Source: Aliirhizobium wenxiniae (lineage in GTDB: Bacteria > Pseudomonadota > Alphaproteobacteria > Rhizobiales > Rhizobiaceae). From it: a DNA stretch of 64,000 bases. Made by a program: the position numbers and the translations under genes. A model generated the notes under the pieces. The model was given only the letters and a program-made list of their open reading frames with translations, had not been told where the DNA came from and made no database searches. The stretch is from the NCBI RefSeq assembly GCF_014201355.1, contig NZ_JACHEG010000001.1, forward strand, positions 310,001 to 374,000. Direction: 5' to 3'. Below, in pieces: positions 1 to 64,000 of this stretch (positions are counted from its first letter, which is position 1; the number at the start of each line of letters is the position of its first letter).

Positions 1-116
1 TGGAGGGCTGGTAACGTCCTTCCAGGCGGCCTGCAGGGCCGTTGAAAATCACTTCGGGCATTGGTACTCCGGTCAATCGTGTTTGGTTCCAACTTGCGCT
101 TGCCGTCGAGTTTGAC

Positions 117-145
117 TTGACGAAGGCGCTCAGCTTTTCTAGAAC
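117..145 (+). promoter_or_regulatory. Predicted sigma-70 promoter of the suf operon
   Basis: A TTGACG -35 hexamer (117-122), a 17-bp spacer and a TAGAAC -10 hexamer (140-145) lie 155 bp upstream of the first suf gene. The predicted start near 151-153 falls inside the Irr-type operator at 150-166. No gene is seen in 1-299. A further perfect palindrome, AGTTGA-GATT-TCAACT (217-232), lies in the leader and could bind another regulator; it does not match the TGA-N9-TCA RirA box. Confidence 0.5.
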
Positions 146-149
146 TCAG

Positions 150-166
150 TTTAGAACCATTCGAAA
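150..166 (+). promoter_or_regulatory. ICE-type operator for the iron regulator Irr
   Basis: The sequence TTTAGAA-CCA-TTCGAAA is a 7-3-7 inverted repeat that matches the rhizobial iron-control-element pattern TTTAGAA-N3-TTCTAAA at 13 of 14 arm positions. It overlaps the predicted transcription start of the suf operon, the right place for repression. Irr control of suf genes is known in Rhizobiaceae; binding here is inferred from the motif. Confidence 0.6.
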
Positions 167-299
167 CTTAGGCATGCGACAGCAATGCCTGTTGCGAAGT
201 CTCATAAGGCAAGCGCAGTTGAGATTTCAACTAAAATGAGGATTCCGCGCACCGCGTGGAGTTCAATTCTATTGAACGACGAGGAAGTGCGGCTAGGCA

Positions 300-1466
300 A
301 TGGCTTTGCAGAGGACATATCTCGACTGGAATGCGACGGCTCCGCTATCGGAAGCCGCGCGTCTCGCGATGGTTGAAGCCTTCTCCTTGCCGGGAAATGC
401 GTCCTCCGTACATAGCGAGGGAAGGGCGGCGCGCGCTGCTGTCGAAAAGGCAAGGCGTCAGGTCGCAGCGCTCGTCGGGGCTGAACCTGCACATGTAACC
501 TTCACGAGCGGCGCGACAGAGGCATCCAGCCATGTCCTTACGCCGGATTATCGCATGGGCCGTGCGCCCGTTACGGTATCGCGTCTTTATGTTTCCGCCA
601 TTGAGCATCCGGCGATCCGCGAAGGCGGCCGCTTTGCGCCGGATCAGGTGACGGAAGTGCCGGTAACGCCCTCAGGCATCGTTGATCTTGCCGCCCTTGA
701 AACGCTTCTCGTCAATCATGATCCGGCTTCCGGCCTGCCGATGGTGGCCGTGATGCTCGTCAATAACGAGACGGGCATCATCCAGCCGGTGGCCGAGGCG
801 GCAGCGCTTGCTCACAAGTATCGCGGCCTGATGGTGGTTGATGCGGTACAGGCGGCTGGGCGCATCGCGCTCGACATCGACGCGCTGGATGCAGACTTCC
901 TGATCATTTCCTCGCACAAGATCGGCGGCCCGAAAGGTGTCGGCTCGCTCATTTCCCGTGGCGAAGTGTTGATGCCGCGGCCGCTCATTCGAGGCGGCGG
1001 CCAAGAAAAGGGTCACCGCTCGGGGACGGAGAATTTTCACGCAATCATCGGCTTCGGTGCGGCGGCTGAAGTGATGTCTGAGGATCTGGAAAGCCGCAAC
1101 GGCCGAATCGGTGAATTTCGCAACGCGCTCGAGCAGGCTATGGTGGAGGCCGCTCCGGATGTGGTCATACACGGGTTAGCCGGTCCGCGCGTTGCCAATA
1201 CCAGCTTTTTCACGCTTCCGGGACTGAAGGCCGAAACCGGTCAGATCGCCTTCGATCTTGAAGGTATCGCTCTTTCGGCGGGGTCTGCCTGCTCTTCCGG
1301 CAAGGTCGGGCAGAGCCATGTCCTCACCGCGATGGGTCTCAATTCCGATGTCGGTGGCCTGCGTATTTCGCTTGGCCCGGCAACGACGCAAACCGAGATC
1401 GAAAGAGCCATCGCAGCGTTCGGGAAGATCGCCGGCCGGCGCAAGCTGCCAGGTCAGGCCGCGTAG
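300..1466 (+). CDS. sufS2: Cysteine desulfurase, group I (NifS/IscS type), first suf gene
   Basis: PLP enzyme of 388 aa that removes sulfur from L-cysteine as an enzyme persulfide for Fe-S cluster assembly. The PLP lysine lies in SSHKIGGPKG (K207) and the catalytic cysteine in SAGSACSSG (C331), the long-loop arrangement of the IscS/NifS group rather than of SufS. It opens the suf operon, 148 bp before sufB and behind the Irr-type operator. A second, group II desulfurase lies four genes downstream, so the two are not duplicates; rhizobial suf operons are known to carry both. The ATG at 300 has only a weak ribosome site (GAGGAAG, about 14 nt upstream). Confidence 0.9.
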   Translation: MALQRTYLDWNATAPLSEAARLAMVEAFSLPGNASSVHSEGRAARAAVEKARRQVAALVGAEPAHVTFTSGATEASSHVLTPDYRMGRAPVTVSRLYVSAIEHPAIREGGRFAPDQVTEVPVTPSGIVDLAALETLLVNHDPASGLPMVAVMLVNNETGIIQPVAEAAALAHKYRGLMVVDAVQAAGRIALDIDALDADFLIISSHKIGGPKGVGSLISRGEVLMPRPLIRGGGQEKGHRSGTENFHAIIGFGAAAEVMSEDLESRNGRIGEFRNALEQAMVEAAPDVVIHGLAGPRVANTSFFTLPGLKAETGQIAFDLEGIALSAGSACSSGKVGQSHVLTAMGLNSDVGGLRISLGPATTQTEIERAIAAFGKIAGRRKLPGQAA

Positions 1467-1614
1467 CGGCTTCGAGAATTGGCGGAAAAGCAATTTTCTG
1501 CTTGCCAAAAGGTGGGAAAATCGCCTTTTGGCCCTTACATGGGGGAGGCCTTGTTTTCCCCGCAAGACTGACGGAATTGCCGGAATTTGAACCGGCAAAA
1601 TTTGGAGACTGAAG

Positions 1615-3084
1615 ATGCCTGCTGTCCAGGAAACGATCGATCAGGTCCGTGGGATCGATATCGATCAGTACAAATACGGCTTCGAGACAGTTATCGAAGT
1701 GGACAAGGCTCCGAAGGGGCTTTCTGAAGATATCATCCGCTTCATTTCGGCCAAGAAGCAGGAGCCGGACTGGATGCTTGAATGGCGTCTGGATGCCTAC
1801 AAGCGCTGGCTGACGATGGAAGAGCCTACCTGGGCTCGTGTCGAGTACCCCAAGATCGACTTCAACGATATCTACTATTATGCCGCACCCAAGAACGTGA
1901 CCGGCCCGGTATCGCTGGACGAAGTCGACCCGGAACTGCTGCGCACCTATGAAAAGCTCGGCATTCCGCTGCGCGAACAGGAAATCCTGGCCGGCGTGCA
2001 GACCTCCAAGGTCGCCGTCGACGCGGTGTTCGACTCGGTTTCGGTCGTCACGACCTTCAAGAAGGAACTCCAGAAGGCCGGCGTGATCTTCATGTCGATC
2101 TCGGAAGCCATCCGCGAGCATCCCGAACTGATCAAGCAGTATCTCGGTTCGGTCGTGCCGACGACGGACAATTATTACGCGACGCTGAACGCTGCGGTCT
2201 TCACCGACGGTTCTTTCGTCTTTGTACCGAAGGGCGTTCGCTGCCCGATGGAACTGTCGACCTACTTCCGCATCAACGAGAAGAACACCGGCCAGTTCGA
2301 GCGCACGCTGATCATCGCCGAAGAAGGCGCATACGTCTCCTATCTCGAAGGCTGCACCGCACCGCAGCGCGACGAAAACCAGCTTCATGCTGCCGTCGTC
2401 GAACTCGTTGCTCTGGATGACGCCGAGATCAAGTATTCGACCGTGCAGAACTGGTTCCCAGGCGATAAGGAAGGCAAGGGCGGCATCTACAACTTCGTCA
2501 CCAAGCGTGGCGATTGCCGTGGTGCGCGCTCCAAGATCTCCTGGACCCAGGTTGAGACCGGTTCGGCGATCACCTGGAAATACCCGTCCTGCATCCTGCG
2601 GGGTGACGACAGCCGTGGCGAGTTCTACTCCATCGCGGTTTCCAACGGTCACCAGCAGATCGACTCAGGCACCAAGATGATCCATCTCGGCAAGAACACG
2701 TCGAGCCGTATCATTTCCAAGGGGATTTCGGCGGGCGTTTCGCAGAATACCTATCGCGGCCAGGTGTCGATCCACCGCCGGGCGGAAAACGCCCGCAACT
2801 TCACCAACTGCGATTCGCTTCTCATCGGCGACAAGTGCGGCGCGCACACTGTGCCTTACATCGAGGCGAAGAACCAGTCGGCGCAGATCGAACACGAGGC
2901 GACCACCTCGAAGATTTCCGACGACCAGAAATTCTATGCCATGCAGCGCGGCATTCCGGAAGAAGAGGCGATCGCACTGATCGTCAACGGCTTCGTCAAG
3001 GATGTCATCCAGCAGCTGCCGATGGAATTTGCGGTAGAAGCCCAGAAGCTGATCGGCATCTCGCTTGAAGGCTCCGTAGGCTAA
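1615..3084 (+). CDS. sufB: Fe-S cluster assembly scaffold SufB
   Basis: 489 aa, the usual length of SufB. The protein is the beta-helical scaffold of the SufBC2D complex on which sulfur and iron are assembled into a nascent cluster in the cytoplasm. Strongly conserved stretches are visible, such as [20 protein letters not shown] mid-protein and the C-terminal part ending in [11 protein letters not shown] and the conserved [10 protein letters not shown]. The start follows a GGAGACTGAAG ribosome site. It is followed 64 bp later by sufC and belongs to the same operon. Confidence 0.97.
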
Positions 3085-3148
3085 TTGGCCGTCATCTGAA
3101 TTATCGCGTCACCACGCGTCACTGAAAAACATCCGGAAGGATAGACTT

Positions 3149-3904
3149 ATGCTTGAGATCAAGAACCTGCACGCCCGCATCGCCGAAGACGGCACCGAGA
3201 TCATCCGCGGCCTGAACCTGACCGTGAAGCCGGGCGAGATAGCCGCCATCATGGGCCCGAACGGGTCGGGCAAGTCGACGCTGTCCTACATCCTGTCGGG
3301 CCGCGAGGACTACGAAGTCACCGAGGGTGACATCACCTATAACGGCGAGAGCATTCTCGAACTGGATCCGGCCGAGCGCGCCTCCAAGGGTATCTTCCTG
3401 GCCTTCCAGTATCCGGTCGAAATCCCGGGCGTTGCCACCATGCAGTTCCTCAAGGTGGCGATGAACGAGCAGCGCAAGGCTCGTGGCGAAGACGAGCTGA
3501 CGACGCCGGACTTCATGCGCCGCGTCAAGGAAGCCGCCGAACAGCTTAAGATCGACCCGGCCATGCTGCGCCGTCCGCTCAATGTCGGTTTCTCCGGCGG
3601 TGAAAAGAAGCGCGCCGAAATCCTGCAGATGGCTCTTCTCGAGCCGACGCTCTGCATCCTCGACGAAACCGATTCCGGCCTCGACATCGATGCGCTGAAG
3701 ATCGTTGCCGACGGTGTCAACGCACTCCGCTCGCCGGATCGTGCTGTGATCGTCATCACCCACTACCAGCGCCTGCTCGACTACATCGTGCCGGATACGG
3801 TCCACGTTCTCTACAAGGGCCAGATCATCCGTTCGGGCGACAAGGAACTGGCGCAGGAACTGGAAGCCAACGGTTATGCTGACGTAATCGAGACCGCGGC
3901 CTGA
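3149..3904 (+). CDS. sufC: SUF ABC-type ATPase SufC
   Basis: 251-aa cytosolic ABC ATPase that drives conformational change of the SufB-SufD scaffold. Walker A is GPNGSGKST (residues 36-44), the signature is FSGGEKKRAE and Walker B is LCILDETDSGLD, with the D-loop and an ITHYQR switch histidine typical of SufC. It has no membrane segment. It is read in series with sufB upstream and sufD 18 bp downstream, the canonical SUF order. Confidence 0.97.
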   Translation: MLEIKNLHARIAEDGTEIIRGLNLTVKPGEIAAIMGPNGSGKSTLSYILSGREDYEVTEGDITYNGESILELDPAERASKGIFLAFQYPVEIPGVATMQFLKVAMNEQRKARGEDELTTPDFMRRVKEAAEQLKIDPAMLRRPLNVGFSGGEKKRAEILQMALLEPTLCILDETDSGLDIDALKIVADGVNALRSPDRAVIVITHYQRLLDYIVPDTVHVLYKGQIIRSGDKELAQELEANGYADVIETAA

Positions 3905-3922
3905 GACCGGGGAGGAATTGGC

Positions 3923-5206
3923 ATGAACATTCAAGCTAACCAGCCAGCGGCCAAGCTCACGGTTGCCGAGACTGCGCTCGTCGAGGCTTTTTCCGCCCAG
4001 ATCGGCGACCTGCCGGGCAATGGCGCTGTCGCAGGCACTCGCGACCGTCTTCTCGACGACCTGAAGACTGCCGGTCTTCCGACCCGCCGGATCGAATCCT
4101 GGCATTATACCGACCTGAAGAACCTGCTGCGGTCCGTGCCGGAGCAGGTCGCGGGCACCAAGGTTTCGTCCATCGCGCCGCTGGTCAAGGGTTCGACCGT
4201 GCTGCCGGTGCTGCAGGGCGCAGCCCATGCGGATGCCGAAATCGACGGCGTGACCATCACTGCGTTTCGTGATCAGTTGAGCGACGGCTCCGCCGTTGCC
4301 GGCCTGACAGCACTCGACAAGGACGATGCGATCGGCCGCCTGAACGGTTCGTTCGTGCGTGACGGCCTGGCACTCATCATTCCCGCCAATGCGGAAATCG
4401 AAGACGTCATCGAGTTGCAGGCTTCGCACGGCGAAGGCCAGATCCACACCCGCTTCCCTGTGTCCTTCGGTGCGGGTTCCAAAGCCACCATCGTCGAGCG
4501 TCACCGCTCGGAGACGGATGCCGCAGCACTCGTGTCGTCGATCAGTGATCTGACACTCGAAGACGGCGCGGAAATCACCTGGATCATCCTGCAGCAGCAG
4601 GGCGCGGCCGATACGCATCTGGCGCAGATCCGGGTCAAGCTCGGTGCCGAGGCGAAGCTTCGCCTCTACGTCGTTAATGCCGGCGGCAAGCTGGTTCGTC
4701 AGGAACTTCGTATCGAGGTTCAGGGCGAGGGCGCTGAACTGACGCTGCGCGGTGTCAACCTGCTCGGTGGCGACACGCATACGGATGTCACGCTGGTGCT
4801 TGGCCACAATGTGCCGCATACCAACTCGACGGAAACCTTCCGCAACGTTGTGTTCGACAAGGCAAGCGGCGTCTTCCAGGGCATGATCCGGGTTGCTCCG
4901 GACGCGCAGAAGACCGATGCGAAGATGGCATGCAACACGCTGCTCATGTCCGACGACGGCGATTTCTCCGTCAAGCCGGAACTCGAAATCTTCGCCGACG
5001 ACGTCATCTGCGGACATGGCGCCACGGTTGCCGATATCGACCGCAACCATCTCTTCTACCTGATGGCGCGCGGCGTTCCTGAGAACAAGGCGCGTGCCAT
5101 GCTGGTCAACGCCTTCGTCGCCGAAATCGTCGAGGAACTGGAAGAGGACAAGCTGGTCGAACCGCTGGAAGAGATCATTTCCGCCTGGCTCGACAAGCAC
5201 GCCTGA
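3923..5206 (+). CDS. sufD: Fe-S cluster assembly protein SufD
   Basis: 427 aa, SufB paralogue that partners SufB and SufC in the scaffold complex. The N-terminal helical region contains the RRIESWHYTDLKNLL motif typical of SufD, followed by the beta-helix, and the C-terminal conserved block runs through the CGHGATVADID segment and the RGVPENKARAMLVNAFVAE stretch. A GGGGAGGA ribosome site sits before the ATG. The 204-bp gap to sufS holds a palindromic repeat element and is the widest in the operon. Confidence 0.95.
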   Translation: MNIQANQPAAKLTVAETALVEAFSAQIGDLPGNGAVAGTRDRLLDDLKTAGLPTRRIESWHYTDLKNLLRSVPEQVAGTKVSSIAPLVKGSTVLPVLQGAAHADAEIDGVTITAFRDQLSDGSAVAGLTALDKDDAIGRLNGSFVRDGLALIIPANAEIEDVIELQASHGEGQIHTRFPVSFGAGSKATIVERHRSETDAAALVSSISDLTLEDGAEITWIILQQQGAADTHLAQIRVKLGAEAKLRLYVVNAGGKLVRQELRIEVQGEGAELTLRGVNLLGGDTHTDVTLVLGHNVPHTNSTETFRNVVFDKASGVFQGMIRVAPDAQKTDAKMACNTLLMSDDGDFSVKPELEIFADDVICGHGATVADIDRNHLFYLMARGVPENKARAMLVNAFVAEIVEELEEDKLVEPLEEIISAWLDKHA

Positions 5207-5239
5207 TATGATTGACGGAGGGGGCGCGGACGTCTCCTT

Positions 5240-5326
5240 CGTCATGCTCGGGCCTGCCCCGGGCATCTGCGACCGTTGAACCGGTTGCAACGTGATTGGA
5301 TCCTCGGCACAAGGCCGAGGATGACG
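5240..5326. repeat. 87-bp nested palindromic intergenic repeat (RIME-like)
   Basis: The outer ends are imperfect inverted copies, CGTCATGCTCGG and CCGAGGATGACG. Inside the right half, ATCCTCGGC (5300-5308) and GCCGAGGAT (5314-5322) form a perfect 9-bp stem; the left half has a second stem between ATGCTCGGGC and GCCCCGGGCAT. This architecture resembles the short mosaic palindromes (RIME-like) spread through rhizobial chromosomes. Lying between sufD and sufS it could act as an mRNA stem that sets relative expression. The family assignment is by resemblance only. Confidence 0.6.
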
Positions 5327-5410
5327 CAGTGGGTATGGCGACATAGATGCCGATCGTAACTGCGATATTTACGGTACTTCGCCCAGAAGCGCGATATGAA
5401 AGGGTCTGCA

Positions 5411-6655
5411 ATGGACCAGACGACACCGTTGGCTTCCTATGACGTCGATGCGATCAGGCGGGATTTTCCGATCCTATCGACCCTGGTGCATGGCAACAAG
5501 CCGCTCGTGTATCTTGATAACGGCGCATCGGCGCAGAAGCCGCAAGTGGTAATCGACGCGATCGCCCATGCCTATTCCAGCGAATATGCCAATGTGCATC
5601 GCGGCCTGCACTTCCTGTCCAATGCCGCGACCGACGCCTATGAGGCGGCGCGCGAAAAGGTGCGCCGCTTTCTCAATGCCGGCTCGGTCGACGAGATCGT
5701 CTTCACCAGCAATTCGACCGCGGCGATCAACACGGTCGCCTATGGCTACGGCATGCCGCATATCGGCGAGGGCGATGAGATCGTCATCACCATCATGGAG
5801 CACCACTCCAATATCGTGCCGTGGCATTTCATCCGCGAGCGCCAGGGCGCCAAGATTACCTGGGTGCCGGTGGATGACGACGGTGCCTTCCATATCGAGG
5901 ATTTCGTGAATGCGCTGACGGAGAAGACCAAGATGGTCGCCGTCACGCATATGTCGAATGCGCTCGGCACGGTCGTGCCGGTGAAAGAGATTTGCCGCAT
6001 CGCGCATGAGCGCGGCATTCCGGTTCTCGTCGATGGCAGCCAGAGCGCCGTGCATATGCCGATCGACGTGAAGGATATCGATTGCGACTGGTTCGTGATG
6101 ACCGGCCACAAGCTCTACGGCCCGTCCGGCATCGGCGTTCTTTACGGCAAGATGGATCGTCTGAAAGAGATGCGACCCTTCCAGGGCGGCGGAGAGATGA
6201 TTGTCGAGGTGACGGAGGATTTCGTCACCTATAACGATCCGCCGCATCGTTTCGAGGCCGGCACGCCGCCGATCGTCCAGGCGATCGGGCTCGGTTATGC
6301 GCTGGACTATATGGACAAGGTCGGACGCGCGGCAATTGCTGCTCATGAGGCTGATCTGACGGCTTATGCCACCGAACGGCTGCAGGCCATCAACTCATTG
6401 CGGATCATAGGCAATGCGCCGGGCAAGGGCGGGATCTTCTCCTTCGAACTTGCCGGAATTCATGCCCATGACGTATCGATGGTGATCGACCGCCGCGGCG
6501 TTGCCGTGCGTGCCGGCACCCATTGCGCCATGCCGCTCTTGAAACGTTTCGGCGTCACCTCCACATGCCGCGCATCATTCGGCATGTATAATACCCGTGC
6601 CGAAGTCGACGCGCTCGCGGACGCACTCGACTACGCCCGCAATTTCTTTGCTTAA
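5411..6655 (+). CDS. sufS: Cysteine desulfurase SufS (group II)
   Basis: 414 aa from the ATG at 5411, which has an AAAGGG ribosome site; an in-frame ATG at 5396 has none. PLP enzyme that supplies sulfur to the SufBCD scaffold. The PLP lysine lies in the MTGHKLYGPSGIG motif, and the catalytic cysteine in VRAGTHCAMP, the short-loop RAGxHCA signature of SufS. This differs from the group I enzyme that opens the operon. No SufE gene is seen in the operon, so either a distant sulfur-transfer partner or another acceptor must serve it. Confidence 0.95.
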   Translation: MDQTTPLASYDVDAIRRDFPILSTLVHGNKPLVYLDNGASAQKPQVVIDAIAHAYSSEYANVHRGLHFLSNAATDAYEAAREKVRRFLNAGSVDEIVFTSNSTAAINTVAYGYGMPHIGEGDEIVITIMEHHSNIVPWHFIRERQGAKITWVPVDDDGAFHIEDFVNALTEKTKMVAVTHMSNALGTVVPVKEICRIAHERGIPVLVDGSQSAVHMPIDVKDIDCDWFVMTGHKLYGPSGIGVLYGKMDRLKEMRPFQGGGEMIVEVTEDFVTYNDPPHRFEAGTPPIVQAIGLGYALDYMDKVGRAAIAAHEADLTAYATERLQAINSLRIIGNAPGKGGIFSFELAGIHAHDVSMVIDRRGVAVRAGTHCAMPLLKRFGVTSTCRASFGMYNTRAEVDALADALDYARNFFA

Positions 6656-6687
6656 ATTCAGCGAACTGACTGGGACATTTGAAGGCC

Positions 6688-7062
6688 ATGGACCAAGACA
6701 TACCGAAGTGGGATGCCCGCGAAGGGATCATCGAATCCGCAATTCCGGCGGACGAACTGGAGCGCCTGTCCGACGATATCATCGCAGCCCTGAAGACCGT
6801 CTATGACCCGGAAATTCCGGCGGACATCTTCGAACTCGGGCTGATCTACAAGATCGACATCGAAGACGACCGTATGGTCAAGATCGCCATGACGCTGACC
6901 GCACCGGGCTGCCCGGTTGCCGGCGAAATGCCTGGCTGGGTCGAAAATGCTGTGAGCGCGGTTCAGGGCGTATCCGGCGTCGAAGTCGAAATGACTTTCG
7001 ATCCGCCGTGGACGCCGGAGCGCATGTCGGAAGAAGCGCAGGTCGCGGTCGGCTGGTATTGA
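6688..7062 (+). CDS. sufT: SUF-associated MIP18/DUF59 family protein (SufT-like)
   Basis: 124 aa from the ATG at 6688; a TTG three codons upstream (6679) is the alternative start. The protein is a MIP18/DUF59 domain of the PaaD/SufT type, with the core ALKTVYDPEIPADIFELGLI, the conserved LTAPGCPVAGEMP segment with its cysteine, and a FDPPWTPERMSE C-terminus. SufT-type proteins help maturation of Fe-S proteins. It sits 32 bp after sufS and before sufA, the usual place in rhizobial suf operons, where it has been called sufX. Confidence 0.88.
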   Translation: MDQDIPKWDAREGIIESAIPADELERLSDDIIAALKTVYDPEIPADIFELGLIYKIDIEDDRMVKIAMTLTAPGCPVAGEMPGWVENAVSAVQGVSGVEVEMTFDPPWTPERMSEEAQVAVGWY

Positions 7063-7139
7063 TAGCTTAGGCTGCTACGACTAAATTGATTGTCAGAAAC
7101 GCCGGGCCTTGAACCCTGTTGTGGAAGAGGAATGAGCCG

Positions 7140-7529
7140 ATGGGCTTTGCAGTGATGACCATGACCGATGCGGCGGCAGACCGCGTCAAGCAGATCGTTT
7201 CCAATTCCGGTCCGGATGCCAAGGGCATACGCGTCGGGATCAAGAAGGGCGGTTGCGCCGGCATGGAATACACGATCGACCTCGTCACCGAGGCAAATGC
7301 CAAGGATGACCTCATTGAGCATGACGGCGCCAAAGTTTGGATCGAGCCCTCGGCCGTTCTTTATCTGCTGGGCACTCAGATGGATTTCGAAATCACCAAG
7401 ATGCGCTCAGGCTTCACTTTCGTAAATCCGAACCAGACGTCCGCCTGCGGCTGCGGCGAATCGGTGGAGCTGAAGCCCGCGGATCTTGCCGCACTCGCAA
7501 AACAACGCGAATCTGGCGTTACCGCCTGA
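7140..7529 (+). CDS. sufA: A-type Fe-S carrier protein SufA
   Basis: 129 aa from the ATG at 7140, preceded by GAGGAA; in-frame codons upstream at 7119 lack such a site. HesB/IscA-like fold with the three cluster-binding cysteines visible in GGCAGMEY and SACGCGES. It takes clusters from SufBCD to target apoproteins. It is the last gene of the operon. The next gene lies on the opposite strand. Confidence 0.95.
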   Translation: MGFAVMTMTDAAADRVKQIVSNSGPDAKGIRVGIKKGGCAGMEYTIDLVTEANAKDDLIEHDGAKVWIEPSAVLYLLGTQMDFEITKMRSGFTFVNPNQTSACGCGESVELKPADLAALAKQRESGVTA

Positions 7530-7649
7530 CGAAACTGATATTTGGTGACGTGAGGTCGTTTTAAATCCATCCGGGTTGCGTTGCGCACCAAGATAGAACG
7601 CAGCGTATCGCGGGGGAATTTGGCCACCCCCGGCCTTCGCGCAGCGCCT

Positions 7650-8915
7650 CTATTGCGCGGAGATGGTTCGCCGGAGCGATCCGGGAAGCAGCTGAGAGCG
7701 CCGCTTTTGGTTTCGCTGTTGAACGTTAGCCGTCAAGCCAACTCCAAAAATCAATCCTGTCATTGTCGCCCCGCCGGGGGCGATCGCCAGAGGCGCCATC
7801 GCGCCATAAGCCGTCAGCATTGTTCCAGTCAGAAAAAGCGGCCAGCCGTATTTCATCGGCAATGACCGCTGTGGAGTGGAGCATCGCCAGAGGATGACCA
7901 GATACAAGACCAGGCCGATCAGGCCGAACTCAAACCACACCCCGACACTGCCCACATCTCCCGGGAAGATAAGATAAGGCCCGAGGAATGGCTTGGACGC
8001 ATCTGACGTCGGCGACATTCCAAACCCCCATAGTGGATCTGCAAAAATCCGGTCGCGCATGACTTCGTATTCCAGCGCTCGATAGGCGCCCGAAGCGTCA
8101 CTTGCAAACAGATCGAATGGATTGAAGGCCGGAACCAACATGCCAGACAAAACGAATGTGGTTCCAAGTCCCAGAACGGAGATCGCCAATATTCGTAAAA
8201 AAGCAGGTCTGGGCGAAAGCATGAACACGATGGTGAGGCAGAAGATCACCAGAAGATAGACGCGAGAAAGAGATAGCAGTGATGCCAGCGTGCATATCAA
8301 GAAAAAGGACAGGCTGACCCAGGTCACGCGTGTCCGTATCTGCACCAGCCAATAGAAATATGTGAGTGCAGCTAGGCCGGAATAGAGGAAAATCCGCGCG
8401 CCCCGGAAATCAAGATCGGAAACGAGTCCCGCCAGAATTTTTCCGGGCAAGACGCCCACCATCTGCATCATCGAGACAAGTGCGTAAAAGCAGCAATAAC
8501 CCGTTCCGTAGCCGACAACGCATTTCAGCAGATAGGTTCGCCCACCGGCCAGGCAAACGCCCGCGAACGGAACGAATGACATCACCCATATGTATTGGAA
8601 GAAGGCGTTTGTATTGACCGGCAGCCAAAGCTTGTCTGCGAACACTGTCAATTGTGTCATGACGAGCGCCACATAACCAACGGCCATCAGTGGTATGAGT
8701 ATGTGACCTCTTATTGCTGTATAGACGCAATAAAAAATGATGATAGCGGCACAGCTGCCCAAAATTAGCGGCTGTAGGAATAGACCGATCGCTTGGTAAA
8801 TCCGGGATGCAAACAGGACGTCGCAAATAAGAATGACATGAATCAGCACTCGATGAAGAGCAAATTCAAGTTCCTCCAAGGGCTCTCTCATGCTGCTGAC
8901 AGTCTTCATTTCCAC
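7650..8915 (-). CDS. Polytopic membrane protein, Wzy/O-antigen ligase-like
   Basis: 421 aa with about 10-12 hydrophobic helices and a longer polar loop at about residues 270-330 (DLFASDASGAYRALEYEVMR region through the GFGMSPTSDASKPFLGP segment), the layout of the Wzy_C/O-antigen ligase superfamily, whose members polymerise or ligate surface polysaccharide. It is a lone gene with no glycosyltransferase or export gene beside it. Its codons look less GC-biased than its neighbours, which suggests transfer. The exact substrate cannot be read from the sequence; an exopolysaccharide polymerase is equally possible. Confidence 0.7.
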   Translation of the reverse strand: MEMKTVSSMREPLEELEFALHRVLIHVILICDVLFASRIYQAIGLFLQPLILGSCAAIIIFYCVYTAIRGHILIPLMAVGYVALVMTQLTVFADKLWLPVNTNAFFQYIWVMSFVPFAGVCLAGGRTYLLKCVVGYGTGYCCFYALVSMMQMVGVLPGKILAGLVSDLDFRGARIFLYSGLAALTYFYWLVQIRTRVTWVSLSFFLICTLASLLSLSRVYLLVIFCLTIVFMLSPRPAFLRILAISVLGLGTTFVLSGMLVPAFNPFDLFASDASGAYRALEYEVMRDRIFADPLWGFGMSPTSDASKPFLGPYLIFPGDVGSVGVWFEFGLIGLVLYLVILWRCSTPQRSLPMKYGWPLFLTGTMLTAYGAMAPLAIAPGGATMTGLIFGVGLTANVQQRNQKRRSQLLPGSLRRTISAQ

Positions 8916-9574
8916 CTAGCTTATAGGGTTGGCATTGATGCTTTGCGAGTTTGCTAAAATTTCCAGAGGTGTGAAAACAAGGCATATGAAGCCGATTTAT
9001 TCGGAAGCATCTGTGTCTTCATCGTGTTGCCTATGAATGAATTCAATCAGCTTATTCTACGTAGGTATTAGACTGTCAACGACACGTCTTGTTTTTCGGT
9101 TGATTGTATTAATGACGGGGTGAGCAAGGCGCTTGGTCGGTTTGCTCATGAATGCCCATTGGCTCCCAAACGAAGTTTGCAAGCCTTTGGACGGTGTTTG
9201 CGTAGCAGGTGGCGGCTATATCGGAAATTAGGCGGACCTGACCTGCCGATCCCTCAGCTCAGAATGCGTTTCGGTAGGTATTGAATGGCGCTTCATGCAA
9301 AAGCGGTGGCGCTTTCCGCCTCCCGCCAGCGTCTATCGCATCACCCACTGTCGGCCGGTGTTTCTCTCTCTCGATGACGGTGACGCTTAGACAGTCAACA
9401 AACTCTGGAGCGCGGCATGTGGCGTCAGACTGTTGGCGCGATACGCAAGTCATGTGGCATATAATGCCAATGTCATGACGTGTTGATGCCGCTAGTTTGC
9501 ATTCCGGGATACGCAGCCTGATCGAGTTAGTTAGGGCTTTGAAAACAACAGTTTCCAACGCAAGGAACCGGCAC
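8916..9574. other. 659-bp intergenic region with an operator-like palindrome
   Basis: No convincing gene is seen between the divergent membrane protein and the SDR gene; the first 250 bp are AT-richer than the surroundings. A perfect palindrome, TGGCAT-ATA-ATGCCA (9455-9469), contains TATAAT (9460-9465), so a regulator bound there would block a -10 box. The only nearby -35 candidate (TTGGCG, 9433-9438) is spaced 21 bp away, so the promoter is uncertain. The AraC-family regulator encoded downstream is one possible ligand. Confidence 0.4.
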
Positions 9575-10426
9575 ATGGCCAACAAAGTCGCACTTGTCAC
9601 CGGCGCTTCTTCCGGTATCGGGGAATCCGCCGCCCTCAAGCTCAAGGACCTCGGCTACACGGTTTACGGCGCCGCGCGCCGTGTCGATCGCATGCAGCAT
9701 CTGACGCAGTCCGGTATCAAAATTCTGGCGATGGACGTGACTGATGACGCTTCCATGCAGACAGGGATCGATGCCATCATCGCCGAATTCGGCCGCATCG
9801 ACGTCCTCGTCAACAATGCCGGCTACGGTTCCTATGGTGCCGTCGAGGACGTGCAAATGGAAGAGGCGCGCGCCCAGTTCGAAGTCAACGTCTTTGGCGC
9901 GGTCCGGCTGATCCAGTTGGCCCTACCGCACATGCGCGCCCAACGTTCGGGCACGATCGTCAACATCACGTCGATGGGCGGCAAGATCCATACCCCACTT
10001 GGTGCCTGGTATCACGGCACCAAGTTCGCACTGGAGGCAATCAGCGACTGCCTTCGCATGGAAGTTCAGCCTTTCGGCATCGATGTCGTCGTAATCGAAC
10101 CGGGCGGCATCAGGACCGAATGGGCCGGCATCGCCGCCGACAAGCTGCGCGAGACCTCGGGCCACGGTCCCTATGCGGTGCAGGCCAACGCCATGGCGAA
10201 ATCCATGGTCGGTGAAGCCAGCGTCAAGCGCCAGTCACCGCCGCAGATCATCGCCGACACCATTGCCAGAGCCGTCACCGCAGCCAGGCCGAAGACCCGC
10301 TACGCAATCGGTTTCGGTGCGAAGCCGATGATCTTCATGCGCGGCATACTGTCCGATCGGACCTTCGACGGCATGATGCGGATGGCGACTGGTATTTCGA
10401 AGGCGCTCAAGACCCAGAAGGCATAG
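9575..10426 (+). CDS. Short-chain dehydrogenase/reductase
   Basis: 283 aa from the ATG at 9575, which follows AAGGAA; the reading frame stays open further upstream but without a ribosome site. Classical SDR: the NAD(P)-binding TGASSGIGE motif at residues 8-16, NNAGYG, the catalytic serine in NITSMGG, and YHGTK carrying the catalytic Tyr and Lys. The substrate is unknown. It is followed 21 bp later by an AraC-family regulator and then a second Rossmann-fold gene; the three appear to be one unit for oxidation of some small organic compound. Confidence 0.88.
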   Translation: MANKVALVTGASSGIGESAALKLKDLGYTVYGAARRVDRMQHLTQSGIKILAMDVTDDASMQTGIDAIIAEFGRIDVLVNNAGYGSYGAVEDVQMEEARAQFEVNVFGAVRLIQLALPHMRAQRSGTIVNITSMGGKIHTPLGAWYHGTKFALEAISDCLRMEVQPFGIDVVVIEPGGIRTEWAGIAADKLRETSGHGPYAVQANAMAKSMVGEASVKRQSPPQIIADTIARAVTAARPKTRYAIGFGAKPMIFMRGILSDRTFDGMMRMATGISKALKTQKA

Positions 10427-10447
10427 AAGGCATAGAAGGAACCGACG

Positions 10448-11482
10448 ATGGCGCAGGTCGATAAGTGCAAGATACCGCAGGCTTTCTGGCGGGCGACGGA
10501 GCAGTTCGGAATCCGTCCCGCAGCCCTGCTGCGGCAGGCGCGCCTGCCGGCGAGGCTACATCTTGGCGCGCAGGCCTTCGTCACCACGGCGCAGTATTTT
10601 GCGCTTATGCAGGCGATGGCCGATCTGGCCGGCGATGCAGCACTTGGCATCCGCATGGTTCAGATTGTCGATACGGCCGTCCATCCGCCGTCGAGCCTCG
10701 CCGCCTTCTACGCCCGAGACTATCGCGACGGCTTGACCCGGATCGCGCGCTTCAAGCGTCTGTGTACGCCGGAGCACCTGCAGATCGTCGAGGCGAACGG
10801 AGATTGCACCATATCCGTGGAATGGCCGTTCGCCACCGGCGCGGAGCCTGCGATTTCGGTCGATATCACCTTCGCGACGTTGGTGGAGCTTGGAAGGCGC
10901 GCCACCGGGCGACACATCTTGCCGCGCCGGCTGGAGCTTGCCCGACCGGGGCCGGCTGGCGCAACACACGCGGAGTATTTCTGCTGCCCTATCCGCGCCA
11001 GCGCGGCTCGCAACCTGCTGGTGATCGACGCGGCCGATCTCGACAGGCCGTTCCCGGGTCACAATCCCGAGATGCTGGAGATGTTGACGCCGGCCCTCAG
11101 CGCGGCGCTCGGCGAACTGGAAGCGCAAAGCTCGGTAAAGGAGCAGGTGAAGATCGTGCTGAAGCGCAGTCTCGCCAGCGGCCAGCCGGGCCTGTCCGAC
11201 GTGGCGAAGCAACTCGGCATGAGCGACAGGACGCTTCAGCGGCGCATCACCGGGGAGGGCTCGACCTTCCGCGACCTCCTGTCCGACGCGCGCCGGGATC
11301 TGGGCCGTCATCTACTTGCCGATCCGGCGACCGACATTGACGAAGTCGCCTGCCTGCTCGGCTACCAGGACACGACCTCCTTCTACCGCGCCTTCCGCGA
11401 ATGGGAGGGAATGTCGCCCAGCCGCTGGCGTGAAATAAACATGAACAGCCTCGGCCCGGCCGGAACCGTCGGTCTCCATTGA
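10448..11482 (+). CDS. AraC-family transcriptional regulator (OruR/ArgR type)
   Basis: 344 aa. The N-terminal about 200 residues fit the arabinose_bd-type ligand domain of the OruR/ArgR subgroup, and the C-terminal 95 residues hold the two AraC helix-turn-helix motifs (LSDVAKQLGMSDRTLQRRIT, then IDEVACLLGYQDTTSFYRAF) and the FREWEGMSPSRWR ending. It probably controls the flanking dehydrogenase genes; a palindrome overlapping a -10-like box upstream of the SDR is a candidate site. Start ATG at 10448 follows GAAGGA. Confidence 0.88.
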   Translation: MAQVDKCKIPQAFWRATEQFGIRPAALLRQARLPARLHLGAQAFVTTAQYFALMQAMADLAGDAALGIRMVQIVDTAVHPPSSLAAFYARDYRDGLTRIARFKRLCTPEHLQIVEANGDCTISVEWPFATGAEPAISVDITFATLVELGRRATGRHILPRRLELARPGPAGATHAEYFCCPIRASAARNLLVIDAADLDRPFPGHNPEMLEMLTPALSAALGELEAQSSVKEQVKIVLKRSLASGQPGLSDVAKQLGMSDRTLQRRITGEGSTFRDLLSDARRDLGRHLLADPATDIDEVACLLGYQDTTSFYRAFREWEGMSPSRWREINMNSLGPAGTVGLH

Positions 11483-11541
11483 GCCGACCTCCACTGCATC
11501 AAGAGCCGGGCGCTCGCTAGCGTACCAAAGGAGTCTATAGT

Positions 11542-12207
11542 ATGCCTCAACGCGTTCTTCTCGCCGGCAGTACCGGCTTGGTCGGCGGCCTCGTGGCTGC
11601 ACGGCTTGCCGGAGACGACAATATCGATCTCGTCAGCCTCATCCGGCGCGGGTCATCGGCATCGGGCCGGGCGATTGACTACGAAGGCCTCTGTGAGACG
11701 CCTGAACGGGTGTTGCGACCGATCGCGCCCGAAGGCGTCGATGTCGCCATCTCCTGCCTCGGCACGACCATTCGCACGGCCGGATCGCAGCCGGCCATGT
11801 TCCGGGTCGACCATGATTACGTGCTCGCCGTGGCGAAAGGCGCAAAGGCGCTTGGTGCACGCCAATTCATTCTCGTGACCTCGGCGAGCGCTGGTGGTCC
11901 CGGTTTTTATCTCCAGACAAAGGGCAAGATCGAGCAGGCGGTCATAGGTCTCGGCTTCGAGCAGCTTGACCTGATCCGCCCTGGCTTTCTCATCGGACAC
12001 CGCAACGAACGGCGCGTGTGGGAGGCGATCGGCCAGAGCATCTTCGCGGCTCTCACGCCGATCCTGCCCGGCCAGCTCTCCCGCTACGGAGCCATTCCCG
12101 CCGGGACCGTCGCGGATGCGATCGCCAGGCGCATCGCAGATGTGAAACCTGGCGTCACCATCATCGACAATGACGGCCTTAGACGTCTTTCCGGGTCTGG
12201 GCGTTGA
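11542..12207 (+). CDS. NAD(P)-binding Rossmann-fold oxidoreductase (atypical SDR / NmrA-like)
   Basis: 221 aa with an N-terminal nucleotide-binding motif LLAGSTGLVGG (residues 5-15) and the SCLGTT and VTSASAG segments typical of the NAD(P)H-binding atypical SDR family (YwnB/NmrA-like). Start ATG at 11542 follows AAAGGAG. It ends 123 bp before the left attachment repeat of the satellite, so the integration did not break it; before integration it would have run toward the 3' end of the tRNA-Ser gene. Confidence 0.82.
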   Translation: MPQRVLLAGSTGLVGGLVAARLAGDDNIDLVSLIRRGSSASGRAIDYEGLCETPERVLRPIAPEGVDVAISCLGTTIRTAGSQPAMFRVDHDYVLAVAKGAKALGARQFILVTSASAGGPGFYLQTKGKIEQAVIGLGFEQLDLIRPGFLIGHRNERRVWEAIGQSIFAALTPILPGQLSRYGAIPAGTVADAIARRIADVKPGVTIIDNDGLRRLSGSGR

Positions 12208-12330
12208 AAGCTCTTTTTGGGCTTCGGGCCCTTAGCCATTGACGCGAGCTTCCCCTGAGATCTGCCTCTAGAGGGTAAAAGGTGGCAATCGGCGGTAACC
12301 CGTTGGTAAAATCGCACGTTTTGATGAGAG

Positions 12331-12344
12331 TGGCGGATGGGGTG
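12331..12344. repeat. Left attachment-site core
   Basis: TGGCGGATGGGGTG, identical to 23493-23506 at the 3' end (CCA and acceptor strand) of tRNA-Ser. The identity ends abruptly on both sides. It lies 105 bp upstream of the integrase start and 123 bp after the last host gene. The rest of the gap 12208-12448 holds no gene. Confidence 0.8.
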
Positions 12345-12448
12345 TCCGCGTATCCGTGTAACGTATTGAAAATACGTATCAATAGACCTTGCCATTAGCC
12401 GTATTTTCCGTAATTTCCTTGTCGAGGTTATGACATTGGGGAAATGAC

Positions 12449-13633
12449 GTGGCTAAAGAAAAGCTCACCAAAACGAAAATTGAGAAGCTGACTAAGCCCG
12501 GTGTCTATAGCGATGGCGCGGGTCTTTTCCTACGCGTTCGGGTTGGTGGCTCAAAGTCTTGGCACTTCATATGGAAGAAGGACGGCAAGCGTTCTGAAAA
12601 AGCCCTTGGCCCATATCCCGGTTTCAGCACGCGACCGGTGACGCTGGAGCTTGCACGGGAAAAGGCTGACGAAATCCGAGAGCGGCTGGCCCGTGGGCAG
12701 GATGTTGAAAGCGATAAAGAAAAGGGCGAGCGGCCGACCTTCCGAGATATCATGCGAGATGTAATTGATATCAAGCAGAAGGCGTCCAAGAACGCGAAGC
12801 ACGCGGCGCAGTGGGCAATGACACTGGAAACCTATGCGAAGGCGCTTCACGCCCGCCCTGTAGGAGAAATTACGCTCGCCAATGTAGCTGACTGCCTCAA
12901 GCCTATATGGAGCGAAAAGCCGGAGACGGCTGACCGCACCCGAATGCGCATCGCCACGGTCATGGATGCTGCTAAGGTGCATGGGCACTACCAAGGGGAC
13001 AATCCGGCAGCGTGGAAAGGTGGGCTTGAGCACCTTCTTCCCGCCCGGTCTAAGCTGACGCGCGGTCACCACGCGGCATTGGATTACAAGGCCATGCCGA
13101 AAACCATGAAGGCTCTTCGCGCGTCCTCTGGCGTTTCTGCGCGCGCTGTTGAGTTCGCTGCTTTGACAGCAGGACGCTCCGGCGAGATACGCGGCGCGGT
13201 ATGGGGCGAGATCGACTTCGATGCAGCTGTTTGGATTATCCCCAAGGAGCGCATGAAAGCCGGGGTTGAACACCGTGTTCCGTTATCTGCTCGTGCAGTC
13301 GAGATTCTGCGAGAACGGGAACCCCATGCAACGGGCGCGCTTATTTTCGAGGGTGGCAAGGAAGGCCAGCCAATAAGCGATACGGCGATGGTGAAAGCTT
13401 TACGGCTTGCCAGCGGAACGGGAGACACGTTGCACGGGCTGCGATCTACATTCCGCGATTGGGCTGGCGATGAAACTCATTACCCTAGGGACGTCGCGGA
13501 AGCAGCCTTGGCCCACGCTGTGAGGGATAAAACTGAGGCAGCTTATAGGCGCTCAGATGCACTAGGAAAGCGTCGTGCCCTGATGACCGATTGGGCCGCT
13601 TACTGCGGAAAAGATGCGGAACCGAAGTCTTGA
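12449..13633 (+). CDS. int: P4-type tyrosine integrase
   Basis: 394 aa, GTG start with GGGGA 8-9 nt upstream. Residues 1-85 form the DUF4102 arm-type DNA-binding domain (KLTKTKIEKL, SDGAGLFLRV), about 95-200 the core-binding helices, and 210-380 the catalytic domain. The tyrosine recombinase residues can be placed: R243 in TAGRSGE, K270, H329/R332 in HGLRSTFRDWA, H356 in LAHAV and the nucleophile Y366. Integrases of this class use tRNA 3' ends, which fits the repeat at tRNA-Ser. It is at the end of the element away from the tRNA. Confidence 0.93.
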   Translation: MAKEKLTKTKIEKLTKPGVYSDGAGLFLRVRVGGSKSWHFIWKKDGKRSEKALGPYPGFSTRPVTLELAREKADEIRERLARGQDVESDKEKGERPTFRDIMRDVIDIKQKASKNAKHAAQWAMTLETYAKALHARPVGEITLANVADCLKPIWSEKPETADRTRMRIATVMDAAKVHGHYQGDNPAAWKGGLEHLLPARSKLTRGHHAALDYKAMPKTMKALRASSGVSARAVEFAALTAGRSGEIRGAVWGEIDFDAAVWIIPKERMKAGVEHRVPLSARAVEILREREPHATGALIFEGGKEGQPISDTAMVKALRLASGTGDTLHGLRSTFRDWAGDETHYPRDVAEAALAHAVRDKTEAAYRRSDALGKRRALMTDWAAYCGKDAEPKS

Positions 13634-13667
13634 TGGCTCAAGCAAAAAAATGTTTTAGGCCGCGTTT

Positions 13668-13696
13668 TTGTCAACAGATTAGCGAAAAAATATACT
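13668..13696 (+). promoter_or_regulatory. Satellite promoter 1 (alpA-rep operon)
   Basis: TTGTCA (13668-13673), 17-bp spacer, TATACT (13691-13696). It is a near-copy of the promoter at 18131-18159: TTTAG.CCGC..TTTTGTCAAC and the GAAAAA run before TATACTT recur, as do TGCG.TTTTT and GCGGAG.TATAA.CCA downstream. An imperfect inverted repeat (GCGTTTTTT and AAGAAACGC) follows the predicted start and could be an operator. Confidence 0.65.
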
Positions 13697-13855
13697 TGAG
13701 CCTATTTTGCGTTTTTTAGTTGCGAGCAAGAAACGCGCGGAGCTATAAACCATCCATCGCAAGTGAATTGGCGATCACCCGAACAATCAGCGCGTTTTCG
13801 TACCGGCCAAAGGAGGTCCGGTAATGACGAAGTGCGTCCAGAGAAAGGAGAATAT

Positions 13856-14059
13856 ATGCCTGAAAATACTTTGCCGCGCCTTATGTCCCCGAAGGAAGCA
13901 GCGGCCGAAACCACATTTTCCGCTGTGCAGCTTACGCTTTTGAGCGCAACCGGTCATTTCCCGAAAGCCGTCCAGCTTTCCACCCGTCGTATCGCTTATG
14001 TGCGTAGTGAAGTGACAGCGTGGCTTGATGAGCGAATTGCCCGCCGCACGGCTCACTAG
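13856..14059 (+). CDS. AlpA-family excisionase/transcriptional regulator
   Basis: 67 aa from the ATG at 13856, preceded by AAAGGAG; the frame is open upstream but not coding-like. The sequence fits AlpA proteins: RLMSPKEAAAETTFS, then GHFPKAVQL..RRIAYVRSEVTAWLDERIARR, a winged helix-turn-helix of the MerR/excisionase type. In satellites AlpA-like proteins activate the integrase or packaging genes. The stop codon overlaps the GTG start of the Rep-like gene (TAGTG), so the two are translationally coupled. A strong AGGAGG site also precedes another ATG at 13824 in a different frame. Confidence 0.85.
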   Translation: MPENTLPRLMSPKEAAAETTFSAVQLTLLSATGHFPKAVQLSTRRIAYVRSEVTAWLDERIARRTAH

Positions 14060-15198
14060 TGGAAGCGCATGCAAATGACTCCCCCGGTTGGGGCGGGAAG
14101 TTCAATTTCGAAAAGCTAGGCAAGAGGCGGGCAGCTATCGAGCCGCAGGCGAGTGGGCCTCAATCGGAAATCAAAAGCCGCTTCAGCCTGATATGGGCGC
14201 ATGACATCGGAGACGAGGATAACCACAAGGAATGGATTATCCGGGACATCTTCGGCGCTGGTGAATTCTCTTACATCGTAGGTCAGCCCGGAGCCGGGAA
14301 GAGCATGTGCGCGACCGATATGGCGTGTCACCTCGCAGCCGGTTGGGATTGGCACGGCTTTAAGGTGAAGAAGCCGAGCTTTGTGCTCTATATCGCGGCA
14401 GAACGGGCCAAACTGACGCGTAGACGCATTAAGGCTTGGCGCAAAAAGCATTGCTTCAGCGACGATCTGCCGGTGCTGGTTGTGTCTGGCTACATGAACC
14501 TGACGGACGGGCTGGAAGACGCGAAAGAGATAATCAGCGTCATTGAGCAGGCGGAAGGTGAATGCGGGCTGGAATGCGGTCTTATCGTAATCGACACATT
14601 GACCCGTGTCTTCGGTGGCGGCGATCAGAACGCCTCTAAGGACATGACCCGGCTGATTGATGCAGTGAGCTTGATACAAGAGACCGTTCCTCGCGCGCAT
14701 GTTTCCGTCATCCACCATACCACCCATGCAGGTACGCGAGCCAAAGGCGCGATTGATCTGGATGGCGCGGTTGATGTGTCGTTCATGGTCGGGCCGAAGG
14801 GCGGCGCCGTGGTGCTGGAGAATACCGGCGCGAACGATGGCAAAGAAGGCGACCTAATGGCCTACGAGTTCGAAAGCGTGACGCTCGGCAAGGATGACGA
14901 AGGGGAATGGACTACTGCCCCGGTTCTCGTTCCAGTGTCCCTGCCGGACACAAACGGAAAAGGGCTGCCGCCCCTGTCGAAGAGCCATAAGGACATTTTG
15001 GAAATTGCGCGCGAGTTAATGGGTGACAAGGAAGAGCCTGTTCCCGGCCAGTTGGTCAGGGAAGCCTATTACACGAAATACCCGAACAAGGATCGGGAGA
15101 CGCTCAAGCGGGGATATAGCCGCGCAATCAAGTCATTGAAGGATCGGGGACTTGTAGACGCCTCTGACGGCTTCGTTTCGATCATTGAGGGACATTAG
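14059..15198 (+). CDS. RepA-like AAA/RecA-fold replication ATPase
   Basis: 379 aa, GTG start overlapping the alpA stop. An AAA_25/RepA-like RecA-fold domain covers about residues 60-270: Walker A GQPGAGKS (75-82), LYIAAERAKLTRRRI, Walker B LIVIDT (175-180), and HHTTHAGTRAKGA. This family includes hexameric plasmid RepA helicases. The C-terminal 70 residues look like a winged helix (VREAYYTKYPNKDRETLKRG). Its 3' end and the next 90 bp carry a cluster of GGGACA/TGTCCC repeats, so it probably starts replication of the excised element at that site. Confidence 0.8.
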   Translation: MEAHANDSPGWGGKFNFEKLGKRRAAIEPQASGPQSEIKSRFSLIWAHDIGDEDNHKEWIIRDIFGAGEFSYIVGQPGAGKSMCATDMACHLAAGWDWHGFKVKKPSFVLYIAAERAKLTRRRIKAWRKKHCFSDDLPVLVVSGYMNLTDGLEDAKEIISVIEQAEGECGLECGLIVIDTLTRVFGGGDQNASKDMTRLIDAVSLIQETVPRAHVSVIHHTTHAGTRAKGAIDLDGAVDVSFMVGPKGGAVVLENTGANDGKEGDLMAYEFESVTLGKDDEGEWTTAPVLVPVSLPDTNGKGLPPLSKSHKDILEIARELMGDKEEPVPGQLVREAYYTKYPNKDRETLKRGYSRAIKSLKDRGLVDASDGFVSIIEGH

Positions 15199-15290
15199 GG
15201 ACATTTGGGGGACATTGTCCCGTTTGTCCCGGACATCGTAGGGGGACGGACAGGGACACACACCTTTAGGTGTGTCCCGGTGTCCCTCTG
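15187..15290. repeat. Iteron cluster, candidate replication origin of the satellite
   Basis: Within about 100 bp there are four GGGACA and four TGTCCC hexamers: GGGACATT at 15189, 15198 and 15209, GGGACA at 15253, and TGTCCC at 15216, 15225, 15273 and 15281. A small hairpin (ACACACC-TTTA-GGTGTGT) sits in the right half. The cluster starts in the last codons of the RepA-like gene. Satellite and plasmid origins commonly place initiator iterons next to the initiator gene. Function is inferred. Confidence 0.6.
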
Positions 15291-15321
15291 TCTGACACCA
15301 AACTAAGAAGGAGATACAATC

Positions 15322-15576
15322 ATGGAAGGAATGCGCGAACAAAACGAAATGGTCATCCGGGCAACGGTAGGCGAGCCGGTGGCGTGGGATGGTGGCGAAG
15401 AGGGACATGTGCAACGGTTGTTGACGCTCTTGCGCAAAAGGACCGTGCCATCTGAGCCTATGACGCTGGCACGGCTTACGGGCTTAACGCGGCTGGATGT
15501 CAACAAGTACCTGTTGCGGCTGAAGCGGGCCGGTCTGGCTGATCCAGTCAGTCATGGCAAATGGGTTGCTGTATGA
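15322..15576 (+). CDS. Small winged-helix DNA-binding protein
   Basis: 84 aa, ATG preceded by AAGGAG. The C-terminal half reads as a winged helix (VQRLLTLLRKR, LARLTGLTRLDVNKYLLRLKRAGLADPV, GKWVAV). It lies directly after the iteron cluster and could be a replication accessory factor, a repressor or a small-terminase substitute; no family assignment is possible. Its stop overlaps the next start (ATGA). Confidence 0.65.
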   Translation: MEGMREQNEMVIRATVGEPVAWDGGEEGHVQRLLTLLRKRTVPSEPMTLARLTGLTRLDVNKYLLRLKRAGLADPVSHGKWVAV

Positions 15577-15707
15577 AGCGCGGCAATCTGAACAGACAGG
15601 TGTTTGCACATAACAGCCGGGACAACCGATTGCCGAAACAGCCGATACCGGTGAAGGCGCAGGTGATTGTTGCTGCCGCTATGCGGCAGGTTGCCCGACC
15701 CTCATGA
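15573..15707 (+). CDS. Small basic protein of unknown function (44 aa)
   Basis: The ORF starts with an ATG that overlaps the previous stop (ATGA) and ends with a stop that overlaps the start of the HNH gene (ATGA). It is basic (MKRGNLNRQVFAHNSRD...). The double overlap in a translationally coupled chain is the main reason to believe it. No family is recognised. Confidence 0.5.
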   Translation: MKRGNLNRQVFAHNSRDNRLPKQPIPVKAQVIVAAAMRQVARPS

Positions 15708-16033
15708 GCAAATGGCCGTACAACACGGCGCAATGGCAAAGGCTCAGGCAGGCCAAGCTGATGGAGTGCCCGGTCTGCGAAGTGTGTCGTGCGCGTGGTG
15801 TCATCGAACTGGCAGACGTGGTTGACCATGACAAGGCGATCAATGCGGGCGGGTTAGCCTTTCCGCCTCTGTCCGACCTGACCAGCATGTGTGCATCCTG
15901 TCATAACCGCAAGACGAATGCGAAGGACCGACGCACCGCCAAGACAGGCAAGAGCAGCGGCTTTAGGCGGGCGTGGGCTGGCTTCTCAGAAAGCGGTGAC
16001 CCGATTGACCCGGAAGGCTGGACCGATGCCTGA
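15704..16033 (+). CDS. HNH endonuclease
   Basis: 109 aa. The zinc-ribbon HNH fold is visible: CPVCEVC, then VVDHDKAI with the catalytic DH, and CASCHNRKT. In many HK97-like phages and satellites an HNH protein of this size sits beside the terminase and works with it in genome cleavage for packaging. The position before the large terminase fits that role. The 156-bp gap that follows holds small inverted repeats (CCTACC/GGTAGG, CCTTC/GAAGG, GACGA/TCGTC) and is a reasonable place for a cos or pac site, but no such site is proven. Confidence 0.85.
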   Translation: MSKWPYNTAQWQRLRQAKLMECPVCEVCRARGVIELADVVDHDKAINAGGLAFPPLSDLTSMCASCHNRKTNAKDRRTAKTGKSSGFRRAWAGFSESGDPIDPEGWTDA

Positions 16034-16189
16034 CGGGCCTACCTGACCGAACCCAAGGGTAGGGGGCCTTCAAAGACGAAGGATCGAGTGCCTGGGATCG
16101 GCGATGGTCATTGGTGAAGACTTAGTTCCAAATTTTGAACGACGAAAAGGAAATCGTCATGGAAAAGTGAACAATGAAAGGAGACTATT

Positions 16190-17854
16190 ATGGGCCGTCG
16201 TGGACCCGGCGCGAAGCCGAAAGCATCCGGGAAGACCGGGGATATCATGAGTGGGGCGGGTAGCAAGCACCGCAAGGTGCTTCCATGGAATGAGCCGGGG
16301 CTTTCTCGCCTCGAAGCCGTTGTCGCATTCGTCAACGACATGAAGATTACGCAGGGCAAACTTGCGGGCCAGAACATGCAGTTGCGTGACTGGCAGATAG
16401 ACGAATTCCTTGCGCCGATTTACGCCGTTGACGAATTCGGACGCCGCCCGGTGCGCACGGCAGTGCTCTCGATGGGCCGCAAGAACGGGAAGACCGGCCT
16501 TAGCGCAGCGCTTGCCCTTTGCCATCTAGTAGGCCCAGAGGCGGAACAGCGCGGGGAATTGTACTTTGGGGCAATGGACAAGATTCAGGCCGGTAAGGCT
16601 TGGGCAGAGTGCAAGGCTATGCTGGAAGCGCACGTCGAGCTTTCGGAGCGCGTAAACATTATCAAATTCAGCAAGGAAATCGAGGTCGAGCCGGGTTATC
16701 CCGGTGAAGGCTCCGTCCTGAAGGCTGTGAGCGCCGATGCCGATTCCAAGCTCGGTTTGTCGCCTTCATTCTTCCTTGCCGACGAGGCCGGGTATTGGGT
16801 GAAGCGCGACCTATTCGACGCCATGGATTCCGCCCTTGGTGCGCGGGACGAACCGCTTGTGGTGGTAATTTCCACACAGGCAAAGGACGACACCCACTTC
16901 TTTTCCGAGATGATCGATTACGGCGTGAAGATAAAGACGGGCGAGATCGAGGACGAGAGCTTTCATCTGGCATTTTTCACGACTGACCCTGATGAAGATG
17001 CATGGTCTTACGAAACGTGGATCAAGGCCAATCCGGCATTAGGCGATTTTCTTGCCCTTGAACAGGTTGAGCGCATGGCGGCGCAGGCGCAGCGTATCCC
17101 CTCGAAGGAGGCCGATTTCAGAAACAAGATTCTGAATCAGCGGATCGACGGCACGGTGCGGTTCATCGCGGCGCGGGAGTGGAACGATTGCGATCTAGGC
17201 CCGATTGACGAAGATGCGTTGGTAGGCCGGGAATGCTACGGCGCTCTTGACCTGTCGGCAGCACGAGACTTGACTGCGTTCGTTCTGGTATTCCCGGAAG
17301 AGGATGGCCGCTTCACGGTTCTGCCGCGCTTCTTCCTGCCGGAATTCGATATCGCCGGGAAGAGCGAGAATGACCGCGTTCCTTACGATGTTTGGGCGCG
17401 TCAGGAATCGTCGCGGCTCACGCTGTTGCCGGGCAAGGTCATAGACCCTGCCTTGGTGGCGGAATACATCGCGGATGAGGCTGGGCGGTTCGATATCAAG
17501 GAAATTGCTTTCGACCGGTGGCGCATTGAAGACCTGAAGCGAGAGCTTTCCAAGGCTTCCATTGATCTACCGTTGCAGCCGTTTGGACAGGGATACAAAG
17601 ACATGTCTCCAGCCGTTGACATGCTGGAGGTGGCCGTTGCGCAACAGAAGGTCAACCACGCCGGAAACCCGTTGCTTCGGATGTGCGCGGCTAATGCTGT
17701 GGTGACCAAAGACCCGTCCGGCGCTCGTAAACTCGATAAATCGAAGGCTTCAGGCAGGATCGACGGGCTTGTTGCGCTCGCGATGGCATTGCAGACTGCC
17801 GCGCGACATGAGGAAGACGATTCACTTCCGGCGTGTTTGATGGAAGATGCTTAA
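16190..17854 (+). CDS. Phage terminase large subunit (HK97 type)
   Basis: 554 aa, full length. The N-terminal GRRGPGAKPK segment and RDWQIDEFLAPIYA are typical of the Terminase_1 family. The ATPase domain has a Walker A-like MGRKNGKTG (residues 95-103) and Walker B FLADE (195-199); the C-terminal RNase H-like nuclease starts at YGALDLSAARDLTAF and continues through FDRWRIEDL to RIDGLVALAMAL. It packages DNA into the element's own heads. No recognisable small terminase precedes it. Start ATG follows AAAGGAG. Confidence 0.93.
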   Translation: MGRRGPGAKPKASGKTGDIMSGAGSKHRKVLPWNEPGLSRLEAVVAFVNDMKITQGKLAGQNMQLRDWQIDEFLAPIYAVDEFGRRPVRTAVLSMGRKNGKTGLSAALALCHLVGPEAEQRGELYFGAMDKIQAGKAWAECKAMLEAHVELSERVNIIKFSKEIEVEPGYPGEGSVLKAVSADADSKLGLSPSFFLADEAGYWVKRDLFDAMDSALGARDEPLVVVISTQAKDDTHFFSEMIDYGVKIKTGEIEDESFHLAFFTTDPDEDAWSYETWIKANPALGDFLALEQVERMAAQAQRIPSKEADFRNKILNQRIDGTVRFIAAREWNDCDLGPIDEDALVGRECYGALDLSAARDLTAFVLVFPEEDGRFTVLPRFFLPEFDIAGKSENDRVPYDVWARQESSRLTLLPGKVIDPALVAEYIADEAGRFDIKEIAFDRWRIEDLKRELSKASIDLPLQPFGQGYKDMSPAVDMLEVAVAQQKVNHAGNPLLRMCAANAVVTKDPSGARKLDKSKASGRIDGLVALAMALQTAARHEEDDSLPACLMEDA

Positions 17855-17869
17855 TGTGAAGGACATGTA

Positions 17870-18121
17870 ATGTTTGAAGTTGGCAAGGCATATGTACTGA
17901 CGATTAGTGATAACGAGGGCTGGTTTTCAGGGATAAGGCAGGACAAAGTGCGGCTAGATTACTTATGCGTTTCTATCAATGGAGAGATCGTAACTTTCGA
18001 GCCTGTGAAGCTGGCCCACAATGAAAAGAGCGTCGCGAAACGCGGGGTTACCCTATTCGACACCACAAGCCCTAAGTTCATCTCGGCATTCGAATACGAT
18101 GGCCCTATCGAAAAGATTTAG
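17870..18121 (+). CDS. Hypothetical protein (83 aa) between terminase and capsid operons
   Basis: 83 aa; starts MFEVGKAYVLTISDNEGWFS 15 bp after the terminase stop. It looks beta-rich, with no signal peptide or membrane segment. No family is recognised. Its stop codon lies only 10 bp before the -35 box of the capsid promoter, and the sequence around that stop is part of the duplicated promoter module. Confidence 0.6.
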   Translation: MFEVGKAYVLTISDNEGWFSGIRQDKVRLDYLCVSINGEIVTFEPVKLAHNEKSVAKRGVTLFDTTSPKFISAFEYDGPIEKI

Positions 18122-18130
18122 CCCGCAATT

Positions 18131-18159
18131 TTGTCAACCAAAACAGTGAAAAATATACT
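18131..18159 (+). promoter_or_regulatory. Satellite promoter 2 (capsid operon)
   Basis: TTGTCA (18131-18136), 17-bp spacer, TATACT (18154-18159), identical hexamers and spacing to the promoter at 13668-13696 and similar flanks on both sides. The replication and capsid operons therefore seem to share one control sequence. Confidence 0.65.
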
Positions 18160-18288
18160 TCCTTGCCAAATGCGATTTTTGCTTGTTCGACAGTAAAAGC
18201 GGAGTATAACCACAGTCATCGAGCGGCAGCAAAGACCGCGCCGTTCGAAACACTCATACAATTCGAAGAGCTTCGCCCCGCTTAAGGG

Positions 18289-18314
18289 ACGGGCAGCCCG
18301 TGCCATCGGCACGG
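18289..18314 (+). promoter_or_regulatory. Overlapping hairpins in the long capsid leader
   Basis: The gap 18122-18433 (312 bp) holds promoter 2 and a leader of about 270 nt. In it, ACGGGC-A-GCCCGT (18289-18301) and CCGTGCC-ATC-GGCACGG (18298-18314) share four bases, so in RNA only one can form fully. This could be an attenuator-like switch or a protein-binding or packaging site. It does not end in a U run. No gene is seen in the leader. Confidence 0.4.
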
Positions 18315-18433
18315 AATAAACCAGCCGTTCAACGCGACCGGCACCAACAAACCCAACATCGTTGCGCCTACCCAACCGAAGCAATTCCGCATCGGCATGG
18401 CTCTTTGCGCGCTTATTCAGAAGGAGACCATAT

Positions 18434-19633
18434 TTGAATATCCATCATCTTCGCGAAACCCGTGCTGCCAAACTCGCCGCTATCAAGGCTCTTGGCGACA
18501 ATCCCGACAATGCGCAGTTTGCGACACTCGAAACCGAAATCCGCTCTCTTGACGGCCAGATCAAGAATGCTGCGACCATTTCAGAGTTTGAGCGTCATGA
18601 GCAGTCTCCGAATGGTGACATGGCCCGCGAACTGCGCAGCTACTCGGTTTCGAAGGCGATCCGCGAAGGCAATAGCGACAACCTGACCGGCCTTGAGCGC
18701 GAAGTTCATGAAGAGCTTTCTCGTGGCCGTGAAGTCCGTGGCCTGATGATCCCGACCGCCGCAATCTTTGGCGATGAGAACCGCGCGATGCTGACCTCAG
18801 GGACCGCAGGCAATACCGTTGCCACTGATATGGGCGGCCTGATCGACCGTATCCGCCCGACGCTGGCGGTGCAGGGTCTTGGCGCTACGATCATTTCCGG
18901 CCTGACTGGCAATCTCGATCTCCCGCGTCTGACCAGCGGCCCAACCGCCCATTGGGTCAATGAGGACGAGGCCACGACGGCGAGCGACGCGACCTTCGAC
19001 AAGGTTTCGCTGAAGCCGAAGACGGTTTCCGGTGAGATGTATCTGAGCCGACGCCTTCAGCTTCAGAACGGCGTTGCGCTCGAAAACGTTCTCCGCAACG
19101 ATCTGGCCTTCGTTCTGGCGCAGGCTCTCGATGCCGCCGCGATCAACGGCCTTGCAGCTAATAAGCAGCCGGTCGGCATCCTGAATGCTATTGCCGAAAC
19201 CGTCACCACGTCTCCCGCGTTCATCTCGGATACCACGGCTGATCTGATCGCAGCGCTTGAGCTTGACGACGTGACCGGCACCACAGGCTTCCTGACGAAC
19301 AAGAGCCTCATGGGTCAGGTCCGCAAGGTGAAGACCCTTGGCCGCGTGATCCCGGTTTCGGAACTGTTCCACGGCGAAAAGGTGGTTTCCACCAATCAGG
19401 TTCCTAAGGTCGGCGGCAAAGACCCGCTCATCTTCGGCGCATGGAGCAACCTGCTCATCGGTTATTGGAGCGGCGTCGATATCCTTCTGAACCCGTATTC
19501 GGACGCTTCCAAGGGCGGTCTGCGCATGCACGCCTTCCTCGACGCTGATATCGCAGTTCGCCACAACGAGGCGTTTGCATGGACTTCTACGGAGATCGCA
19601 GAAGACCAGACCGCAGGCAACAACAACGGCTAA
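18434..19633 (+). CDS. HK97-like major capsid protein
   Basis: 399 aa from a TTG at 18434 placed 7 nt after AAGGAG; the frame is open back to 18362 but that part overlaps the structured leader. Residues 1-60 form a charged coiled coil (LRETRAAKLAAIKAL, LETEIRSLDGQI), the built-in scaffold (delta) region of HK97-type capsids, cleaved by the protease encoded downstream. From about residue 100 the HK97 fold follows (MIPTAAIF..., RLTSGPTAHWVNE, the ALDAAAINGL segment). It makes the shell of the satellite's own particle. Confidence 0.92.
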   Translation: MNIHHLRETRAAKLAAIKALGDNPDNAQFATLETEIRSLDGQIKNAATISEFERHEQSPNGDMARELRSYSVSKAIREGNSDNLTGLEREVHEELSRGREVRGLMIPTAAIFGDENRAMLTSGTAGNTVATDMGGLIDRIRPTLAVQGLGATIISGLTGNLDLPRLTSGPTAHWVNEDEATTASDATFDKVSLKPKTVSGEMYLSRRLQLQNGVALENVLRNDLAFVLAQALDAAAINGLAANKQPVGILNAIAETVTTSPAFISDTTADLIAALELDDVTGTTGFLTNKSLMGQVRKVKTLGRVIPVSELFHGEKVVSTNQVPKVGGKDPLIFGAWSNLLIGYWSGVDILLNPYSDASKGGLRMHAFLDADIAVRHNEAFAWTSTEIAEDQTAGNNNG

Positions 19634-19911
19634 TGGCAGCGGTCGAACTAGCCGAAGCGAAGACTCACCTCCGCGTAGATTACGCGGAGGATGACTCCTA
19701 CATCGCAGGCCTCATTAGCGCGGCGGAAAACTACGTCTCGGAAATCGGCGTCACCATCGCTGATCCGGCACAGCCAGCCGTGAAACACGCAATCCTTCTC
19801 CTTGTCGGCCATTGGTACAATTACCGCGAAGCCGCCGCCGAGAAGCCCCCACAAGCCATCGCTTTCGGTGTCAACGCCCTTGTGCAACCCTTCAGGGAGG
19901 TGTCCTTTTGA
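19633..19911 (+). CDS. Head-tail connector protein (gp6/QLRG family)
   Basis: 92 aa from the ATG at 19633, whose first base overlaps the capsid stop (TAATG). LAEAKTHLRVDYAEDDSYIA followed by a helix to YVSEIG is the signature of the gp6-like connector family, which forms the ring below the portal. Its stop overlaps the start of the protease gene. Confidence 0.88.
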   Translation: MAAVELAEAKTHLRVDYAEDDSYIAGLISAAENYVSEIGVTIADPAQPAVKHAILLLVGHWYNYREAAAEKPPQAIAFGVNALVQPFREVSF

Positions 19912-20453
19912 CCAATATCGAGAAGCGCGCCGCAACGGACGTTAAAGCATCCGGGCGCAAACTGACGGGCTATGTTGCCACCTTCGGGCTTGAAACGCGT
20001 ATCGGTGATTTCCGGGAGACCATCAGGGCAGGGGCGTTTTCTGCCAGCCTTCGCAGCAACCCGGATATCCTTGCCTTAGTCGATCATGACCCCGGCAAGA
20101 TTCTTGGCCGTAGTGGTTCGGGCAGCCTGATCCTTGCAGAGGATCAAAGAGGCCTCCGCTTCGAACTGGAATTGCCGGATACACAGCTTGGCCGAGATAT
20201 CTCTGCATTGGCTGCGCGTGGTGACATCGGTGGCATGTCGTTCGGCTTCAACGTCCCTGAAGGCGGTGATGAATGGGCCGGAGAGCTGCGGACGCTCAAG
20301 GCCATCGACCTCCGCGAAATCAGCATCGTGCAGGCCTTCCCGGCCTATAGCGGCACTTCGATCTCAGTTCGGTCCCGCTACGCGATGACCGATGCTGCCC
20401 GACGCATCCGCATTCTGGAACTGGAAGGAGGCGCCTATGTGGAATCCGTTTAG
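19908..20453 (+). CDS. HK97-family prohead protease (U35)
   Basis: 181 aa from a TTG at 19908 that overlaps the connector stop (TTGA), after GGGAGGTG. Serine protease fold: the catalytic histidine lies in LVDHDPGKILGRS and the serine in GGMSFGF, the standard U35 pairing; LREISIVQAFPAYSGTSI ends the domain. It would mature the capsid by cutting the N-terminal delta region. It follows the capsid gene instead of preceding it as in HK97. Confidence 0.92.
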   Translation: MTNIEKRAATDVKASGRKLTGYVATFGLETRIGDFRETIRAGAFSASLRSNPDILALVDHDPGKILGRSGSGSLILAEDQRGLRFELELPDTQLGRDISALAARGDIGGMSFGFNVPEGGDEWAGELRTLKAIDLREISIVQAFPAYSGTSISVRSRYAMTDAARRIRILELEGGAYVESV

Positions 20454-21645
20454 CACGAAAGAAAGCCGCGCCGTTGCCACAAGTGATCCTTATCTAGGCG
20501 AATTCCTCGGTGCGCGCTGGCAGGCACGGGCCGACATTGAAAAGGCCAGCGGCCATGCCGTCGCCCATCGGTGCATTCAGCTTATTGCGGAGCAACTGTC
20601 GTCAGTCCCTCTGAAGGTCTACCGCAGAGAGGCAGACGGGGGCCGTGTAGCGGCTTCGGACCACGCCCTTTACTCGGTGCTTCAGGATAGCTTTTCGCCG
20701 TTCCTGACCGCGTTTGAGGGCCGGGAATGGATGCTGGTTTCCGCCCTGATGTATGGCAATGCCTATGCTCGCATCGAGCGGAATGGCCGCAGCCAGATTG
20801 CCGCGCTTCATCCGCTGAAGTCGCCAAGCGTCACGGTCGAGCGGCTTTCGTCTGGTCGGTTGCGCTACAAGGTGGCGAAGGACAACGGCGGAACGGAGGT
20901 CTTCACTCAAGACGAGATTCTCCATGTCCGCTATCGGACGGGTGACGGCGTTCTAGGTCTGTCGCCTATCCAGATCGCAAGCGCGGCCTTCGGTCTCGCT
21001 CTTGCGCAGCAGGACACGGCGGGCGCGGCGGCAGAGAACAGTTTCCGACCGGCTGGCGCTCTGGTGTTCCCTGAGAAGCTAGGCGGCACCGGCAAAGATG
21101 ATGCGATCAAGAAGTTCAAGGAGCGCTTCGTCGGCCAGCTTAAAGCCAATGAGGTCATGGTGCTGGATGGCGGTGCGAAATTTGAGACCTTCCAGTTCAA
21201 CAGCAAGGACTCGGAATTTCTCGATAGCCGCAAGCTCTCGAATCTGGATGTCTGCCGGGTTTGGGGTGTTCCTCCGTCAGCGGTCGGAATCACTGACGAT
21301 GCGACCTATTCGAATATTGGCGAAGAAAGCCGCGCTCTGGTGAATCGAGTCCTTGCGCCTTGGGCTAAGAGGTTCGAGTCGGTCTACAACGCCACGCTGC
21401 TTTCGCCTGAAGCTCGCAAGACACATTACATCGAGCATGACCTATCCGGCTTGCTTCGTGGTGATCTGGCTACCCGTTACGAGGCGTACCGCGTGGGCCG
21501 CGAAGCTGGCTTCCTGTCCGTCGATGAGATTCGCGGGTTCGAAAACATGAGCAAGGTCGAGGGCGGCGATACGTACATGCGGCCTTTGAACATGGCTCCG
21601 CTCGGTGTGACCCAAAACGCCCAGGCATCGGAGGCCACGCAATGA
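20437..21645 (+). CDS. Phage portal protein (HK97 type)
   Basis: 402 aa from the ATG at 20437 after GGAAGGAG, overlapping the protease gene by 17 bp. Typical portal features: an N-terminal ASGHAVAHRCIQLIAEQLSS helix, LMYGNAYARIERN, DEILHVRY, the FRPAGALVF segment, SKDSEFLDSRKLSNLDVCRVWGVPPS (clip/wing region) and the C-terminal crown helices. It forms the dodecameric DNA entry ring. Finding it after capsid and protease is an inverted order compared with HK97. Confidence 0.93.
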   Translation: MWNPFSTKESRAVATSDPYLGEFLGARWQARADIEKASGHAVAHRCIQLIAEQLSSVPLKVYRREADGGRVAASDHALYSVLQDSFSPFLTAFEGREWMLVSALMYGNAYARIERNGRSQIAALHPLKSPSVTVERLSSGRLRYKVAKDNGGTEVFTQDEILHVRYRTGDGVLGLSPIQIASAAFGLALAQQDTAGAAAENSFRPAGALVFPEKLGGTGKDDAIKKFKERFVGQLKANEVMVLDGGAKFETFQFNSKDSEFLDSRKLSNLDVCRVWGVPPSAVGITDDATYSNIGEESRALVNRVLAPWAKRFESVYNATLLSPEARKTHYIEHDLSGLLRGDLATRYEAYRVGREAGFLSVDEIRGFENMSKVEGGDTYMRPLNMAPLGVTQNAQASEATQ

Positions 21646-21986
21646 CGGGCGGCGGCGATCTTCGCGGGGTTTTCGAATTTCGGAAGGCTGACGACGGTAA
21701 CGACGGCTTCGGGGGCGTGATCCCCGGAGCCGGTCCCGTCACGACGATCTTCACCACGTCAGGCCGGATCGACGTTCGTAGTGGTGATGAAATGGTTTTG
21801 AACAACTTGCCTCGCGGCGTTTCCACCGTGGAAATCATCGTCCGTCAGCAGCCCGCCACCAAGGCCGTCAACACAACATGGAGCATCCGGGAAAAGCGTT
21901 CCGGGCGCTCTTACAACGTCAAGATGATGAAGCCAGACCAGAAAGGAGCTTTCATCACGTTTACAGCAGAAGGAGGCACGCCATGA
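21642..21986 (+). CDS. Head closure / head-tail adaptor protein
   Basis: 114 aa; ATG overlaps the portal stop (ATGA). The pattern GVFEFRKADDGNDGFGG..., then a beta barrel ending SIREKRSGRSYNVKMMKP fits the phage head-closure family (phage_H_T_join; HK97 gp7/SPP1 gp16 type). It closes the filled head and provides the surface for the tail. It is the last recognised structural gene: no tail terminator, tail tube or tape measure follows. Confidence 0.8.
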   Translation: MTGGGDLRGVFEFRKADDGNDGFGGVIPGAGPVTTIFTTSGRIDVRSGDEMVLNNLPRGVSTVEIIVRQQPATKAVNTTWSIREKRSGRSYNVKMMKPDQKGAFITFTAEGGTP

Positions 21987-22297
21987 TTAACGTAAAGACG
22001 ATCAGCATTGAACCGCTTGGCAGGAGCTACGACCGGGAGACCGGCGCGCGTCGTCTGGCGAAGATTCAGGTGTTCTTGCCCGACCTGCAAACGACGCTCC
22101 GAGATATCATCCTGACCCATGACCACGAAGTAGGTTTCGTGGCGACCCCTGAGCGGCCTAAGAAAGGCGCTGCGCCTATCCAGTGGGTGCGAGGCTCGGG
22201 ATTCGCAAAAGCCGTCTCTGAGGCTGGTGCGGAAGCCTATAGCAGCATGCTTGCCGAAGACATCGCCGAACTGAAGGAGCTTTTCGAAGCCGCCTGA
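21983..22297 (+). CDS. Hypothetical protein (104 aa), last gene of the capsid operon
   Basis: 104 aa; the ATG overlaps the previous stop (ATGA) and is preceded by AAGGAGG. Soluble, with a beta-rich middle (IQVFLPDLQTTLRDI, HEVGFVATPERP) and a C-terminal acidic helix. The middle weakly recalls SpoVG-like nucleic-acid-binding folds, but I do not claim that. In the place where a tail terminator would be expected, it may be a tail-docking or helper-interference factor. Confidence 0.55.
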   Translation: MINVKTISIEPLGRSYDRETGARRLAKIQVFLPDLQTTLRDIILTHDHEVGFVATPERPKKGAAPIQWVRGSGFAKAVSEAGAEAYSSMLAEDIAELKELFEAA

Positions 22298-22300
22298 TCA

Positions 22301-22330
22301 AAAGCCCCTTGGTTGACGCCTTGGGGCTTT
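22301..22330. terminator. Terminator between capsid operon and DUF4062 gene
   Basis: AAAGCCCC (22301-22308) pairs with GGGGCTTT (22323-22330), with a 14-nt loop. It lies 3 bp after the 104-aa gene stop and 4 bp before the end of the convergent DUF4062 gene, so it can serve both strands. Confidence 0.65.
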
Positions 22331-22334
22331 GCTT

Positions 22335-23324
22335 TCAATCGTCTTCGGCTTCTCGTTTTTCCGTGCCGCCCGCTGTGTCGGAGACCATAAGTCTCTGTTT
22401 CTCAGCAAGAGCGAGAAGCCTCATTCCTTTTTCAGTCAGATAGCTGCGCCTGACCGCGCTTCCTGTTGGCTTCTCGTTGGCGGCGAGCTCATGAATAATC
22501 AATTTCGGAAATACGACATTATACAAAAACCTAGTACCCGGATTAGTTGCCCCCTGAACAACGCCGTTCACTAGACTATTTGAATATGAAGACATCAAGC
22601 TGGCCAAATCCTTCGTTGCGGGTGGCCGACCTGACACGTCTTCCGGCACAACGATTGAAGTAAGTCTCAGAATTTCCAACTTTTCTTCTAGATCATCATA
22701 TGATCCGGATGTCTTGCCGCTTTTCTGCGCCGAGGTTTTTGCGGATTTAGCTGCGTCCAATTCCGCTCGGAGACGGGTAATTTCAGCATGCAGGGCAGAA
22801 GCGTCAACAATTTCCGCTGCGGACACCCAGCCAACTAGATCGGCTTTATGACCGAGTTCTCCGAGACTTTCGTGTATGGCAAGCTTGATATCGCGGTCAT
22901 CAGAGAAAAATGCTGACATCGTGCTCAGCACCTTCTCACGAAATTTTTTCAGCGCTTGAGGATCGCTTTGCTCGAATACGGATGACCCGACCAGTTTTAC
23001 CTTGGCCTCTAGAGCGGCTTCATTGATCACCACCGAAAACAACGGCTTCTTTTGCTCTACCGCGTAGTCGTATTCCATCTCGGTGTAGCTGACACCCGTA
23101 GCGGTATCTACAGAGCCGTAACGTCCGCCGAGAATCAGCATATAGACGTCAGATTCGTCTATCCATCGCTTGATGATCTCCCACTGCGACTTGTCGCTGG
23201 CAGTAAAAAGTTCCATGCCAGCGGGAATATGTCCCGCCTTTAGAATGGCTTGTACCGCAGCCTGTCGTTCAGACTGCAAATCAGTGAACGTACTGGAGAC
23301 GAATACCTGAAGTTTTTTTCTCAT
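22335..23324 (-). CDS. DUF4062 domain protein, cargo gene of the satellite
   Basis: 329 aa. The N-terminal 90 residues are a DUF4062 domain (LQVFVSSTFTDLQSERQAAV, MELFTASDKSQWEIIKRWID, YMLILGGRYGS..., SYTEMEYDYA), a TIR-like fold common at the front of STAND NTPases and other defence proteins. A coiled coil follows (residues about 170-210, AEITRLRAELDAAKSAK) and then a helical C-terminal domain with no recognised family. It stands alone on the opposite strand at the right end, where satellites carry cargo. A role in excluding rival phages is inferred, not shown. Confidence 0.8.
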   Translation of the reverse strand: MRKKLQVFVSSTFTDLQSERQAAVQAILKAGHIPAGMELFTASDKSQWEIIKRWIDESDVYMLILGGRYGSVDTATGVSYTEMEYDYAVEQKKPLFSVVINEAALEAKVKLVGSSVFEQSDPQALKKFREKVLSTMSAFFSDDRDIKLAIHESLGELGHKADLVGWVSAAEIVDASALHAEITRLRAELDAAKSAKTSAQKSGKTSGSYDDLEEKLEILRLTSIVVPEDVSGRPPATKDLASLMSSYSNSLVNGVVQGATNPGTRFLYNVVFPKLIIHELAANEKPTGSAVRRSYLTEKGMRLLALAEKQRLMVSDTAGGTEKREAEDD

Positions 23325-23492
23325 GGGAAAATCCGCGCATTATCGAGTGATGTAACGTGTACTTATTCGAGCAACGCCTTCAACTACGCGCAAAAGTTAT
23401 CAACAAACTACAAGAAAACATGGGGCCGCGAAAACCCTGAGGTTATGTCACTCGGAATTTTTTCGGCATAAGTGATTGATTTTATTATTAAA

Positions 23493-23506
23493 TGGCGGAT
23501 GGGGTG
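23493..23506. repeat. Right attachment-site core, in the tRNA-Ser 3' end
   Basis: TGGCGGATGGGGTG, identical to 12331-12344. Read on the minus strand it is the acceptor 3' strand and CCA of tRNA-Ser, so the tRNA stays intact when the element is present. Confidence 0.8.
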
Positions 23507-23582
23507 GGATTCGAACCCACGGTACGGTTCCCCGCACGACGGTTTTCAAGACCGTTGCCTTAAACCACTCGGCCACCCATCC
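23493..23582 (-). tRNA. tRNA-Ser(UGA)
   Basis: 90 nt, class II tRNA. The acceptor GGATGGG pairs with CCCATCC, followed by G73 and an encoded CCA. The anticodon stem ACGGT/ACCGT holds the loop CTTGAAA with anticodon TGA (complement at 23546-23548). A long variable arm and the GTTCGAATC T-loop are present. Its 3' end is the integration target of the satellite. Confidence 0.95.
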
Positions 23583-23913
23583 AGACCGTTGCGCTTTATC
23601 GTCCATTGATCGCCCCGTCAACGGCAGCTGCGATGATAGGAGGGCGCGAAGGGCGACAATCATACGTCCCGCGTTGGGGTTATAGCTTTGCTTGATTGTG
23701 ATTCTTGTCATGTTCACATGTGGAGAAGTTAAAGCAAAGTATAAGTTCCGGCGTGTTGCGTATTGGAACAGCAATAAAACGAACTGAATTTACCAATCAT
23801 TAACCATAACCGTCTGAATTTTAACCATTCCACAGATTTCGTTCGCATTTCTGCCACGAACGAAGCAAAACCTGTTCAGTATTAGGCCTGAGTGGTTTCA
23901 CGAGGGTGGGGTT
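23583..23913. other. 331-bp intergenic region with two CtrA half-site matches
   Basis: No gene is seen between tRNA-Ser and rlpA. Two copies of TTAACCAT (23800-23807 and 23821-23828) match the half-site bound by the alphaproteobacterial cell-cycle regulator CtrA. RlpA acts at the septum, so cell-cycle control would make sense, but a full TTAA-N7-TTAA site is not present. Confidence 0.35.
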
Positions 23914-25080
23914 GTGGTTGCGAATGGTACGGGTTGCGAGGCTCTGCATCATATTCGCACAATGCGAAATAGGGACGGACGAGTTTTGAGTTTGAGTGGC
24001 GGCAAACTTTCCCTCTGGTCTAAATGGCTTGGGATCAGCGTAATGTGTGCGACGATGGCATCCTGTGCCTCGACCAAGATGGCTGAAGCCCCGAAGAAGA
24101 AGGGTCACGGCAAGGAATATTTTGCCGAGTCGGAATATGGTGTGAAGGCCAGCCCGCGCGTCGTTGCGGACGGCAGGCCTGTTCCGAAGGGTGGTGGACG
24201 CTTCATGGTCGGACAGCCTTATGAGGTCAAGGGCAAGACCTACGTGCCCAAGGAAGACCCGAACTACAACAAGTCCGGCCTTGCTTCCTGGTATGGTTCT
24301 GCATTCCACGGTCGTCTAACCGCCAATGGCGAAGTGTATGACAGCTCGCATCTTTCGGCTGCGCATCCGACATTTCCTCTCCCGAGCTACGCCCGCGTAA
24401 CCAATGTCGATACCGGTTCGTCCGTCGTCGTTCGCGTCAACGACCGCGGGCCATATCACCCGGGTCGCATCATCGACGTTTCGGACAAGACCGCAGAGAT
24501 GATCGACATCAAGCAGACCGGTACCGGTCGAGTTAATGTCCAGTATCTTGGTCGTGCGCGAATGGATGGCGAGGATATGCCATTCCTGATGGCCTCCTAT
24601 ATTCGCAAGGGTGATCGCCTGCCGTCGTTCAACCCCGGCGGCCAGATTGCGAGCGGGGTAATGGTTGCATCTAACCAGCCCCTTGGTGATCAGTTGCAGA
24701 GTTACAGCTCGTCCATGCCGGCGGCCGCCTATGCCGGACGCAGCCCGAGCGCATCGCCTGCCAAGCGCCCGGCCGCCGAAAAGTTCGAACAGCAGACTGC
24801 GCAGATCGCATCTGTCACGCGCGCCGCTCCCGTGCCCGTCGAGCGCAAGGCCGCTCCTGCCGCCCGTCCCGTCCAGCAGGAGCGCGTTGTTGCTTATGCG
24901 TCGGCGCCAAGCCAGCCAAAGCCCGCACAACGTGTTCAGCCGGTGCAGCGTGTTCAGCAGCCGGTTCAGGCTCAAACGACTGAGACCGCCTATGCAGCGG
25001 AACCGCAGCAGGGCAAGGTTACACGCGTGATGTTCGGCAACGTGCTGCTGGAGCCGCCGAAGCCCGGCCAGAAATATTGA
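23914..25080 (+). CDS. rlpA: RlpA-like septal lytic transglycosylase lipoprotein
   Basis: 388 aa from a GTG at 23914 (GAGGGTGGGG upstream); an ATG at 23962 is an alternative. A hydrophobic segment LWSKWLGISVMCATMASC ends in a lipobox-like MASC, so the protein is probably lipid-anchored. The double-psi beta-barrel domain begins at GLASWYGSAFHGRLTANGE and includes VRVNDRGPYHPGRIIDVS. RlpA cleaves naked glycan strands at the septum. The C-terminal 150 residues are a Pro/Ala/Gln-rich low-complexity linker; no SPOR domain is seen, unlike many RlpA proteins. Confidence 0.87.
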   Translation: MVANGTGCEALHHIRTMRNRDGRVLSLSGGKLSLWSKWLGISVMCATMASCASTKMAEAPKKKGHGKEYFAESEYGVKASPRVVADGRPVPKGGGRFMVGQPYEVKGKTYVPKEDPNYNKSGLASWYGSAFHGRLTANGEVYDSSHLSAAHPTFPLPSYARVTNVDTGSSVVVRVNDRGPYHPGRIIDVSDKTAEMIDIKQTGTGRVNVQYLGRARMDGEDMPFLMASYIRKGDRLPSFNPGGQIASGVMVASNQPLGDQLQSYSSSMPAAAYAGRSPSASPAKRPAAEKFEQQTAQIASVTRAAPVPVERKAAPAARPVQQERVVAYASAPSQPKPAQRVQPVQRVQQPVQAQTTETAYAAEPQQGKVTRVMFGNVLLEPPKPGQKY

Positions 25081-25120
25081 CGCCGACTCTCGTCGACACA
25101 CGAAACGATACTGACTTTTC

Positions 25121-25158
25121 ATCACCCCGAAAGCCCGAAAGGTTTTTGGGGTGATTTT
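25121..25158 (+). terminator. Rho-independent terminator of rlpA
   Basis: A 15-bp stem (25121-25135 with 25141-25155, including two G-T wobbles) with loop CGAAA is followed by TTTGTTTT. Its ATCACCCC/GGGGTGAT base is perfect. Confidence 0.85.
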
Positions 25159-25242
25159 GTTTTCACGGATGCCATGTCGCTCTTAATTCACCATAAAAGA
25201 CCTCTTGCTACTCTGAGCATGAATCGGATGGACTGCGGGGGA

Positions 25243-26412
25243 ATGATGCGAAGTTTTCTGCTTTTGGTTTTTGTGCTGGCTGCGACCACATTGCAGGCGG
25301 CAGGGAACGTAATGGCGCAGGAAGCGCAGCCCGTTTTCGCGACAAAGGCGAAACAGGCGTATCTCATTGAGGCGGCGACGGGCACCGTGCTCTTGGCTGT
25401 CAACGAAAACCAGTCCTTTCCGGCAGCATCGCTTGCCAAGCTGATGACGATGGAAGTCGTTTTCGATGCCTTGAAAAGCGGCGCGATTTCGCCGGAGACG
25501 TTATATCCGGTCAGCGAATATGCCTGGCGCACGGGTGGTGCACCTTCCGGTACGACAACAATGTTTGCCGCGTTGAAATCGCAGGTGCCGGTGGCCGACC
25601 TGATGCGCGGCGTGATCATCCAGAATGCCAATGACGCCTGTATCATTCTGGCGGAGGGTATTGCTCGCTCGGAAGGTGAATTTGCGGCCCGCATGACGGC
25701 AAAGGCCAAGGATATCGGTCTGGCGCGCTCCACATTCGGCAATGCCACAGGTTTGCCTTATGCAGAAAGTTGGACCACCGCGCGCGATTTGGTCGAGCTT
25801 TCGCGGCATCTCTATCGAAACTATCCGGAATATTACCCTCTTTATGCTCAGCCGGATTTCGCCTGGAACAAGATATTCCAGCGCAACAAGAACCCGCTTT
25901 TGTCGCTTAATATGGGGGTAGACGGCTTGGGGGCGGGTTTTGCCGAAGGGACGGGTTATGCTCTAGCCGCGTCGGTCGCGAGAGATAATACCCGCCTCTT
26001 CCTCGCCCTCGGCGGCCTTGCCACGGACAAGGAGCGGACAGATGAAGCCAGACGCATTCTGGAATGGGGATTGTCCTCATTCGAGACCCGGGTCGTATTT
26101 AAGGCAGGAGAGGTGATCGGGCAGGCCAGCATATATGGAGGTGTTGAAAGCAAGGTTGACCTCGTTACGCGAGAACCTGTCGATATTTTCGCGCCGAAGA
26201 GCAACCCGGAAAGGCTGTCTGGACGGATCGTCTACAACTGGCCCCTGCGGGCGCCTGTCGCCCAGGGACGGGAGATCGCGACCTTGCGAATCTCGTCGGG
26301 GGACAGGGTGATCCGGGAAATCCCGCTGGAAGCTGCAGCTTCTGTGGAGGTTGGCGGTCTGAGAGCTCAGGCAAGCGATGCCCTGATGGAGCTACTGTTC
26401 TTTTGGCTTTGA
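25243..26412 (+). CDS. D-alanyl-D-alanine carboxypeptidase family protein (S11) with altered active site
   Basis: 389 aa from the ATG at 25243, preceded by CGGGGGA; longer in-frame starts from 25174 lack such a site. Signal peptide MMRSFLLLVFVLAATTLQA..., then the PBP5-like domain. The SxxK motif is present (AASLAKLM). The second motif reads QNANDAC instead of SGN/SAN, and the KTG motif reads DGLGAGF, so both Lys and Thr are missing. The C-terminal PBP5 beta domain is present. With two of three motifs changed, classical carboxypeptidase activity is doubtful. It precedes tmk, as in other rhizobia. Confidence 0.82.
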   Translation: MMRSFLLLVFVLAATTLQAAGNVMAQEAQPVFATKAKQAYLIEAATGTVLLAVNENQSFPAASLAKLMTMEVVFDALKSGAISPETLYPVSEYAWRTGGAPSGTTTMFAALKSQVPVADLMRGVIIQNANDACIILAEGIARSEGEFAARMTAKAKDIGLARSTFGNATGLPYAESWTTARDLVELSRHLYRNYPEYYPLYAQPDFAWNKIFQRNKNPLLSLNMGVDGLGAGFAEGTGYALAASVARDNTRLFLALGGLATDKERTDEARRILEWGLSSFETRVVFKAGEVIGQASIYGGVESKVDLVTREPVDIFAPKSNPERLSGRIVYNWPLRAPVAQGREIATLRISSGDRVIREIPLEAAASVEVGGLRAQASDALMELLFFWL

Positions 26413-26499
26413 CGACACGTGAGGCATGCCGAAAGTCGTTCCGAATTTCTGGCCGATGCGCTATATGCCGTTCAGACATAGACAGGTTCAAAGACAAGC

Positions 26500-27165
26500 G
26501 TGACAGATCGTTCGGGCATATTCATCACCTTCGAGGGCGGCGAGGGGGTCGGCAAGTCGACCCAGATCCGCCGGTTGGCCGATCGGCTTCGCCGTGCCGG
26601 TTACGATGTGCTGGTGACACGCGAACCGGGCGGATCTCCGGGCGCAGAGGCCGTTCGGCACGTTCTCCTCAGTGGAGCAGCCGAAACCTTCGGGGTCCGC
26701 ATGGAAGCGATCCTGTTTGCCGCCGCCCGCAACGATCATGTCGAAGAGGTTATTCGCCCTGCGCTGGAAACGGGCGCAGTCGTGCTCTGCGACCGATTCG
26801 TTGATTCCTCGCGCGTGTATCAGGGTGTCACCGGAAATCTCGAGCCAGGCTTCATCGAAGCCCTTCAGCGCATCGCCACAGACGGCGTCATGCCTGACCT
26901 CACCTTTATTCTCGATCTTCCGGCCGAGGCAGGTCTTGCCCGTGCACGCCGCCGTGGTGGCAGCGATGCGCCCGATCGTTTCGAGAAGGAAGAGGTAGAT
27001 ACGCATGAAAAGCGGCGGCAGGCCTATCTGGATATTGCAGCGGCCGAGCCGCGACGCTGCCGGGTTATAAACGCAGGTCGGCCGGAAGACGAAATCGCTG
27101 AGGAGATTTTCAAGCTGGTGGAAGCCGCGACCGAGGCGTCAGTCGCCGCGGAGCAGGTCTCGTGA
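26500..27165 (+). CDS. tmk: Thymidylate kinase
   Basis: 221 aa, GTG start. Phosphorylates dTMP to dTDP. P-loop [11 protein letters not shown] (residues 11-21), the DR(F/Y) motif in [14 protein letters not shown], and [10 protein letters not shown] with the [18 protein letters not shown]. Its stop overlaps the GTG start of holB (GTGA), so the two are coupled. Confidence 0.95.
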
Positions 27166-28193
27166 GCGATAACGCAGCAAACATTCTTGACGGAGCCATT
27201 CACCCGGCCGCGAATACGCAGCTATTCGGCCATTCGGGCGCGCAGGAGTTTCTGGCGCGTAGCTATCGTACCGGCAAGTCGCATCATGCGATCCTGATCG
27301 AAGGGCCGGAAGGGATCGGCAAGGCGACGCTTGCCTTCCGTTTTGCCAATTACGTGCTCTCCAATCCCGAGCCAGGTCTCGCACCGGTGACAATTCCGGA
27401 TCCCGACCCGTCGACGCCTATCAGCCGGCAGATCCTGTCTGGCGCCTCCCACAATCTGCTGCATCTGTCGCGGCCGGTCGACGACAAGACCGGCAAGGTG
27501 AAGAGCGCAATCACCGTCGACGAGGTGAGGCGGGCAGGGCACTTTTTCTCGCAGACCTCAGGTACCGGCAACCGGCGTATCGTCATCATCGATCCGGCCG
27601 ATGACCTGAACCGGAACGCGGCCAACGCGATCCTGAAGATTTTGGAAGAACCGCCGCGCGGCGCCATGTTCCTGGTTCTGTCGCACGCCCCCGGCAAGCT
27701 TCTGCCGACGATCCGCTCCCGTTGCCAGACACTCAAGCTGTCACCGCTTGGAGACGACGATCTTGCCGGAGCCTTGAAAGCTCTCGGGCAGTCGCTTGAC
27801 GGCGGCCAGTCGGCGGAGACGGTCCGGGCTCTCGCCAAGGGCAGCGTCGCGCGCGCGCTGAAGCTGAAGAATTATGGCGGGCTCGATATCATCGCCGCAT
27901 TCGACGAGATCGTCTCCGGGGAGGGACCTTCTGCACGCAAGGCCATGCATCGGCTGGCCGATGTTCTGTCGGGCAAGGACAGCGAGGTCATCTTCACCTT
28001 CTTCCTCGAACATTTAAGCGAATATCTCGTGGAACAGGCCCGTGGTGCGGCGTTGCAGGGGCAGTTGGCGGTTGCCGACCGGCGGGCCAAGCTGGTCAGC
28101 GAGATCGTCGAGAAGATCACGGTGTCGACCGCCTATAATCTCGACAAGAAACAGACGCTTCTGTCGATCCTGGAAGCGGCAAAAGCGGCCTGA
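27162..28193 (+). CDS. holB: DNA polymerase III subunit delta'
   Basis: 343 aa, GTG start overlapping the tmk stop. Clamp-loader AAA+ protein: [21 protein letters not shown] (a degenerate P-loop), then [24 protein letters not shown] and SRCQTLKL, the conserved core of HolB/DnaX. The C-terminal domain is the oligomerisation collar. The tmk-holB-metG-tatD-MBL order is a common alphaproteobacterial block. Confidence 0.93.
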
Positions 28194-28310
28194 CGATCGG
28201 TCGTTAACGGCTCCCATAAGGAAGTTTGGGTTTCGCATCAGGCAAACATGCGCTAAGAGCGGCATGACCCGCGCCGCTGTGCCGCGAAAAACCATTTTCC
28301 GAGTGTATCT

Positions 28311-29867
28311 ATGTCCGACAAGACGCCCTTCTACATCACCACCGCGATTTCCTATCCGAACGGCAAGCCGCATATCGGCCATGCCTACGAACTGATCGCG
28401 ACCGATGCCATGGCGCGCTTCCAGCGCCTTGATGGGAAAGACGTCTTCTTCCTGACAGGCACCGACGAACATGGTCAGAAGATGCAGCAGACCGCACGCA
28501 AGGAAGGCATTTCGCCTGAAGAGCTGGCAGAGCGCAATTCCAATGAATTCCGCGCCATGGGCAAGGTACTCAACGCCTCGAACGACGATTTCATCCGCAC
28601 CACCGAGCCGCGCCATCATGAGGCGTGCCAGATCATGTGGAACCGGCTGGCCGACAATGGCGACATCTACAAGGACAGCTATGCCGGCTGGTATTCCGTC
28701 CGTGACGAAGCCTATTACGCCGAGGACGAAACGGAAGTTCGCGACGGCGTGCGTTACGGCGGGCAGGGGACGCCGGTCGAGTGGGTTGAGGAGTCGAGCT
28801 ACTTCTTCAAGCTTTCGGCCTATCAGGACCGGTTGCTGAAGCTTTACGAGGAACAGCCCGACTTCATCGGCCCGGCCGAGCGTCGCAACGAAATCATCTC
28901 CTTCGTCAAATCCGGCCTGAAGGATCTTTCGATCTCGCGCACGACCTTCGACTGGGGCGTGAAGGTTCCCAACGACCCGGAACACGTCATGTATGTGTGG
29001 GTCGATGCGTTGACCAATTATGTGACCGCGACCGGCCTTCTGACCGATGAAAACGGTCCGCGGGCGAAATTCTGGCCGGCGGATGCGCATATCATCGGCA
29101 AGGACATCATCCGCTTCCACACGGTCTACTGGCCCGCCTTCCTGATGTCGGCCAAGCTGCCTCTGCCCAAGCGCGTCTATGCGCATGGTTTCGTGCTGGC
29201 CAAGGGTGGCGAGAAGATGTCGAAGTCGCTCGGCAACGTGCTCGATCCGTTCGAGCTGATCGAACATTTCGGTCTCGACGCGATCCGCTATTACCTGATG
29301 CGCGAAATCTCCTTCGGCCAGGACGGTTTCTGCAGCGAAGAAGCGATCGGCATCCGTATCAATGCCGACCTTGCCAACGGTATCGGCAACCTTGCCAGCC
29401 GTTCGCTGTCGATGATCGTCAAGAATTGCGAAGGCCAGATCCCGACGCCGGGCGAACTGACCGAGGCCGACCGCGAGATGCTTGCTTCCGCCGATGCGCT
29501 GATTGCCACCTGCCGCGAGGAGATGGGCAAGCAGATGATCCACAAGGCGCTGGCGGCAATCATCGCCGTCGTCTCCGAAACCGACCGGTATTTCGCCGGC
29601 CAGCAGCCTTGGGCATTGAAGAAGACCGATCCGGAGCGGATGGGTACGGTTCTTTATGTCACGGCCGAGGTCGTGCGCCAGATCGCCATTCTGCTGCAGC
29701 CGTTCATGCCGGAATCCTCGACCAAACTGCTCAATCTTGTCGCCGCTTCTGAGGACGCACGGGATTTCGCAACCCTGGGCGAAGTCGGACGCCTGAAGCC
29801 AGGCACCGTGCTTGAAGCGCCAACTCCGGTCTTCCCGCGTTATGTCGCGCCCGCGGCAACGGCCTGA
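28311..29867 (+). CDS. metG: Methionyl-tRNA synthetase
   Basis: 518 aa class I synthetase. The HIGH-like motif is [13 protein letters not shown] near the N-terminus and the KMSKS loop is [12 protein letters not shown]. The anticodon-binding helical domain follows ([20 protein letters not shown]). It is the short form, without the C-terminal tRNA-binding appendix and without the zinc-knuckle cysteines of the long form. Upstream gap 28194-28310 shows no feature. Confidence 0.97.
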
Positions 29868-29940
29868 GAAAGAAAAGGATGGTCCGGCATGTCAGCCGGA
29901 CCGTCGCCCATATTGCAGTCAAGGTTTGAATAACGTGTCC

Positions 29941-30723
29941 ATGCTGATCGATACCCATTGCCATCTGGATTTTGCCGAGTTCGATGAGGAGCGCGACCAG
30001 CTCATCGAGCGAGCGCATGAGGCCGGCGTGAAGCAGATGGTGACGATCTCCACGCGCGTGAAGAAACTCGAGACGCTGCTGGCAATTGCGGAAAAATACC
30101 CATCCGTCTTCTGCTCTGTCGGTACGCACCCGAACAATGCCGGCGAGGAATTGGATATCCAGGCGGAAGACCTGATCCGGCTCGCCAATTCGCATGAAAA
30201 GATCGTGGCGATCGGTGAAGCCGGTCTCGACTATTTCTATGACACGCAGACGCCGGCTGACCAGAAGACCGGCCTTGGCCGGCATATTGAAGCGGCGCGT
30301 GTGACCAACCTTCCGCTGGTTATCCATAGCCGCAGCGCTGACGAAGACATGATCGAGATCCTTACTGCAGAGAGCGGGAAGGGGGCATTTCCATTCATTC
30401 TGCACTGCTTTTCTGCCGGACCCGACCTCGCCCGCACCGGTGTTGAACTCGGTGGCTACGTGTCCTTTTCAGGCATCCTGACTTTTCCAAAATCCCAGGA
30501 CATCCGCGACATAGCAAAGACCGTGCCGCTGGACCGGCTGCTGGTGGAAACAGACGCACCGTTTCTTGCGCCGAAGCGCTGGCGCGGCAAGCGCAACGAG
30601 CCATCCTATGTGGTCAATACTGCCGAGGTTCTGGCCGAGGTCCATGGCGTCAGCTACGACGAGATGGCTGCGATCACGACGGAAAACGCGTTCCGCTGCT
30701 TCTCCAAGATGCCGAGGCTTTAA
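29941..30723 (+). CDS. tatD: TatD-family metal-dependent hydrolase
   Basis: 260 aa from the ATG at 29941; a GTG at 29935 two codons earlier is closer to the AAGG ribosome site. TIM-barrel DNase family: MLIDTHCHLDF metal ligands at the N-terminus, VAIGEAGLDYFY, PLVIHSR, FILHCFSG-like FILHCFSAG, and LLVETDAPFLAP near the end. Follows metG. Confidence 0.93.
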   Translation: MLIDTHCHLDFAEFDEERDQLIERAHEAGVKQMVTISTRVKKLETLLAIAEKYPSVFCSVGTHPNNAGEELDIQAEDLIRLANSHEKIVAIGEAGLDYFYDTQTPADQKTGLGRHIEAARVTNLPLVIHSRSADEDMIEILTAESGKGAFPFILHCFSAGPDLARTGVELGGYVSFSGILTFPKSQDIRDIAKTVPLDRLLVETDAPFLAPKRWRGKRNEPSYVVNTAEVLAEVHGVSYDEMAAITTENAFRCFSKMPRL

Positions 30724-30726
30724 AGC

Positions 30727-31569
30727 GTGCCCGAAGCCTCAAACGGATACCGCAGGCGTTTCACCATTCTTGGCTGTTCGTCATCGCCGGGTGTGCCGCG
30801 GCTGAATGGCGACTGGGGCGCCTGCGATCCTGACAATCCAAAAAACCGCCGCACGCGCACGGCCTTTCTCGTCGAACAGATTGCTCCGGATGGCGGCCGC
30901 ACGATCGTTGCAGTCGATACCGGGCCTGATTTTCGTGAGCAGATGATTGCGGCCAGGGTGCCGCGGATCGACGCAGTTCTCTATACGCATGCCCATGCCG
31001 ACCATCTGCACGGCATTGATGACCTGCGTGGCTACGTTCTCTTGCAGAAGCACCGGATACCGATCTACGCCGATCCGCTGACGATGGAACGCATCCACCA
31101 AGGCTTCGGTTATTGCCTGGAAACGCCGCCCGGCGGAAATTATCCGCCGATCGTGACACCGGTCCTGATCGACAATCTCGACGACGAGATCGTGGTCGAC
31201 GGCGCCGGCGGACCGATCCGGTTCCATGCGCATATGCAGGCCCATGGCGACGTTCATTCGTTGGGCTTCAGGATCGGTGACGTCGCTTACTGCACGGATG
31301 TAAGCGATTTTCCGGCAGAGAGCATCGAGCGGCTTTCCGGGCTCGACATGCTGATCATCGACGCGCTGCAATATAAGCGGCATCCGAGCCATCTCTCGTT
31401 GGAGCAGGCTCTCGACTGGATCGCACGCCTTGGCGCAAAGCGCGCCATTCTCACGCATATGCATATTCCGCTCGACTATCAGAACGTGATGAATGAGACG
31501 CCGGACCATGTAGAGCCGGCATATGACGGATTGAGTTTCGAGATCGCTGTGCCGAGCAGCGATTTATAA
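30727..31569 (+). CDS. MBL-fold metal-dependent hydrolase (PhnP-like)
   Basis: 280 aa, GTG start 3 bp after tatD. Metallo-beta-lactamase fold of the phosphodiesterase (PhnP/RNase Z-like) group: GCSSSPGVPRLNGDWGACDP N-terminal block, the zinc motif THAHADHLHGIDD (HxHxDH), then MQAHGDVHSLGF, YCTDVSDFP and LTHMHIPLDY. It is conserved beside tatD in Rhizobiales. The substrate is not known; a cyclic phosphodiester is likely by family. Confidence 0.85.
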   Translation: MPEASNGYRRRFTILGCSSSPGVPRLNGDWGACDPDNPKNRRTRTAFLVEQIAPDGGRTIVAVDTGPDFREQMIAARVPRIDAVLYTHAHADHLHGIDDLRGYVLLQKHRIPIYADPLTMERIHQGFGYCLETPPGGNYPPIVTPVLIDNLDDEIVVDGAGGPIRFHAHMQAHGDVHSLGFRIGDVAYCTDVSDFPAESIERLSGLDMLIIDALQYKRHPSHLSLEQALDWIARLGAKRAILTHMHIPLDYQNVMNETPDHVEPAYDGLSFEIAVPSSDL

Positions 31570-31975
31570 GGGCGTTTCAAGGGAGCTTGGCAAGTCTCTG
31601 ATCATCCTTCAACATAAATTTGTTCCATAATCTATCTTATGCGATCTTTGCGTATGGGCCGGGTGGGTTCAAGGATGAAGTGCGCCGAAGACATTCTCTC
31701 CGTGTTGCACTTTACGTTTAAGCTAATTCGTTTGTCGCAGCCTTCGCCCCGCCCGATGAATTCGAGAACTCAGACAAACTTCGTCCGGCCGATGGAAAAT
31801 ACATAAGCCTGTCCTAAATGACCAAGTGGCCAGTTTGTCCCCTTGTACTGCTGAACTGATGTTCGGCTTGGCTAACTCTGCTCGTTTAAGCCTAGCATGC
31901 CAATTCGTGCAAACCTGATGATTTTGAACTCGTCAGCGCCTCGCTCGTGAGGCTCGCAAAATGGAGGAAAGAACC
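31570..31975. other. 406-bp intergenic region containing the dif-like site
   Basis: No gene is seen between the MBL hydrolase and the DUF937 gene. The left part holds the dif-like XerCD site (31620-31647). The rest is unstructured apart from a stretch of mixed composition. It is the widest gene-free stretch in this half of the window, and coding direction changes across it. Confidence 0.6.
31620..31647 (-). other. dif: Candidate chromosomal dif site (XerC/XerD recombination)
   Basis: On the minus strand the 28 bp read AGATCGCATAA (XerC arm), GATAGA (6-bp centre), TTATGGAACAA (XerD arm). The inner CGCATAA-N6-TTATG core is identical to that of Escherichia coli dif. It is intergenic, the coding bias switches here (left side nearly all +, next 12 kb nearly all -), and KOPS-like GGGNAGGG octamers on both sides point toward it. 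This identifies it as the likely dimer-resolution site in the terminus. Confidence 0.7.
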
Positions 31976-32515
31976 ATGGTGAGTGGTCAACTGAAAGCTT
32001 TGCTCGGCGTTCTTGCCGTCGCCGGATATCAGAACAGAGACAAGATCGCGGAAATGCTGCGCGGAATACAGAACCCGCAGGCTGGAGACCCGAATATCGC
32101 ACAACCGGATGGTCGATCGTCACAGCCACAGACGGCAGGACTGGATGATCTGTTCGGCAAGTTAGCCGGCGGCGGCGGTGCCGGTGGGCTCGGCGGCTTG
32201 GGCGGCCTTCTTGGCGGACTTGCGTCCGGCGGGATTCTCAGCGGCGGTCTGGGCGATCTCCTGAAGACGTTCCAGCAGAACGGGCTTGGAGAAAAGGCCG
32301 AATCCTGGGTAAATCCAGGCGCGAATGAGGATATCGACGACGTTCAACTCGAACAGGCAATCGGACCCGATGTGCTCGAAGAGCTTTCGACGAAGACTGG
32401 CCTTTCGCGAGAAGAGATCCTCGCGCGCCTGAGCAAGGATCTGCCGCGTGCGGTCGACGATCTGACGCCGGGCGGCCACCTACCCCGTGACGACGGGGAT
32501 TTTAGGACCGCCTGA
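31976..32515 (+). CDS. YidB-family protein (DUF937)
   Basis: 179 aa from the ATG at 31976 after GGAGGAAAG. Residues 55-100 are Gly/Leu-rich (GGLGGLGGLLGGLASGG); the C-terminal YidB-like part includes ESWVNPGANEDIDDVQLEQ and TGLSREEILARLSKDLP. Family function is not known; the protein is predicted soluble. It is the first gene to the right of the dif-like site. Confidence 0.82.
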   Translation: MVSGQLKALLGVLAVAGYQNRDKIAEMLRGIQNPQAGDPNIAQPDGRSSQPQTAGLDDLFGKLAGGGGAGGLGGLGGLLGGLASGGILSGGLGDLLKTFQQNGLGEKAESWVNPGANEDIDDVQLEQAIGPDVLEELSTKTGLSREEILARLSKDLPRAVDDLTPGGHLPRDDGDFRTA

Positions 32516-32668
32516 AATCCTGCGTCCGTGAGAGGTCGAGTCTTGCAACATGACGTCCTGTCGGCCGAAATATTCCGTCCGATCAATTGTATTAGAGCCG
32601 CGGCAAACTCGAAAAGCGATGCAAGTCGTGTTTTTGAGCACGCTCCTTGGATTGCGCGAGGCAGGGGC

Positions 32669-33160
32669 TTAAGGCCCTGCCCGCCTACCAGCGAACGCAA
32701 CCAGCGCGTCAGCTGAAAGCCGGTAGCGGATCCATTCGCTCTGCGGTTCAGCACCAATGGCGTCATAGACCTTGATTGCCGGTTCGTTCCAGTCGAGCAC
32801 GCTCCATTCGAAACGGCCACAGCCGTTCTCCAGAGCGATCTGCGCCAGTCGTTGCAGCAAAGCCTTGCCGGCTCCAAGGCCCCGCGCGCTCGGCGTGACG
32901 TAGAGGTCCTCCAGATACAGGCCGTTGCGGGCCTGCCAGGTGGAGTAGTTGAAGAACCAGATCGCCATGCCGATCGCCTGCCCGTCCCTTTCGCAGATCA
33001 GCGCTTGCGTCACCGAACGGGGACCGAAGATCGATTGTTCAATCGTCTCGACGGTGGCCGCCACTTCGTGCTCGGCTTTTTCATAGATCGCAAGTTCGCG
33101 AATGAAGCCGAGCAGGGTAGCGGCATCGCCACGCGTGGCGGGGCGAATAGAGAGTGACAT
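32669..33160 (-). CDS. GNAT-family N-acetyltransferase (SSAT-like)
   Basis: 163 aa from the ATG at 33160, preceded by GGAGA. Acetyl-CoA binding motif A is YVTPSARGLGAGKALLQ, with motif B GCGRFEWSVLDWNEPAIKVY. The sequence IRPATRGDAATLLGFIRELAIYEK and FFNYSTWQARNGLYLEDLYV are characteristic of the spermidine/diamine acetyltransferase subgroup (SSAT). A diamine or thialysine substrate is likely by family. Confidence 0.85.
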   Translation of the reverse strand: MSLSIRPATRGDAATLLGFIRELAIYEKAEHEVAATVETIEQSIFGPRSVTQALICERDGQAIGMAIWFFNYSTWQARNGLYLEDLYVTPSARGLGAGKALLQRLAQIALENGCGRFEWSVLDWNEPAIKVYDAIGAEPQSEWIRYRLSADALVAFAGRRAGP

Positions 33161-33207
33161 CAATAGTCTCCGGAAATCAGTTTAAAATCTGGATGAGGCT
33201 GCCGAGC

Positions 33208-33792
33208 CTACTCGGCGGCGTCCTGGATCTCGGGAATTTCGAGCTCGTAGGCATAACCGTCGAGCATGCCATAGGCCTGTTCGATCGTCTTGATCTCGGC
33301 TTCGGATTTGGAGATCGCCTCTCCGATCGTCTCGCAACGTGCCTTCAGCATGCGCCCCAGCACGTCGGTTCCTGGCTTGCGGCCCATCCGGTCCATGTGA
33401 TTGCGGATGCGTGCGCGATGCCGTTCCATCTCCAGGATGTGAAAGCGGGCGCTGACGATCCGGTCGGTCAACTTGCGGCGCATGGAGGCGACGGGATCGA
33501 AGGAGCCCGGTTCGCGTTCGTCGAGGATCATCTCGTTGACGAGCGTTTCCAGAATGACGAGACCCTGAAGGTCCCTGGTATCCGCCAGTTCCGGATCATA
33601 GCCGGTATCGTCGAAAACCTTGCGGCGTACGGGATCGAGCAGTAGTTCATAGGCCCGCTTCAGGTCGCCAAAGGTCTCCTGGTCGCCGCCGGCGTCAGGA
33701 TGAGCCGTCTTCACACGCTTCCTGTAGGCGGATTTTACCGCCGCGTTATCTGCGTCTCGCGAAAGGCCCAGAATGTCATAGGGGTCGATCAA
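33208..33792 (-). CDS. J-domain (DnaJ-like) protein
   Basis: 194 aa, apparent TTG start (LIDPYDILGLSRDADNAAV). The N-terminal 65 residues are a J domain with HPD in KTAHPDAGGD. The rest is a helical region (residues 100-190) with no Gly/Phe or zinc-finger segment, so it is not a full DnaJ but a type III J-protein that would recruit DnaK to an unknown client. It sits between the GNAT and MFS genes on the same strand. Confidence 0.85.
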   Translation of the reverse strand: MIDPYDILGLSRDADNAAVKSAYRKRVKTAHPDAGGDQETFGDLKRAYELLLDPVRRKVFDDTGYDPELADTRDLQGLVILETLVNEMILDEREPGSFDPVASMRRKLTDRIVSARFHILEMERHRARIRNHMDRMGRKPGTDVLGRMLKARCETIGEAISKSEAEIKTIEQAYGMLDGYAYELEIPEIQDAAE

Positions 33793-33928
33793 GGAGCGTC
33801 ACCTGTCTTCGGCATGTCATGCTTGGAGCAATCATAGTCGTAAGCGTTAAGCCCCGACGGCTCAACCCCTTACCCATTCTTATGGCCAATTATGGGCGGC
33901 TTCTTACCCTGCCCGGCTTTGCCCACAG

Positions 33929-35074
33929 TTATTGTTTTCTGAAGCGAAACGGGCGTTTACCTTCCGCAACCGGCGCCATCAGGAAACTTATCAAAACGCA
34001 GGGCAGCAGCACCAGGAAGGTCGCGGTCAGGCTCACATGCTCGGCAATGAAGCCGAGAAGCGGCGGAATGCCGATGGTTGACAACATCAAGGTCAGGGCG
34101 AGAGCCGCCAGGTTTTCCGATGGCTGCCCCTTGCCGAGCGCGATCGTGGTGGCGACCGCCAGCGGGAAGGCCAGAGCGATGCCACAGCCGATCAAAAAGA
34201 GTGCCACGCCCGCATATATGTAGGAAGGAGACGTAACCAGGAGCACGATGCCGACTGCAACTGTCACCGCCGACATGCGGATCAGCGCCAGCGCGCCAAA
34301 CCGATCGCGCAGCATGTCGCCCATCATTCGGGTTGCGCCCATGCCGATGGTGAATGCGGCGTAGAGCGTGCCGGCGAGCGCCGGATCGACACGCAATTCC
34401 TCGCGCAGGAAGAAGATGCCCCAGTCATAAATCGCGCCCTCGACGATGCAGAGGCCGAAGACCATGACGCAGATCAGCAGGATGGTGCGATCCGGCAGGA
34501 CATAGGCGGAACGGCGTTTTTTCGTGGGTACGGAAGGCGGGTCGGCGGGTGTCAGCAGGAAAACCGTGAGACAGGCGAGGAGAACAAGGACAGTCGCCAT
34601 GCTCTGCTGGATTGTCGGGGAAATCCCCTCCTCCGCCAGAAAACCGGACGCAAGCGAACCGACCAGAAGGCCGACCGACCAGAAACCATGGCTGCGCGAC
34701 AAAACCTTGACGCCCGTGCGTGCTTCGATACCGGCAGAGATCATGTTCGCCGCGACGTCGAAAATGGTGCGGAAAAAGCCAAATAGAAAGAAACAGAGAA
34801 TGAAACCCGGCAGCGGAAAGATCGTCAGAAGCGGACTCAGGAGCGCCACGATCGGCAGCATGGTGACGGCGGTCAGACGCGGCGTCAGGCGATCAGTGAT
34901 GCGACCGGCGATCGGCAGGGCGAGAAAAGTCCCGACGGGAGCGCTGAGAAGCGCGAGGCCAAGCACCGCCTTGTCGACTTGAAGGGTTTCCTGAATGGAA
35001 GGCAGGCGGGTGAAAAGTGAAATGAAGAGAAGGGCATTGCTGAAATAGAGCAAGGCCGGGGGCAGAAGAGTCAT
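33929..35074 (-). CDS. MFS transporter
   Basis: 381 aa with 12 hydrophobic helices. An MFS motif A-like loop follows helix 2 (GRITDRLTPR), and a second one follows helix 8 (GDMLRDRFGALALIR). Likely an inner-membrane antiporter for small molecules of the YbjJ/drug-efflux type. No regulator or substrate gene is adjacent, so the substrate is unknown. Confidence 0.87.
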   Translation of the reverse strand: MTLLPPALLYFSNALLFISLFTRLPSIQETLQVDKAVLGLALLSAPVGTFLALPIAGRITDRLTPRLTAVTMLPIVALLSPLLTIFPLPGFILCFFLFGFFRTIFDVAANMISAGIEARTGVKVLSRSHGFWSVGLLVGSLASGFLAEEGISPTIQQSMATVLVLLACLTVFLLTPADPPSVPTKKRRSAYVLPDRTILLICVMVFGLCIVEGAIYDWGIFFLREELRVDPALAGTLYAAFTIGMGATRMMGDMLRDRFGALALIRMSAVTVAVGIVLLVTSPSYIYAGVALFLIGCGIALAFPLAVATTIALGKGQPSENLAALALTLMLSTIGIPPLLGFIAEHVSLTATFLVLLPCVLISFLMAPVAEGKRPFRFRKQ

Positions 35075-35271
35075 AAAGGGTATCCGATCGAATCAGGCAC
35101 GGCATTCGTCGCAAAAGGTCACGGGAACAACAAGCGCGTATGACAGGACCCTGCCCTGCGTTACAAAGCAGCCGGCTTCAATTACACGCGATCTGCCGAT
35201 AAATTTCGCATGCCCATCTTTTCAGCGATCGGAAACGCGCTACCATCAATCCTCCTGCTGGAGAACGTCTG

Positions 35272-35697
35272 ATGGTTGCTCGCTTTGCTTCACTCGTTGC
35301 CACTCTGGTGCTTGTCGCTCCTCCGATCGTCCACGCCGAGGACCCGGCCTTGCAGGCCCAATCGGTGATTTCAGAACAGATAAGGGCGCTGATGCGGGAC
35401 GATGCGGAGAAGGCCTACTCATACGCCTCCCCCGATATCCGCATGATGTATCCCGACAAGAACGCATTCCTGACGATGGTGCAGAAGAATTACGAGGCGG
35501 TCTATCACGCCGGCAACTATGCCTTCGGCCGCTCTAAACTGGTCGGTGGCGGCGAGATGGTGTTTCAGGAAGTGATGATCACCGGCCCGGGCGGCAAGGA
35601 CTGGACCGCGATCTACGAGATGCGGCTTATGGACGACGGCAGCTACAAGGTGAATGGCGTCAGGATGATGAAAAACTCAACGAGCACCGGCATCTGA
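35272..35697 (+). CDS. DUF4864 family exported protein
   Basis: 141 aa; ATG after GGAGAACG. Signal peptide MVARFASLVATLVLVAPPIVHA. The mature part is a compact NTF2-like fold: VISEQIRALMRDDAEKAYSYASPDIRMMYPD, TFLTMV-like AFLTMVQKNYEAVYHA, and WTAIYEMRLMDDGSYKVNGV. Matches the DUF4864 pattern of alphaproteobacterial periplasmic proteins. It is the only + gene in a run of - genes. Confidence 0.8.
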   Translation: MVARFASLVATLVLVAPPIVHAEDPALQAQSVISEQIRALMRDDAEKAYSYASPDIRMMYPDKNAFLTMVQKNYEAVYHAGNYAFGRSKLVGGGEMVFQEVMITGPGGKDWTAIYEMRLMDDGSYKVNGVRMMKNSTSTGI

Positions 35698-35710
35698 CGA
35701 GCAACAGTTG

Positions 35711-36268
35711 CTAAAGCGGCGCGGCCGACATCATCTCATCCGCATCGTCCCGAGTGAGGCCGATGACGCGGCGCGCTATATCGGAGCCGAAGCCGTTACG
35801 CGCGAAGGAAGACAGTTCCTTGATGATCCGCTTTTCATCAGCGTCCTCGCGCCGATAAGGGCCGAAGCCGCGGCGTCGCGCATAGGCGAGCGCGGCCTGG
35901 AGGTCATCTGCATCCTCAAGTGCTACCGCAGCGGTTTCCGAGGTTATGCCCTTTTCCTGCAGCTTTCGTTGAAGCATGCGCCGGGAGCGACCCGTCCGGA
36001 CGCCGGAACGAACCTTGGTCTCGGCATAATTCGCATCGTCGAGGCAACCAAGGGTACGGCCGCATTCGAGAGCGGCCGTTGCCAAGATCTGCAGGTCTTC
36101 GTCGGAAATATCCTCAAATTTCTGCCTGGCCTTGCGCCTGATGGCATCGGCGAGTTCTCGTTCCGACATCATCCGGCGCGACAGCCGGTAGATGGCGGAA
36201 TTGCGCGCCCAGCTAAGCATGCGAGGCGTGACGCCGAGTACCTGATCCTGTTCGCTCTCGCCGCTCAC
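35711..36268 (-). CDS. recX: RecX-family regulator
   Basis: 185 aa, GTG start. Three-helix RecX repeats are visible: YRLSRRMMSERELADAIRRK, LDDANYAETKVRSGVRTGR..RMLQRKLQEKGI, and AALAYARRRGFGPYR. RecX binds RecA filaments and modulates RecA activity. It is not next to recA here (recA lies 25 kb away), as is usual in Rhizobiales. It follows tgt after 14 bp and is probably cotranscribed. Confidence 0.85.
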   Translation of the reverse strand: MSGESEQDQVLGVTPRMLSWARNSAIYRLSRRMMSERELADAIRRKARQKFEDISDEDLQILATAALECGRTLGCLDDANYAETKVRSGVRTGRSRRMLQRKLQEKGITSETAAVALEDADDLQAALAYARRRGFGPYRREDADEKRIIKELSSFARNGFGSDIARRVIGLTRDDADEMMSAAPL

Positions 36269-36282
36269 GCCTGCAAAACTCC

Positions 36283-37416
36283 TCAGAGCGGGTCGATATC
36301 GCCCTTGGCCCAGTTTTCCTGGGTTTCGGCGTAAAAGTCGGCGAACCGGCCTTCCTCGATCGACTGGCGGATGCCCTTCATCAGGTCCTGATAGTAGTTC
36401 AGGTTGTTCCAGGAGAGCAGCATGCCGCCCAGCGCCTCGTCGGAGCGAATGAGGTGATGCAGATAGGCGCGGGAATAATCACGCGCTGCCGGGCAGTTGG
36501 ACTCTTCGTCCAGCGGGCGCATATCCTCGGCATGGCGGGCATTGCGGATGTTGACGCGGCCGCGGCGGGTGAATGCCAGGCCATGACGACCAGAGCGGGT
36601 CGGCATGACGCAGTCGAACATGTCGATACCGCGGGCAACCGATTTCAACATGTCGTCCGGCGTGCCGACGCCCATCAGGTAACGCGGCTTTTCGGTCGGC
36701 AGGACGGGAAGCGTCGTTTCCAGCATGGAAAGCATGACATCCTGCGGCTCTCCCACGGCAAGGCCACCAACCGCATAGCCCTTGAGATCGAGCTGTTTCA
36801 GGCCTTCTGCAGAGCGAATGCGCAGTGCGGGCTGATCGCCGCCCTGAACGATGCCGAACATCGCCTTGCCGGGCTGATCGCCGAAAGCAACGCGGCAACG
36901 CTCGGCCCAGCGCAGCGACAGTTCCATCGCGCGTTCGATCTCCCGCGGCTCGGCCGGCAGCGCCACGCATTCGTCGAGCTGCATCTGGATATCGGAGCCG
37001 AGCAGGCCCTGAATTTCGATCGAGCGCTCCGGCGACATGTGGTGCAGCGAGCCGTCGACATGGCTCTTGAAGGTCACGCCCTTTTCGTCGAGCTTGCGCA
37101 GGCCCGACAGCGACATGACCTGGAAACCGCCCGAATCCGTCAGGATCGGACCATCCCAGCGGATCAGCTTGTGGAGGCCGCCGAGGCGCGCGACGCGTTC
37201 GGCGCCGGGGCGCAACATCAGGTGATAGGTATTGCCGAGGATGATGTCGGCGCCTGTGTCCTTGACCTGGTCGAGATACATCGCCTTGACGGTGCCGACA
37301 GTGCCGACCGGCATGAAGGCAGGGGTGCGGATCACGCCGCGCGGCATGGAGACTTCGCCAAGGCGGGCACCGCCATCGGTCTTCTTCAGGGTCAACTGGA
37401 AATTCTCGGTGCTCAT
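36283..37416 (-). CDS. tgt: tRNA-guanine transglycosylase
   Basis: 377 aa. Exchanges G34 of GUN-anticodon tRNAs for preQ1. Recognisable motifs: [28 protein letters not shown] (nucleophile/base contacts), [18 protein letters not shown], and the catalytic aspartate in [10 protein letters not shown]. The C-terminal zinc site is unusual: the region aligned with CxCxxC reads SNCPAAR before [10 protein letters not shown], so two of three cysteines are missing while the histidine remains. It starts immediately after queA. Confidence 0.94.
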
Positions 37417-38499
37417 CTAGTCTTTCCGAAATAGCAGGCTGGAATCGCCGTAGGAATAAAAGCGATAGCCCGTCTTGATGGCATGGGCATAGGCGTCCTG
37501 CATCGTCTCCAGGCCGCAAAAGGCCGAGACGAGCATGAACAGGGTGGATTTAGGCAGGTGGAAATTGGTCATCAGCATATCCACCGCCTTGAAGCGATAA
37601 CCGGGCGTGATGAAGATGCCGGTCGGGCCGCTCCACGGCTCGATCGTGCCGTCATCGGCGGCAGCGCTTTCGATCAGCCGCAGCGAGGTGGTGCCGACGC
37701 AGACGATGCGCCCGCCCCTCGCCTTCACGGCATTTAGCCTTTCGGCCGTCTCGGCACTGACATAGCCGATTTCCTGATGCATCTTGTGATCGACCGTATC
37801 GTCAACCTTCATCGGCAGGAAAGTGCCGGCGCCGACATGCAGGGTAACGAAATGCCGTTCGATGCCGGCGGCATCGAGTTTTGCGAAAAGATCAGGGGTA
37901 AAATGCAGGCCTGCGGTCGGTGCTGCGACAGCGCCTTCCTCGCGGGCATAGATGGTCTGATAGTCCTGCCGGTCCTTCTCATCCTCAGCGCGCTTGGCGG
38001 CGATATAGGGCGGCAGCGGGATATGGCCGACGGACATGATCGCCTCGTCGAGCGCCGGGCCGGAACGATCGAAGCGCAGCGTGACTTCGCCGCCCTCGCC
38101 TTTTTCCTCGACAGTCGCCATCAGCGAACCGAGAAGGCAGGTTTCGGAACCGTGGCCGAATTCGATGCGGTCGCCGATCTTGATACGCTTGCCGGGCTTG
38201 GCAAATGCCTTCCAGACGTCGGGTTCGGTGCGCATGTGCAGCGTTGCCGAAACCTGCTGGCCACCTGCGCCTTCACGATGCCTGATGCCTTCGAGCTGCG
38301 CCGGAATAACCTTGGTATCGTTGAACACCAGCGCATCGCCGGGCTTCAGGAAATCGGCGAGCTCCGTGACGCGGTGATCCGCGAGAACCGGGTCGGCATC
38401 CGGGCGCACGACGAGAAAACGCGCGCTGTCACGCGGGTTTTCGGGCCGCAGAGCAATGTTTTCTTCCGGCAGATCGAAATCGAAAAGTTCGACACGCAT
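37417..38499 (-). CDS. queA: S-adenosylmethionine:tRNA ribosyltransferase-isomerase
   Basis: 360 aa. Converts preQ1-tRNA to epoxyqueuosine-tRNA. Conserved blocks: [31 protein letters not shown]-like [49 protein letters not shown] and [12 protein letters not shown]. It abuts tgt, its pathway partner, with no gap: a queuosine operon. Confidence 0.96.
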
Positions 38500-38533
38500 G
38501 GTGTGGTTTCGGGCCTGTTCTTGAAATGCGTAA

Positions 38534-38565
38534 GCCCGCCCCGCCCTTCAAAGGACGGAGCGGGC
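38534..38565 (-). terminator. Hairpin after the cytoplasmic cyclophilin gene
   Basis: GCCCGCCCCG (38534-38543) pairs with CGGAGCGGGC (38556-38565), one mismatch in ten. It lies 19 bp after the stop of the minus-strand gene. No U run follows, so it may be a processing stem and not a terminator. Confidence 0.4.
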
Positions 38566-38583
38566 CAAAAGCGAAAGCGCGAC

Positions 38584-39093
38584 TTAGACGTCGGCGGCGA
38601 CGCGGACCGAGACGATCGAATCCGGATCCTGCACCGGCTCGCCCTTCTTGATCTGGTCGATGATGTCCATGCCTTCGATGACCTGGCCCCAGACGGAATA
38701 CTGCTTGTTCAGCCACGGAGCGTCGGTGAAGCAGATGAAGAACTGCGAGTTGGCGGAGTTCGGGTTCTGCGAACGGGCCATGGAGCAGGTGCCGCGAACG
38801 TGCGGAACAGCCGAGAATTCAGCCTGCAGATCCGGCTTTTCGGAGCCGCCCATGCCGGCGCGCGACGGGTTGAAGCTTTCGCCGCCCTTCTTGCCGAACT
38901 TGACGTCACCGGTCTGCGCCATGAAATCGGGGATAACGCGGTGGAAGACTACGCCGTCATAGGCTTCTTCACGAGCCAGTTCCTTGATGCGGGCAACGTG
39001 GCCCGGTGCAAGGTCCGGCAGAAGCGAGATCACGACCTTGCCCTTGGTGGTTTCCATGATGAGGGTGTTTTCGGGATCCTTGATCTCCGCCAT
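38584..39093 (-). CDS. Cyclophilin-type peptidyl-prolyl isomerase (cytoplasmic)
   Basis: 169 aa, no signal peptide. Cyclophilin core: FHRVIPDFMAQTGDVKFGKK (catalytic Arg), RGTCSMARSQNPNSANSQFF and WLNKQYSVWGQVIEGMDII. Speeds proline cis-trans isomerisation in the cytoplasm. It is next to a second, exported paralogue. Confidence 0.93.
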   Translation of the reverse strand: MAEIKDPENTLIMETTKGKVVISLLPDLAPGHVARIKELAREEAYDGVVFHRVIPDFMAQTGDVKFGKKGGESFNPSRAGMGGSEKPDLQAEFSAVPHVRGTCSMARSQNPNSANSQFFICFTDAPWLNKQYSVWGQVIEGMDIIDQIKKGEPVQDPDSIVSVRVAADV

Positions 39094-39169
39094 GTGTATC
39101 TCCTTGCTTGCCTCTCGGGCTTTCTTCTAGTGGAAAATCACGGCTTTGTGCCGTTACTTATTGGTGCCG

Positions 39170-39736
39170 TTATTTCTTGGTGACTGTGACCTTGATCATC
39201 TTGTCGGGGTTGCTGACTTCGCCATTGCCGCCCTCGCCGCGCTTAATCTTGTCGACGAATTCCATGCCGGACTGAACCTGGCCGACGACCGTATACTGGC
39301 CGTTCAGGAAGGCACCTTCGTCAAACATGATGAAGAACTGCGAATTGGCCGAGTTCGGGCTCTGAGACCGCGCCATGCCGACGGTGCCGCGCTTGAACGG
39401 GACCTTGGAGAATTCCGCCGGAATATCCGGCATCTCGGAACCGCCCATGCCGGCACGCTTCGGGTTAAACTTCGCACCGCCCTGCTTGCCGAACTCGACG
39501 TCGCCCGTCTGGGCCATGAAGCCGTCGATGACGCGGTGGAAGACGACATTGTCATATTCGCCCTTGGAAGCGAGCGCCTCGATCTGGGCGACATGCTTCG
39601 GCGCAACTTCCGGCGCGAGCTTGATAACAACCGGACCGTCCTTCAACTGGATGGTCAGCAGATCGTCTGCATAGGCGGCACCCGCCATGGATGCGAAGGC
39701 GACCAGACCGGCAAAGGCAGTGTGAAGCAATTTCAT
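39170..39736 (-). CDS. Cyclophilin-type peptidyl-prolyl isomerase (periplasmic)
   Basis: 188 aa from the ATG at 39736 with GGAG upstream; an ATG four codons earlier is less likely. Signal peptide MKLLHTAFAGLVAFASMAGAA followed by the same core as its neighbour (FHRVIDGFMAQTGDVEFGKQ, RGTVGMARSQSPNSANSQFF). The pair arose by duplication and was split between cytoplasm and periplasm. Confidence 0.93.
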   Translation of the reverse strand: MKLLHTAFAGLVAFASMAGAAYADDLLTIQLKDGPVVIKLAPEVAPKHVAQIEALASKGEYDNVVFHRVIDGFMAQTGDVEFGKQGGAKFNPKRAGMGGSEMPDIPAEFSKVPFKRGTVGMARSQSPNSANSQFFIMFDEGAFLNGQYTVVGQVQSGMEFVDKIKRGEGGNGEVSNPDKMIKVTVTKK

Positions 39737-39762
39737 TGGAAACTCCATGGTTTCTAAACAAA

Positions 39763-40257
39763 TCAGCGCGCAAATCTCGATTTCAAGGCCGCGAGCACGG
39801 TTGGCGGTACAAAAGCTGCCACATCGCCGCCCATTGCAGCGATCTGGCGGACCAATGTGGCGGTTATGGGCCGAGAGGCCGTGCCGGCCGGCAGGAAGAC
39901 CGTCTGCACGTCAGGCGCCATCTGACGGTTCATGCCGGCCATCTGCATTTCGTAATCCAGATCCGTCCCGTCACGCAGGCCGCGGATCAGAAGTCTTGCG
40001 CCATTGGCGCGGGCAGCATCTACAACGAGGCGATCAAAGGAAACGACATCTATATTGGCCGCCCTTTCCGGCAACGCCTCCTCGAGCGACGCACGGATGA
40101 GTTCCGCCCGTTCTTCGAAGGAAAACAGCGGTGTCTTGCCAGGATGGACGCCGATCGCGACGATCACGCGGTCGGCGACCTGCAGTGTCTGAACCAGAAC
40201 ATCCAGATGCCCGTTCGTCATCGGATCGAACGATCCGGGATAGAAAGCGGTCGTCAT
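39763..40257 (-). CDS. coaD: Phosphopantetheine adenylyltransferase
   Basis: 164 aa from the ATG at 40257. Penultimate step of CoA synthesis. [16 protein letters not shown] carries the (T/H)xGH nucleotidyl-transferase motif, [20 protein letters not shown] the substrate loop, and [20 protein letters not shown] the C-terminal part. It precedes the periplasmic cyclophilin by 26 bp. Confidence 0.96.
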
Positions 40258-40373
40258 GCCTAGGCCCAGCCCCTGACTTTGCCGTTTAAGATTCCCCGGC
40301 CTTTTGTCACGTCGCCCCCTCGTCTGCAAGGGTCAGAGGCTATCGATGCCGTGAATGCAAGATGAACGGGCCA

Positions 40374-40389
40374 TTCAAGGTCGTTTCAG
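40374..40389 (+). promoter_or_regulatory. Phased direct repeat upstream of the 28-aa membrane protein
   Basis: TTCAA (40374-40378) and TTCAG (40385-40389) are spaced 11 bp apart, one helical turn, within a segment (GATGAACGGGCC...TTTCAGCGG) that recurs at about 40560-40597. Helix-phased direct repeats of this kind are typical of OmpR/PhoB-family response regulators. Confidence 0.4.
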
Positions 40390-40449
40390 CGGTAGTTTGT
40401 TTTACTCCAGATCAGCGGCAGGGCTTCCTGCCCGATCATGGAGAGAAAA

Positions 40450-40536
40450 ATGCTGGTTATGGTCGTTCTTGGTGCTGTTCTTGCTGCGTTTCTTATTGAA
40501 GGCGCCCTTTTTGCCCTGGAACAGAACGACGCCTGA
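40450..40536 (+). CDS. Micro membrane protein (28 aa)
   Basis: 28 aa (MLVMVVLGAVLAAFLIEGAL...), one transmembrane helix and a short polar tail. The ATG follows GGAGAG with good spacing. The upstream repeat and the two further micro membrane genes behind it support expression. No family is recognised. Confidence 0.5.
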   Translation: MLVMVVLGAVLAAFLIEGALFALEQNDA

Positions 40537-40571
40537 CAAATGCAAAAGATGAACGCCAGATGAACGGCCCT

Positions 40572-40597
40572 TTCAGGGAGGCTTCAGCGGCGTTCAG
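40572..40597 (+). promoter_or_regulatory. Triple phased TTCAG repeat upstream of the 58-aa membrane protein
   Basis: TTCAG at 40572-40576, 40583-40587 and 40593-40597, spaced 11 and 10 bp. This is the stronger copy of the module at 40374. It fits two tandem response-regulator dimers. The gene starts 74 bp downstream of the last repeat. Confidence 0.5.
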
Positions 40598-40670
40598 TTA
40601 AGTTCTCTCAAAATGCGGTGGAACCCGTGTGTGCTTGATGCGCCGGGACCAGTTAAGAAGGAATGCGGAT

Positions 40671-40847
40671 ATGTTTAAGCGGAACCCGATGATGCTCGAC
40701 AAGGTCACCATGATCAACGTCGTCTGGACGTCTATGATTGCAGTGATGCTGACGGCAACGGTTACCCTTTACCAGAACAAGTCCGATCCGTCGGAAATGA
40801 ACTACTCGCAGATGACCGGTCGTTATCAGGACGTATCCTTTTACTAA
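40671..40847 (+). CDS. Small single-pass membrane protein (58 aa)
   Basis: 58 aa from the ATG at 40671 (AAGAAGGA upstream). A polar N-terminus (MFKRNPMMLDKVTM), one transmembrane helix (INVVWTSMIAVMLTATVTLY) and a polar C-terminal tail (QNKSDPSEMNYSQMTGRYQD). No family is recognised. It sits behind the triple TTCAG repeat. Confidence 0.55.
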   Translation: MFKRNPMMLDKVTMINVVWTSMIAVMLTATVTLYQNKSDPSEMNYSQMTGRYQDVSFY

Positions 40848-40882
40848 TCGGGCCGCATAGGCCCAAGCCCGAGAGGCAGGCC

Positions 40883-41017
40883 ATGTTCGAGACCCTGGTT
40901 GCTCTTGCTATCCTGATTAGTAGTTTGTGTGTCGTATCGGTGGCACTGATGGTTTCCGCGCTTCACCGCCTGCGCGGAGACATTGAAGAGTTTGCCCGCA
41001 GACATAGCGCCTTCTGA
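40883..41017 (+). CDS. Micro membrane protein (44 aa)
   Basis: 44 aa: N-terminal transmembrane helix (LVALAILISSLCVVSVALMV) and a basic C-terminal tail (HRLRGDIEEFARRH). Starts 35 bp after the 58-aa gene, with GAGAGGCAGG upstream of the ATG, and would be cotranscribed with it. A terminator follows at 41084. Confidence 0.5.
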   Translation: MFETLVALAILISSLCVVSVALMVSALHRLRGDIEEFARRHSAF

Positions 41018-41083
41018 AAGGTCTGCATGGCTCCGGCTTTACACAGACCAAAGTCACCACAGAGTGTCAGACAGTTAAAATTC

Positions 41084-41115
41084 AAAAGCCGGAGAACATG
41101 TTCTCCGGCTTTTTT
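41084..41115. terminator. Bidirectional terminator between micro-protein genes and gyrA
   Basis: A perfect 30-bp palindrome (AAAAGCCGGAGAACA and its exact complement, 41084-41113) continues into a T run on + and an A run on the other side. It ends the + strand micro-protein unit and the convergent gyrA gene. Confidence 0.85.
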
Positions 41116-41151
41116 CGTATCTGACTTCAAGTTGGGATCAAGCGGCGCGCA

Positions 41152-43989
41152 TCACGCGCCGCTATCGTCACCTTCCGGTGCCGGATCGTCGGCGGAGGCG
41201 GTGCCTGCGGCATCGACGCCATTTTCCTCTTCGCCCTCGACGCCGTTCTCTTCGTCGTTTTCCGGCTCACTGATACGCTCGACGGAGACAACCTTCTCAT
41301 CCTTGGCGGTGGAGAAGATCGTGACACCCTTGGTCGCGCGGCTGGCAATACGAATGCCGTTGACCGGAACGCGGATCAGGACGCCACCATCGGAAACCAG
41401 CATGATCTGGTCTGCTTCGTCGATCGGGAAGGCCGCAACCTGTTCGCCGATTTCCGCGGTCTTGGACGTATCGGTGGCGCGGATACCCTTGCCGCCACGG
41501 CCCGATGTGCGGAAGTCGTAAGAGGACGAACGCTTGCCATAACCCTTTTCCGACACAGTCAGAACGAACTGCTCGCGAGACTTCAGGTATTCGTAACGTT
41601 CATCGGAGAGCTGTCCCTCTTCGGTGACTTCCTCACCAACCAGAGCGATTTCCTCCTCGTCGACGCCTGCGGCGCGACGCTCTGCAGCGGAGCGCTTGAG
41701 ATAGGCAGCACGTTCCCACGGCTCGGCATCGACATGGTTGACGATGGTCATCGAGATGATGCGGTCGCCATCGGCCAGATTGATACCGCGAACACCGATC
41801 GAATTACGGCCGGCAAACACGCGGACTTCATCGACCGGGAAGCGGATCGCCTGACCGAGCGCCGTCGTCAGAAGCACGTCGTCACCCGGGATAGCGAGAT
41901 CATGGTTCGGCGCCGTGCAGGTCTCGACGGAGAGGATTTCGTCACCCTCTTCCTCGAGTTTCATGGCGATCTTGCCGTTGCGGTTGACCTGGACGAAATC
42001 GGACAGCTTGTTACGGCGAACCGTACCGCGCGTCGTCGCGAACATGACGTCTAGGTTTTCCCACGTTGCCTCGTCTTCCGGCAGAGGCATGATCGTGGTG
42101 ATTCGCTCGCCGGCTTCCAGTGGAAGCATGTTAATCAAGGCCTTGCCGCGCGACTGCGGGGTGCCGATCGGCAGGCGGTAGACCTTTTCCTTGTAGACGA
42201 TGCCACGCGAGGAGAAGAACAGGACCGGCGTATGCGTGTTGACCACGAACAGGCGCGATACGAAATCCTCGTCGCGCGTCGCCATGCCGGAGCGGCCCTT
42301 GCCGCCACGACGCTGGGCGCGGTAGGTGTTGAGCGGAACGCGCTTGATATAGCCGAGATGCGAGACCGTCACCACCATCTCTTCGCGGGCGATGAGGTCT
42401 TCATCGTCCATGTCGAGGCCGGCATCCATGATCTGGGTGCGGCGCGGCGTGCCGAATTCGTCACGGACGGCTGCGAGCTCTTCCTTGACGATGGTCTGGA
42501 TACGAACCCGCGACGAGAGGATGTCGAGATAATCGGAAATCTCGGCGCCGATCTTGTTCAACTCGTCGGCGATTTCATCGCGTCCGAGAGCTGTCAGGCG
42601 GGCCAGACGCAGTTCGAGAATGGCGCGGGCCTGTTCCTCGGACAGATTGTAGGTCGCGTCCTCGTTGATCTTGTGGCGCGGGTCATCGATCAGCCGGATC
42701 AGGCCTTCGACGTCATGCGCGGGCCAGCGGCGCGTCATCAACTGCTCGCGGGCGCTTGCCGGATCTGGCGCGCGGCGGATCAGCTGGATGACTTCGTCGA
42801 TATTGGCAACCGCGATCGCAAGACCGACCAAGACATGGGCGCGTTCACGCGCCTTGCGCAGCAGGTATTTGGTGCGGCGGCTGACGACTTCCTCGCGGAA
42901 GGAACAGAAGGCGCGCAGCATGTCGAGCAGCGTCAGCTGTTCCGGCTTGCCGCCGTTCAGCGCCACGATATTGCAGCCGAACGAGGTCTGCAGTGGCGTG
43001 TAGCGATAAAGCTGGTTGAGAATGACATCGGCATTCGCATCGCGCTTCAGCTCGATGACGACGCGATAGCCCTGGCGGTCAGACTCGTCGCGCAGGTCGG
43101 AAATGCCCTCGATGCGCTTGTCCTTGACCAGTTCGGCCATCTTTTCGATCATCGTCGCCTTGTTCACCTGATAGGGAACTTCGGTGATGATGATCTGCTC
43201 GCGGTCGCCGCGCATCGGTTCGATCGTGGCAAGGCCACGCATCATGACCGAGCCGCGACCCGTCTCATAAGCCGAGCGGATACCGTTCTTGCCGAGAATC
43301 ATTGCGCCGGTCGGAAAATCCGGACCGGGGATGATATCCATCATCTCGGGCAGTTCGATCGCCGGATTGTCGATCAGCGCGATACAGCCGTTGATGACTT
43401 CGGAGAGATTGTGCGGCGGGATATTGGTGGCCATGCCGACGGCGATGCCGCCCGCTCCATTGACCAGCAGGTTGGGAAACTTGGCCGGAACCACGACCGG
43501 CTCCGACATGGTGCCGTCGTAGTTGTCGCGAAAATCGACGGTTTCCTTGTCGAGGTCGTCGAGCAGCGCATGCGCCACCTTTTCCAAACGGCACTCGGTG
43601 TAACGCTGGGCCGCTGGCGGATCGCCGTCGATCGAGCCGAAATTGCCCTGACCGTCGATCAGAGGCATGCGCAAGGACCAGTCCTGCGCCATACGGGCCA
43701 AAGCGTCATAGATCGCCGAGTCGCCGTGCGGATGGTATTTACCCATCACGTCACCGGTAACGCGGGCGCTCTTGACGTATTTCTTGTTCCAGTCGAGCCC
43801 CAGCTCGTTCATCCCGTAGAGAATGCGGCGATGGACCGGCTTCAGGCCGTCACGAACATCAGGAAGCGCGCGGCTGACGATGACGCTCATGGCGTAATCG
43901 AGATAGGAGCGCTGCATCTCCTCCATGATGGAAATGGGTTCGATGCCTGGGGGCAGCTTTCCGCCGCCGGGTGTGCTTTGCTCAGTCAA
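41152..43989 (-). CDS. gyrA: DNA gyrase subunit A
   Basis: 945 aa. Breakage-reunion subunit of gyrase. The catalytic tyrosine is Y130 in AAQRYTEC; the quinolone-resistance region reads [17 protein letters not shown] with Ser91 and Asp95 in the sensitive state. The GyrA box QRRGGKG is present in the C-terminal beta-pinwheel domain. A longer insertion with acidic residues ([20 protein letters not shown]) lies within the C-terminal domain, as in other alphaproteobacteria, and the extreme C-terminus is acidic. Confidence 0.98.
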
Positions 43990-44213
43990 ATCGGATCACG
44001 ATCTCTGTACGGAATCAGTTGCATTTTTATAGCGGAAAGAGGTAACGAGCGCCAATTTCCGCAAGGGTTTTGAACAGCTTTCGACGCCATTCAAGGCAAG
44101 ACTTTGTCCATCACCGCGCGTGCGGCAATGGTCTCGCCTTTCCCATAAGCCGGGAGTGTCCTAACAATCATCTACCGGGTTCGCAAGGAACTCGAACCGT
44201 CAAGGAATTATAT

Positions 44214-44843
44214 ATGGCAACTGCCGATGCGCTGATCAACGCAATGACGACAATGCTGGTAACGCTGGATCCACCCGGCCTCGCCCCGGTCTTCCTTGGT
44301 TTGACGGTCGGAATGAGTGCCGCACAGCGCAAGCAGGTCGCCCTGCGCGGCTCGATCATCGGCTTCGGCATCCTGACCGTGTTCGCGCTGTTCGGTGCCG
44401 GCGTGCTCGGCCTGCTCGGCATCTCGATGGGAGCTTTCCGCATTGCCGGCGGCATGCTGCTCTTCTGGATTTCCTTCGAAATGGTCTTCGAGAAGCGGCA
44501 GGAGCGCAAGGAAAAGACCTCGCAGGCCGCCATCACCATCGACCATATCCGCGACCTCGCCGTGTTTCCGCTGGCGATCCCGCTGATTGCCGGTCCCGGC
44601 GCGATTTCCGCCACGGTTCTGCTTGCCGGCACGTTCACGAGCGTATTTGACCGCGCGCTTCTGATCTCCGTCATCGCCCTGATGATGCTTATTCTCTATG
44701 TGACGCTGCTGCTTGCCGAAAGGCTGGACCGCATCTTGGGCGTTACCGGCCGCGCTATCCTGACCCGGCTTCTCGGCGTGCTTCTGGCCGCACTTTCGGT
44801 GCAATTCGTGGTGGACGGCGTTCGCGCAGCATTCAATCTCTGA
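44214..44843 (+). CDS. MarC-family inner membrane protein
   Basis: 209 aa from the ATG at 44214 (AAGGA upstream); the frame is open to 44070 but without coding character. Six transmembrane helices, with the family features LVTLDPPGLAPVFLGLT at the start and FPLAIPLIAGPGAISATVLL in the middle. The biochemical role of MarC/NAAT proteins is not settled. Confidence 0.9.
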   Translation: MATADALINAMTTMLVTLDPPGLAPVFLGLTVGMSAAQRKQVALRGSIIGFGILTVFALFGAGVLGLLGISMGAFRIAGGMLLFWISFEMVFEKRQERKEKTSQAAITIDHIRDLAVFPLAIPLIAGPGAISATVLLAGTFTSVFDRALLISVIALMMLILYVTLLLAERLDRILGVTGRAILTRLLGVLLAALSVQFVVDGVRAAFNL

Positions 44844-44949
44844 ACTGCCAATATCGATCTTTTGACAGACGACAAATCAGTTGCTTCTGATAGAAGCGGG
44901 CGCCGCCGAAGATTCTGGCGACGCAATTGTCTGACCGAAGGAAATATCG

Positions 44950-46110
44950 ATGTTGTCCATGCTGCGCCGGATGCTGCCCGACACTCAGCTCGTCAGCAAA
45001 ACGGAGCGGCTACGCGCCTCGTCGGGTGCGCTTTTGGGAATATTGATCACCGGGCTTGTCGCAGGCCTCGCCGTCGGCCTTGACCCGGCCCTGCCCGCGC
45101 TCATCGCGCCGATGGGGGCTTCGGCCGTATTGCTGTTTGCCGTCCCGGCCAGCCCGCTCGCGCAACCATGGTCGATCCTTGGTGGAAATACGGTGGCGGC
45201 AATCACGGGAGTATCGGTGAGTCTGCTGGTGCCCGATCCATTCTTTGCAGCGGCACTCGCAATCGGCATCGCCATCGGATTGATGATGACGCTTCGCTGT
45301 CTTCACCCGCCGAGCGGCGCAATCGCGCTGACCGCCGTGCTCGGAGGACCTGCAATCCACGATCTCGGCTACGCCTTCGTCATATGGCCTGTTCTTGGAA
45401 ATTCTCTGGCTCTGCTTGCTCTCGCACTGCTTTATAACAATGTCACCGGCCGCAGATATCCGCATCGAGCAAACCTTGCTCCAGTCGATCACCGAACCAG
45501 GGATCCGGCACCCATCCAGCGAATTGGTTTTTCTTCGGACGATCTGGACGAGGTGCTGAAGGACTATGATGCATTTCTCGATATCGACCGGGATGATCTG
45601 GAATCCATCCTCCGGCGCACCGAGCTGCGCTCCTATCGGCGCCGGGCAGGCGATCTGACCTGCAAGGAGATCATGTCCAGGGATGTCGTTGCGGTGTCCC
45701 CGGATGAGAGCTTGCGCAATGCCCACGTCATCATGCGTAGCCGTCACCTGAAGGCGCTGCCAGTCACCAATGATGCAGCAGAAGTCGTCGGGATCGTCAC
45801 CCAGACTGATTTTCTCGACAAGCCCAACTGGATAAAAGGAGAGCCGACAATCGGTTTTCGTCACCGTTTACGGCTGATTGCACAAGGCGCCTCGGCAGCC
45901 AATGGGACGGTTAAGGACATCATGACATCCCCCGTCAAAACGATCGGCCCTGACGCATCACTCTCCGATGCGATCATCATGTTTGCGGAACAGGGTCTAC
46001 ACTATCTGCCCGTGGTCGGGGAAAACAGGAAAATGGTCGGCATTCTCTCGCAATCGGACGTATTGATAGCCACGCTCGAGGCGGCGACAAAAGGCGACAG
46101 TCGCCTATAG
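44950..46110 (+). CDS. HPP-family membrane protein with two CBS domains
   Basis: 386 aa. Residues 20-170 hold four to five transmembrane helices with the name-giving motif in RCLHPPSGAIALTA. Two CBS domains follow (about 235-300, CKEIMSRDVVAVSPDESLRNA; and 325-385, VKDIMTSPVKTIGPDASLSDA), which usually sense adenine nucleotides. Some HPP proteins are linked to nitrite transport; no nitrogen-assimilation gene is adjacent here. Confidence 0.87.
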   Translation: MLSMLRRMLPDTQLVSKTERLRASSGALLGILITGLVAGLAVGLDPALPALIAPMGASAVLLFAVPASPLAQPWSILGGNTVAAITGVSVSLLVPDPFFAAALAIGIAIGLMMTLRCLHPPSGAIALTAVLGGPAIHDLGYAFVIWPVLGNSLALLALALLYNNVTGRRYPHRANLAPVDHRTRDPAPIQRIGFSSDDLDEVLKDYDAFLDIDRDDLESILRRTELRSYRRRAGDLTCKEIMSRDVVAVSPDESLRNAHVIMRSRHLKALPVTNDAAEVVGIVTQTDFLDKPNWIKGEPTIGFRHRLRLIAQGASAANGTVKDIMTSPVKTIGPDASLSDAIIMFAEQGLHYLPVVGENRKMVGILSQSDVLIATLEAATKGDSRL

Positions 46111-46119
46111 AGGCCGTCC

Positions 46120-46386
46120 TTAGCGATCGGTCCGCTTTGCCTTCAGGATCCGCTTCCAGATCGTTCCGCCGAGGAATTTGTTGAAGACGACAAAATAGGC
46201 GACGATCAGTGCGAAACACAAAAGCGCCGGCCATCCGTCAAGTGCGAAACCACCATCCGTGCGACCTCCGAAAATCGACGCCACCAGAAATCCGGCAGCC
46301 CAGAAAATCGTGAAGAAATCCAGGATGGCAGCGAGAACGATTCGCCATGTCGAAGGCTGTCTGGTGATATTGGCGGCATCGTTCAT
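46120..46386 (-). CDS. Short RDD-like membrane protein
   Basis: 88 aa with two hydrophobic helices (IVLAAILDFFTIFWAAGFLVASIF; ALLCFALIVAYFVVF) and GGTIWKRILK, which recall an RDD domain cut to its first two helices. Convergent with the HPP gene (9-bp gap). Its family assignment is tentative. Confidence 0.6.
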   Translation of the reverse strand: MNDAANITRQPSTWRIVLAAILDFFTIFWAAGFLVASIFGGRTDGGFALDGWPALLCFALIVAYFVVFNKFLGGTIWKRILKAKRTDR

Positions 46387-46424
46387 TTATAGTTTCCGAT
46401 CCTTTATATTGCAGCGCTCATGAA

Positions 46425-46446
46425 AGAGGCGCCTCGCGGCGCCTCT
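46425..46446 (-). terminator. Hairpin terminator of ssb
   Basis: AGAGGCGCC and GGCGCCTCT form a perfect 9-bp stem with a TCGC loop, starting 3 bp beyond the ssb stop on the minus strand. A short U run (UUU) follows. Confidence 0.65.
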
Positions 46447-46448
46447 GA

Positions 46449-47030
46449 TCAGAACGGAATATCGTCATCCAGATCGCGGGAGAAGTTTCCGCCGCCAGAC
46501 TGGCCGCCACGGCCGCCCTGCCCGCCACCTTGATTGCCACCCTGGCCGCCGGAGCGCGGGCGATCGTAATCATTGCCGCCGCCACCGTAACCGCCGCCAA
46601 AGTCATCACCGCCGCCGCCGAAATCGCTCGAGCCGCCACGGCCGCCGCCGTAACCGCCGCGATCACCACCACCTTCACCACGGCCATCCAGCATGGTCAG
46701 TGTCGAATTGAAGCCCTGCAGCACGATTTCCGTCGAATAACGGTCATTGCCGCTCTGGTCCTGCCACTTGCGGGTCTGTAGCGCGCCTTCGATATAGAGC
46801 TTGGCACCCTTTTTTACATACTGCTCGACAACCTTGCACAGGCCTTCATTGAAGACGACGACCGTGTGCCATTCGGTCTTTTCCTTGCGCTCGCCGGAAT
46901 TGCGATCGCGCCAGGTTTCCGACGTCGCGATGCGAAGGTTGGCGATCGGACGGCCGTCCTGGGTCCGACGGATTTCCGGATCTGCACCCACGTTGCCGAT
47001 CAGAATGACCTTGTTGACGCTACCTGCCAT
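46449..47030 (-). CDS. ssb: Single-stranded DNA-binding protein
   Basis: 193 aa. The OB fold covers residues 1-115 ([41 protein letters not shown]). A long Gly/Arg/Asp-rich linker follows and ends in the DDDIPF tail that recruits replication and repair proteins. It is divergent from uvrA, sharing an SOS box in the gap. Confidence 0.96.
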
Positions 47031-47191
47031 AATCTTCTCACCTTACTTTGCCGCCACCGCGGCCTAAATCCAATTCGTTCACCATAGACCATAGGCCGGG
47101 CAAGGCGCGACCTCCCCCCTATCTCTCATCCACAGGCAAAGTTCGCTATCGACCAAATCAGGTCCCGGCTTTTCATGGACTCGGTAATTTT

Positions 47192-47206
47192 GTTCTTTAT
47201 TTGTTC
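47192..47206. promoter_or_regulatory. SOS (LexA) box between ssb and uvrA
   Basis: GTTC-TTTATTT-GTTC matches the alphaproteobacterial LexA consensus GTTC-N7-GTTC exactly. It lies in the 311-bp gap 47031-47341 between divergent ssb and uvrA, both known SOS genes, 136 bp before the uvrA start. No gene is seen in the gap. Confidence 0.85.
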
Positions 47207-47341
47207 TATTTTATTCCTATACTCCTGTCAACGGAGTCGGAACCGTAGCCGATTGCGGCAGTTTCGCCTCGACAGGCGCGGATCAATGACTACATAAGGG
47301 CCTTCAAATCCTCCCAGATGGGCCTCTCCAAAGGCATGACG

Positions 47342-50263
47342 ATGAGCGAACTCAAGACCATTTCCATTCGCGGTGCGCGCGAGCACAACCTGAAGGGTGT
47401 CGATCTCGACCTGCCCCGAAATTCGCTGATCGTGATGACAGGGCTTTCCGGATCGGGCAAGTCGTCGCTTGCCTTCGACACGATCTACGCGGAAGGCCAG
47501 CGCCGTTACGTCGAAAGCCTTTCGGCCTATGCCCGCCAGTTTCTGGAAATGATGCAGAAGCCGGATGTCGACCAGATCGAAGGTCTGTCGCCGGCGATCT
47601 CGATCGAACAGAAGACGACGTCGCGCAACCCTCGCTCGACCGTCGGCACGGTGACGGAAATCTACGACTATATGCGCCTGTTGTTTGCGCGCGTCGGCGT
47701 TCCCTATTCGCCGGCCACCGGCCTGCCGATCGAAAGCCAGACAGTCAGCCAGATGGTCGACCGCGTGCTCGCCTTCGAGGAAGGCACGCGTCTCTACATT
47801 CTTGCGCCGCTGATCCGCGGTCGCAAGGGCGAGTACAAGAAAGAACTCGCCGAACTGATGAAAAAGGGCTTTCAGCGCGTGAAGGTCGATGGCCAGTTCT
47901 ATGAGATTGCCGACGTCCCTGCCCTCGACAAGAAATATAAGCACGACATCGATGTCGTCGTCGACCGCCTGGTCGTGCGTCCGGATATCGGCGCGCGTCT
48001 GGCGGATAGCCTCGAAACCTCTTTGAAACTGGCCGACGGCCTAGCCGTTGCCGAATTCGCCGACAAGCCGTTGCCGGCCGATGAAACGGCTGCCGGTGGC
48101 GCGGCCAACAAGTCGCTGAACGAAACCCATGAGCGCGTGCTGTTTTCGGAAAAGTTCGCCTGCCCGGTTTCCGGCTTCACCATTCCGGAAATCGAGCCGC
48201 GGCTGTTCTCCTTCAACAACCCATTCGGCGCCTGCCCCACATGCGACGGCTTGGGTTCGCAGCAGAAGGTAGACGAGAACCTGATCGTTCCCGAACCGGC
48301 GCGCACGCTGCGCGACGGCGCGATCGCGCCTTGGGCAAAATCGTCTTCGCCCTATTACAATCAGACGCTTGAAGGTCTCGGCAAGGTGTTCGGCTTCAAG
48401 CTGTCCGACCGCTGGGACAAGCTTGCGAGCGACGCGCAGGCTGCGATCCTCAAGGGCACTGAGGAAAAGATCGAGTTCAACTATGTCGACGGCGCCCGTT
48501 CCTACAAGACGGTGAAGAATTTCGAAGGCATCGTGCCGAACCTCGAGCGTCGCTGGAAGGAAACCGACAGCGCCTGGGCACGCGAGGAAATCGAGCGCTA
48601 CATGTCGGCCGCGCCCTGCCCGGCCTGCGCCGGTTATCGCCTGAAACCCGAAGCGCTGGCGGTGAAGATCAACAAGCTGCATATCGGCGAAACGACGGAA
48701 ATGTCGATCAAGGTTGCGCGCGACTGGTTTTCCGCACTGCCGGAACACCTGAATGCCAAGCAGAACGAGATTGCCGTCCGCATTCTCAAGGAAATCCGTG
48801 AACGCCTGCAGTTTTTGAACGATGTCGGTCTCGATTATCTCAGCCTGTCGCGCAATTCCGGCACGCTGTCGGGTGGTGAAAGCCAGCGCATCCGGCTTGC
48901 CTCGCAGATCGGCTCGGGCCTGACCGGCGTGCTTTACGTGCTCGACGAACCGTCGATCGGCCTGCATCAGCGCGACAATGCGCGGCTTCTCGAAACACTG
49001 AAGCACCTGCGCGATATCGGCAATACGGTGATCGTCGTCGAACATGACGAGGATGCGATCCTGACGGCTGATTATGTGGTCGACATCGGCCCCGCCGCCG
49101 GCATTCACGGCGGCACGGTGGTCGCCGAAGGTACGCCGCAACAGGTCATGGCAAACCCCAAGTCACTGACCGGTAAATACCTGTCTGGAGAGCTCGGCGT
49201 TGCCGTGCCGGCCGAGCGCCGTAAGCCGAAAAAGGGCAAGGAGATCAAAGTCGTCGGAGCCCGCGGCAACAATCTGAAGAACGTCACGGCCTCGGTGCCG
49301 CTTGGCGTCTTCACGGCGGTTACCGGCGTGTCGGGCGGCGGTAAGTCCACCTTCCTGATCGAGACACTCTATAAGTCGGCCGCACGCCGTGTGATGGGCG
49401 CACGCGAAATCCCGGCGGAACATGATCGTATCGACGGGTTTGAGCATATCGACAAGGTGATCGATATCGACCAGTCGCCGATCGGCCGCACGCCGCGCTC
49501 TAACCCGGCCACCTATACCGGCGCGTTCACGCCGATCCGCGACTGGTTCGCCGGCCTGCCGGAAGCGAAGGCGCGCGGTTATGCGCCGGGTCGCTTCTCG
49601 TTCAACGTCAAGGGTGGTCGCTGCGAAGCCTGCCAGGGCGACGGTGTCATCAAGATCGAAATGCACTTTCTGCCTGATGTCTATGTCACCTGCGACGTCT
49701 GCCACGGTAAGCGGTATAATCGCGAAACGCTCGACGTGCATTTCAAGGGCAAGTCGATTGCCGATGTGCTCGACATGACGGTCGAGGAAGGTGTCGAGTT
49801 CTTCTCGGCAGTGCCGGCGGTGCGCGACAAGCTGCAGGCCCTGTTCGATGTCGGCCTCGGCTATATCAAGGTCGGCCAGCAGGCGAACACGCTGTCGGGC
49901 GGCGAGGCGCAGCGCGTCAAGCTCGCCAAGGAACTGTCGAAACGGTCTACCGGCCGCACGCTCTACATTCTCGACGAGCCGACCACCGGCTTGCATTTTC
50001 ATGACGTCGCGAAACTGCTGGAAATGCTGCAGGAGTTGGTCAACCAGGGCAATTCCGTCGTCGTCATCGAGCACAATCTCGAAGTCATCAAGACGGCCGA
50101 CTGGATCATCGATATCGGCCCAGAAGGCGGCACCGGCGGCGGCGAGATCGTCGCGCAGGGCACGCCGGAACAGATCGTCAAGGAAAAGCGGTCCTATACC
50201 GGCCATTTCCTCAAAGAGCTTTTGGAGCGGCGCCCGGCGAAAAAGGTCGAGGCTGCCGAGTAA
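47342..50263 (+). CDS. uvrA: Excinuclease ABC subunit UvrA
   Basis: 973 aa from the ATG at 47342 (AAAGG upstream; an ATG at 47318 is alternative). Damage-recognition ATPase with two ABC modules: Walker [13 protein letters not shown] and [11 protein letters not shown], signatures [12 protein letters not shown] and [12 protein letters not shown]. Zinc finger 2 is intact (CEACQGDG...CDVCHGK), but in zinc finger 1 the first pair reads CPVSGF instead of CPxCG, so one cysteine is missing while CPTC is kept. Confidence 0.97.
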
Positions 50264-50287
50264 CGCAGGCAGTCCGCAGGAGGGAAG

Positions 50288-51091
50288 ATGAGCAAGAGTG
50301 GTACGATCCGCACCGGTATCGGCGGCTGGACCTTCGAGCCGTGGGAGGGCACGTTCTACCCCGAAAAGCTCGCGAAGAAACGGCAGCTCGAATATGCCGC
50401 GAGCAAGCTCTCGGTGATCGAGGTCAACGGCACCTATTACGGTTCGCAAAAGCCTGAGACCTTTGCCAAATGGGCTTCGGAAGTGCCGGACGGCTTTATC
50501 TTCTCGCTCAAGGCCAGCCGCTTCACCACAAACCGCAAGATTCTGGCGGATGCTGGTGAGTCCGTCGAGAAATTCCTGACGCAGGGCCTGGTCGAATTGG
50601 GAGATCATCTAGGCCCCCTGCTCTGGCAATTCGCGCCGACCAAAAAGTTCGAGCCTGAAGATTTCGAGGCATTTTTGAAGTTGCTGCCGGAAAAGCTGGA
50701 AGGCTTGCCATTGCGGCATGTCGTCGAGGTTCGCCACGACAGTTTCAAGGTGCCGGAATTCGTGGCGCTTTTGGAAAAATACAATATTGCGCCGGTCTGC
50801 GCCGAGCATTTCGACTATCCGATGATCGCCGATGTTACGGCCGATTTCGTTTATGCACGCCTGCAGAAAGGCTCGGACGATATTCCGACCTGTTATGCCG
50901 ATGGCGACATGAAAGAATGGGCAAAGAGGCTCACCACCTGGGCCGAAGGTGGCGTGCCGAACAGCCTGCCGCTGGTCGATGAAAAACGGGCGGTGAAAAA
51001 AGAACCGCGCGACGTGTTCGCCTTCTTCATCCACGAAGGCAAGGTGAATGCTCCGCGGGGTGCAATGGCCATGCAGGCGCTGATCGGCTAA
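50288..51091 (+). CDS. DUF72 family protein
   Basis: 267 aa TIM-barrel-like protein. RTGIGGWTFEPWEGTFYP at the start, VNGTYYGSQKPETFAKW and PDGFIFSLKASRFTTN are the typical DUF72 (YecE-like) segments; HVVEVRHDSF and VYARLQ follow. Function of the family is unknown. Separated from uvrA by 24 bp. Confidence 0.88.
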   Translation: MSKSGTIRTGIGGWTFEPWEGTFYPEKLAKKRQLEYAASKLSVIEVNGTYYGSQKPETFAKWASEVPDGFIFSLKASRFTTNRKILADAGESVEKFLTQGLVELGDHLGPLLWQFAPTKKFEPEDFEAFLKLLPEKLEGLPLRHVVEVRHDSFKVPEFVALLEKYNIAPVCAEHFDYPMIADVTADFVYARLQKGSDDIPTCYADGDMKEWAKRLTTWAEGGVPNSLPLVDEKRAVKKEPRDVFAFFIHEGKVNAPRGAMAMQALIG

Positions 51092-51189
51092 ATCAAATCC
51101 AGCAAAAGTTGGAACCGGTTTTGCGTCCGGAATTGCGTTGAAAGAAATAGATAGAGCGGTTTCGCGTTTCAAAGAAAGGCGGAAACGCT

Positions 51190-52686
51190 CTAAAAACGTG
51201 CCGTAATATCGGCCATGGCCTGGCCTGCTAATCCGGCAAGATCCTCGGCAGTCATATAGGGCCCGGCAAGTCCGGCAGCCTGACCGTGCAGATAGACACC
51301 TGCGGCAGCCGCCTCGAAAGTCGGCAATCCCTGCGCCAGAAAAGCGCCGATCATGCCGGCCAAAACATCGCCGGATCCCGCGGTGGCAAGCCATGGCGGG
51401 CCGTTGGTGTTGATCGCAACGCGACCGTCAGGCGAAGCGATAACTGTGTCCGCCCCCTTATAAACGATTGCCGCATGGGCGCGCCGCGCCGCTTTCAACG
51501 CCTTTTCCGGTTTGCTCAATGTCTCGTCGGCAGCGATATCGGGAAACAGGCGACCGAACTCCCCCTCATGCGGGGTTAGAACCAGGTGTGTCTCGCCATC
51601 TGCAAAGGCATCGAACAAGATGGCAGGATCATCCCTGAACGAGGTTATACCGTCTGCATCCAGCACAAGCGGCCTGTCCTTCAACGCCAGAACGAAATCG
51701 CGGGCGTGGCTGCCGATGCCGAAGCCGGGGCCAAGAACGAAAGCCGACAGTTTTGCGTTTTCCAGCCAATCGCTCAATTCGGCTTCGGAATCGACCTTTC
51801 TCAACATCACGGCCGTGAGCTGCGCAGCATTGGCTACCATCGCATTTTCAGGCGACGCCACGGTGACAAGCCCTGCACCGGTCTTCAGGCCGGCTATTGC
51901 GGACAAGCGTGCGGCACCTGTCTTCGACGCCTCACCTGAAAATATGACAAGGTGCCCTCGCCGATATTTGTGACTGTCGGCGCCGACAAGCGGCAGGTTC
52001 GCGGACCAGATCTGCGGCCCGTTTTCGGAAAGCCGGCCCCTCACTGCCTCCATGATACGCCGCGGAATACCGATATCCGCAACCTTTATGTCTCCGCAGA
52101 GGGACTTTCCGGGTAGCAGGAGATGGCCCGGCTTTCTGGCCATGAAAGTTACCGTGCAGTCTGCCTTGAAAGCTGCGCCGAGCGGCCTGCCGCTTCGCCC
52201 GTCGATGCCCGATGGCAGATCTACCGCTAATACCGGCACTCCGGCTCTTTCAACGCTAGAAATCAGCGCTGTAACGTCGTCCGGCAGCGTGCGCGACAGA
52301 CCCGCGCCGAAAAGCGCATCGATAACGACATCACCGGGCCTCGGCTCGAACTCGCAAAGCGGAGCCACAAGGCCGCCCCACAGCTGATACGCCCGACCTG
52401 CATCCCCTTTCAGATCATCGGGGTCTCCAAGAGCATAGACAGTTATGTCCGCGCCGCTCTCAGCGAGCTGACGGGCGGCAACATAACCGTCTCCCCCATT
52501 GTTTCCCGGTCCGCAAAGAACGGCGAAACGCAAGGCGGCAGGAAAAAGGGACAGGGCGGTCGCCGCAACGGCATAACCGGCGCGCTGCATGAGATCGAAG
52601 GACGGAATTCCCGATTCAGCTGACATGCGATCGGCGCGAGCCATTTCGTCAGGCGTCAGCAGAAGATGCGATGGAATGTGAGCCAT
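51190..52686 (-). CDS. nnr: Bifunctional NAD(P)H-hydrate epimerase/dehydratase
   Basis: 498 aa from the ATG at 52686 (the frame is open to 52749). The N-terminal epimerase domain (residues 1-210) has LCGPGNNGGDGYVAARQL and DALFGAGLSR; the C-terminal ADP-dependent dehydratase domain has GVVTVASPE-like GAGLVTVASP, LTPHEGEFGRLFP, and NGPPWLATAGSGDVLAGMIG. It repairs hydrated NADH and NADPH. Confidence 0.94.
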   Translation of the reverse strand: MAHIPSHLLLTPDEMARADRMSAESGIPSFDLMQRAGYAVAATALSLFPAALRFAVLCGPGNNGGDGYVAARQLAESGADITVYALGDPDDLKGDAGRAYQLWGGLVAPLCEFEPRPGDVVIDALFGAGLSRTLPDDVTALISSVERAGVPVLAVDLPSGIDGRSGRPLGAAFKADCTVTFMARKPGHLLLPGKSLCGDIKVADIGIPRRIMEAVRGRLSENGPQIWSANLPLVGADSHKYRRGHLVIFSGEASKTGAARLSAIAGLKTGAGLVTVASPENAMVANAAQLTAVMLRKVDSEAELSDWLENAKLSAFVLGPGFGIGSHARDFVLALKDRPLVLDADGITSFRDDPAILFDAFADGETHLVLTPHEGEFGRLFPDIAADETLSKPEKALKAARRAHAAIVYKGADTVIASPDGRVAINTNGPPWLATAGSGDVLAGMIGAFLAQGLPTFEAAAAGVYLHGQAAGLAGPYMTAEDLAGLAGQAMADITARF

Positions 52687-52953
52687 GCCGCAATTGATCC
52701 CAAAGCCGCACAAAATACAAGCAGGACCACGCACGGCCACGATGCGCAATTATTACTCTTTTGCATATTTTTTATACATACAGATTTTGACTTTCACTCA
52801 CCAGGATTTTGCATTTTCGTCACAAATCGAGCCAGTGCGGCGTCATTTCACATCGGAAACCTAAAAAAGCGAGCGCTGGCGAGGCTTTCCGGCATGGAAA
52901 CGGACAGGAATACGTGCAAAATGAGAATATCCTTTTGAAAGTGCACCATTAGT

Positions 52954-52970
52954 TTGGCACGATATCTGCA
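52954..52970 (+). promoter_or_regulatory. Sigma-54 promoter of glnB-glnA
   Basis: TTGGCAC-GATAT-CTGCA fits the -24/-12 consensus TTGGCAC-N5-TTGCA with one mismatch. GTGCACCA (52941-52948), an NtrC half-site match, lies just upstream, and GTGCAAAA (near 52914) may be a second. The rest of the 344-bp gap 52687-53030 is AT-rich and holds no gene. It fits nitrogen control of glnBA. Confidence 0.75.
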
Positions 52971-53024
52971 TTGGCATGGCCGAGTAGGTCTTGGACCTGC
53001 GCATGGGGAGAAGCGGAGAGATAG

Positions 53025-53369
<345 letters not shown>

Positions 53370-53419
53370 GCCGGCTCGGCGTCACCGTTCATATCGTTAC
53401 TGAAATCGAGGAACCTGTA

Positions 53420-54829
53420 ATGACGAGCGCAAGCGAAATCATGAAACAAATCAAGGAAAACGACGTCAAGTTCGTTGACCTTCGCTTTACCGACCCGCGC
53501 GGCAAGCTGCAGCATGTGACGATGGATATTTCTGCCGTCGACGAGGACATGTTCGCCGATGGCGTCATGTTCGACGGTTCCTCGATCGGTGGCTGGAAGG
53601 CGATCAACGAGTCCGACATGGTGCTGATGCCTGATCCGGCAACGGTTCACATGGATCCGTTCTTCGCCCAGTCGACGATGGTCATCTTCTGCGACATTCT
53701 CGACCCGGTTTCAGGCGAATCCTACAACCGCGACCCGCGCGGCACGGCCAAGAAGGCGGAAGCTTATCTGAAGGCATCTGGCATCGGCGACACCATTTTC
53801 GTTGGCCCTGAGCCGGAATTCTTCGTCTTTGACGACGTGAAGTACAAGGCTGATCCGTACAATACGGGTTTCAAGCTGGACTCGTCCGAACTGCCGTCCA
53901 ACGACGATACCGATTACGAGACCGGCAACCTTGGTCACCGTCCGCGCGTCAAGGGCGGCTATTTCCCGGTTCCGCCGGTCGACAGCCTGCAGGACATGCG
54001 TTCCGAAATGCTGACCGTGCTCACCGAAATGGGCGTGGTCGTCGAAAAGCATCACCACGAAGTGGCTTCCGCCCAGCACGAACTTGGCGTCAAGTTCGAC
54101 ACGCTGGTGCGCAACGCCGACAAGATGCAGATCTACAAATATGTCGTGCACCAGGTCGCTAATGCCTATGGCAAGACGGCCACCTTCATGCCGAAGCCGG
54201 TCTATGGCGACAACGGCTCGGGCATGCACGTGCACCAGTCGATCTGGAAGGACGGCAAGCCGACTTTCGCCGGCGACGAATATGCAGGCCTGTCGGAAAG
54301 CTGCCTTTACTACATCGGCGGCATCATCAAGCATGCTAAGGCGATCAACGCCTTCACCAACCCGACGACCAACTCCTACAAGCGTCTGGTTCCCGGCTAT
54401 GAAGCACCGGTCTTGCTTGCTTATTCGGCACGCAACCGTTCCGCCTCCTGCCGCATTCCTTTCGGCTCCAACCCGAAGGCAAAGCGCGTCGAAGTCCGCT
54501 TCCCGGATCCGGCACAAAACCCCTATCTCGGTTTTGCCGCGATGCTGATGGCCGGTCTCGACGGCATCAAGAACAAGATCCATCCGGGCAAGGCCATGGA
54601 CAAGGATCTTTACGACCTTCCGCCGAAGGAACTGAAGAAGATCCCGACCGTCTGCGGCTCGCTGCGTGAAGCGCTCGAAAGCCTAGACAAGGATCGCAAG
54701 TTCCTTACCGCCGGCGGCGTCTTCGACGACGACCAGATCGACGCCTATATCGAACTGAAGATGACCGAAGTCATGCGTTACGAAATGACGCCGCACCCGG
54801 TCGAATTCGATATGTATTATTCGGCGTGA
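53420..54829 (+). CDS. glnA: Glutamine synthetase type I
   Basis: 469 aa. Metal and substrate motifs: [54 protein letters not shown], and [13 protein letters not shown]. The adenylylation site is in DLYDLPPKE, so it is the GlnE-controlled GSI-beta type. Cotranscribed with glnB, ended by a terminator at 54870. Confidence 0.98.
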
Positions 54830-54869
54830 TCGGCCGGACAACACGACATGCGGTTTAAACCGTATCCAG

Positions 54870-54898
54870 AAACGGCGGGCCTCCCCGCCGTTTTTCTT
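54870..54898 (+). terminator. Rho-independent terminator of glnA
   Basis: AAACGGCGGG (54870-54879) pairs perfectly with CCCGCCGTTT (54884-54893) over a CCTC loop and is followed by TTCTTTT. Confidence 0.9.
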
Positions 54899-54946
54899 TT
54901 CAAATGGTCTCGGCCGCATGCGGCAATATTCTATTCCTGGTGAAAG

Positions 54947-55873
54947 ATGGCTCCCCAAGCAAAGCCTGAATCAGGCCGGCCTGTCGACTGGCTGATTTTC
55001 TCCCTCGTTCCGATTTTCTTCTCCAGCAACATGATCTTCGGTCGCGGCATTATCGGTGATGTCGCGCCTTATACAACGGCCTTCCTGCGATGGGCCGGAT
55101 CGACCGCGATCATGCTGCCCTTCATCTATGCGGACCGGCGGGCAAGCATACGTTTCGTCCGCAACCATTTCTGGCTCTGGCTGCTGCTCGGCGGGCTGGG
55201 CATGGGCATATGCGGCGGGCTCGTCTACTGGTCGCTGACCTATACGAGCGCTGCCAATGGCACGCTGATCTATACGACCTCGCCGCTTTTCATCATCCTG
55301 TTCCAGTGGATGTTCAGTGGCCGCCATATCAGCGGACGGGAACTGGCCGGCATGCTGGTCGCCTTTGCCGGCGTGATCTCGATCGTGTTGCGTGGCGACC
55401 CTGCGGCCTTGCTTCATCTCCGCTTCAATATCGGCGATCTCGGCATACTCATTGCCGCCATTTCCTTCGCCATCTATTCGATATTGCTGAAAGACCCGGC
55501 TCTTCGGAACCTGTCGCCGCTGGCACTATTCGGCATGATCGCGCTTTCGGGCGCACTCGTGCTTCTGCCACCAAGCATCTGGGAGTTTATCGAAGGTGGC
55601 CCGCTTCCGGATTCCGCTTCCGACTGGTGGAAGATCGCGGGAATGGTCGCCTTTGCGTCGCTTGCAGCTTTCTTCTGCTTCCAGCATGCCGTGCGCGTAT
55701 TCGGCCCGGCGACGGCCGGCATAACGCTCTATCTCATGCCGCCGGTGTCCATCGTCATGGCCATGTTTTTCCTTGGAGAGCCCTTCGAGGCTTACCATGC
55801 GCTCGGTATCGTGCTTGTATTGGGCGGTGTCGTACTTGCATCTCTTAGAGGCAGGAAACACATTAAGGAGTGA
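54947..55873 (+). CDS. EamA/DMT-family transporter
   Basis: 308 aa with ten transmembrane helices in two EamA repeats (FFSSNMIFGRGIIGDVAPYTTAFLRW...; GILIAAISFAIYSILLKDPALR...). Likely an exporter of amino acids or metabolites. No neighbour suggests a substrate. Confidence 0.87.
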   Translation: MAPQAKPESGRPVDWLIFSLVPIFFSSNMIFGRGIIGDVAPYTTAFLRWAGSTAIMLPFIYADRRASIRFVRNHFWLWLLLGGLGMGICGGLVYWSLTYTSAANGTLIYTTSPLFIILFQWMFSGRHISGRELAGMLVAFAGVISIVLRGDPAALLHLRFNIGDLGILIAAISFAIYSILLKDPALRNLSPLALFGMIALSGALVLLPPSIWEFIEGGPLPDSASDWWKIAGMVAFASLAAFFCFQHAVRVFGPATAGITLYLMPPVSIVMAMFFLGEPFEAYHALGIVLVLGGVVLASLRGRKHIKE

Positions 55874-55958
55874 AAGGCGGAGGAAGAGCTCCGGAAACAC
55901 CACATCTTGATGTTTCGCCACCTCGCCACCACATTATTCTGTGAAAGGACATCGCACC

Positions 55959-56288
55959 ATGAAACAGAAAAACGCAAAGTTCATGATTGGGGAGGTCGTC
56001 CGTCACAAAGTATTCCCGTTCCGTGGCGTCATATTCGATGTGGACCCGGAGTTTGCAAATACTGAAGAGTGGTGGAATTCGATCCCGTCGGAAATCAGGC
56101 CCGCCAAGGACCAGCCATTTTATCATCTGCTCGCCGAGAACGACGACACGGAGTATGTCGCCTATGTTTCGGAACAGAATCTCGAGCATGACGAGAGCGA
56201 GCAGCCGCTGCGCAATCCGCAGGTCTACCAGATTTTCGAACCGCGTGACGGCGGCCAGTTCAAGCCCAAGATGATACTGGCGCACTAA
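55959..56288 (+). CDS. hspQ: Heat-shock protein HspQ (YccV/hemimethylated DNA-binding family)
   Basis: 109 aa from the ATG at 55959; a GTG at 55941 is less likely. AKFMIGEVVRHKVFPFRGVIFDVDP and QPFYHLLAENDD..YVAYVSEQNL are the YccV fold. In Escherichia coli HspQ binds DnaA and modulates Lon. Ends 22 bp before a strong terminator. Confidence 0.9.
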   Translation: MKQKNAKFMIGEVVRHKVFPFRGVIFDVDPEFANTEEWWNSIPSEIRPAKDQPFYHLLAENDDTEYVAYVSEQNLEHDESEQPLRNPQVYQIFEPRDGGQFKPKMILAH

Positions 56289-56310
56289 ATCGTCTGCAGC
56301 CCTAACGAAC

Positions 56311-56337
56311 AAAGCCCGGCATGACCGGGCTTTTTTT
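56311..56337. terminator. Terminator of hspQ
   Basis: AAAGCCCGG (56311-56319) and CCGGGCTTT (56325-56333) form a perfect 9-bp stem over CATGA, followed by a T run. The convergent gene ends at 56391, so it could also act on the other strand. Confidence 0.88.
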
Positions 56338-56390
56338 CATGGCAGCGGATCACCGCCAGTGACGGAAAAGCGGTTAGCCGCCCCTACGGC

Positions 56391-57215
56391 TTACTGGCCG
56401 AAGATTTCGTGGCTGAGGAGTTTCCAGCTTTCCTCGTCGGTCGCAAGCAGCAGGCCGCCATCGAGATGGTGGGGAAGATAAGCGGAGCCATCAAGCCTGC
56501 GGATGTAACCGCCGGCTTCCGTGCCGATCAATGTCCCCGCAAGGTGATCCCAGGGCATCAGCTTGTTGTAGATCGCGAACTGGACATGACCGCCCGCAAA
56601 GGTGCGGTATTCATGCGCCGCACAGCGATAGCTGGCGAAAAGCCGAACTTTGGCGAGATTGGCCAGAACCTTTTCGCGCTCGTGACCGAAGAAATAGCCG
56701 GCCGAAGCCATGCCGATCATGTCGCCGAGAGGCTGAGGGGCTGCGACCGCCAGCTTTATCGCCTCGCCATCCGGGCGACGAAGGAACGCGCCGGCCCCCT
56801 TCTCCGCCATGACCCAGTCGTCACCCATCGGATCGTAGATGATGCCGGCAACCGTTTCGCCCTTGTAGACGACCGCGGCCATGACGCCGAAGGCGGGAAT
56901 GCCGGAGGCGAAATTGAAGGTTCCGTCGATCGGATCGACGACGACAGCCAGTTCCGCATCGGCCAGCTTGCTCAGCAGAGACGGATCTGCCGCAACGGAT
57001 TCTTCGCCGACGAAAAGTGCGCCCGGCACCACGTTGTCGATCTCCCGGCGGATCATGCGTTCCGCAGCCTCATCCGCCTCGGTCACCAGATCCGACGGCT
57101 CGCTCTTGGAGCGGATGTCATCACCACCCAGGCGGCGGAAGCGCGGCAATATTTCGGCCTTGGCGGCAGCTTTCAGGAGGTCGGCAAGTTTTGCGACGTC
57201 GAGCGGCAAAGTCAT
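56391..57215 (-). CDS. Inositol monophosphatase family protein
   Basis: 274 aa. Lithium-sensitive Mg-dependent phosphatase fold: GEES near residue 71, VVDPIDGTFNFASGIP and the C-terminal PWDHLAGTLIGTEAGG metal motif. May act on inositol phosphate, histidinol phosphate or a nucleotide phosphate; the substrate cannot be told from the sequence. Confidence 0.88.
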   Translation of the reverse strand: MTLPLDVAKLADLLKAAAKAEILPRFRRLGGDDIRSKSEPSDLVTEADEAAERMIRREIDNVVPGALFVGEESVAADPSLLSKLADAELAVVVDPIDGTFNFASGIPAFGVMAAVVYKGETVAGIIYDPMGDDWVMAEKGAGAFLRRPDGEAIKLAVAAPQPLGDMIGMASAGYFFGHEREKVLANLAKVRLFASYRCAAHEYRTFAGGHVQFAIYNKLMPWDHLAGTLIGTEAGGYIRRLDGSAYLPHHLDGGLLLATDEESWKLLSHEIFGQ

Positions 57216-57248
57216 TTGAAATCCAATCTGCGTTTCAAGATGGGAAGA

Positions 57249-58115
57249 TCAGTCGCCGGCCGAGGCCGACAGGCCGGTAAAGTCAAAGAGTTTAGGGTCG
57301 AGAAGGTGGGATGGGTTCACATGCGCGAGCGCACGCAGCATCGTGTCCTTGCGGCCCGGCATGCGCGTCTCGATATCGGCAAGCATCTGCTTCATCGCAT
57401 TGCGCTGCAAGCCATCCTGCGAGCCGCAAAGGTCGCACGGGATGATCGGGAACTGCATTGCCGCTGAAAACTTCGCCAGATCGTCCTCGGCGCAATAGGC
57501 CAGAGGCCGCAGCACCATCAGGTCACCCTCGTCGTTCAAAAGCTTGGCCGGCATGCCGGCAAGACGGCCGCCGTGAAAGAAGTTCATGAAAAAGGTTTCA
57601 AGAATATCCTCGCGGTGATGACCAAGAACCAGCGCCTGGCATCCCTCCTCGCGCGCGACGCGATAAAGATTGCCGCGGCGCAGCCTGGAACAGAGCGAGC
57701 AATAGGTGGCGCCCGAAGGCACCTTTTCCTTCACAATCGAATAGGTATCTCGATATTCGATGCGATGTTTCACGCCGATCAATGTCAGATAGTCGGGCAG
57801 AATATGCTTGGGGAAGTTCGGCTGGCCCTGATCGAGATTGCAGGCGATGAGTTCGACCGGCAGAAGGCCGCGCCACTGGAGATCTAGAAGAACGGCCAGC
57901 AGCGCATAACTGTCCTTGCCGCCTGAGAGGCCGACAAGCCAGCGCTGCTGATCCTTCAGCATGCCGAAATCTTCGAATGCCTGGCGAACCTGCCGCAGCA
58001 AGCGCTTGCGCAGCTTGTTGAACGAAACCGAGTTCGGCGCGTCGCGAAACAATGCAGGCGCAAGACCTGTTATGGCCTCGTCCATCTCGTCTTCGATGAC
58101 AGCGTTCAATCCCAT
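57249..58115 (-). CDS. ttcA: tRNA 2-thiocytidine biosynthesis protein TtcA
   Basis: 288 aa from the ATG at 58115, which has GAGG 6 nt upstream; longer in-frame starts lack one. Thiolates C32 of some tRNAs. The PP-loop is [12 protein letters not shown], and the Fe-S cluster cysteines are visible in CSLCSRLRR and [13 protein letters not shown]. The cluster would depend on the SUF system at the window's left end. Confidence 0.93.
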
Positions 58116-58168
58116 GGCAGACCTCATGCAAGACGGGCGGCCCAAAGCCGCCCGGTCGTTTCCTTCAA

Positions 58169-60823
58169 TCAGGCGCCAAGTGCGGCCGCAACCGCCTCGA
58201 TCGCCTCGTCAGCCTTGGTGCCATCCGGACCACCGGCCTGGGCCATGTCCGGGCGACCACCGCCGCCCTTGCCGCCGAGGGCGGCCGAGGCGATGCGGAC
58301 CAGATCAACGGCGCTGAACCGGCCGACGAGATCTTCGGTCACGGCGACAACGGCACTTGCCTTGCCGTCTTCAGAGACGCCGATCAGCGTGACGACGCCG
58401 GACCCGAGCGATGCCTTGCCTTCGTCGGCGAGACCCTTCAGATCCTTGGCATCGATACCGGCCAGCACACGGCCCATGAACTTGGTGCCGGCGATTTCGC
58501 GGGCATCCGAGCCTGTGCCGCTTTCACCGCCGCCCATGGCGAGACGACGCTTGGCATCGGCCAGTTCCTTTTCGAGCTTGCGGCGCTCGTCGAGCAGAGC
58601 CTCGACGCGAGACACGACGTCCGAAGGCTGAACCTTCAGCGTGCCCGCCAGCGTCTTCACCCGATCGTCCTGTTCCGACAGATAGGCGCGGGCCGCTTCA
58701 CCTGTCACGGCTTCGACACGGCGAACGCCGGCGCCGACGGCGCTTTCCGACAGGACACGGACCAGGCCGATATCGCCGGTCGCATTGACATGCGTGCCGC
58801 CGCAAAGCTCGATCGAATAAGGCTTGCCGGCCTTGGGGCCGTCGATTGTCGTTCCCATGGAGACGACGCGAACTTCATCGCCGTATTTTTCGCCGAACAG
58901 CGCCATCGCACCTTCGGCAATCGCGTCATCGACGCTCATCAGGCGCGTGGTGACCTTGGCGTTCTGGATGATGATGGCGTTCGCCATTTCTTCGACGCGG
59001 CGCAGTTCTTCGGCCGACATGGGCTTCGGATGCGATACGTCGAAACGCAGACGCTCCGGCGCGACCAGCGAGCCCTTCTGAGCGACATGGGTGCCGAGCA
59101 CTTCGCGCAGCGCCTCATGCAGCAGATGAGTTGCCGAGTGGTTGGAACGCAGGCGCGAACGACGCGCGTGATCGACCGTCAGGATGACGGCGTCGCCGAC
59201 CTTCAGCTTGCCTTCGGAAACCTTGGCAACATGAACGAACAGGCCCTCGCCCTTCTTCTGGGTATCGGAAACGGCAACCTTGCCATTATCCGTCGAGATG
59301 ATGCCGGTATCGCCCATCTGGCCGCCGGATTCGCCGTAGAACGGCGTCTGGCTGACGACGATCTGGACTTCCTCGCCGGCAGCAGCGCTATCGACGGCCT
59401 TGCCGTCCTTGACGATCGCCTGGACGACGCCTTCGGCCTTTTCCGTGTCGTAACCGAGGAATTCGGTTGCGCCGTGCTTTTCCTTCAGCTCGAACCAGAT
59501 CGTCTCGGTTGCCTTGTCGCCGGAACCTGCCCAGTGCGAGCGAGCTTCCGCCTTCTGGCGTTCCATCGCATCGGTGAAGCCGGCAATATCGACGCCGATT
59601 TCGCGGGCGCGCAATGCGTCCTGCGTCAGATCGAGCGGGAAACCGTAGGTGTCGTAAAGCTTGAAGGCGGTTTCGCCATCCAGCATGTCGCCCTTGTCGA
59701 GATCCGTCGTTGCGTCGGAGAGCAGAGAAAGGCCACGCTCCAGCGTCTTGCGGAAGCGGGTTTCTTCCAGCTTCAGCGTTTCGGAGGTGAGGGCCTCGGC
59801 ACGGACCAGCTCCGGATAGGCGCGGCCCATTTCCTGGATGAGCGTCGGCAAGAGCTTGTACATAACCGGCTCTTTTGCACCCAGAAGCTGGGCGTGACGC
59901 ATGGCACGACGCATGATGCGGCGAAGGACGTAACCGCGACCTTCATTCGACGGCAGGACGCCATCGGCAATCAGGAAGGCGGATGAACGTAGATGGTCGG
60001 CGATGACGCGGTGGCTGGCGCTACCTTCCGCCTTGACGCCCATGACGTCCTCGATCGTGCCGATCAGGGTGCGGAACAGGTCGGTGTCGAAAACGCTCTG
60101 CTTGCCCTGCAACACGCAGGCCATACGCTCGAGGCCCATGCCGGTATCGATCGACGGGCGCGGCAGAAGCGAACGCTCGCCCGGTGCCGTCTGCTCGAAC
60201 TGCATGAAAACGAGGTTCCAGAATTCGAGGAACCGATCGCCATCCTCTTCCGGCGAACCGGGAGGGCCGCCCCAGACATTCTCGCCCTGGTCGATGAAGA
60301 TTTCCGAGCAGGGGCCGCAGGGGCCGGTATCGCCCATCTGCCAGAAATTGTCGGAGGTCGGGATGCGGATGATCTTGTCGTCGGAGAAACCGGCGATCTT
60401 CTTCCACAGGGTCGCAGCTTCCTCGTCCTCGGAATAGACGGTTACCAGCAGCCGGTCCTTCGGCAGGTCGAAACCTTCGGTAACGAGCTTCCAGGCAAGC
60501 TCGATCGCATTCTCCTTGAAATAATCGCCGAAGGAGAAGTTGCCGAGCATCTCAAAAAAGGTGAGATGGCGGGCGGTATAACCAACATTGTCAAGGTCGT
60601 TATGCTTGCCGCCGGCACGCACGCACTTCTGCGAAGTCGTGGCCGTGGAATAAGGACGCTTTTCAAGACCGGTGAAGACGTTCTTGAACTGCACCATGCC
60701 GGCATTGGTGAACATAAGCGTCGGGTCGTTGCGTGGAACGAGCGGGCTCGAATCCACAACCTCGTGGCCGTTCTTCTTAAAGTAGTCGAGGAAGGTCGAC
60801 CGGATGTCATTCACGCCGCTCAT
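58169..60823 (-). CDS. alaS: Alanyl-tRNA synthetase
   Basis: 884 aa class II synthetase. Motif 1/2 region [21 protein letters not shown] through [12 protein letters not shown]; editing-domain zinc ligands [11 protein letters not shown] and [14 protein letters not shown]-terminal C-Ala domain with [13 protein letters not shown]. Full length. Confidence 0.97.
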
Positions 60824-60911
60824 GCTACGCCCTTTTCAACCGCCGATGCGGTACCAGTATTTGAAGTCAAAAGGCTTGTATCGTCCACATAAGCGACTGT
60901 CCAGCCGAACA

Positions 60912-60946
60912 GAAAACCGGCCGCACATCTTGCGATGGCGGCCGGT
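60912..60946 (-). terminator. Terminator of recA
   Basis: On the minus strand ACCGGCCGC and GCGGCCGGT form a perfect 9-bp stem with a 13-nt loop, followed by TTTTCT. It lies 67 bp after the recA stop. Confidence 0.75.
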
Positions 60947-61012
60947 AAAAAGTGACATCAGGGAAACAGAAAGGGGGGCCGACTGCGGCGCAACGCCCCT
61001 CACCCGGTCAAG

Positions 61013-62101
61013 TCAGTCGTCTGCGGATCCATCGCCGTCATTGGCATCCGGGCCGCCGTTCTGCAGGAAACGATCAGCAATCAGGCCGGCATTCTGACGC
61101 AACGACATTTCGATCTCGCGAGCGAGTTCCGGATTGTCGCGCAGGAATGTCTTGGCGTTTTCACGGCCCTGACCGAGGCGCTGGCTGTTATAGGAGAACC
61201 AGGCGCCCGACTTTTCGACAATACCGGCCTTGACGCCGAGATCGACGAGTTCGCCGGTCTTCGACACGCCTTCGCCATACATGATGTCGAATTCGACCTG
61301 CTTGAAGGGAGGCGCCATCTTGTTCTTGACGACCTTGACGCGGGTCTGGTTGCCCACGACCTCTTCACGTTCCTTGACCTGGCCGATACGGCGGATGTCG
61401 AGGCGAACCGAGGCGTAGAATTTCAGCGCGTTACCGCCGGTCGTCGTTTCCGGTGAACCGAACATCACGCCGATCTTCATGCGGATCTGGTTGATGAAGA
61501 TGACCATGCAGTTCGACTTTGAGATCGATGCGGTCAGCTTGCGCAGCGCCTGGCTCATCAGGCGGGCCTGAAGACCCGGCAGGCTGTCGCCCATCTCGCC
61601 TTCGATTTCGGCGCGCGGGGTCAAAGCTGCGACCGAGTCGACGACCAGAACATCGACCGCGCCGGAGCGTACCAGCGTATCGGTGATTTCGAGCGCCTGC
61701 TCACCGGTGTCCGGCTGCGAGATCAGGAGGTTCTGCAGATCGACGCCAAGCTTGCGGGCATAGACAGGATCGAGCGCGTGTTCGGCGTCGACGAACGCAC
61801 AGATGCCGCCCTTCTTCTGGGCTTCCGCAATCGTCTGCAGCGCGAGTGTCGTCTTACCCGAACTTTCCGGGCCGTAAATTTCGATGATACGGCCCTTGGG
61901 GAGACCGCCAATGCCGAGCGCAATATCGAGACTGAGAGAGCCGGTCGAAACCGTCTCGATCTCGACGATATTTTCGTTCGAACCGAGCTTCATGATCGAG
62001 CCTTTGCCGAAGGATCGTTCAATCTGCGAGAGTGCTGCTTCGAGCGCCTTACTCTTGTCCACGCCTTTTTCCTCTACGAGCCGCAATGTGTTCTGTGCCA
62101 T
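61013..62101 (-). CDS. recA: Recombinase RecA
   Basis: 362 aa. Strand exchange and LexA co-protease. Walker [30 protein letters not shown] (Walker B), loop 2 region [30 protein letters not shown], and an acidic C-terminus ([11 protein letters not shown]). An SOS box lies 61-75 bp upstream of the start. Confidence 0.98.
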
Positions 62102-62161
62102 GAGATCCCACCTTTAGGTTATTGCCGCCGCGCAAGCAATGAAGCAGCCGATGGGATATTT

Positions 62162-62176
62162 GTACTCATTTTGTTC
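62162..62176 (-). promoter_or_regulatory. SOS (LexA) box of recA
   Basis: On the + strand GTAC-TCATTTT-GTTC; on the minus strand GAAC-AAAATGA-GTAC. It matches the alphaproteobacterial LexA direct repeat with one changed half-site, 61 bp upstream of recA. Confidence 0.7.
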
Positions 62177-62339
62177 TCATTTTGCAAGCCCCGCCCAAGC
62201 GCCTGCAACAAAAACATTATTTCACCTTTGTTCCATTAATGTTCACGGCATCTTCCAGCTGTGGAAAGATCGATTGGAATCAAAAGCTTCGGCGACTGGA
62301 TGCCAAGGGGCGATTCGCTCTCGGAAAGGCCGTTGGGCA

Positions 62340-64000
62340 CTATTCAGAATCAAGCATCTCGCGCACTGCAACAGCCAGTTGCTTGAGCGAAAACGGCTTC
62401 GGCAGGAAGCCGAATTTCGCATCCGCCGGCAGGTTGCGGGCAAAGGCGTCTTCCGCATATCCCGACACGAAGATGAACTTCAGGTCGGGATAGGACTTGC
62501 GCAACTCGCCGAGCAACGTCGGGCCGTCCATCTCGGGCATGACGACGTCGGACACCACGATATCCACCTTACCTTCAAGCTCTTCCATGATTTCGAGCGC
62601 TTCCGTGCCTGAACCGGCCTCATGGACAGTGTAGCCACGTGTCTCCAGCATGCGCTTGCCACCGCGACGGACTGCTTCCTCATCTTCTACAAGAAGAACG
62701 ACAGCAGATTTTCCCGTCAAATCCAAATGCTCGGCGGTGGCGACGGCCGTCTCAGCCTTCACCGTGTTATCAGTTACCCCTGCGATAGTGGCCGGCGCAT
62801 GAGAGATCTGCTGAACTTCAGGGATATGGCGTGGCAGGAACATACGGAAGCTCGTTCCCTTGCCCATCTCCGATTCCGGATAGATATAGCCGCCAGATTG
62901 CTTGACGATGCCATAGACCATCGCGAGGCCGAGGCCCGTTCCCTTGCCCACTTCCTTGGTGGTGAAGAACGGTTCGAAGATCTTGTCCATGATTTCCGGC
63001 GCAATACCCGTACCGCTGTCGGAGACCTCGATCATGACGAAATCTTCGGACGGCAGATCAGCCTGCTGGAAGCTTGCGGCATCGCTGGCCGTCACGTTGC
63101 GGGTTTTGATCAGGATGGTGCCGCCGCTGGGCATCGCATCGCGCGCATTGACGCAGAGATTGATCAGAACCTGCTCGAACTGCGAGAGGTCCGTGCGCAC
63201 CGGCCAGAGATCTCGACCGTAGTCGACCTCCAGCTTGACATTGGTGCCGGAAATCAGGCGATCGACCAGCATGCGCAGGTCGCCTACCACATCTGTCAGG
63301 TTGAGCACAGCTGGGCGCATCGTCTGCTTGCGCGAGAAGGCCAGCAGCTGGCGCACCAGCACGGCCGCCCTGTTGGCGTTGCGCTTGATTTCCATCAGGT
63401 CGGCGAAGCTTGCGTCCGAAGGGCGTGCCTGCAGCAGAAGGTGGTCGGAAGACAGCAGGATCGCCGTCAGCACGTTGTTGAAATCGTGCGCGATACCGCC
63501 CGCCAGCGTACCGACTGCATTCAGCTTCTGCGTCTGCGCCATCTGCGTTTCGAGCGCCTTCTGCTCGGTGGTCTCGACAGCGTAGACGATCGCCACTTCC
63601 TCAGGCGCCTCGTCGCTTTCGTCGATCACCGCATTGACGTAAAAGCGCACATAACGGTTTTCGTCCGCCGGATGCCGCGATTCGAGCGGCAAAATATCAC
63701 CCTGCCTGTCCTTGGCAGCGGCAAGTGCCTCCATCAATGTTTCCCGGGCGCTCTCGTGGACGATGCGCTCCAGTTCTGCGCCACCGGCATCAACGTCGTC
63801 GCGAGACACGACGCCGGCGAAAAGCCTGAGGAACGGCGCATTGATGCGCAGTATCTTGCCATTCCCGTCCACCGAGGCGATCGCCATAGGCGTATTGTTG
63901 AAAAACCGGGTAAATCTCATGGCGGAGGCGGATTGGTCGGTTTCCGTGCCTTTCGCCCGCATCAGAACGACAGTGCGGCTTTCCCCCGGCGCTCCATCGC
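62340..64000 (-). CDS. cckA: Hybrid histidine kinase CckA, 3' part (5' end beyond the window)
   Basis: The reading frame is open to the right edge, so the N-terminus (membrane segments and first PAS domain) is missing; about 552 residues are visible. PAS domain ([20 protein letters not shown]), HisKA with the phospho-histidine in [11 protein letters not shown], HATPase ([52 protein letters not shown]), and a receiver domain ([35 protein letters not shown]). CckA feeds phosphate to ChpT and CtrA in cell-cycle control. Position next to recA is typical for Rhizobiaceae. Confidence 0.9.

What the first reader, a model, noticed from the sequence alone, without database searches (positions are those of the whole stretch)
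12331..23506. Complete tail-less, capsid-encoding phage satellite (cf-PICI-like) in a rhizobial chromosome
An 11.16-kb element has integrase, AlpA, Rep-like ATPase, iterons, HNH, large terminase and all HK97-type head genes (capsid, connector, protease, portal, head closure), but nothing for tails, lysis or lysogenic repression. The genes overlap by a few bases with no pseudogenes, which argues against a decayed prophage. This fits the capsid-forming PICI strategy (own heads, helper tails), described in other bacteria; a rhizobial member with this gene order may be new.
Basis: partly seen in the sequence, partly recalled or inferred. Interest (0 to 1): 0.93.

Follow-up and report, generated by a model that had tools for sequence, protein, structure and literature searches.

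The report
Head-only phage satellite in a rhizobium
A short stretch of integrated DNA in a rhizobium-type chromosome carries the genes to build and fill a virus head but none recognised for a tail, and many relatives share this gene set, so it is best read as a phage satellite that makes its own heads and borrows another virus's tails.

Summary
A discrete 11,162-bp element (12331-23492) sits at tRNA-Ser(tga), bounded by a 14-bp repeat; a sister genome has the site with one copy. It encodes integrase, AlpA, Rep ATPase, HNH, TerL and a full HK97-type head set; none of its 14 scanned genes matches a tail, lysis or repressor family. Of 80 IMG/VR loci with a related capsid gene, 74 hold capsid, protease and portal, all in that order; terL lies upstream in 64 of 64. 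Five of 11 relatives tested have end repeats 10.5-11.5 kb apart. dN/dS is far below 1, which argues against a decaying prophage. Exceptions: 4 of 80 carry one tail-tube-like gene, one a tape-measure gene. The capsid clade is separate from the E. coli head-only element Sp7 (p-AU 7e-5). No small terminase was recognised; helper dependence is untested. Verdict: new variant of a known kind; it works like a capsid-forming PICI, without formal membership. Side finding: three relatives sit inside the gene-transfer-agent terminase gene.

The parts
12331..12344 (+). attL, 14-bp core TGGCGGATGGGGTG
   Evidence: exact match to the tRNA-Ser 3' end; single copy in the sister genome stretch
12449..13633 (+). 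tyrosine integrase (394 aa)
   Evidence: PF00589, PF22022, PF13356; phrog_1 1.1e-43
13668..13696 (+). promoter-like TTGTCA-17-TATACT before the alpA-rep genes
   Evidence: consensus scan, whose total of 6 sites is near the 4.4 expected by chance; same hexamers and register as 18131 (family D5); a copy at this place was not found in L087-L095
13853..14059 (+). AlpA-type excision/regulatory protein (68 aa)
   Evidence: PF05930 1.8e-7; phrog_66 6.8e-9
14059..15198 (+). Rep-like AAA_25 helicase/ATPase (379 aa)
   Evidence: PF13481 1.4e-33; phrog_906 2.1e-43
15185..15288 (.). iteron-like array GGGACA/TGTCCC, putative replication origin
   Evidence: 8 of the element's 15 copies lie in 15183-15300; 7 copies in L095; other repeated units at the same place in the other close relatives
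15322..15576 (+). 84-aa winged-helix-like protein; looks like the C-terminus of the larger Rep proteins of relatives
   Evidence: phrog_2440 0.0032; by eye on the translations
15704..16033 (+). HNH endonuclease (109 aa)
   Evidence: PF01844 2.8e-5; phrog_2323 1.6e-18
16190..17854 (+). large terminase TerL (554 aa)
   Evidence: PF20441 2.8e-35, PF03354 9.2e-14; phrog_9 2.4e-131
17870..18121 (+). o83, small conserved protein of unknown function
   Evidence: no family; related proteins in relatives
18131..18433 (+). promoter-like site TTGTCA-17-TATACT and conserved leader before the capsid gene
   Evidence: TTGTCA in 10 of 10 aligned loci, full motif in 9; about 54 nt nearly invariant in the leader
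18434..19633 (+). HK97-fold major capsid protein (TTG start, 399 aa)
   Evidence: PF05065 6.3e-34; TIGR01554 1.4e-36
19633..19911 (+). head-tail connector (gp6-like, 92 aa)
   Evidence: PF05135 2.9e-12; TIGR01560 3.2e-21
19902..20453 (+). prohead protease S78
   Evidence: PF04586 7.2e-40
20434..21645 (+). portal protein
   Evidence: PF04860 9.4e-94; TIGR01537 1.6e-63
21642..21986 (+). head completion protein (head-tail interface)
   Evidence: PF05521 1e-8; no PHROG match
21983..22297 (+). o104, possibly SpoVG-like regulator (weak)
   Evidence: profile vs PDB: SpoVG 2i9z E 0.027, 2i9x 0.33, 2ia9 0.34, among 8 weak hits; Pfam SpoVG 0.06 in 1 of 22 members, none in the window's own protein
22335..23324 (-). 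DUF4062 protein, probable cargo
   Evidence: PF13271 9.2e-31; no PADLOC match; also in L095
23493..23506 (+). attR core inside the tRNA 3' end
23493..23582 (-). tRNA-Ser(tga), integration target, intact
   Evidence: ARAGORN; RF00005

Best explanation
It is an integrated phage satellite that makes its own heads. Shown: a discrete 11.2-kb unit at a tRNA-Ser with att repeats; integrase and AlpA genes for integration and excision; a Rep ATPase gene with an iteron-like array; TerL and HNH; a complete HK97-type head set under purifying selection; no recognised tail, lysis or repressor gene; the same set in many related elements. Inferred: infection or induction by a helper phage triggers excision; Rep replicates the circle from the iteron array; the element builds procapsids matured by its S78 protease; TerL and HNH package its own DNA; connector and head-completion proteins close the head and accept the helper's tails; the helper's lysis genes release the chimeric particle.
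For: Domain searches. att core and empty site. Same architecture in relatives: order capsid-protease-portal in 74 of 74 loci holding all three (of 80), terL upstream of the capsid in 64 of 64 holding both, INT1- or INT2-family integrase in 67 of 80. Locus lengths 8,985-13,226 bp in 59 of 80, median 10.7 kb (short contigs are fragments and a few were cut). End-to-end units of 11,175, 11,135, 11,527, 10,524 and 10,970 bp in 5 of 11 tRNA-bearing relatives tested, at tRNA-Arg or tRNA-Ser. Median dN/dS 0.027-0.198 for 12 genes in 10 loci. E. coli Sakai Sp7 shows a head-only plan with order capsid-protease-portal-adaptor, opposite to HK022's portal-protease-capsid.
Against: No induction, packaging or transfer data. 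No small terminase recognised. No helper identified: the genome's only other PF04860 portal is in a gene-transfer-agent cluster, with no PF10145 or PF04984 match. Four of 80 relatives carry a tail-tube-like gene (L096, L105, L106, L109; L033 has an ORF of the same length at that place) and one a tape-measure gene, so the lineage is not strictly tail-free. Six of 11 relatives tested gave no end repeat.
Confidence: 0.82

Rival explanations
1. A decayed prophage that lost its tail, lysis and repressor genes and kept a head module by chance.
For: HK97-type head genes are common in prophages; isolated tail genes in 5 of 80 relatives could be remnants; TerL is 41% identical to HK022-type phage terminases.
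Against: Same gene set and order across a broad lineage; low dN/dS in all 12 genes measured; recurring unit size with own ends at different tRNAs; gene order inverted relative to HK022 and to the closest tailed-phage capsid group.
Confidence: 0.06
2. An autonomous small virus whose delivery device is unrecognised (for example an unknown tail encoded by the small ORFs).
For: Several conserved small ORFs have no family (o83, o104, gap genes of relatives).
Against: About 11 kb leaves little room for a tape measure or tail genes after the head set; no lysis gene recognised; o104 leans weakly towards SpoVG, not a tail fold.
Confidence: 0.05
3. A host-domesticated head module (GTA-like or encapsulation device) rather than a mobile element.
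For: Related capsid genes are not rare in this bacterial family (44 of 394 genomes with some match at 1e-10, 10 genomes besides the own at 50% identity or more over nearly the whole protein).
Against: Patchy presence, integrases, different tRNA targets, a site without the element in a sister genome; the genome has its own separate GTA cluster.
Confidence: 0.03
4. A satellite as in the best explanation, but its tail donor is the host's gene transfer agent rather than a phage.
For: The only tail module found in this genome is the GTA cluster; three relatives are inserted inside the GTA terminase gene; the connector of one of these, L038, has the GTA connector as best hit (48% over 33 residues).
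Against: Head-tail interface proteins are mostly not GTA-like: of 65 connectors 63 had a hit, best to Sp7 in 54 and to GTA in 9; of 38 head-completion proteins 12 had a hit, best to HK022 gp9 in 9 (all of the GTA-inserted ones), to GTA in 2, to Sp7 in 1; the window's own had none (small reference set). Prophage searches were not exhaustive.
Confidence: 0.06

Closest known systems
Capsid-forming PICIs (cf-PICI/cfPICI)
   Same: Own capsid, protease, portal, connectors, HNH and TerL, no tails; integrated (description from passages of PMC10690885). Capsid-protease-portal order as in E. coli Sp7.
   Different: Compared with Sp7: HNH-TerL lies before the capsid gene, not after; connector lies between capsid and protease; no recognised small terminase; AAA_25 Rep instead of an annotated primase; capsid clade excludes Sp7 (p-AU 7e-5).
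E. coli Sakai Sp7 (NC_002695.2:1594711-1610171)
   Same: Head-only element of 15.5 kb; blastp identity TerL 29%, protease 40%, portal 30%, connector 30%, HNH 34% (the HNH-like protein is annotated 'holin' in the record).
   Different: Window capsid against Sp7 capsid only E 0.34, though some relatives' capsids match it weakly (best 1.5e-14, L040); has TerS, primase and SSB. I recall that its EDL933 counterpart is the cf-PICI EcCIEDL933; not verified here.
Vibrio cf-PISP satellite-plasmid TG54 (PMC13230959, passages read)
   Same: Head-only satellite with PF05065 capsid, no tail genes.
   Different: Episomal with parA/repA and no integrase; capsid reported to cluster with gammaproteobacterial cf-PICIs.
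Streptomyces satellites MulchRoom/MiniFlayer (PMC10690885, passages read)
   Same: Satellites with their own capsid and packaging genes.
   Different: Parasites of virulent phages with direct terminal repeats; reported to have no significant homology with cf-PICIs.
Helper-embedded PICIs (PMC10111431, passages read)
   Same: Satellites integrated in late genes of a helper; comparable to the relatives found inside the GTA terL gene.
   Different: Targets there are prophage late genes; the terms 'gene transfer agent' and 'GTA' do not occur in its text. The window's element is at a tRNA.

Membership tests
cf-PICI | full capsid set: capsid, maturation protease, portal, connectors | tested here: met
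cf-PICI | packaging set: TerL and HNH | tested here: met
cf-PICI | small terminase TerS | tested here: inconclusive
   No scanned protein of the element matches a TerS family, apart from a weak phrog_4581 hit (1.7e-5) of the HNH protein (Pfam none); 9 proteins from the terL-capsid gap of relatives gave none. TerS can be too divergent for profiles.
cf-PICI | integrase with att sites and PICI-type regulator (feature partly recalled) | tested here: met
   integrase, 14-bp att core, AlpA
cf-PICI | own replication module with origin (feature recalled) | tested here: inconclusive
   AAA_25 Rep gene and iteron-like array; origin function not tested
cf-PICI | no tail genes; depends on helper for tails | tested here: met
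   no tail match among the 14 scanned genes of this element; not met in 5 of 80 relatives that have one tail-like gene
cf-PICI | induced by a helper phage and mobilised with its tails | not testable with these tools
   needs induction and transduction experiments
cf-PICI | capsid groups with published cf-PICI capsids | tested here: inconclusive
   A clade with one E. coli element (Sp7) is rejected, p-AU 7e-5, but PMC11389934 says cfPICI capsids form three distinct clades; the others were not available
Temperate tailed prophage | tail module | tested here: not met
   L095 and L109 likewise, apart from one tube-like gene in L109
Temperate tailed prophage | lysis genes and repressor | tested here: not met
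   no match; only a weak regulator hit, phrog_2440 0.0032
Gene transfer agent (RcGTA type; features recalled) | host cluster with portal-protease-capsid and tail genes, no integrase | tested here: not met
   the genome's GTA-like cluster is elsewhere, on contig C2
Classical PICI, P4-like, PLE (feature recalled) | head taken from the helper | tested here: not met
   the element has its own complete head set

The most novel reading that the evidence does not exclude
Alphaproteobacteria carry their own radiation of capsid-forming satellites, arisen apart from the E. coli-type ones, and part of it exploits gene transfer agents: related elements insert in the GTA large-terminase gene, cutting off its last roughly 41 codons, and might use GTA tails and GTA release for their own heads.
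Probability: 0.1. Interest if true: 0.9.

Novelty: new variant of a known kind. Interest (0 to 1): 0.62.

Why it matters
If right, rhizobia and their kin host a common class of mobile elements that need only tails from others. Such elements can move cargo genes (here a DUF4062 gene) between strains by a route that ordinary prophage annotation would score as an incomplete phage. A separate alphaproteobacterial clade would add to the evidence that head-only satellites arose repeatedly. The GTA-inserted relatives give a direct way to ask whether satellites parasitise gene transfer agents.

Tried and rejected
Decayed prophage: rejected on shared order, selection and unit size. Self-contained tailed phage: little room and no recognised tail genes. 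GTA-like head-tail interface: tested; mostly not found, with L038's connector as an exception.

Tail genes in relatives: a first PHROGs scan of 134 proteins, representing 134 of 235 non-core families of the 80 loci, listed only 25 of 124 matched families and showed one tail hit. That cut hid a second one, a tail-tube-like family, found later. I then rescanned plus-strand proteins downstream of terL: of 95 representatives 90 were passed on, five that looked like host genes were left out, and the tube-like protein was added, in sets of 44 and 47. The first set lists 25 of 32 families, the second all 7; no further tail family appeared among those shown. Seven weaker families of the first set stay unseen; minus-strand ORFs were not in this rescan.

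Structure prediction of o104 and o83 could not be run: the machine was busy at each of 13 tries; the SpoVG hint rests only.

My guess that the E. coli cf-PICI was at Sakai Sp1/Sp2 was wrong; Sp7 was the head-only element. The paper that defined cf-PICIs is not held, so the description comes from passages in other papers.

Literature: ten searches listed no paper that, by title and start of abstract, treats head-only satellites in rhizobia. The library is open-access only. I read passages found by term in six papers, and a term search of a seventh found nothing; no paper was read whole.
Full report
What is there. The element spans 12331-23492 and is bounded by a 14-bp repeat that is the 3' end of tRNA-Ser(tga). 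The tRNA stays intact on the right; the integrase lies at the other end. In the sister genome G400 (same genus, 93.6% and 95.5% DNA identity in the flanks) the stretch read has one copy of the core, and window positions 9189 and 23493 are about 120 bp apart. G400 therefore also lacks 9190-12330, a neighbouring accessory stretch without a core. Domain searches identify integrase, AlpA, an AAA_25 Rep, HNH, TerL, capsid, connector, S78 protease, portal and head-completion genes, and no tail, lysis or repressor family among the 14 genes scanned. Three small proteins lack firm names: an 84-aa winged-helix-like protein, o83, and o104, whose profile leans weakly towards SpoVG. A DUF4062 gene on the minus strand looks like cargo; no PADLOC model matched it. 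Among isolated phages the capsid is at best about 34% identical (62 records matched, 30 listed), the TerL 41% (HK022 type).

Relatives. In the bacterial family, 44 of 394 genomes have some match to the capsid protein at 1e-10, the own one included; 10 others have 50% identity or more over nearly the whole protein. With the capsid profile A1, 6 of 385 genomes of the class match at 1e-30 and 15 of 398 of the phylum at 1e-20, each count including the window's own genome; several of these lie in long open frames (594-738 aa), the capsid type of tailed phages. Loci of the 80 with each family: capsid 79, portal 76, protease 74, TerL 64, connector 64, HNH 46, Rep 38, head completion 36, o104 26 (own simple gene caller; contigs of 4-8 kb are fragments). 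Order capsid-protease-portal: 74 of 74 loci holding all three; TerL upstream of the capsid: 64 of 64; connector between capsid and protease: 60 of 63; INT1- or INT2-family integrase: 67 of 80. Of 11 tRNA-bearing loci tested for end repeats, 5 gave one of 14-18 bp at the tRNA 3' end, with units of 10,524 to 11,527 bp; 6 gave none, and some of those contigs may be cut. L095 and L109 end at a tRNA-Ser(tga) like the window's, and L109 also has, by eye, a homologue of the window's next gene, a DPBB protein.

Is it alive or dead? In 10 close loci median pairwise dN/dS lies between 0.027 and 0.198 for the 12 genes tested; the highest single pair is 0.402 (Nei-Gojobori, only pairs with dS between 0.05 and 1.5, 7 to 45 pairs per gene; synonymous sites are near saturation for several genes; alpA was not tested). 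The head-completion protein is the least conserved of the structural proteins (median identity 0.61, against 0.93 for the capsid and 0.95 for TerL), as expected if it meets different tails, though small proteins often vary more.

Against the simple story. A first scan of non-core proteins was cut at 25 of 124 families. A later one showed that a family between TerL and capsid in L096, L105, L106 and L109 (4 of 80) is a major tail (tube) protein by PHROGs (phrog_1407, 2.5e-20, scanned on the L106 member). L147 has a tape-measure gene and no TerL call. Rescans of 44 and 47 representative proteins found no further tail family among those listed. So the window's element has no recognised tail gene, and five relatives of 80 carry a single tail-like gene.

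Where it stands. In a capsid tree of 82 rows (45 of the 79 IMG/VR capsids kept after thinning at 75% identity and 330 aa, plus 37 others; some fetched relatives such as L035, L038 and L041 were not put in), the 60 rows I labelled satellite by gene content form one side of a branch with SH-aLRT 80 (not strong). By branch length the closest other group is 13 capsids of the long type, six of them from the isolated tailed phages Mano, Mica, VP882, RcCronus, S-LBS1 and Bas97 (support 99); the fork that joins the groups is unresolved. The E. coli Sp7 capsid groups with a GTA capsid (98), and a clade of the 60 with Sp7 is rejected (p-AU 7e-5). Long rows such as HK022 are present, so deep placements are unsure. 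The order capsid-protease-portal is shared with Sp7 and opposite to HK022, while the phages of the closest group run portal-capsid. PMC11389934 (passages) states that cfPICI capsids form three clades; I could not test whether this is one of them.

Mechanism. I infer the cf-PICI scheme: own heads, own packaging, borrowed tails and lysis. Shown are the gene set, the ends, the site without the element and the selection; excision, replication, packaging, helper and transfer are inferred. Regulation: a TTGTCA-17-TATACT site stands in the same register before the alpA-rep genes and before the capsid gene of the window; the number of such sites in the element (6) is near chance (4.4 expected). The capsid copy is kept in 10 aligned loci, 9 with the full motif, followed by a conserved leader with about 54 nearly invariant bases; the alpA copy was not found in L087-L095. 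The iteron-like array after rep keeps its place in close relatives while its unit changes.

Helper. The genome's only other PF04860 portal belongs to an RcGTA-like cluster; PF10145 and PF04984 gave no match. This does not exclude other prophages or outside phages.

Side finding. In L037/L121 (one genome), L038 and L134 the head-only element lies inside the GTA terminase gene. The bulk of TerL lies on one side and the last roughly 41 codons (starting MCDF or MCEF) directly follow the element's integrase on the other, with ATGTGCGA at both junctions. The integrases of L037 and L134 are 79% identical; that of L038 (83% to L037) has a stop codon inside the match. A search of 356 family genomes found 6 with this integrase type at 1e-50: in 3 of them (G002, G196, G097) the GTA terminase end follows, in the other 3 no terminase match was found in the flanks read. 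The G097 case (62% identity) is a different element with its own terL and a TMP-like gene. L050 also has part of a GTA terminase beside a broken element. Interface proteins of the GTA-inserted elements are mostly not GTA-like (L038's connector is the exception), so use of GTA tails is only a possibility.

Noticed in passing
L037:2669-14052, L038:2-11474, L134:3248-15123: Head-only elements inserted inside the gene-transfer-agent large terminase gene, cutting off its last roughly 41 codons, with ATGTGCGA at both junctions; a related integrase in G097 (L207, L211) marks another element at the same site.
   Followed up: partly
L106:4207-4653, L105:7854-8300, L109:5488-5892, L096:5500-5946: A tail-tube-like gene (phrog_1407, scanned on the L106 member) between TerL and capsid in four relatives that otherwise show no tail gene.
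   Followed up: partly
L147:6783-8801: A tape-measure gene (phrog_8892, 2.6e-133) before the capsid gene in an element where no TerL was called.
   Followed up: no
window 18131-18433: Conserved promoter-like site and leader before the capsid gene; about 54 nt nearly invariant in 10 loci; a consensus fold exists but covariation is slight (5 of 63 pairs with a double change).
   Followed up: partly
window 9190-12330: Accessory stretch with SDR-like, AraC-type regulator-like and epimerase-like genes, absent from the sister genome together with the element and without an att core; 10448-12330 found in 0 of 8 same-genus genomes searched.
   Followed up: partly
L089:9925-10779 and window 22335-23324: The right end of close relatives holds varying cargo: DUF4062 in the window and L095, a different 284-aa protein in L089.
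   Followed up: no
head-completion genes of L086-L095: Two distinct head-completion protein types occur among close relatives (L086, L091, L093, L095 against L087-L090, L092), not following the o104 types, which hints at swapping at the tail-facing gene (by eye).
   Followed up: no
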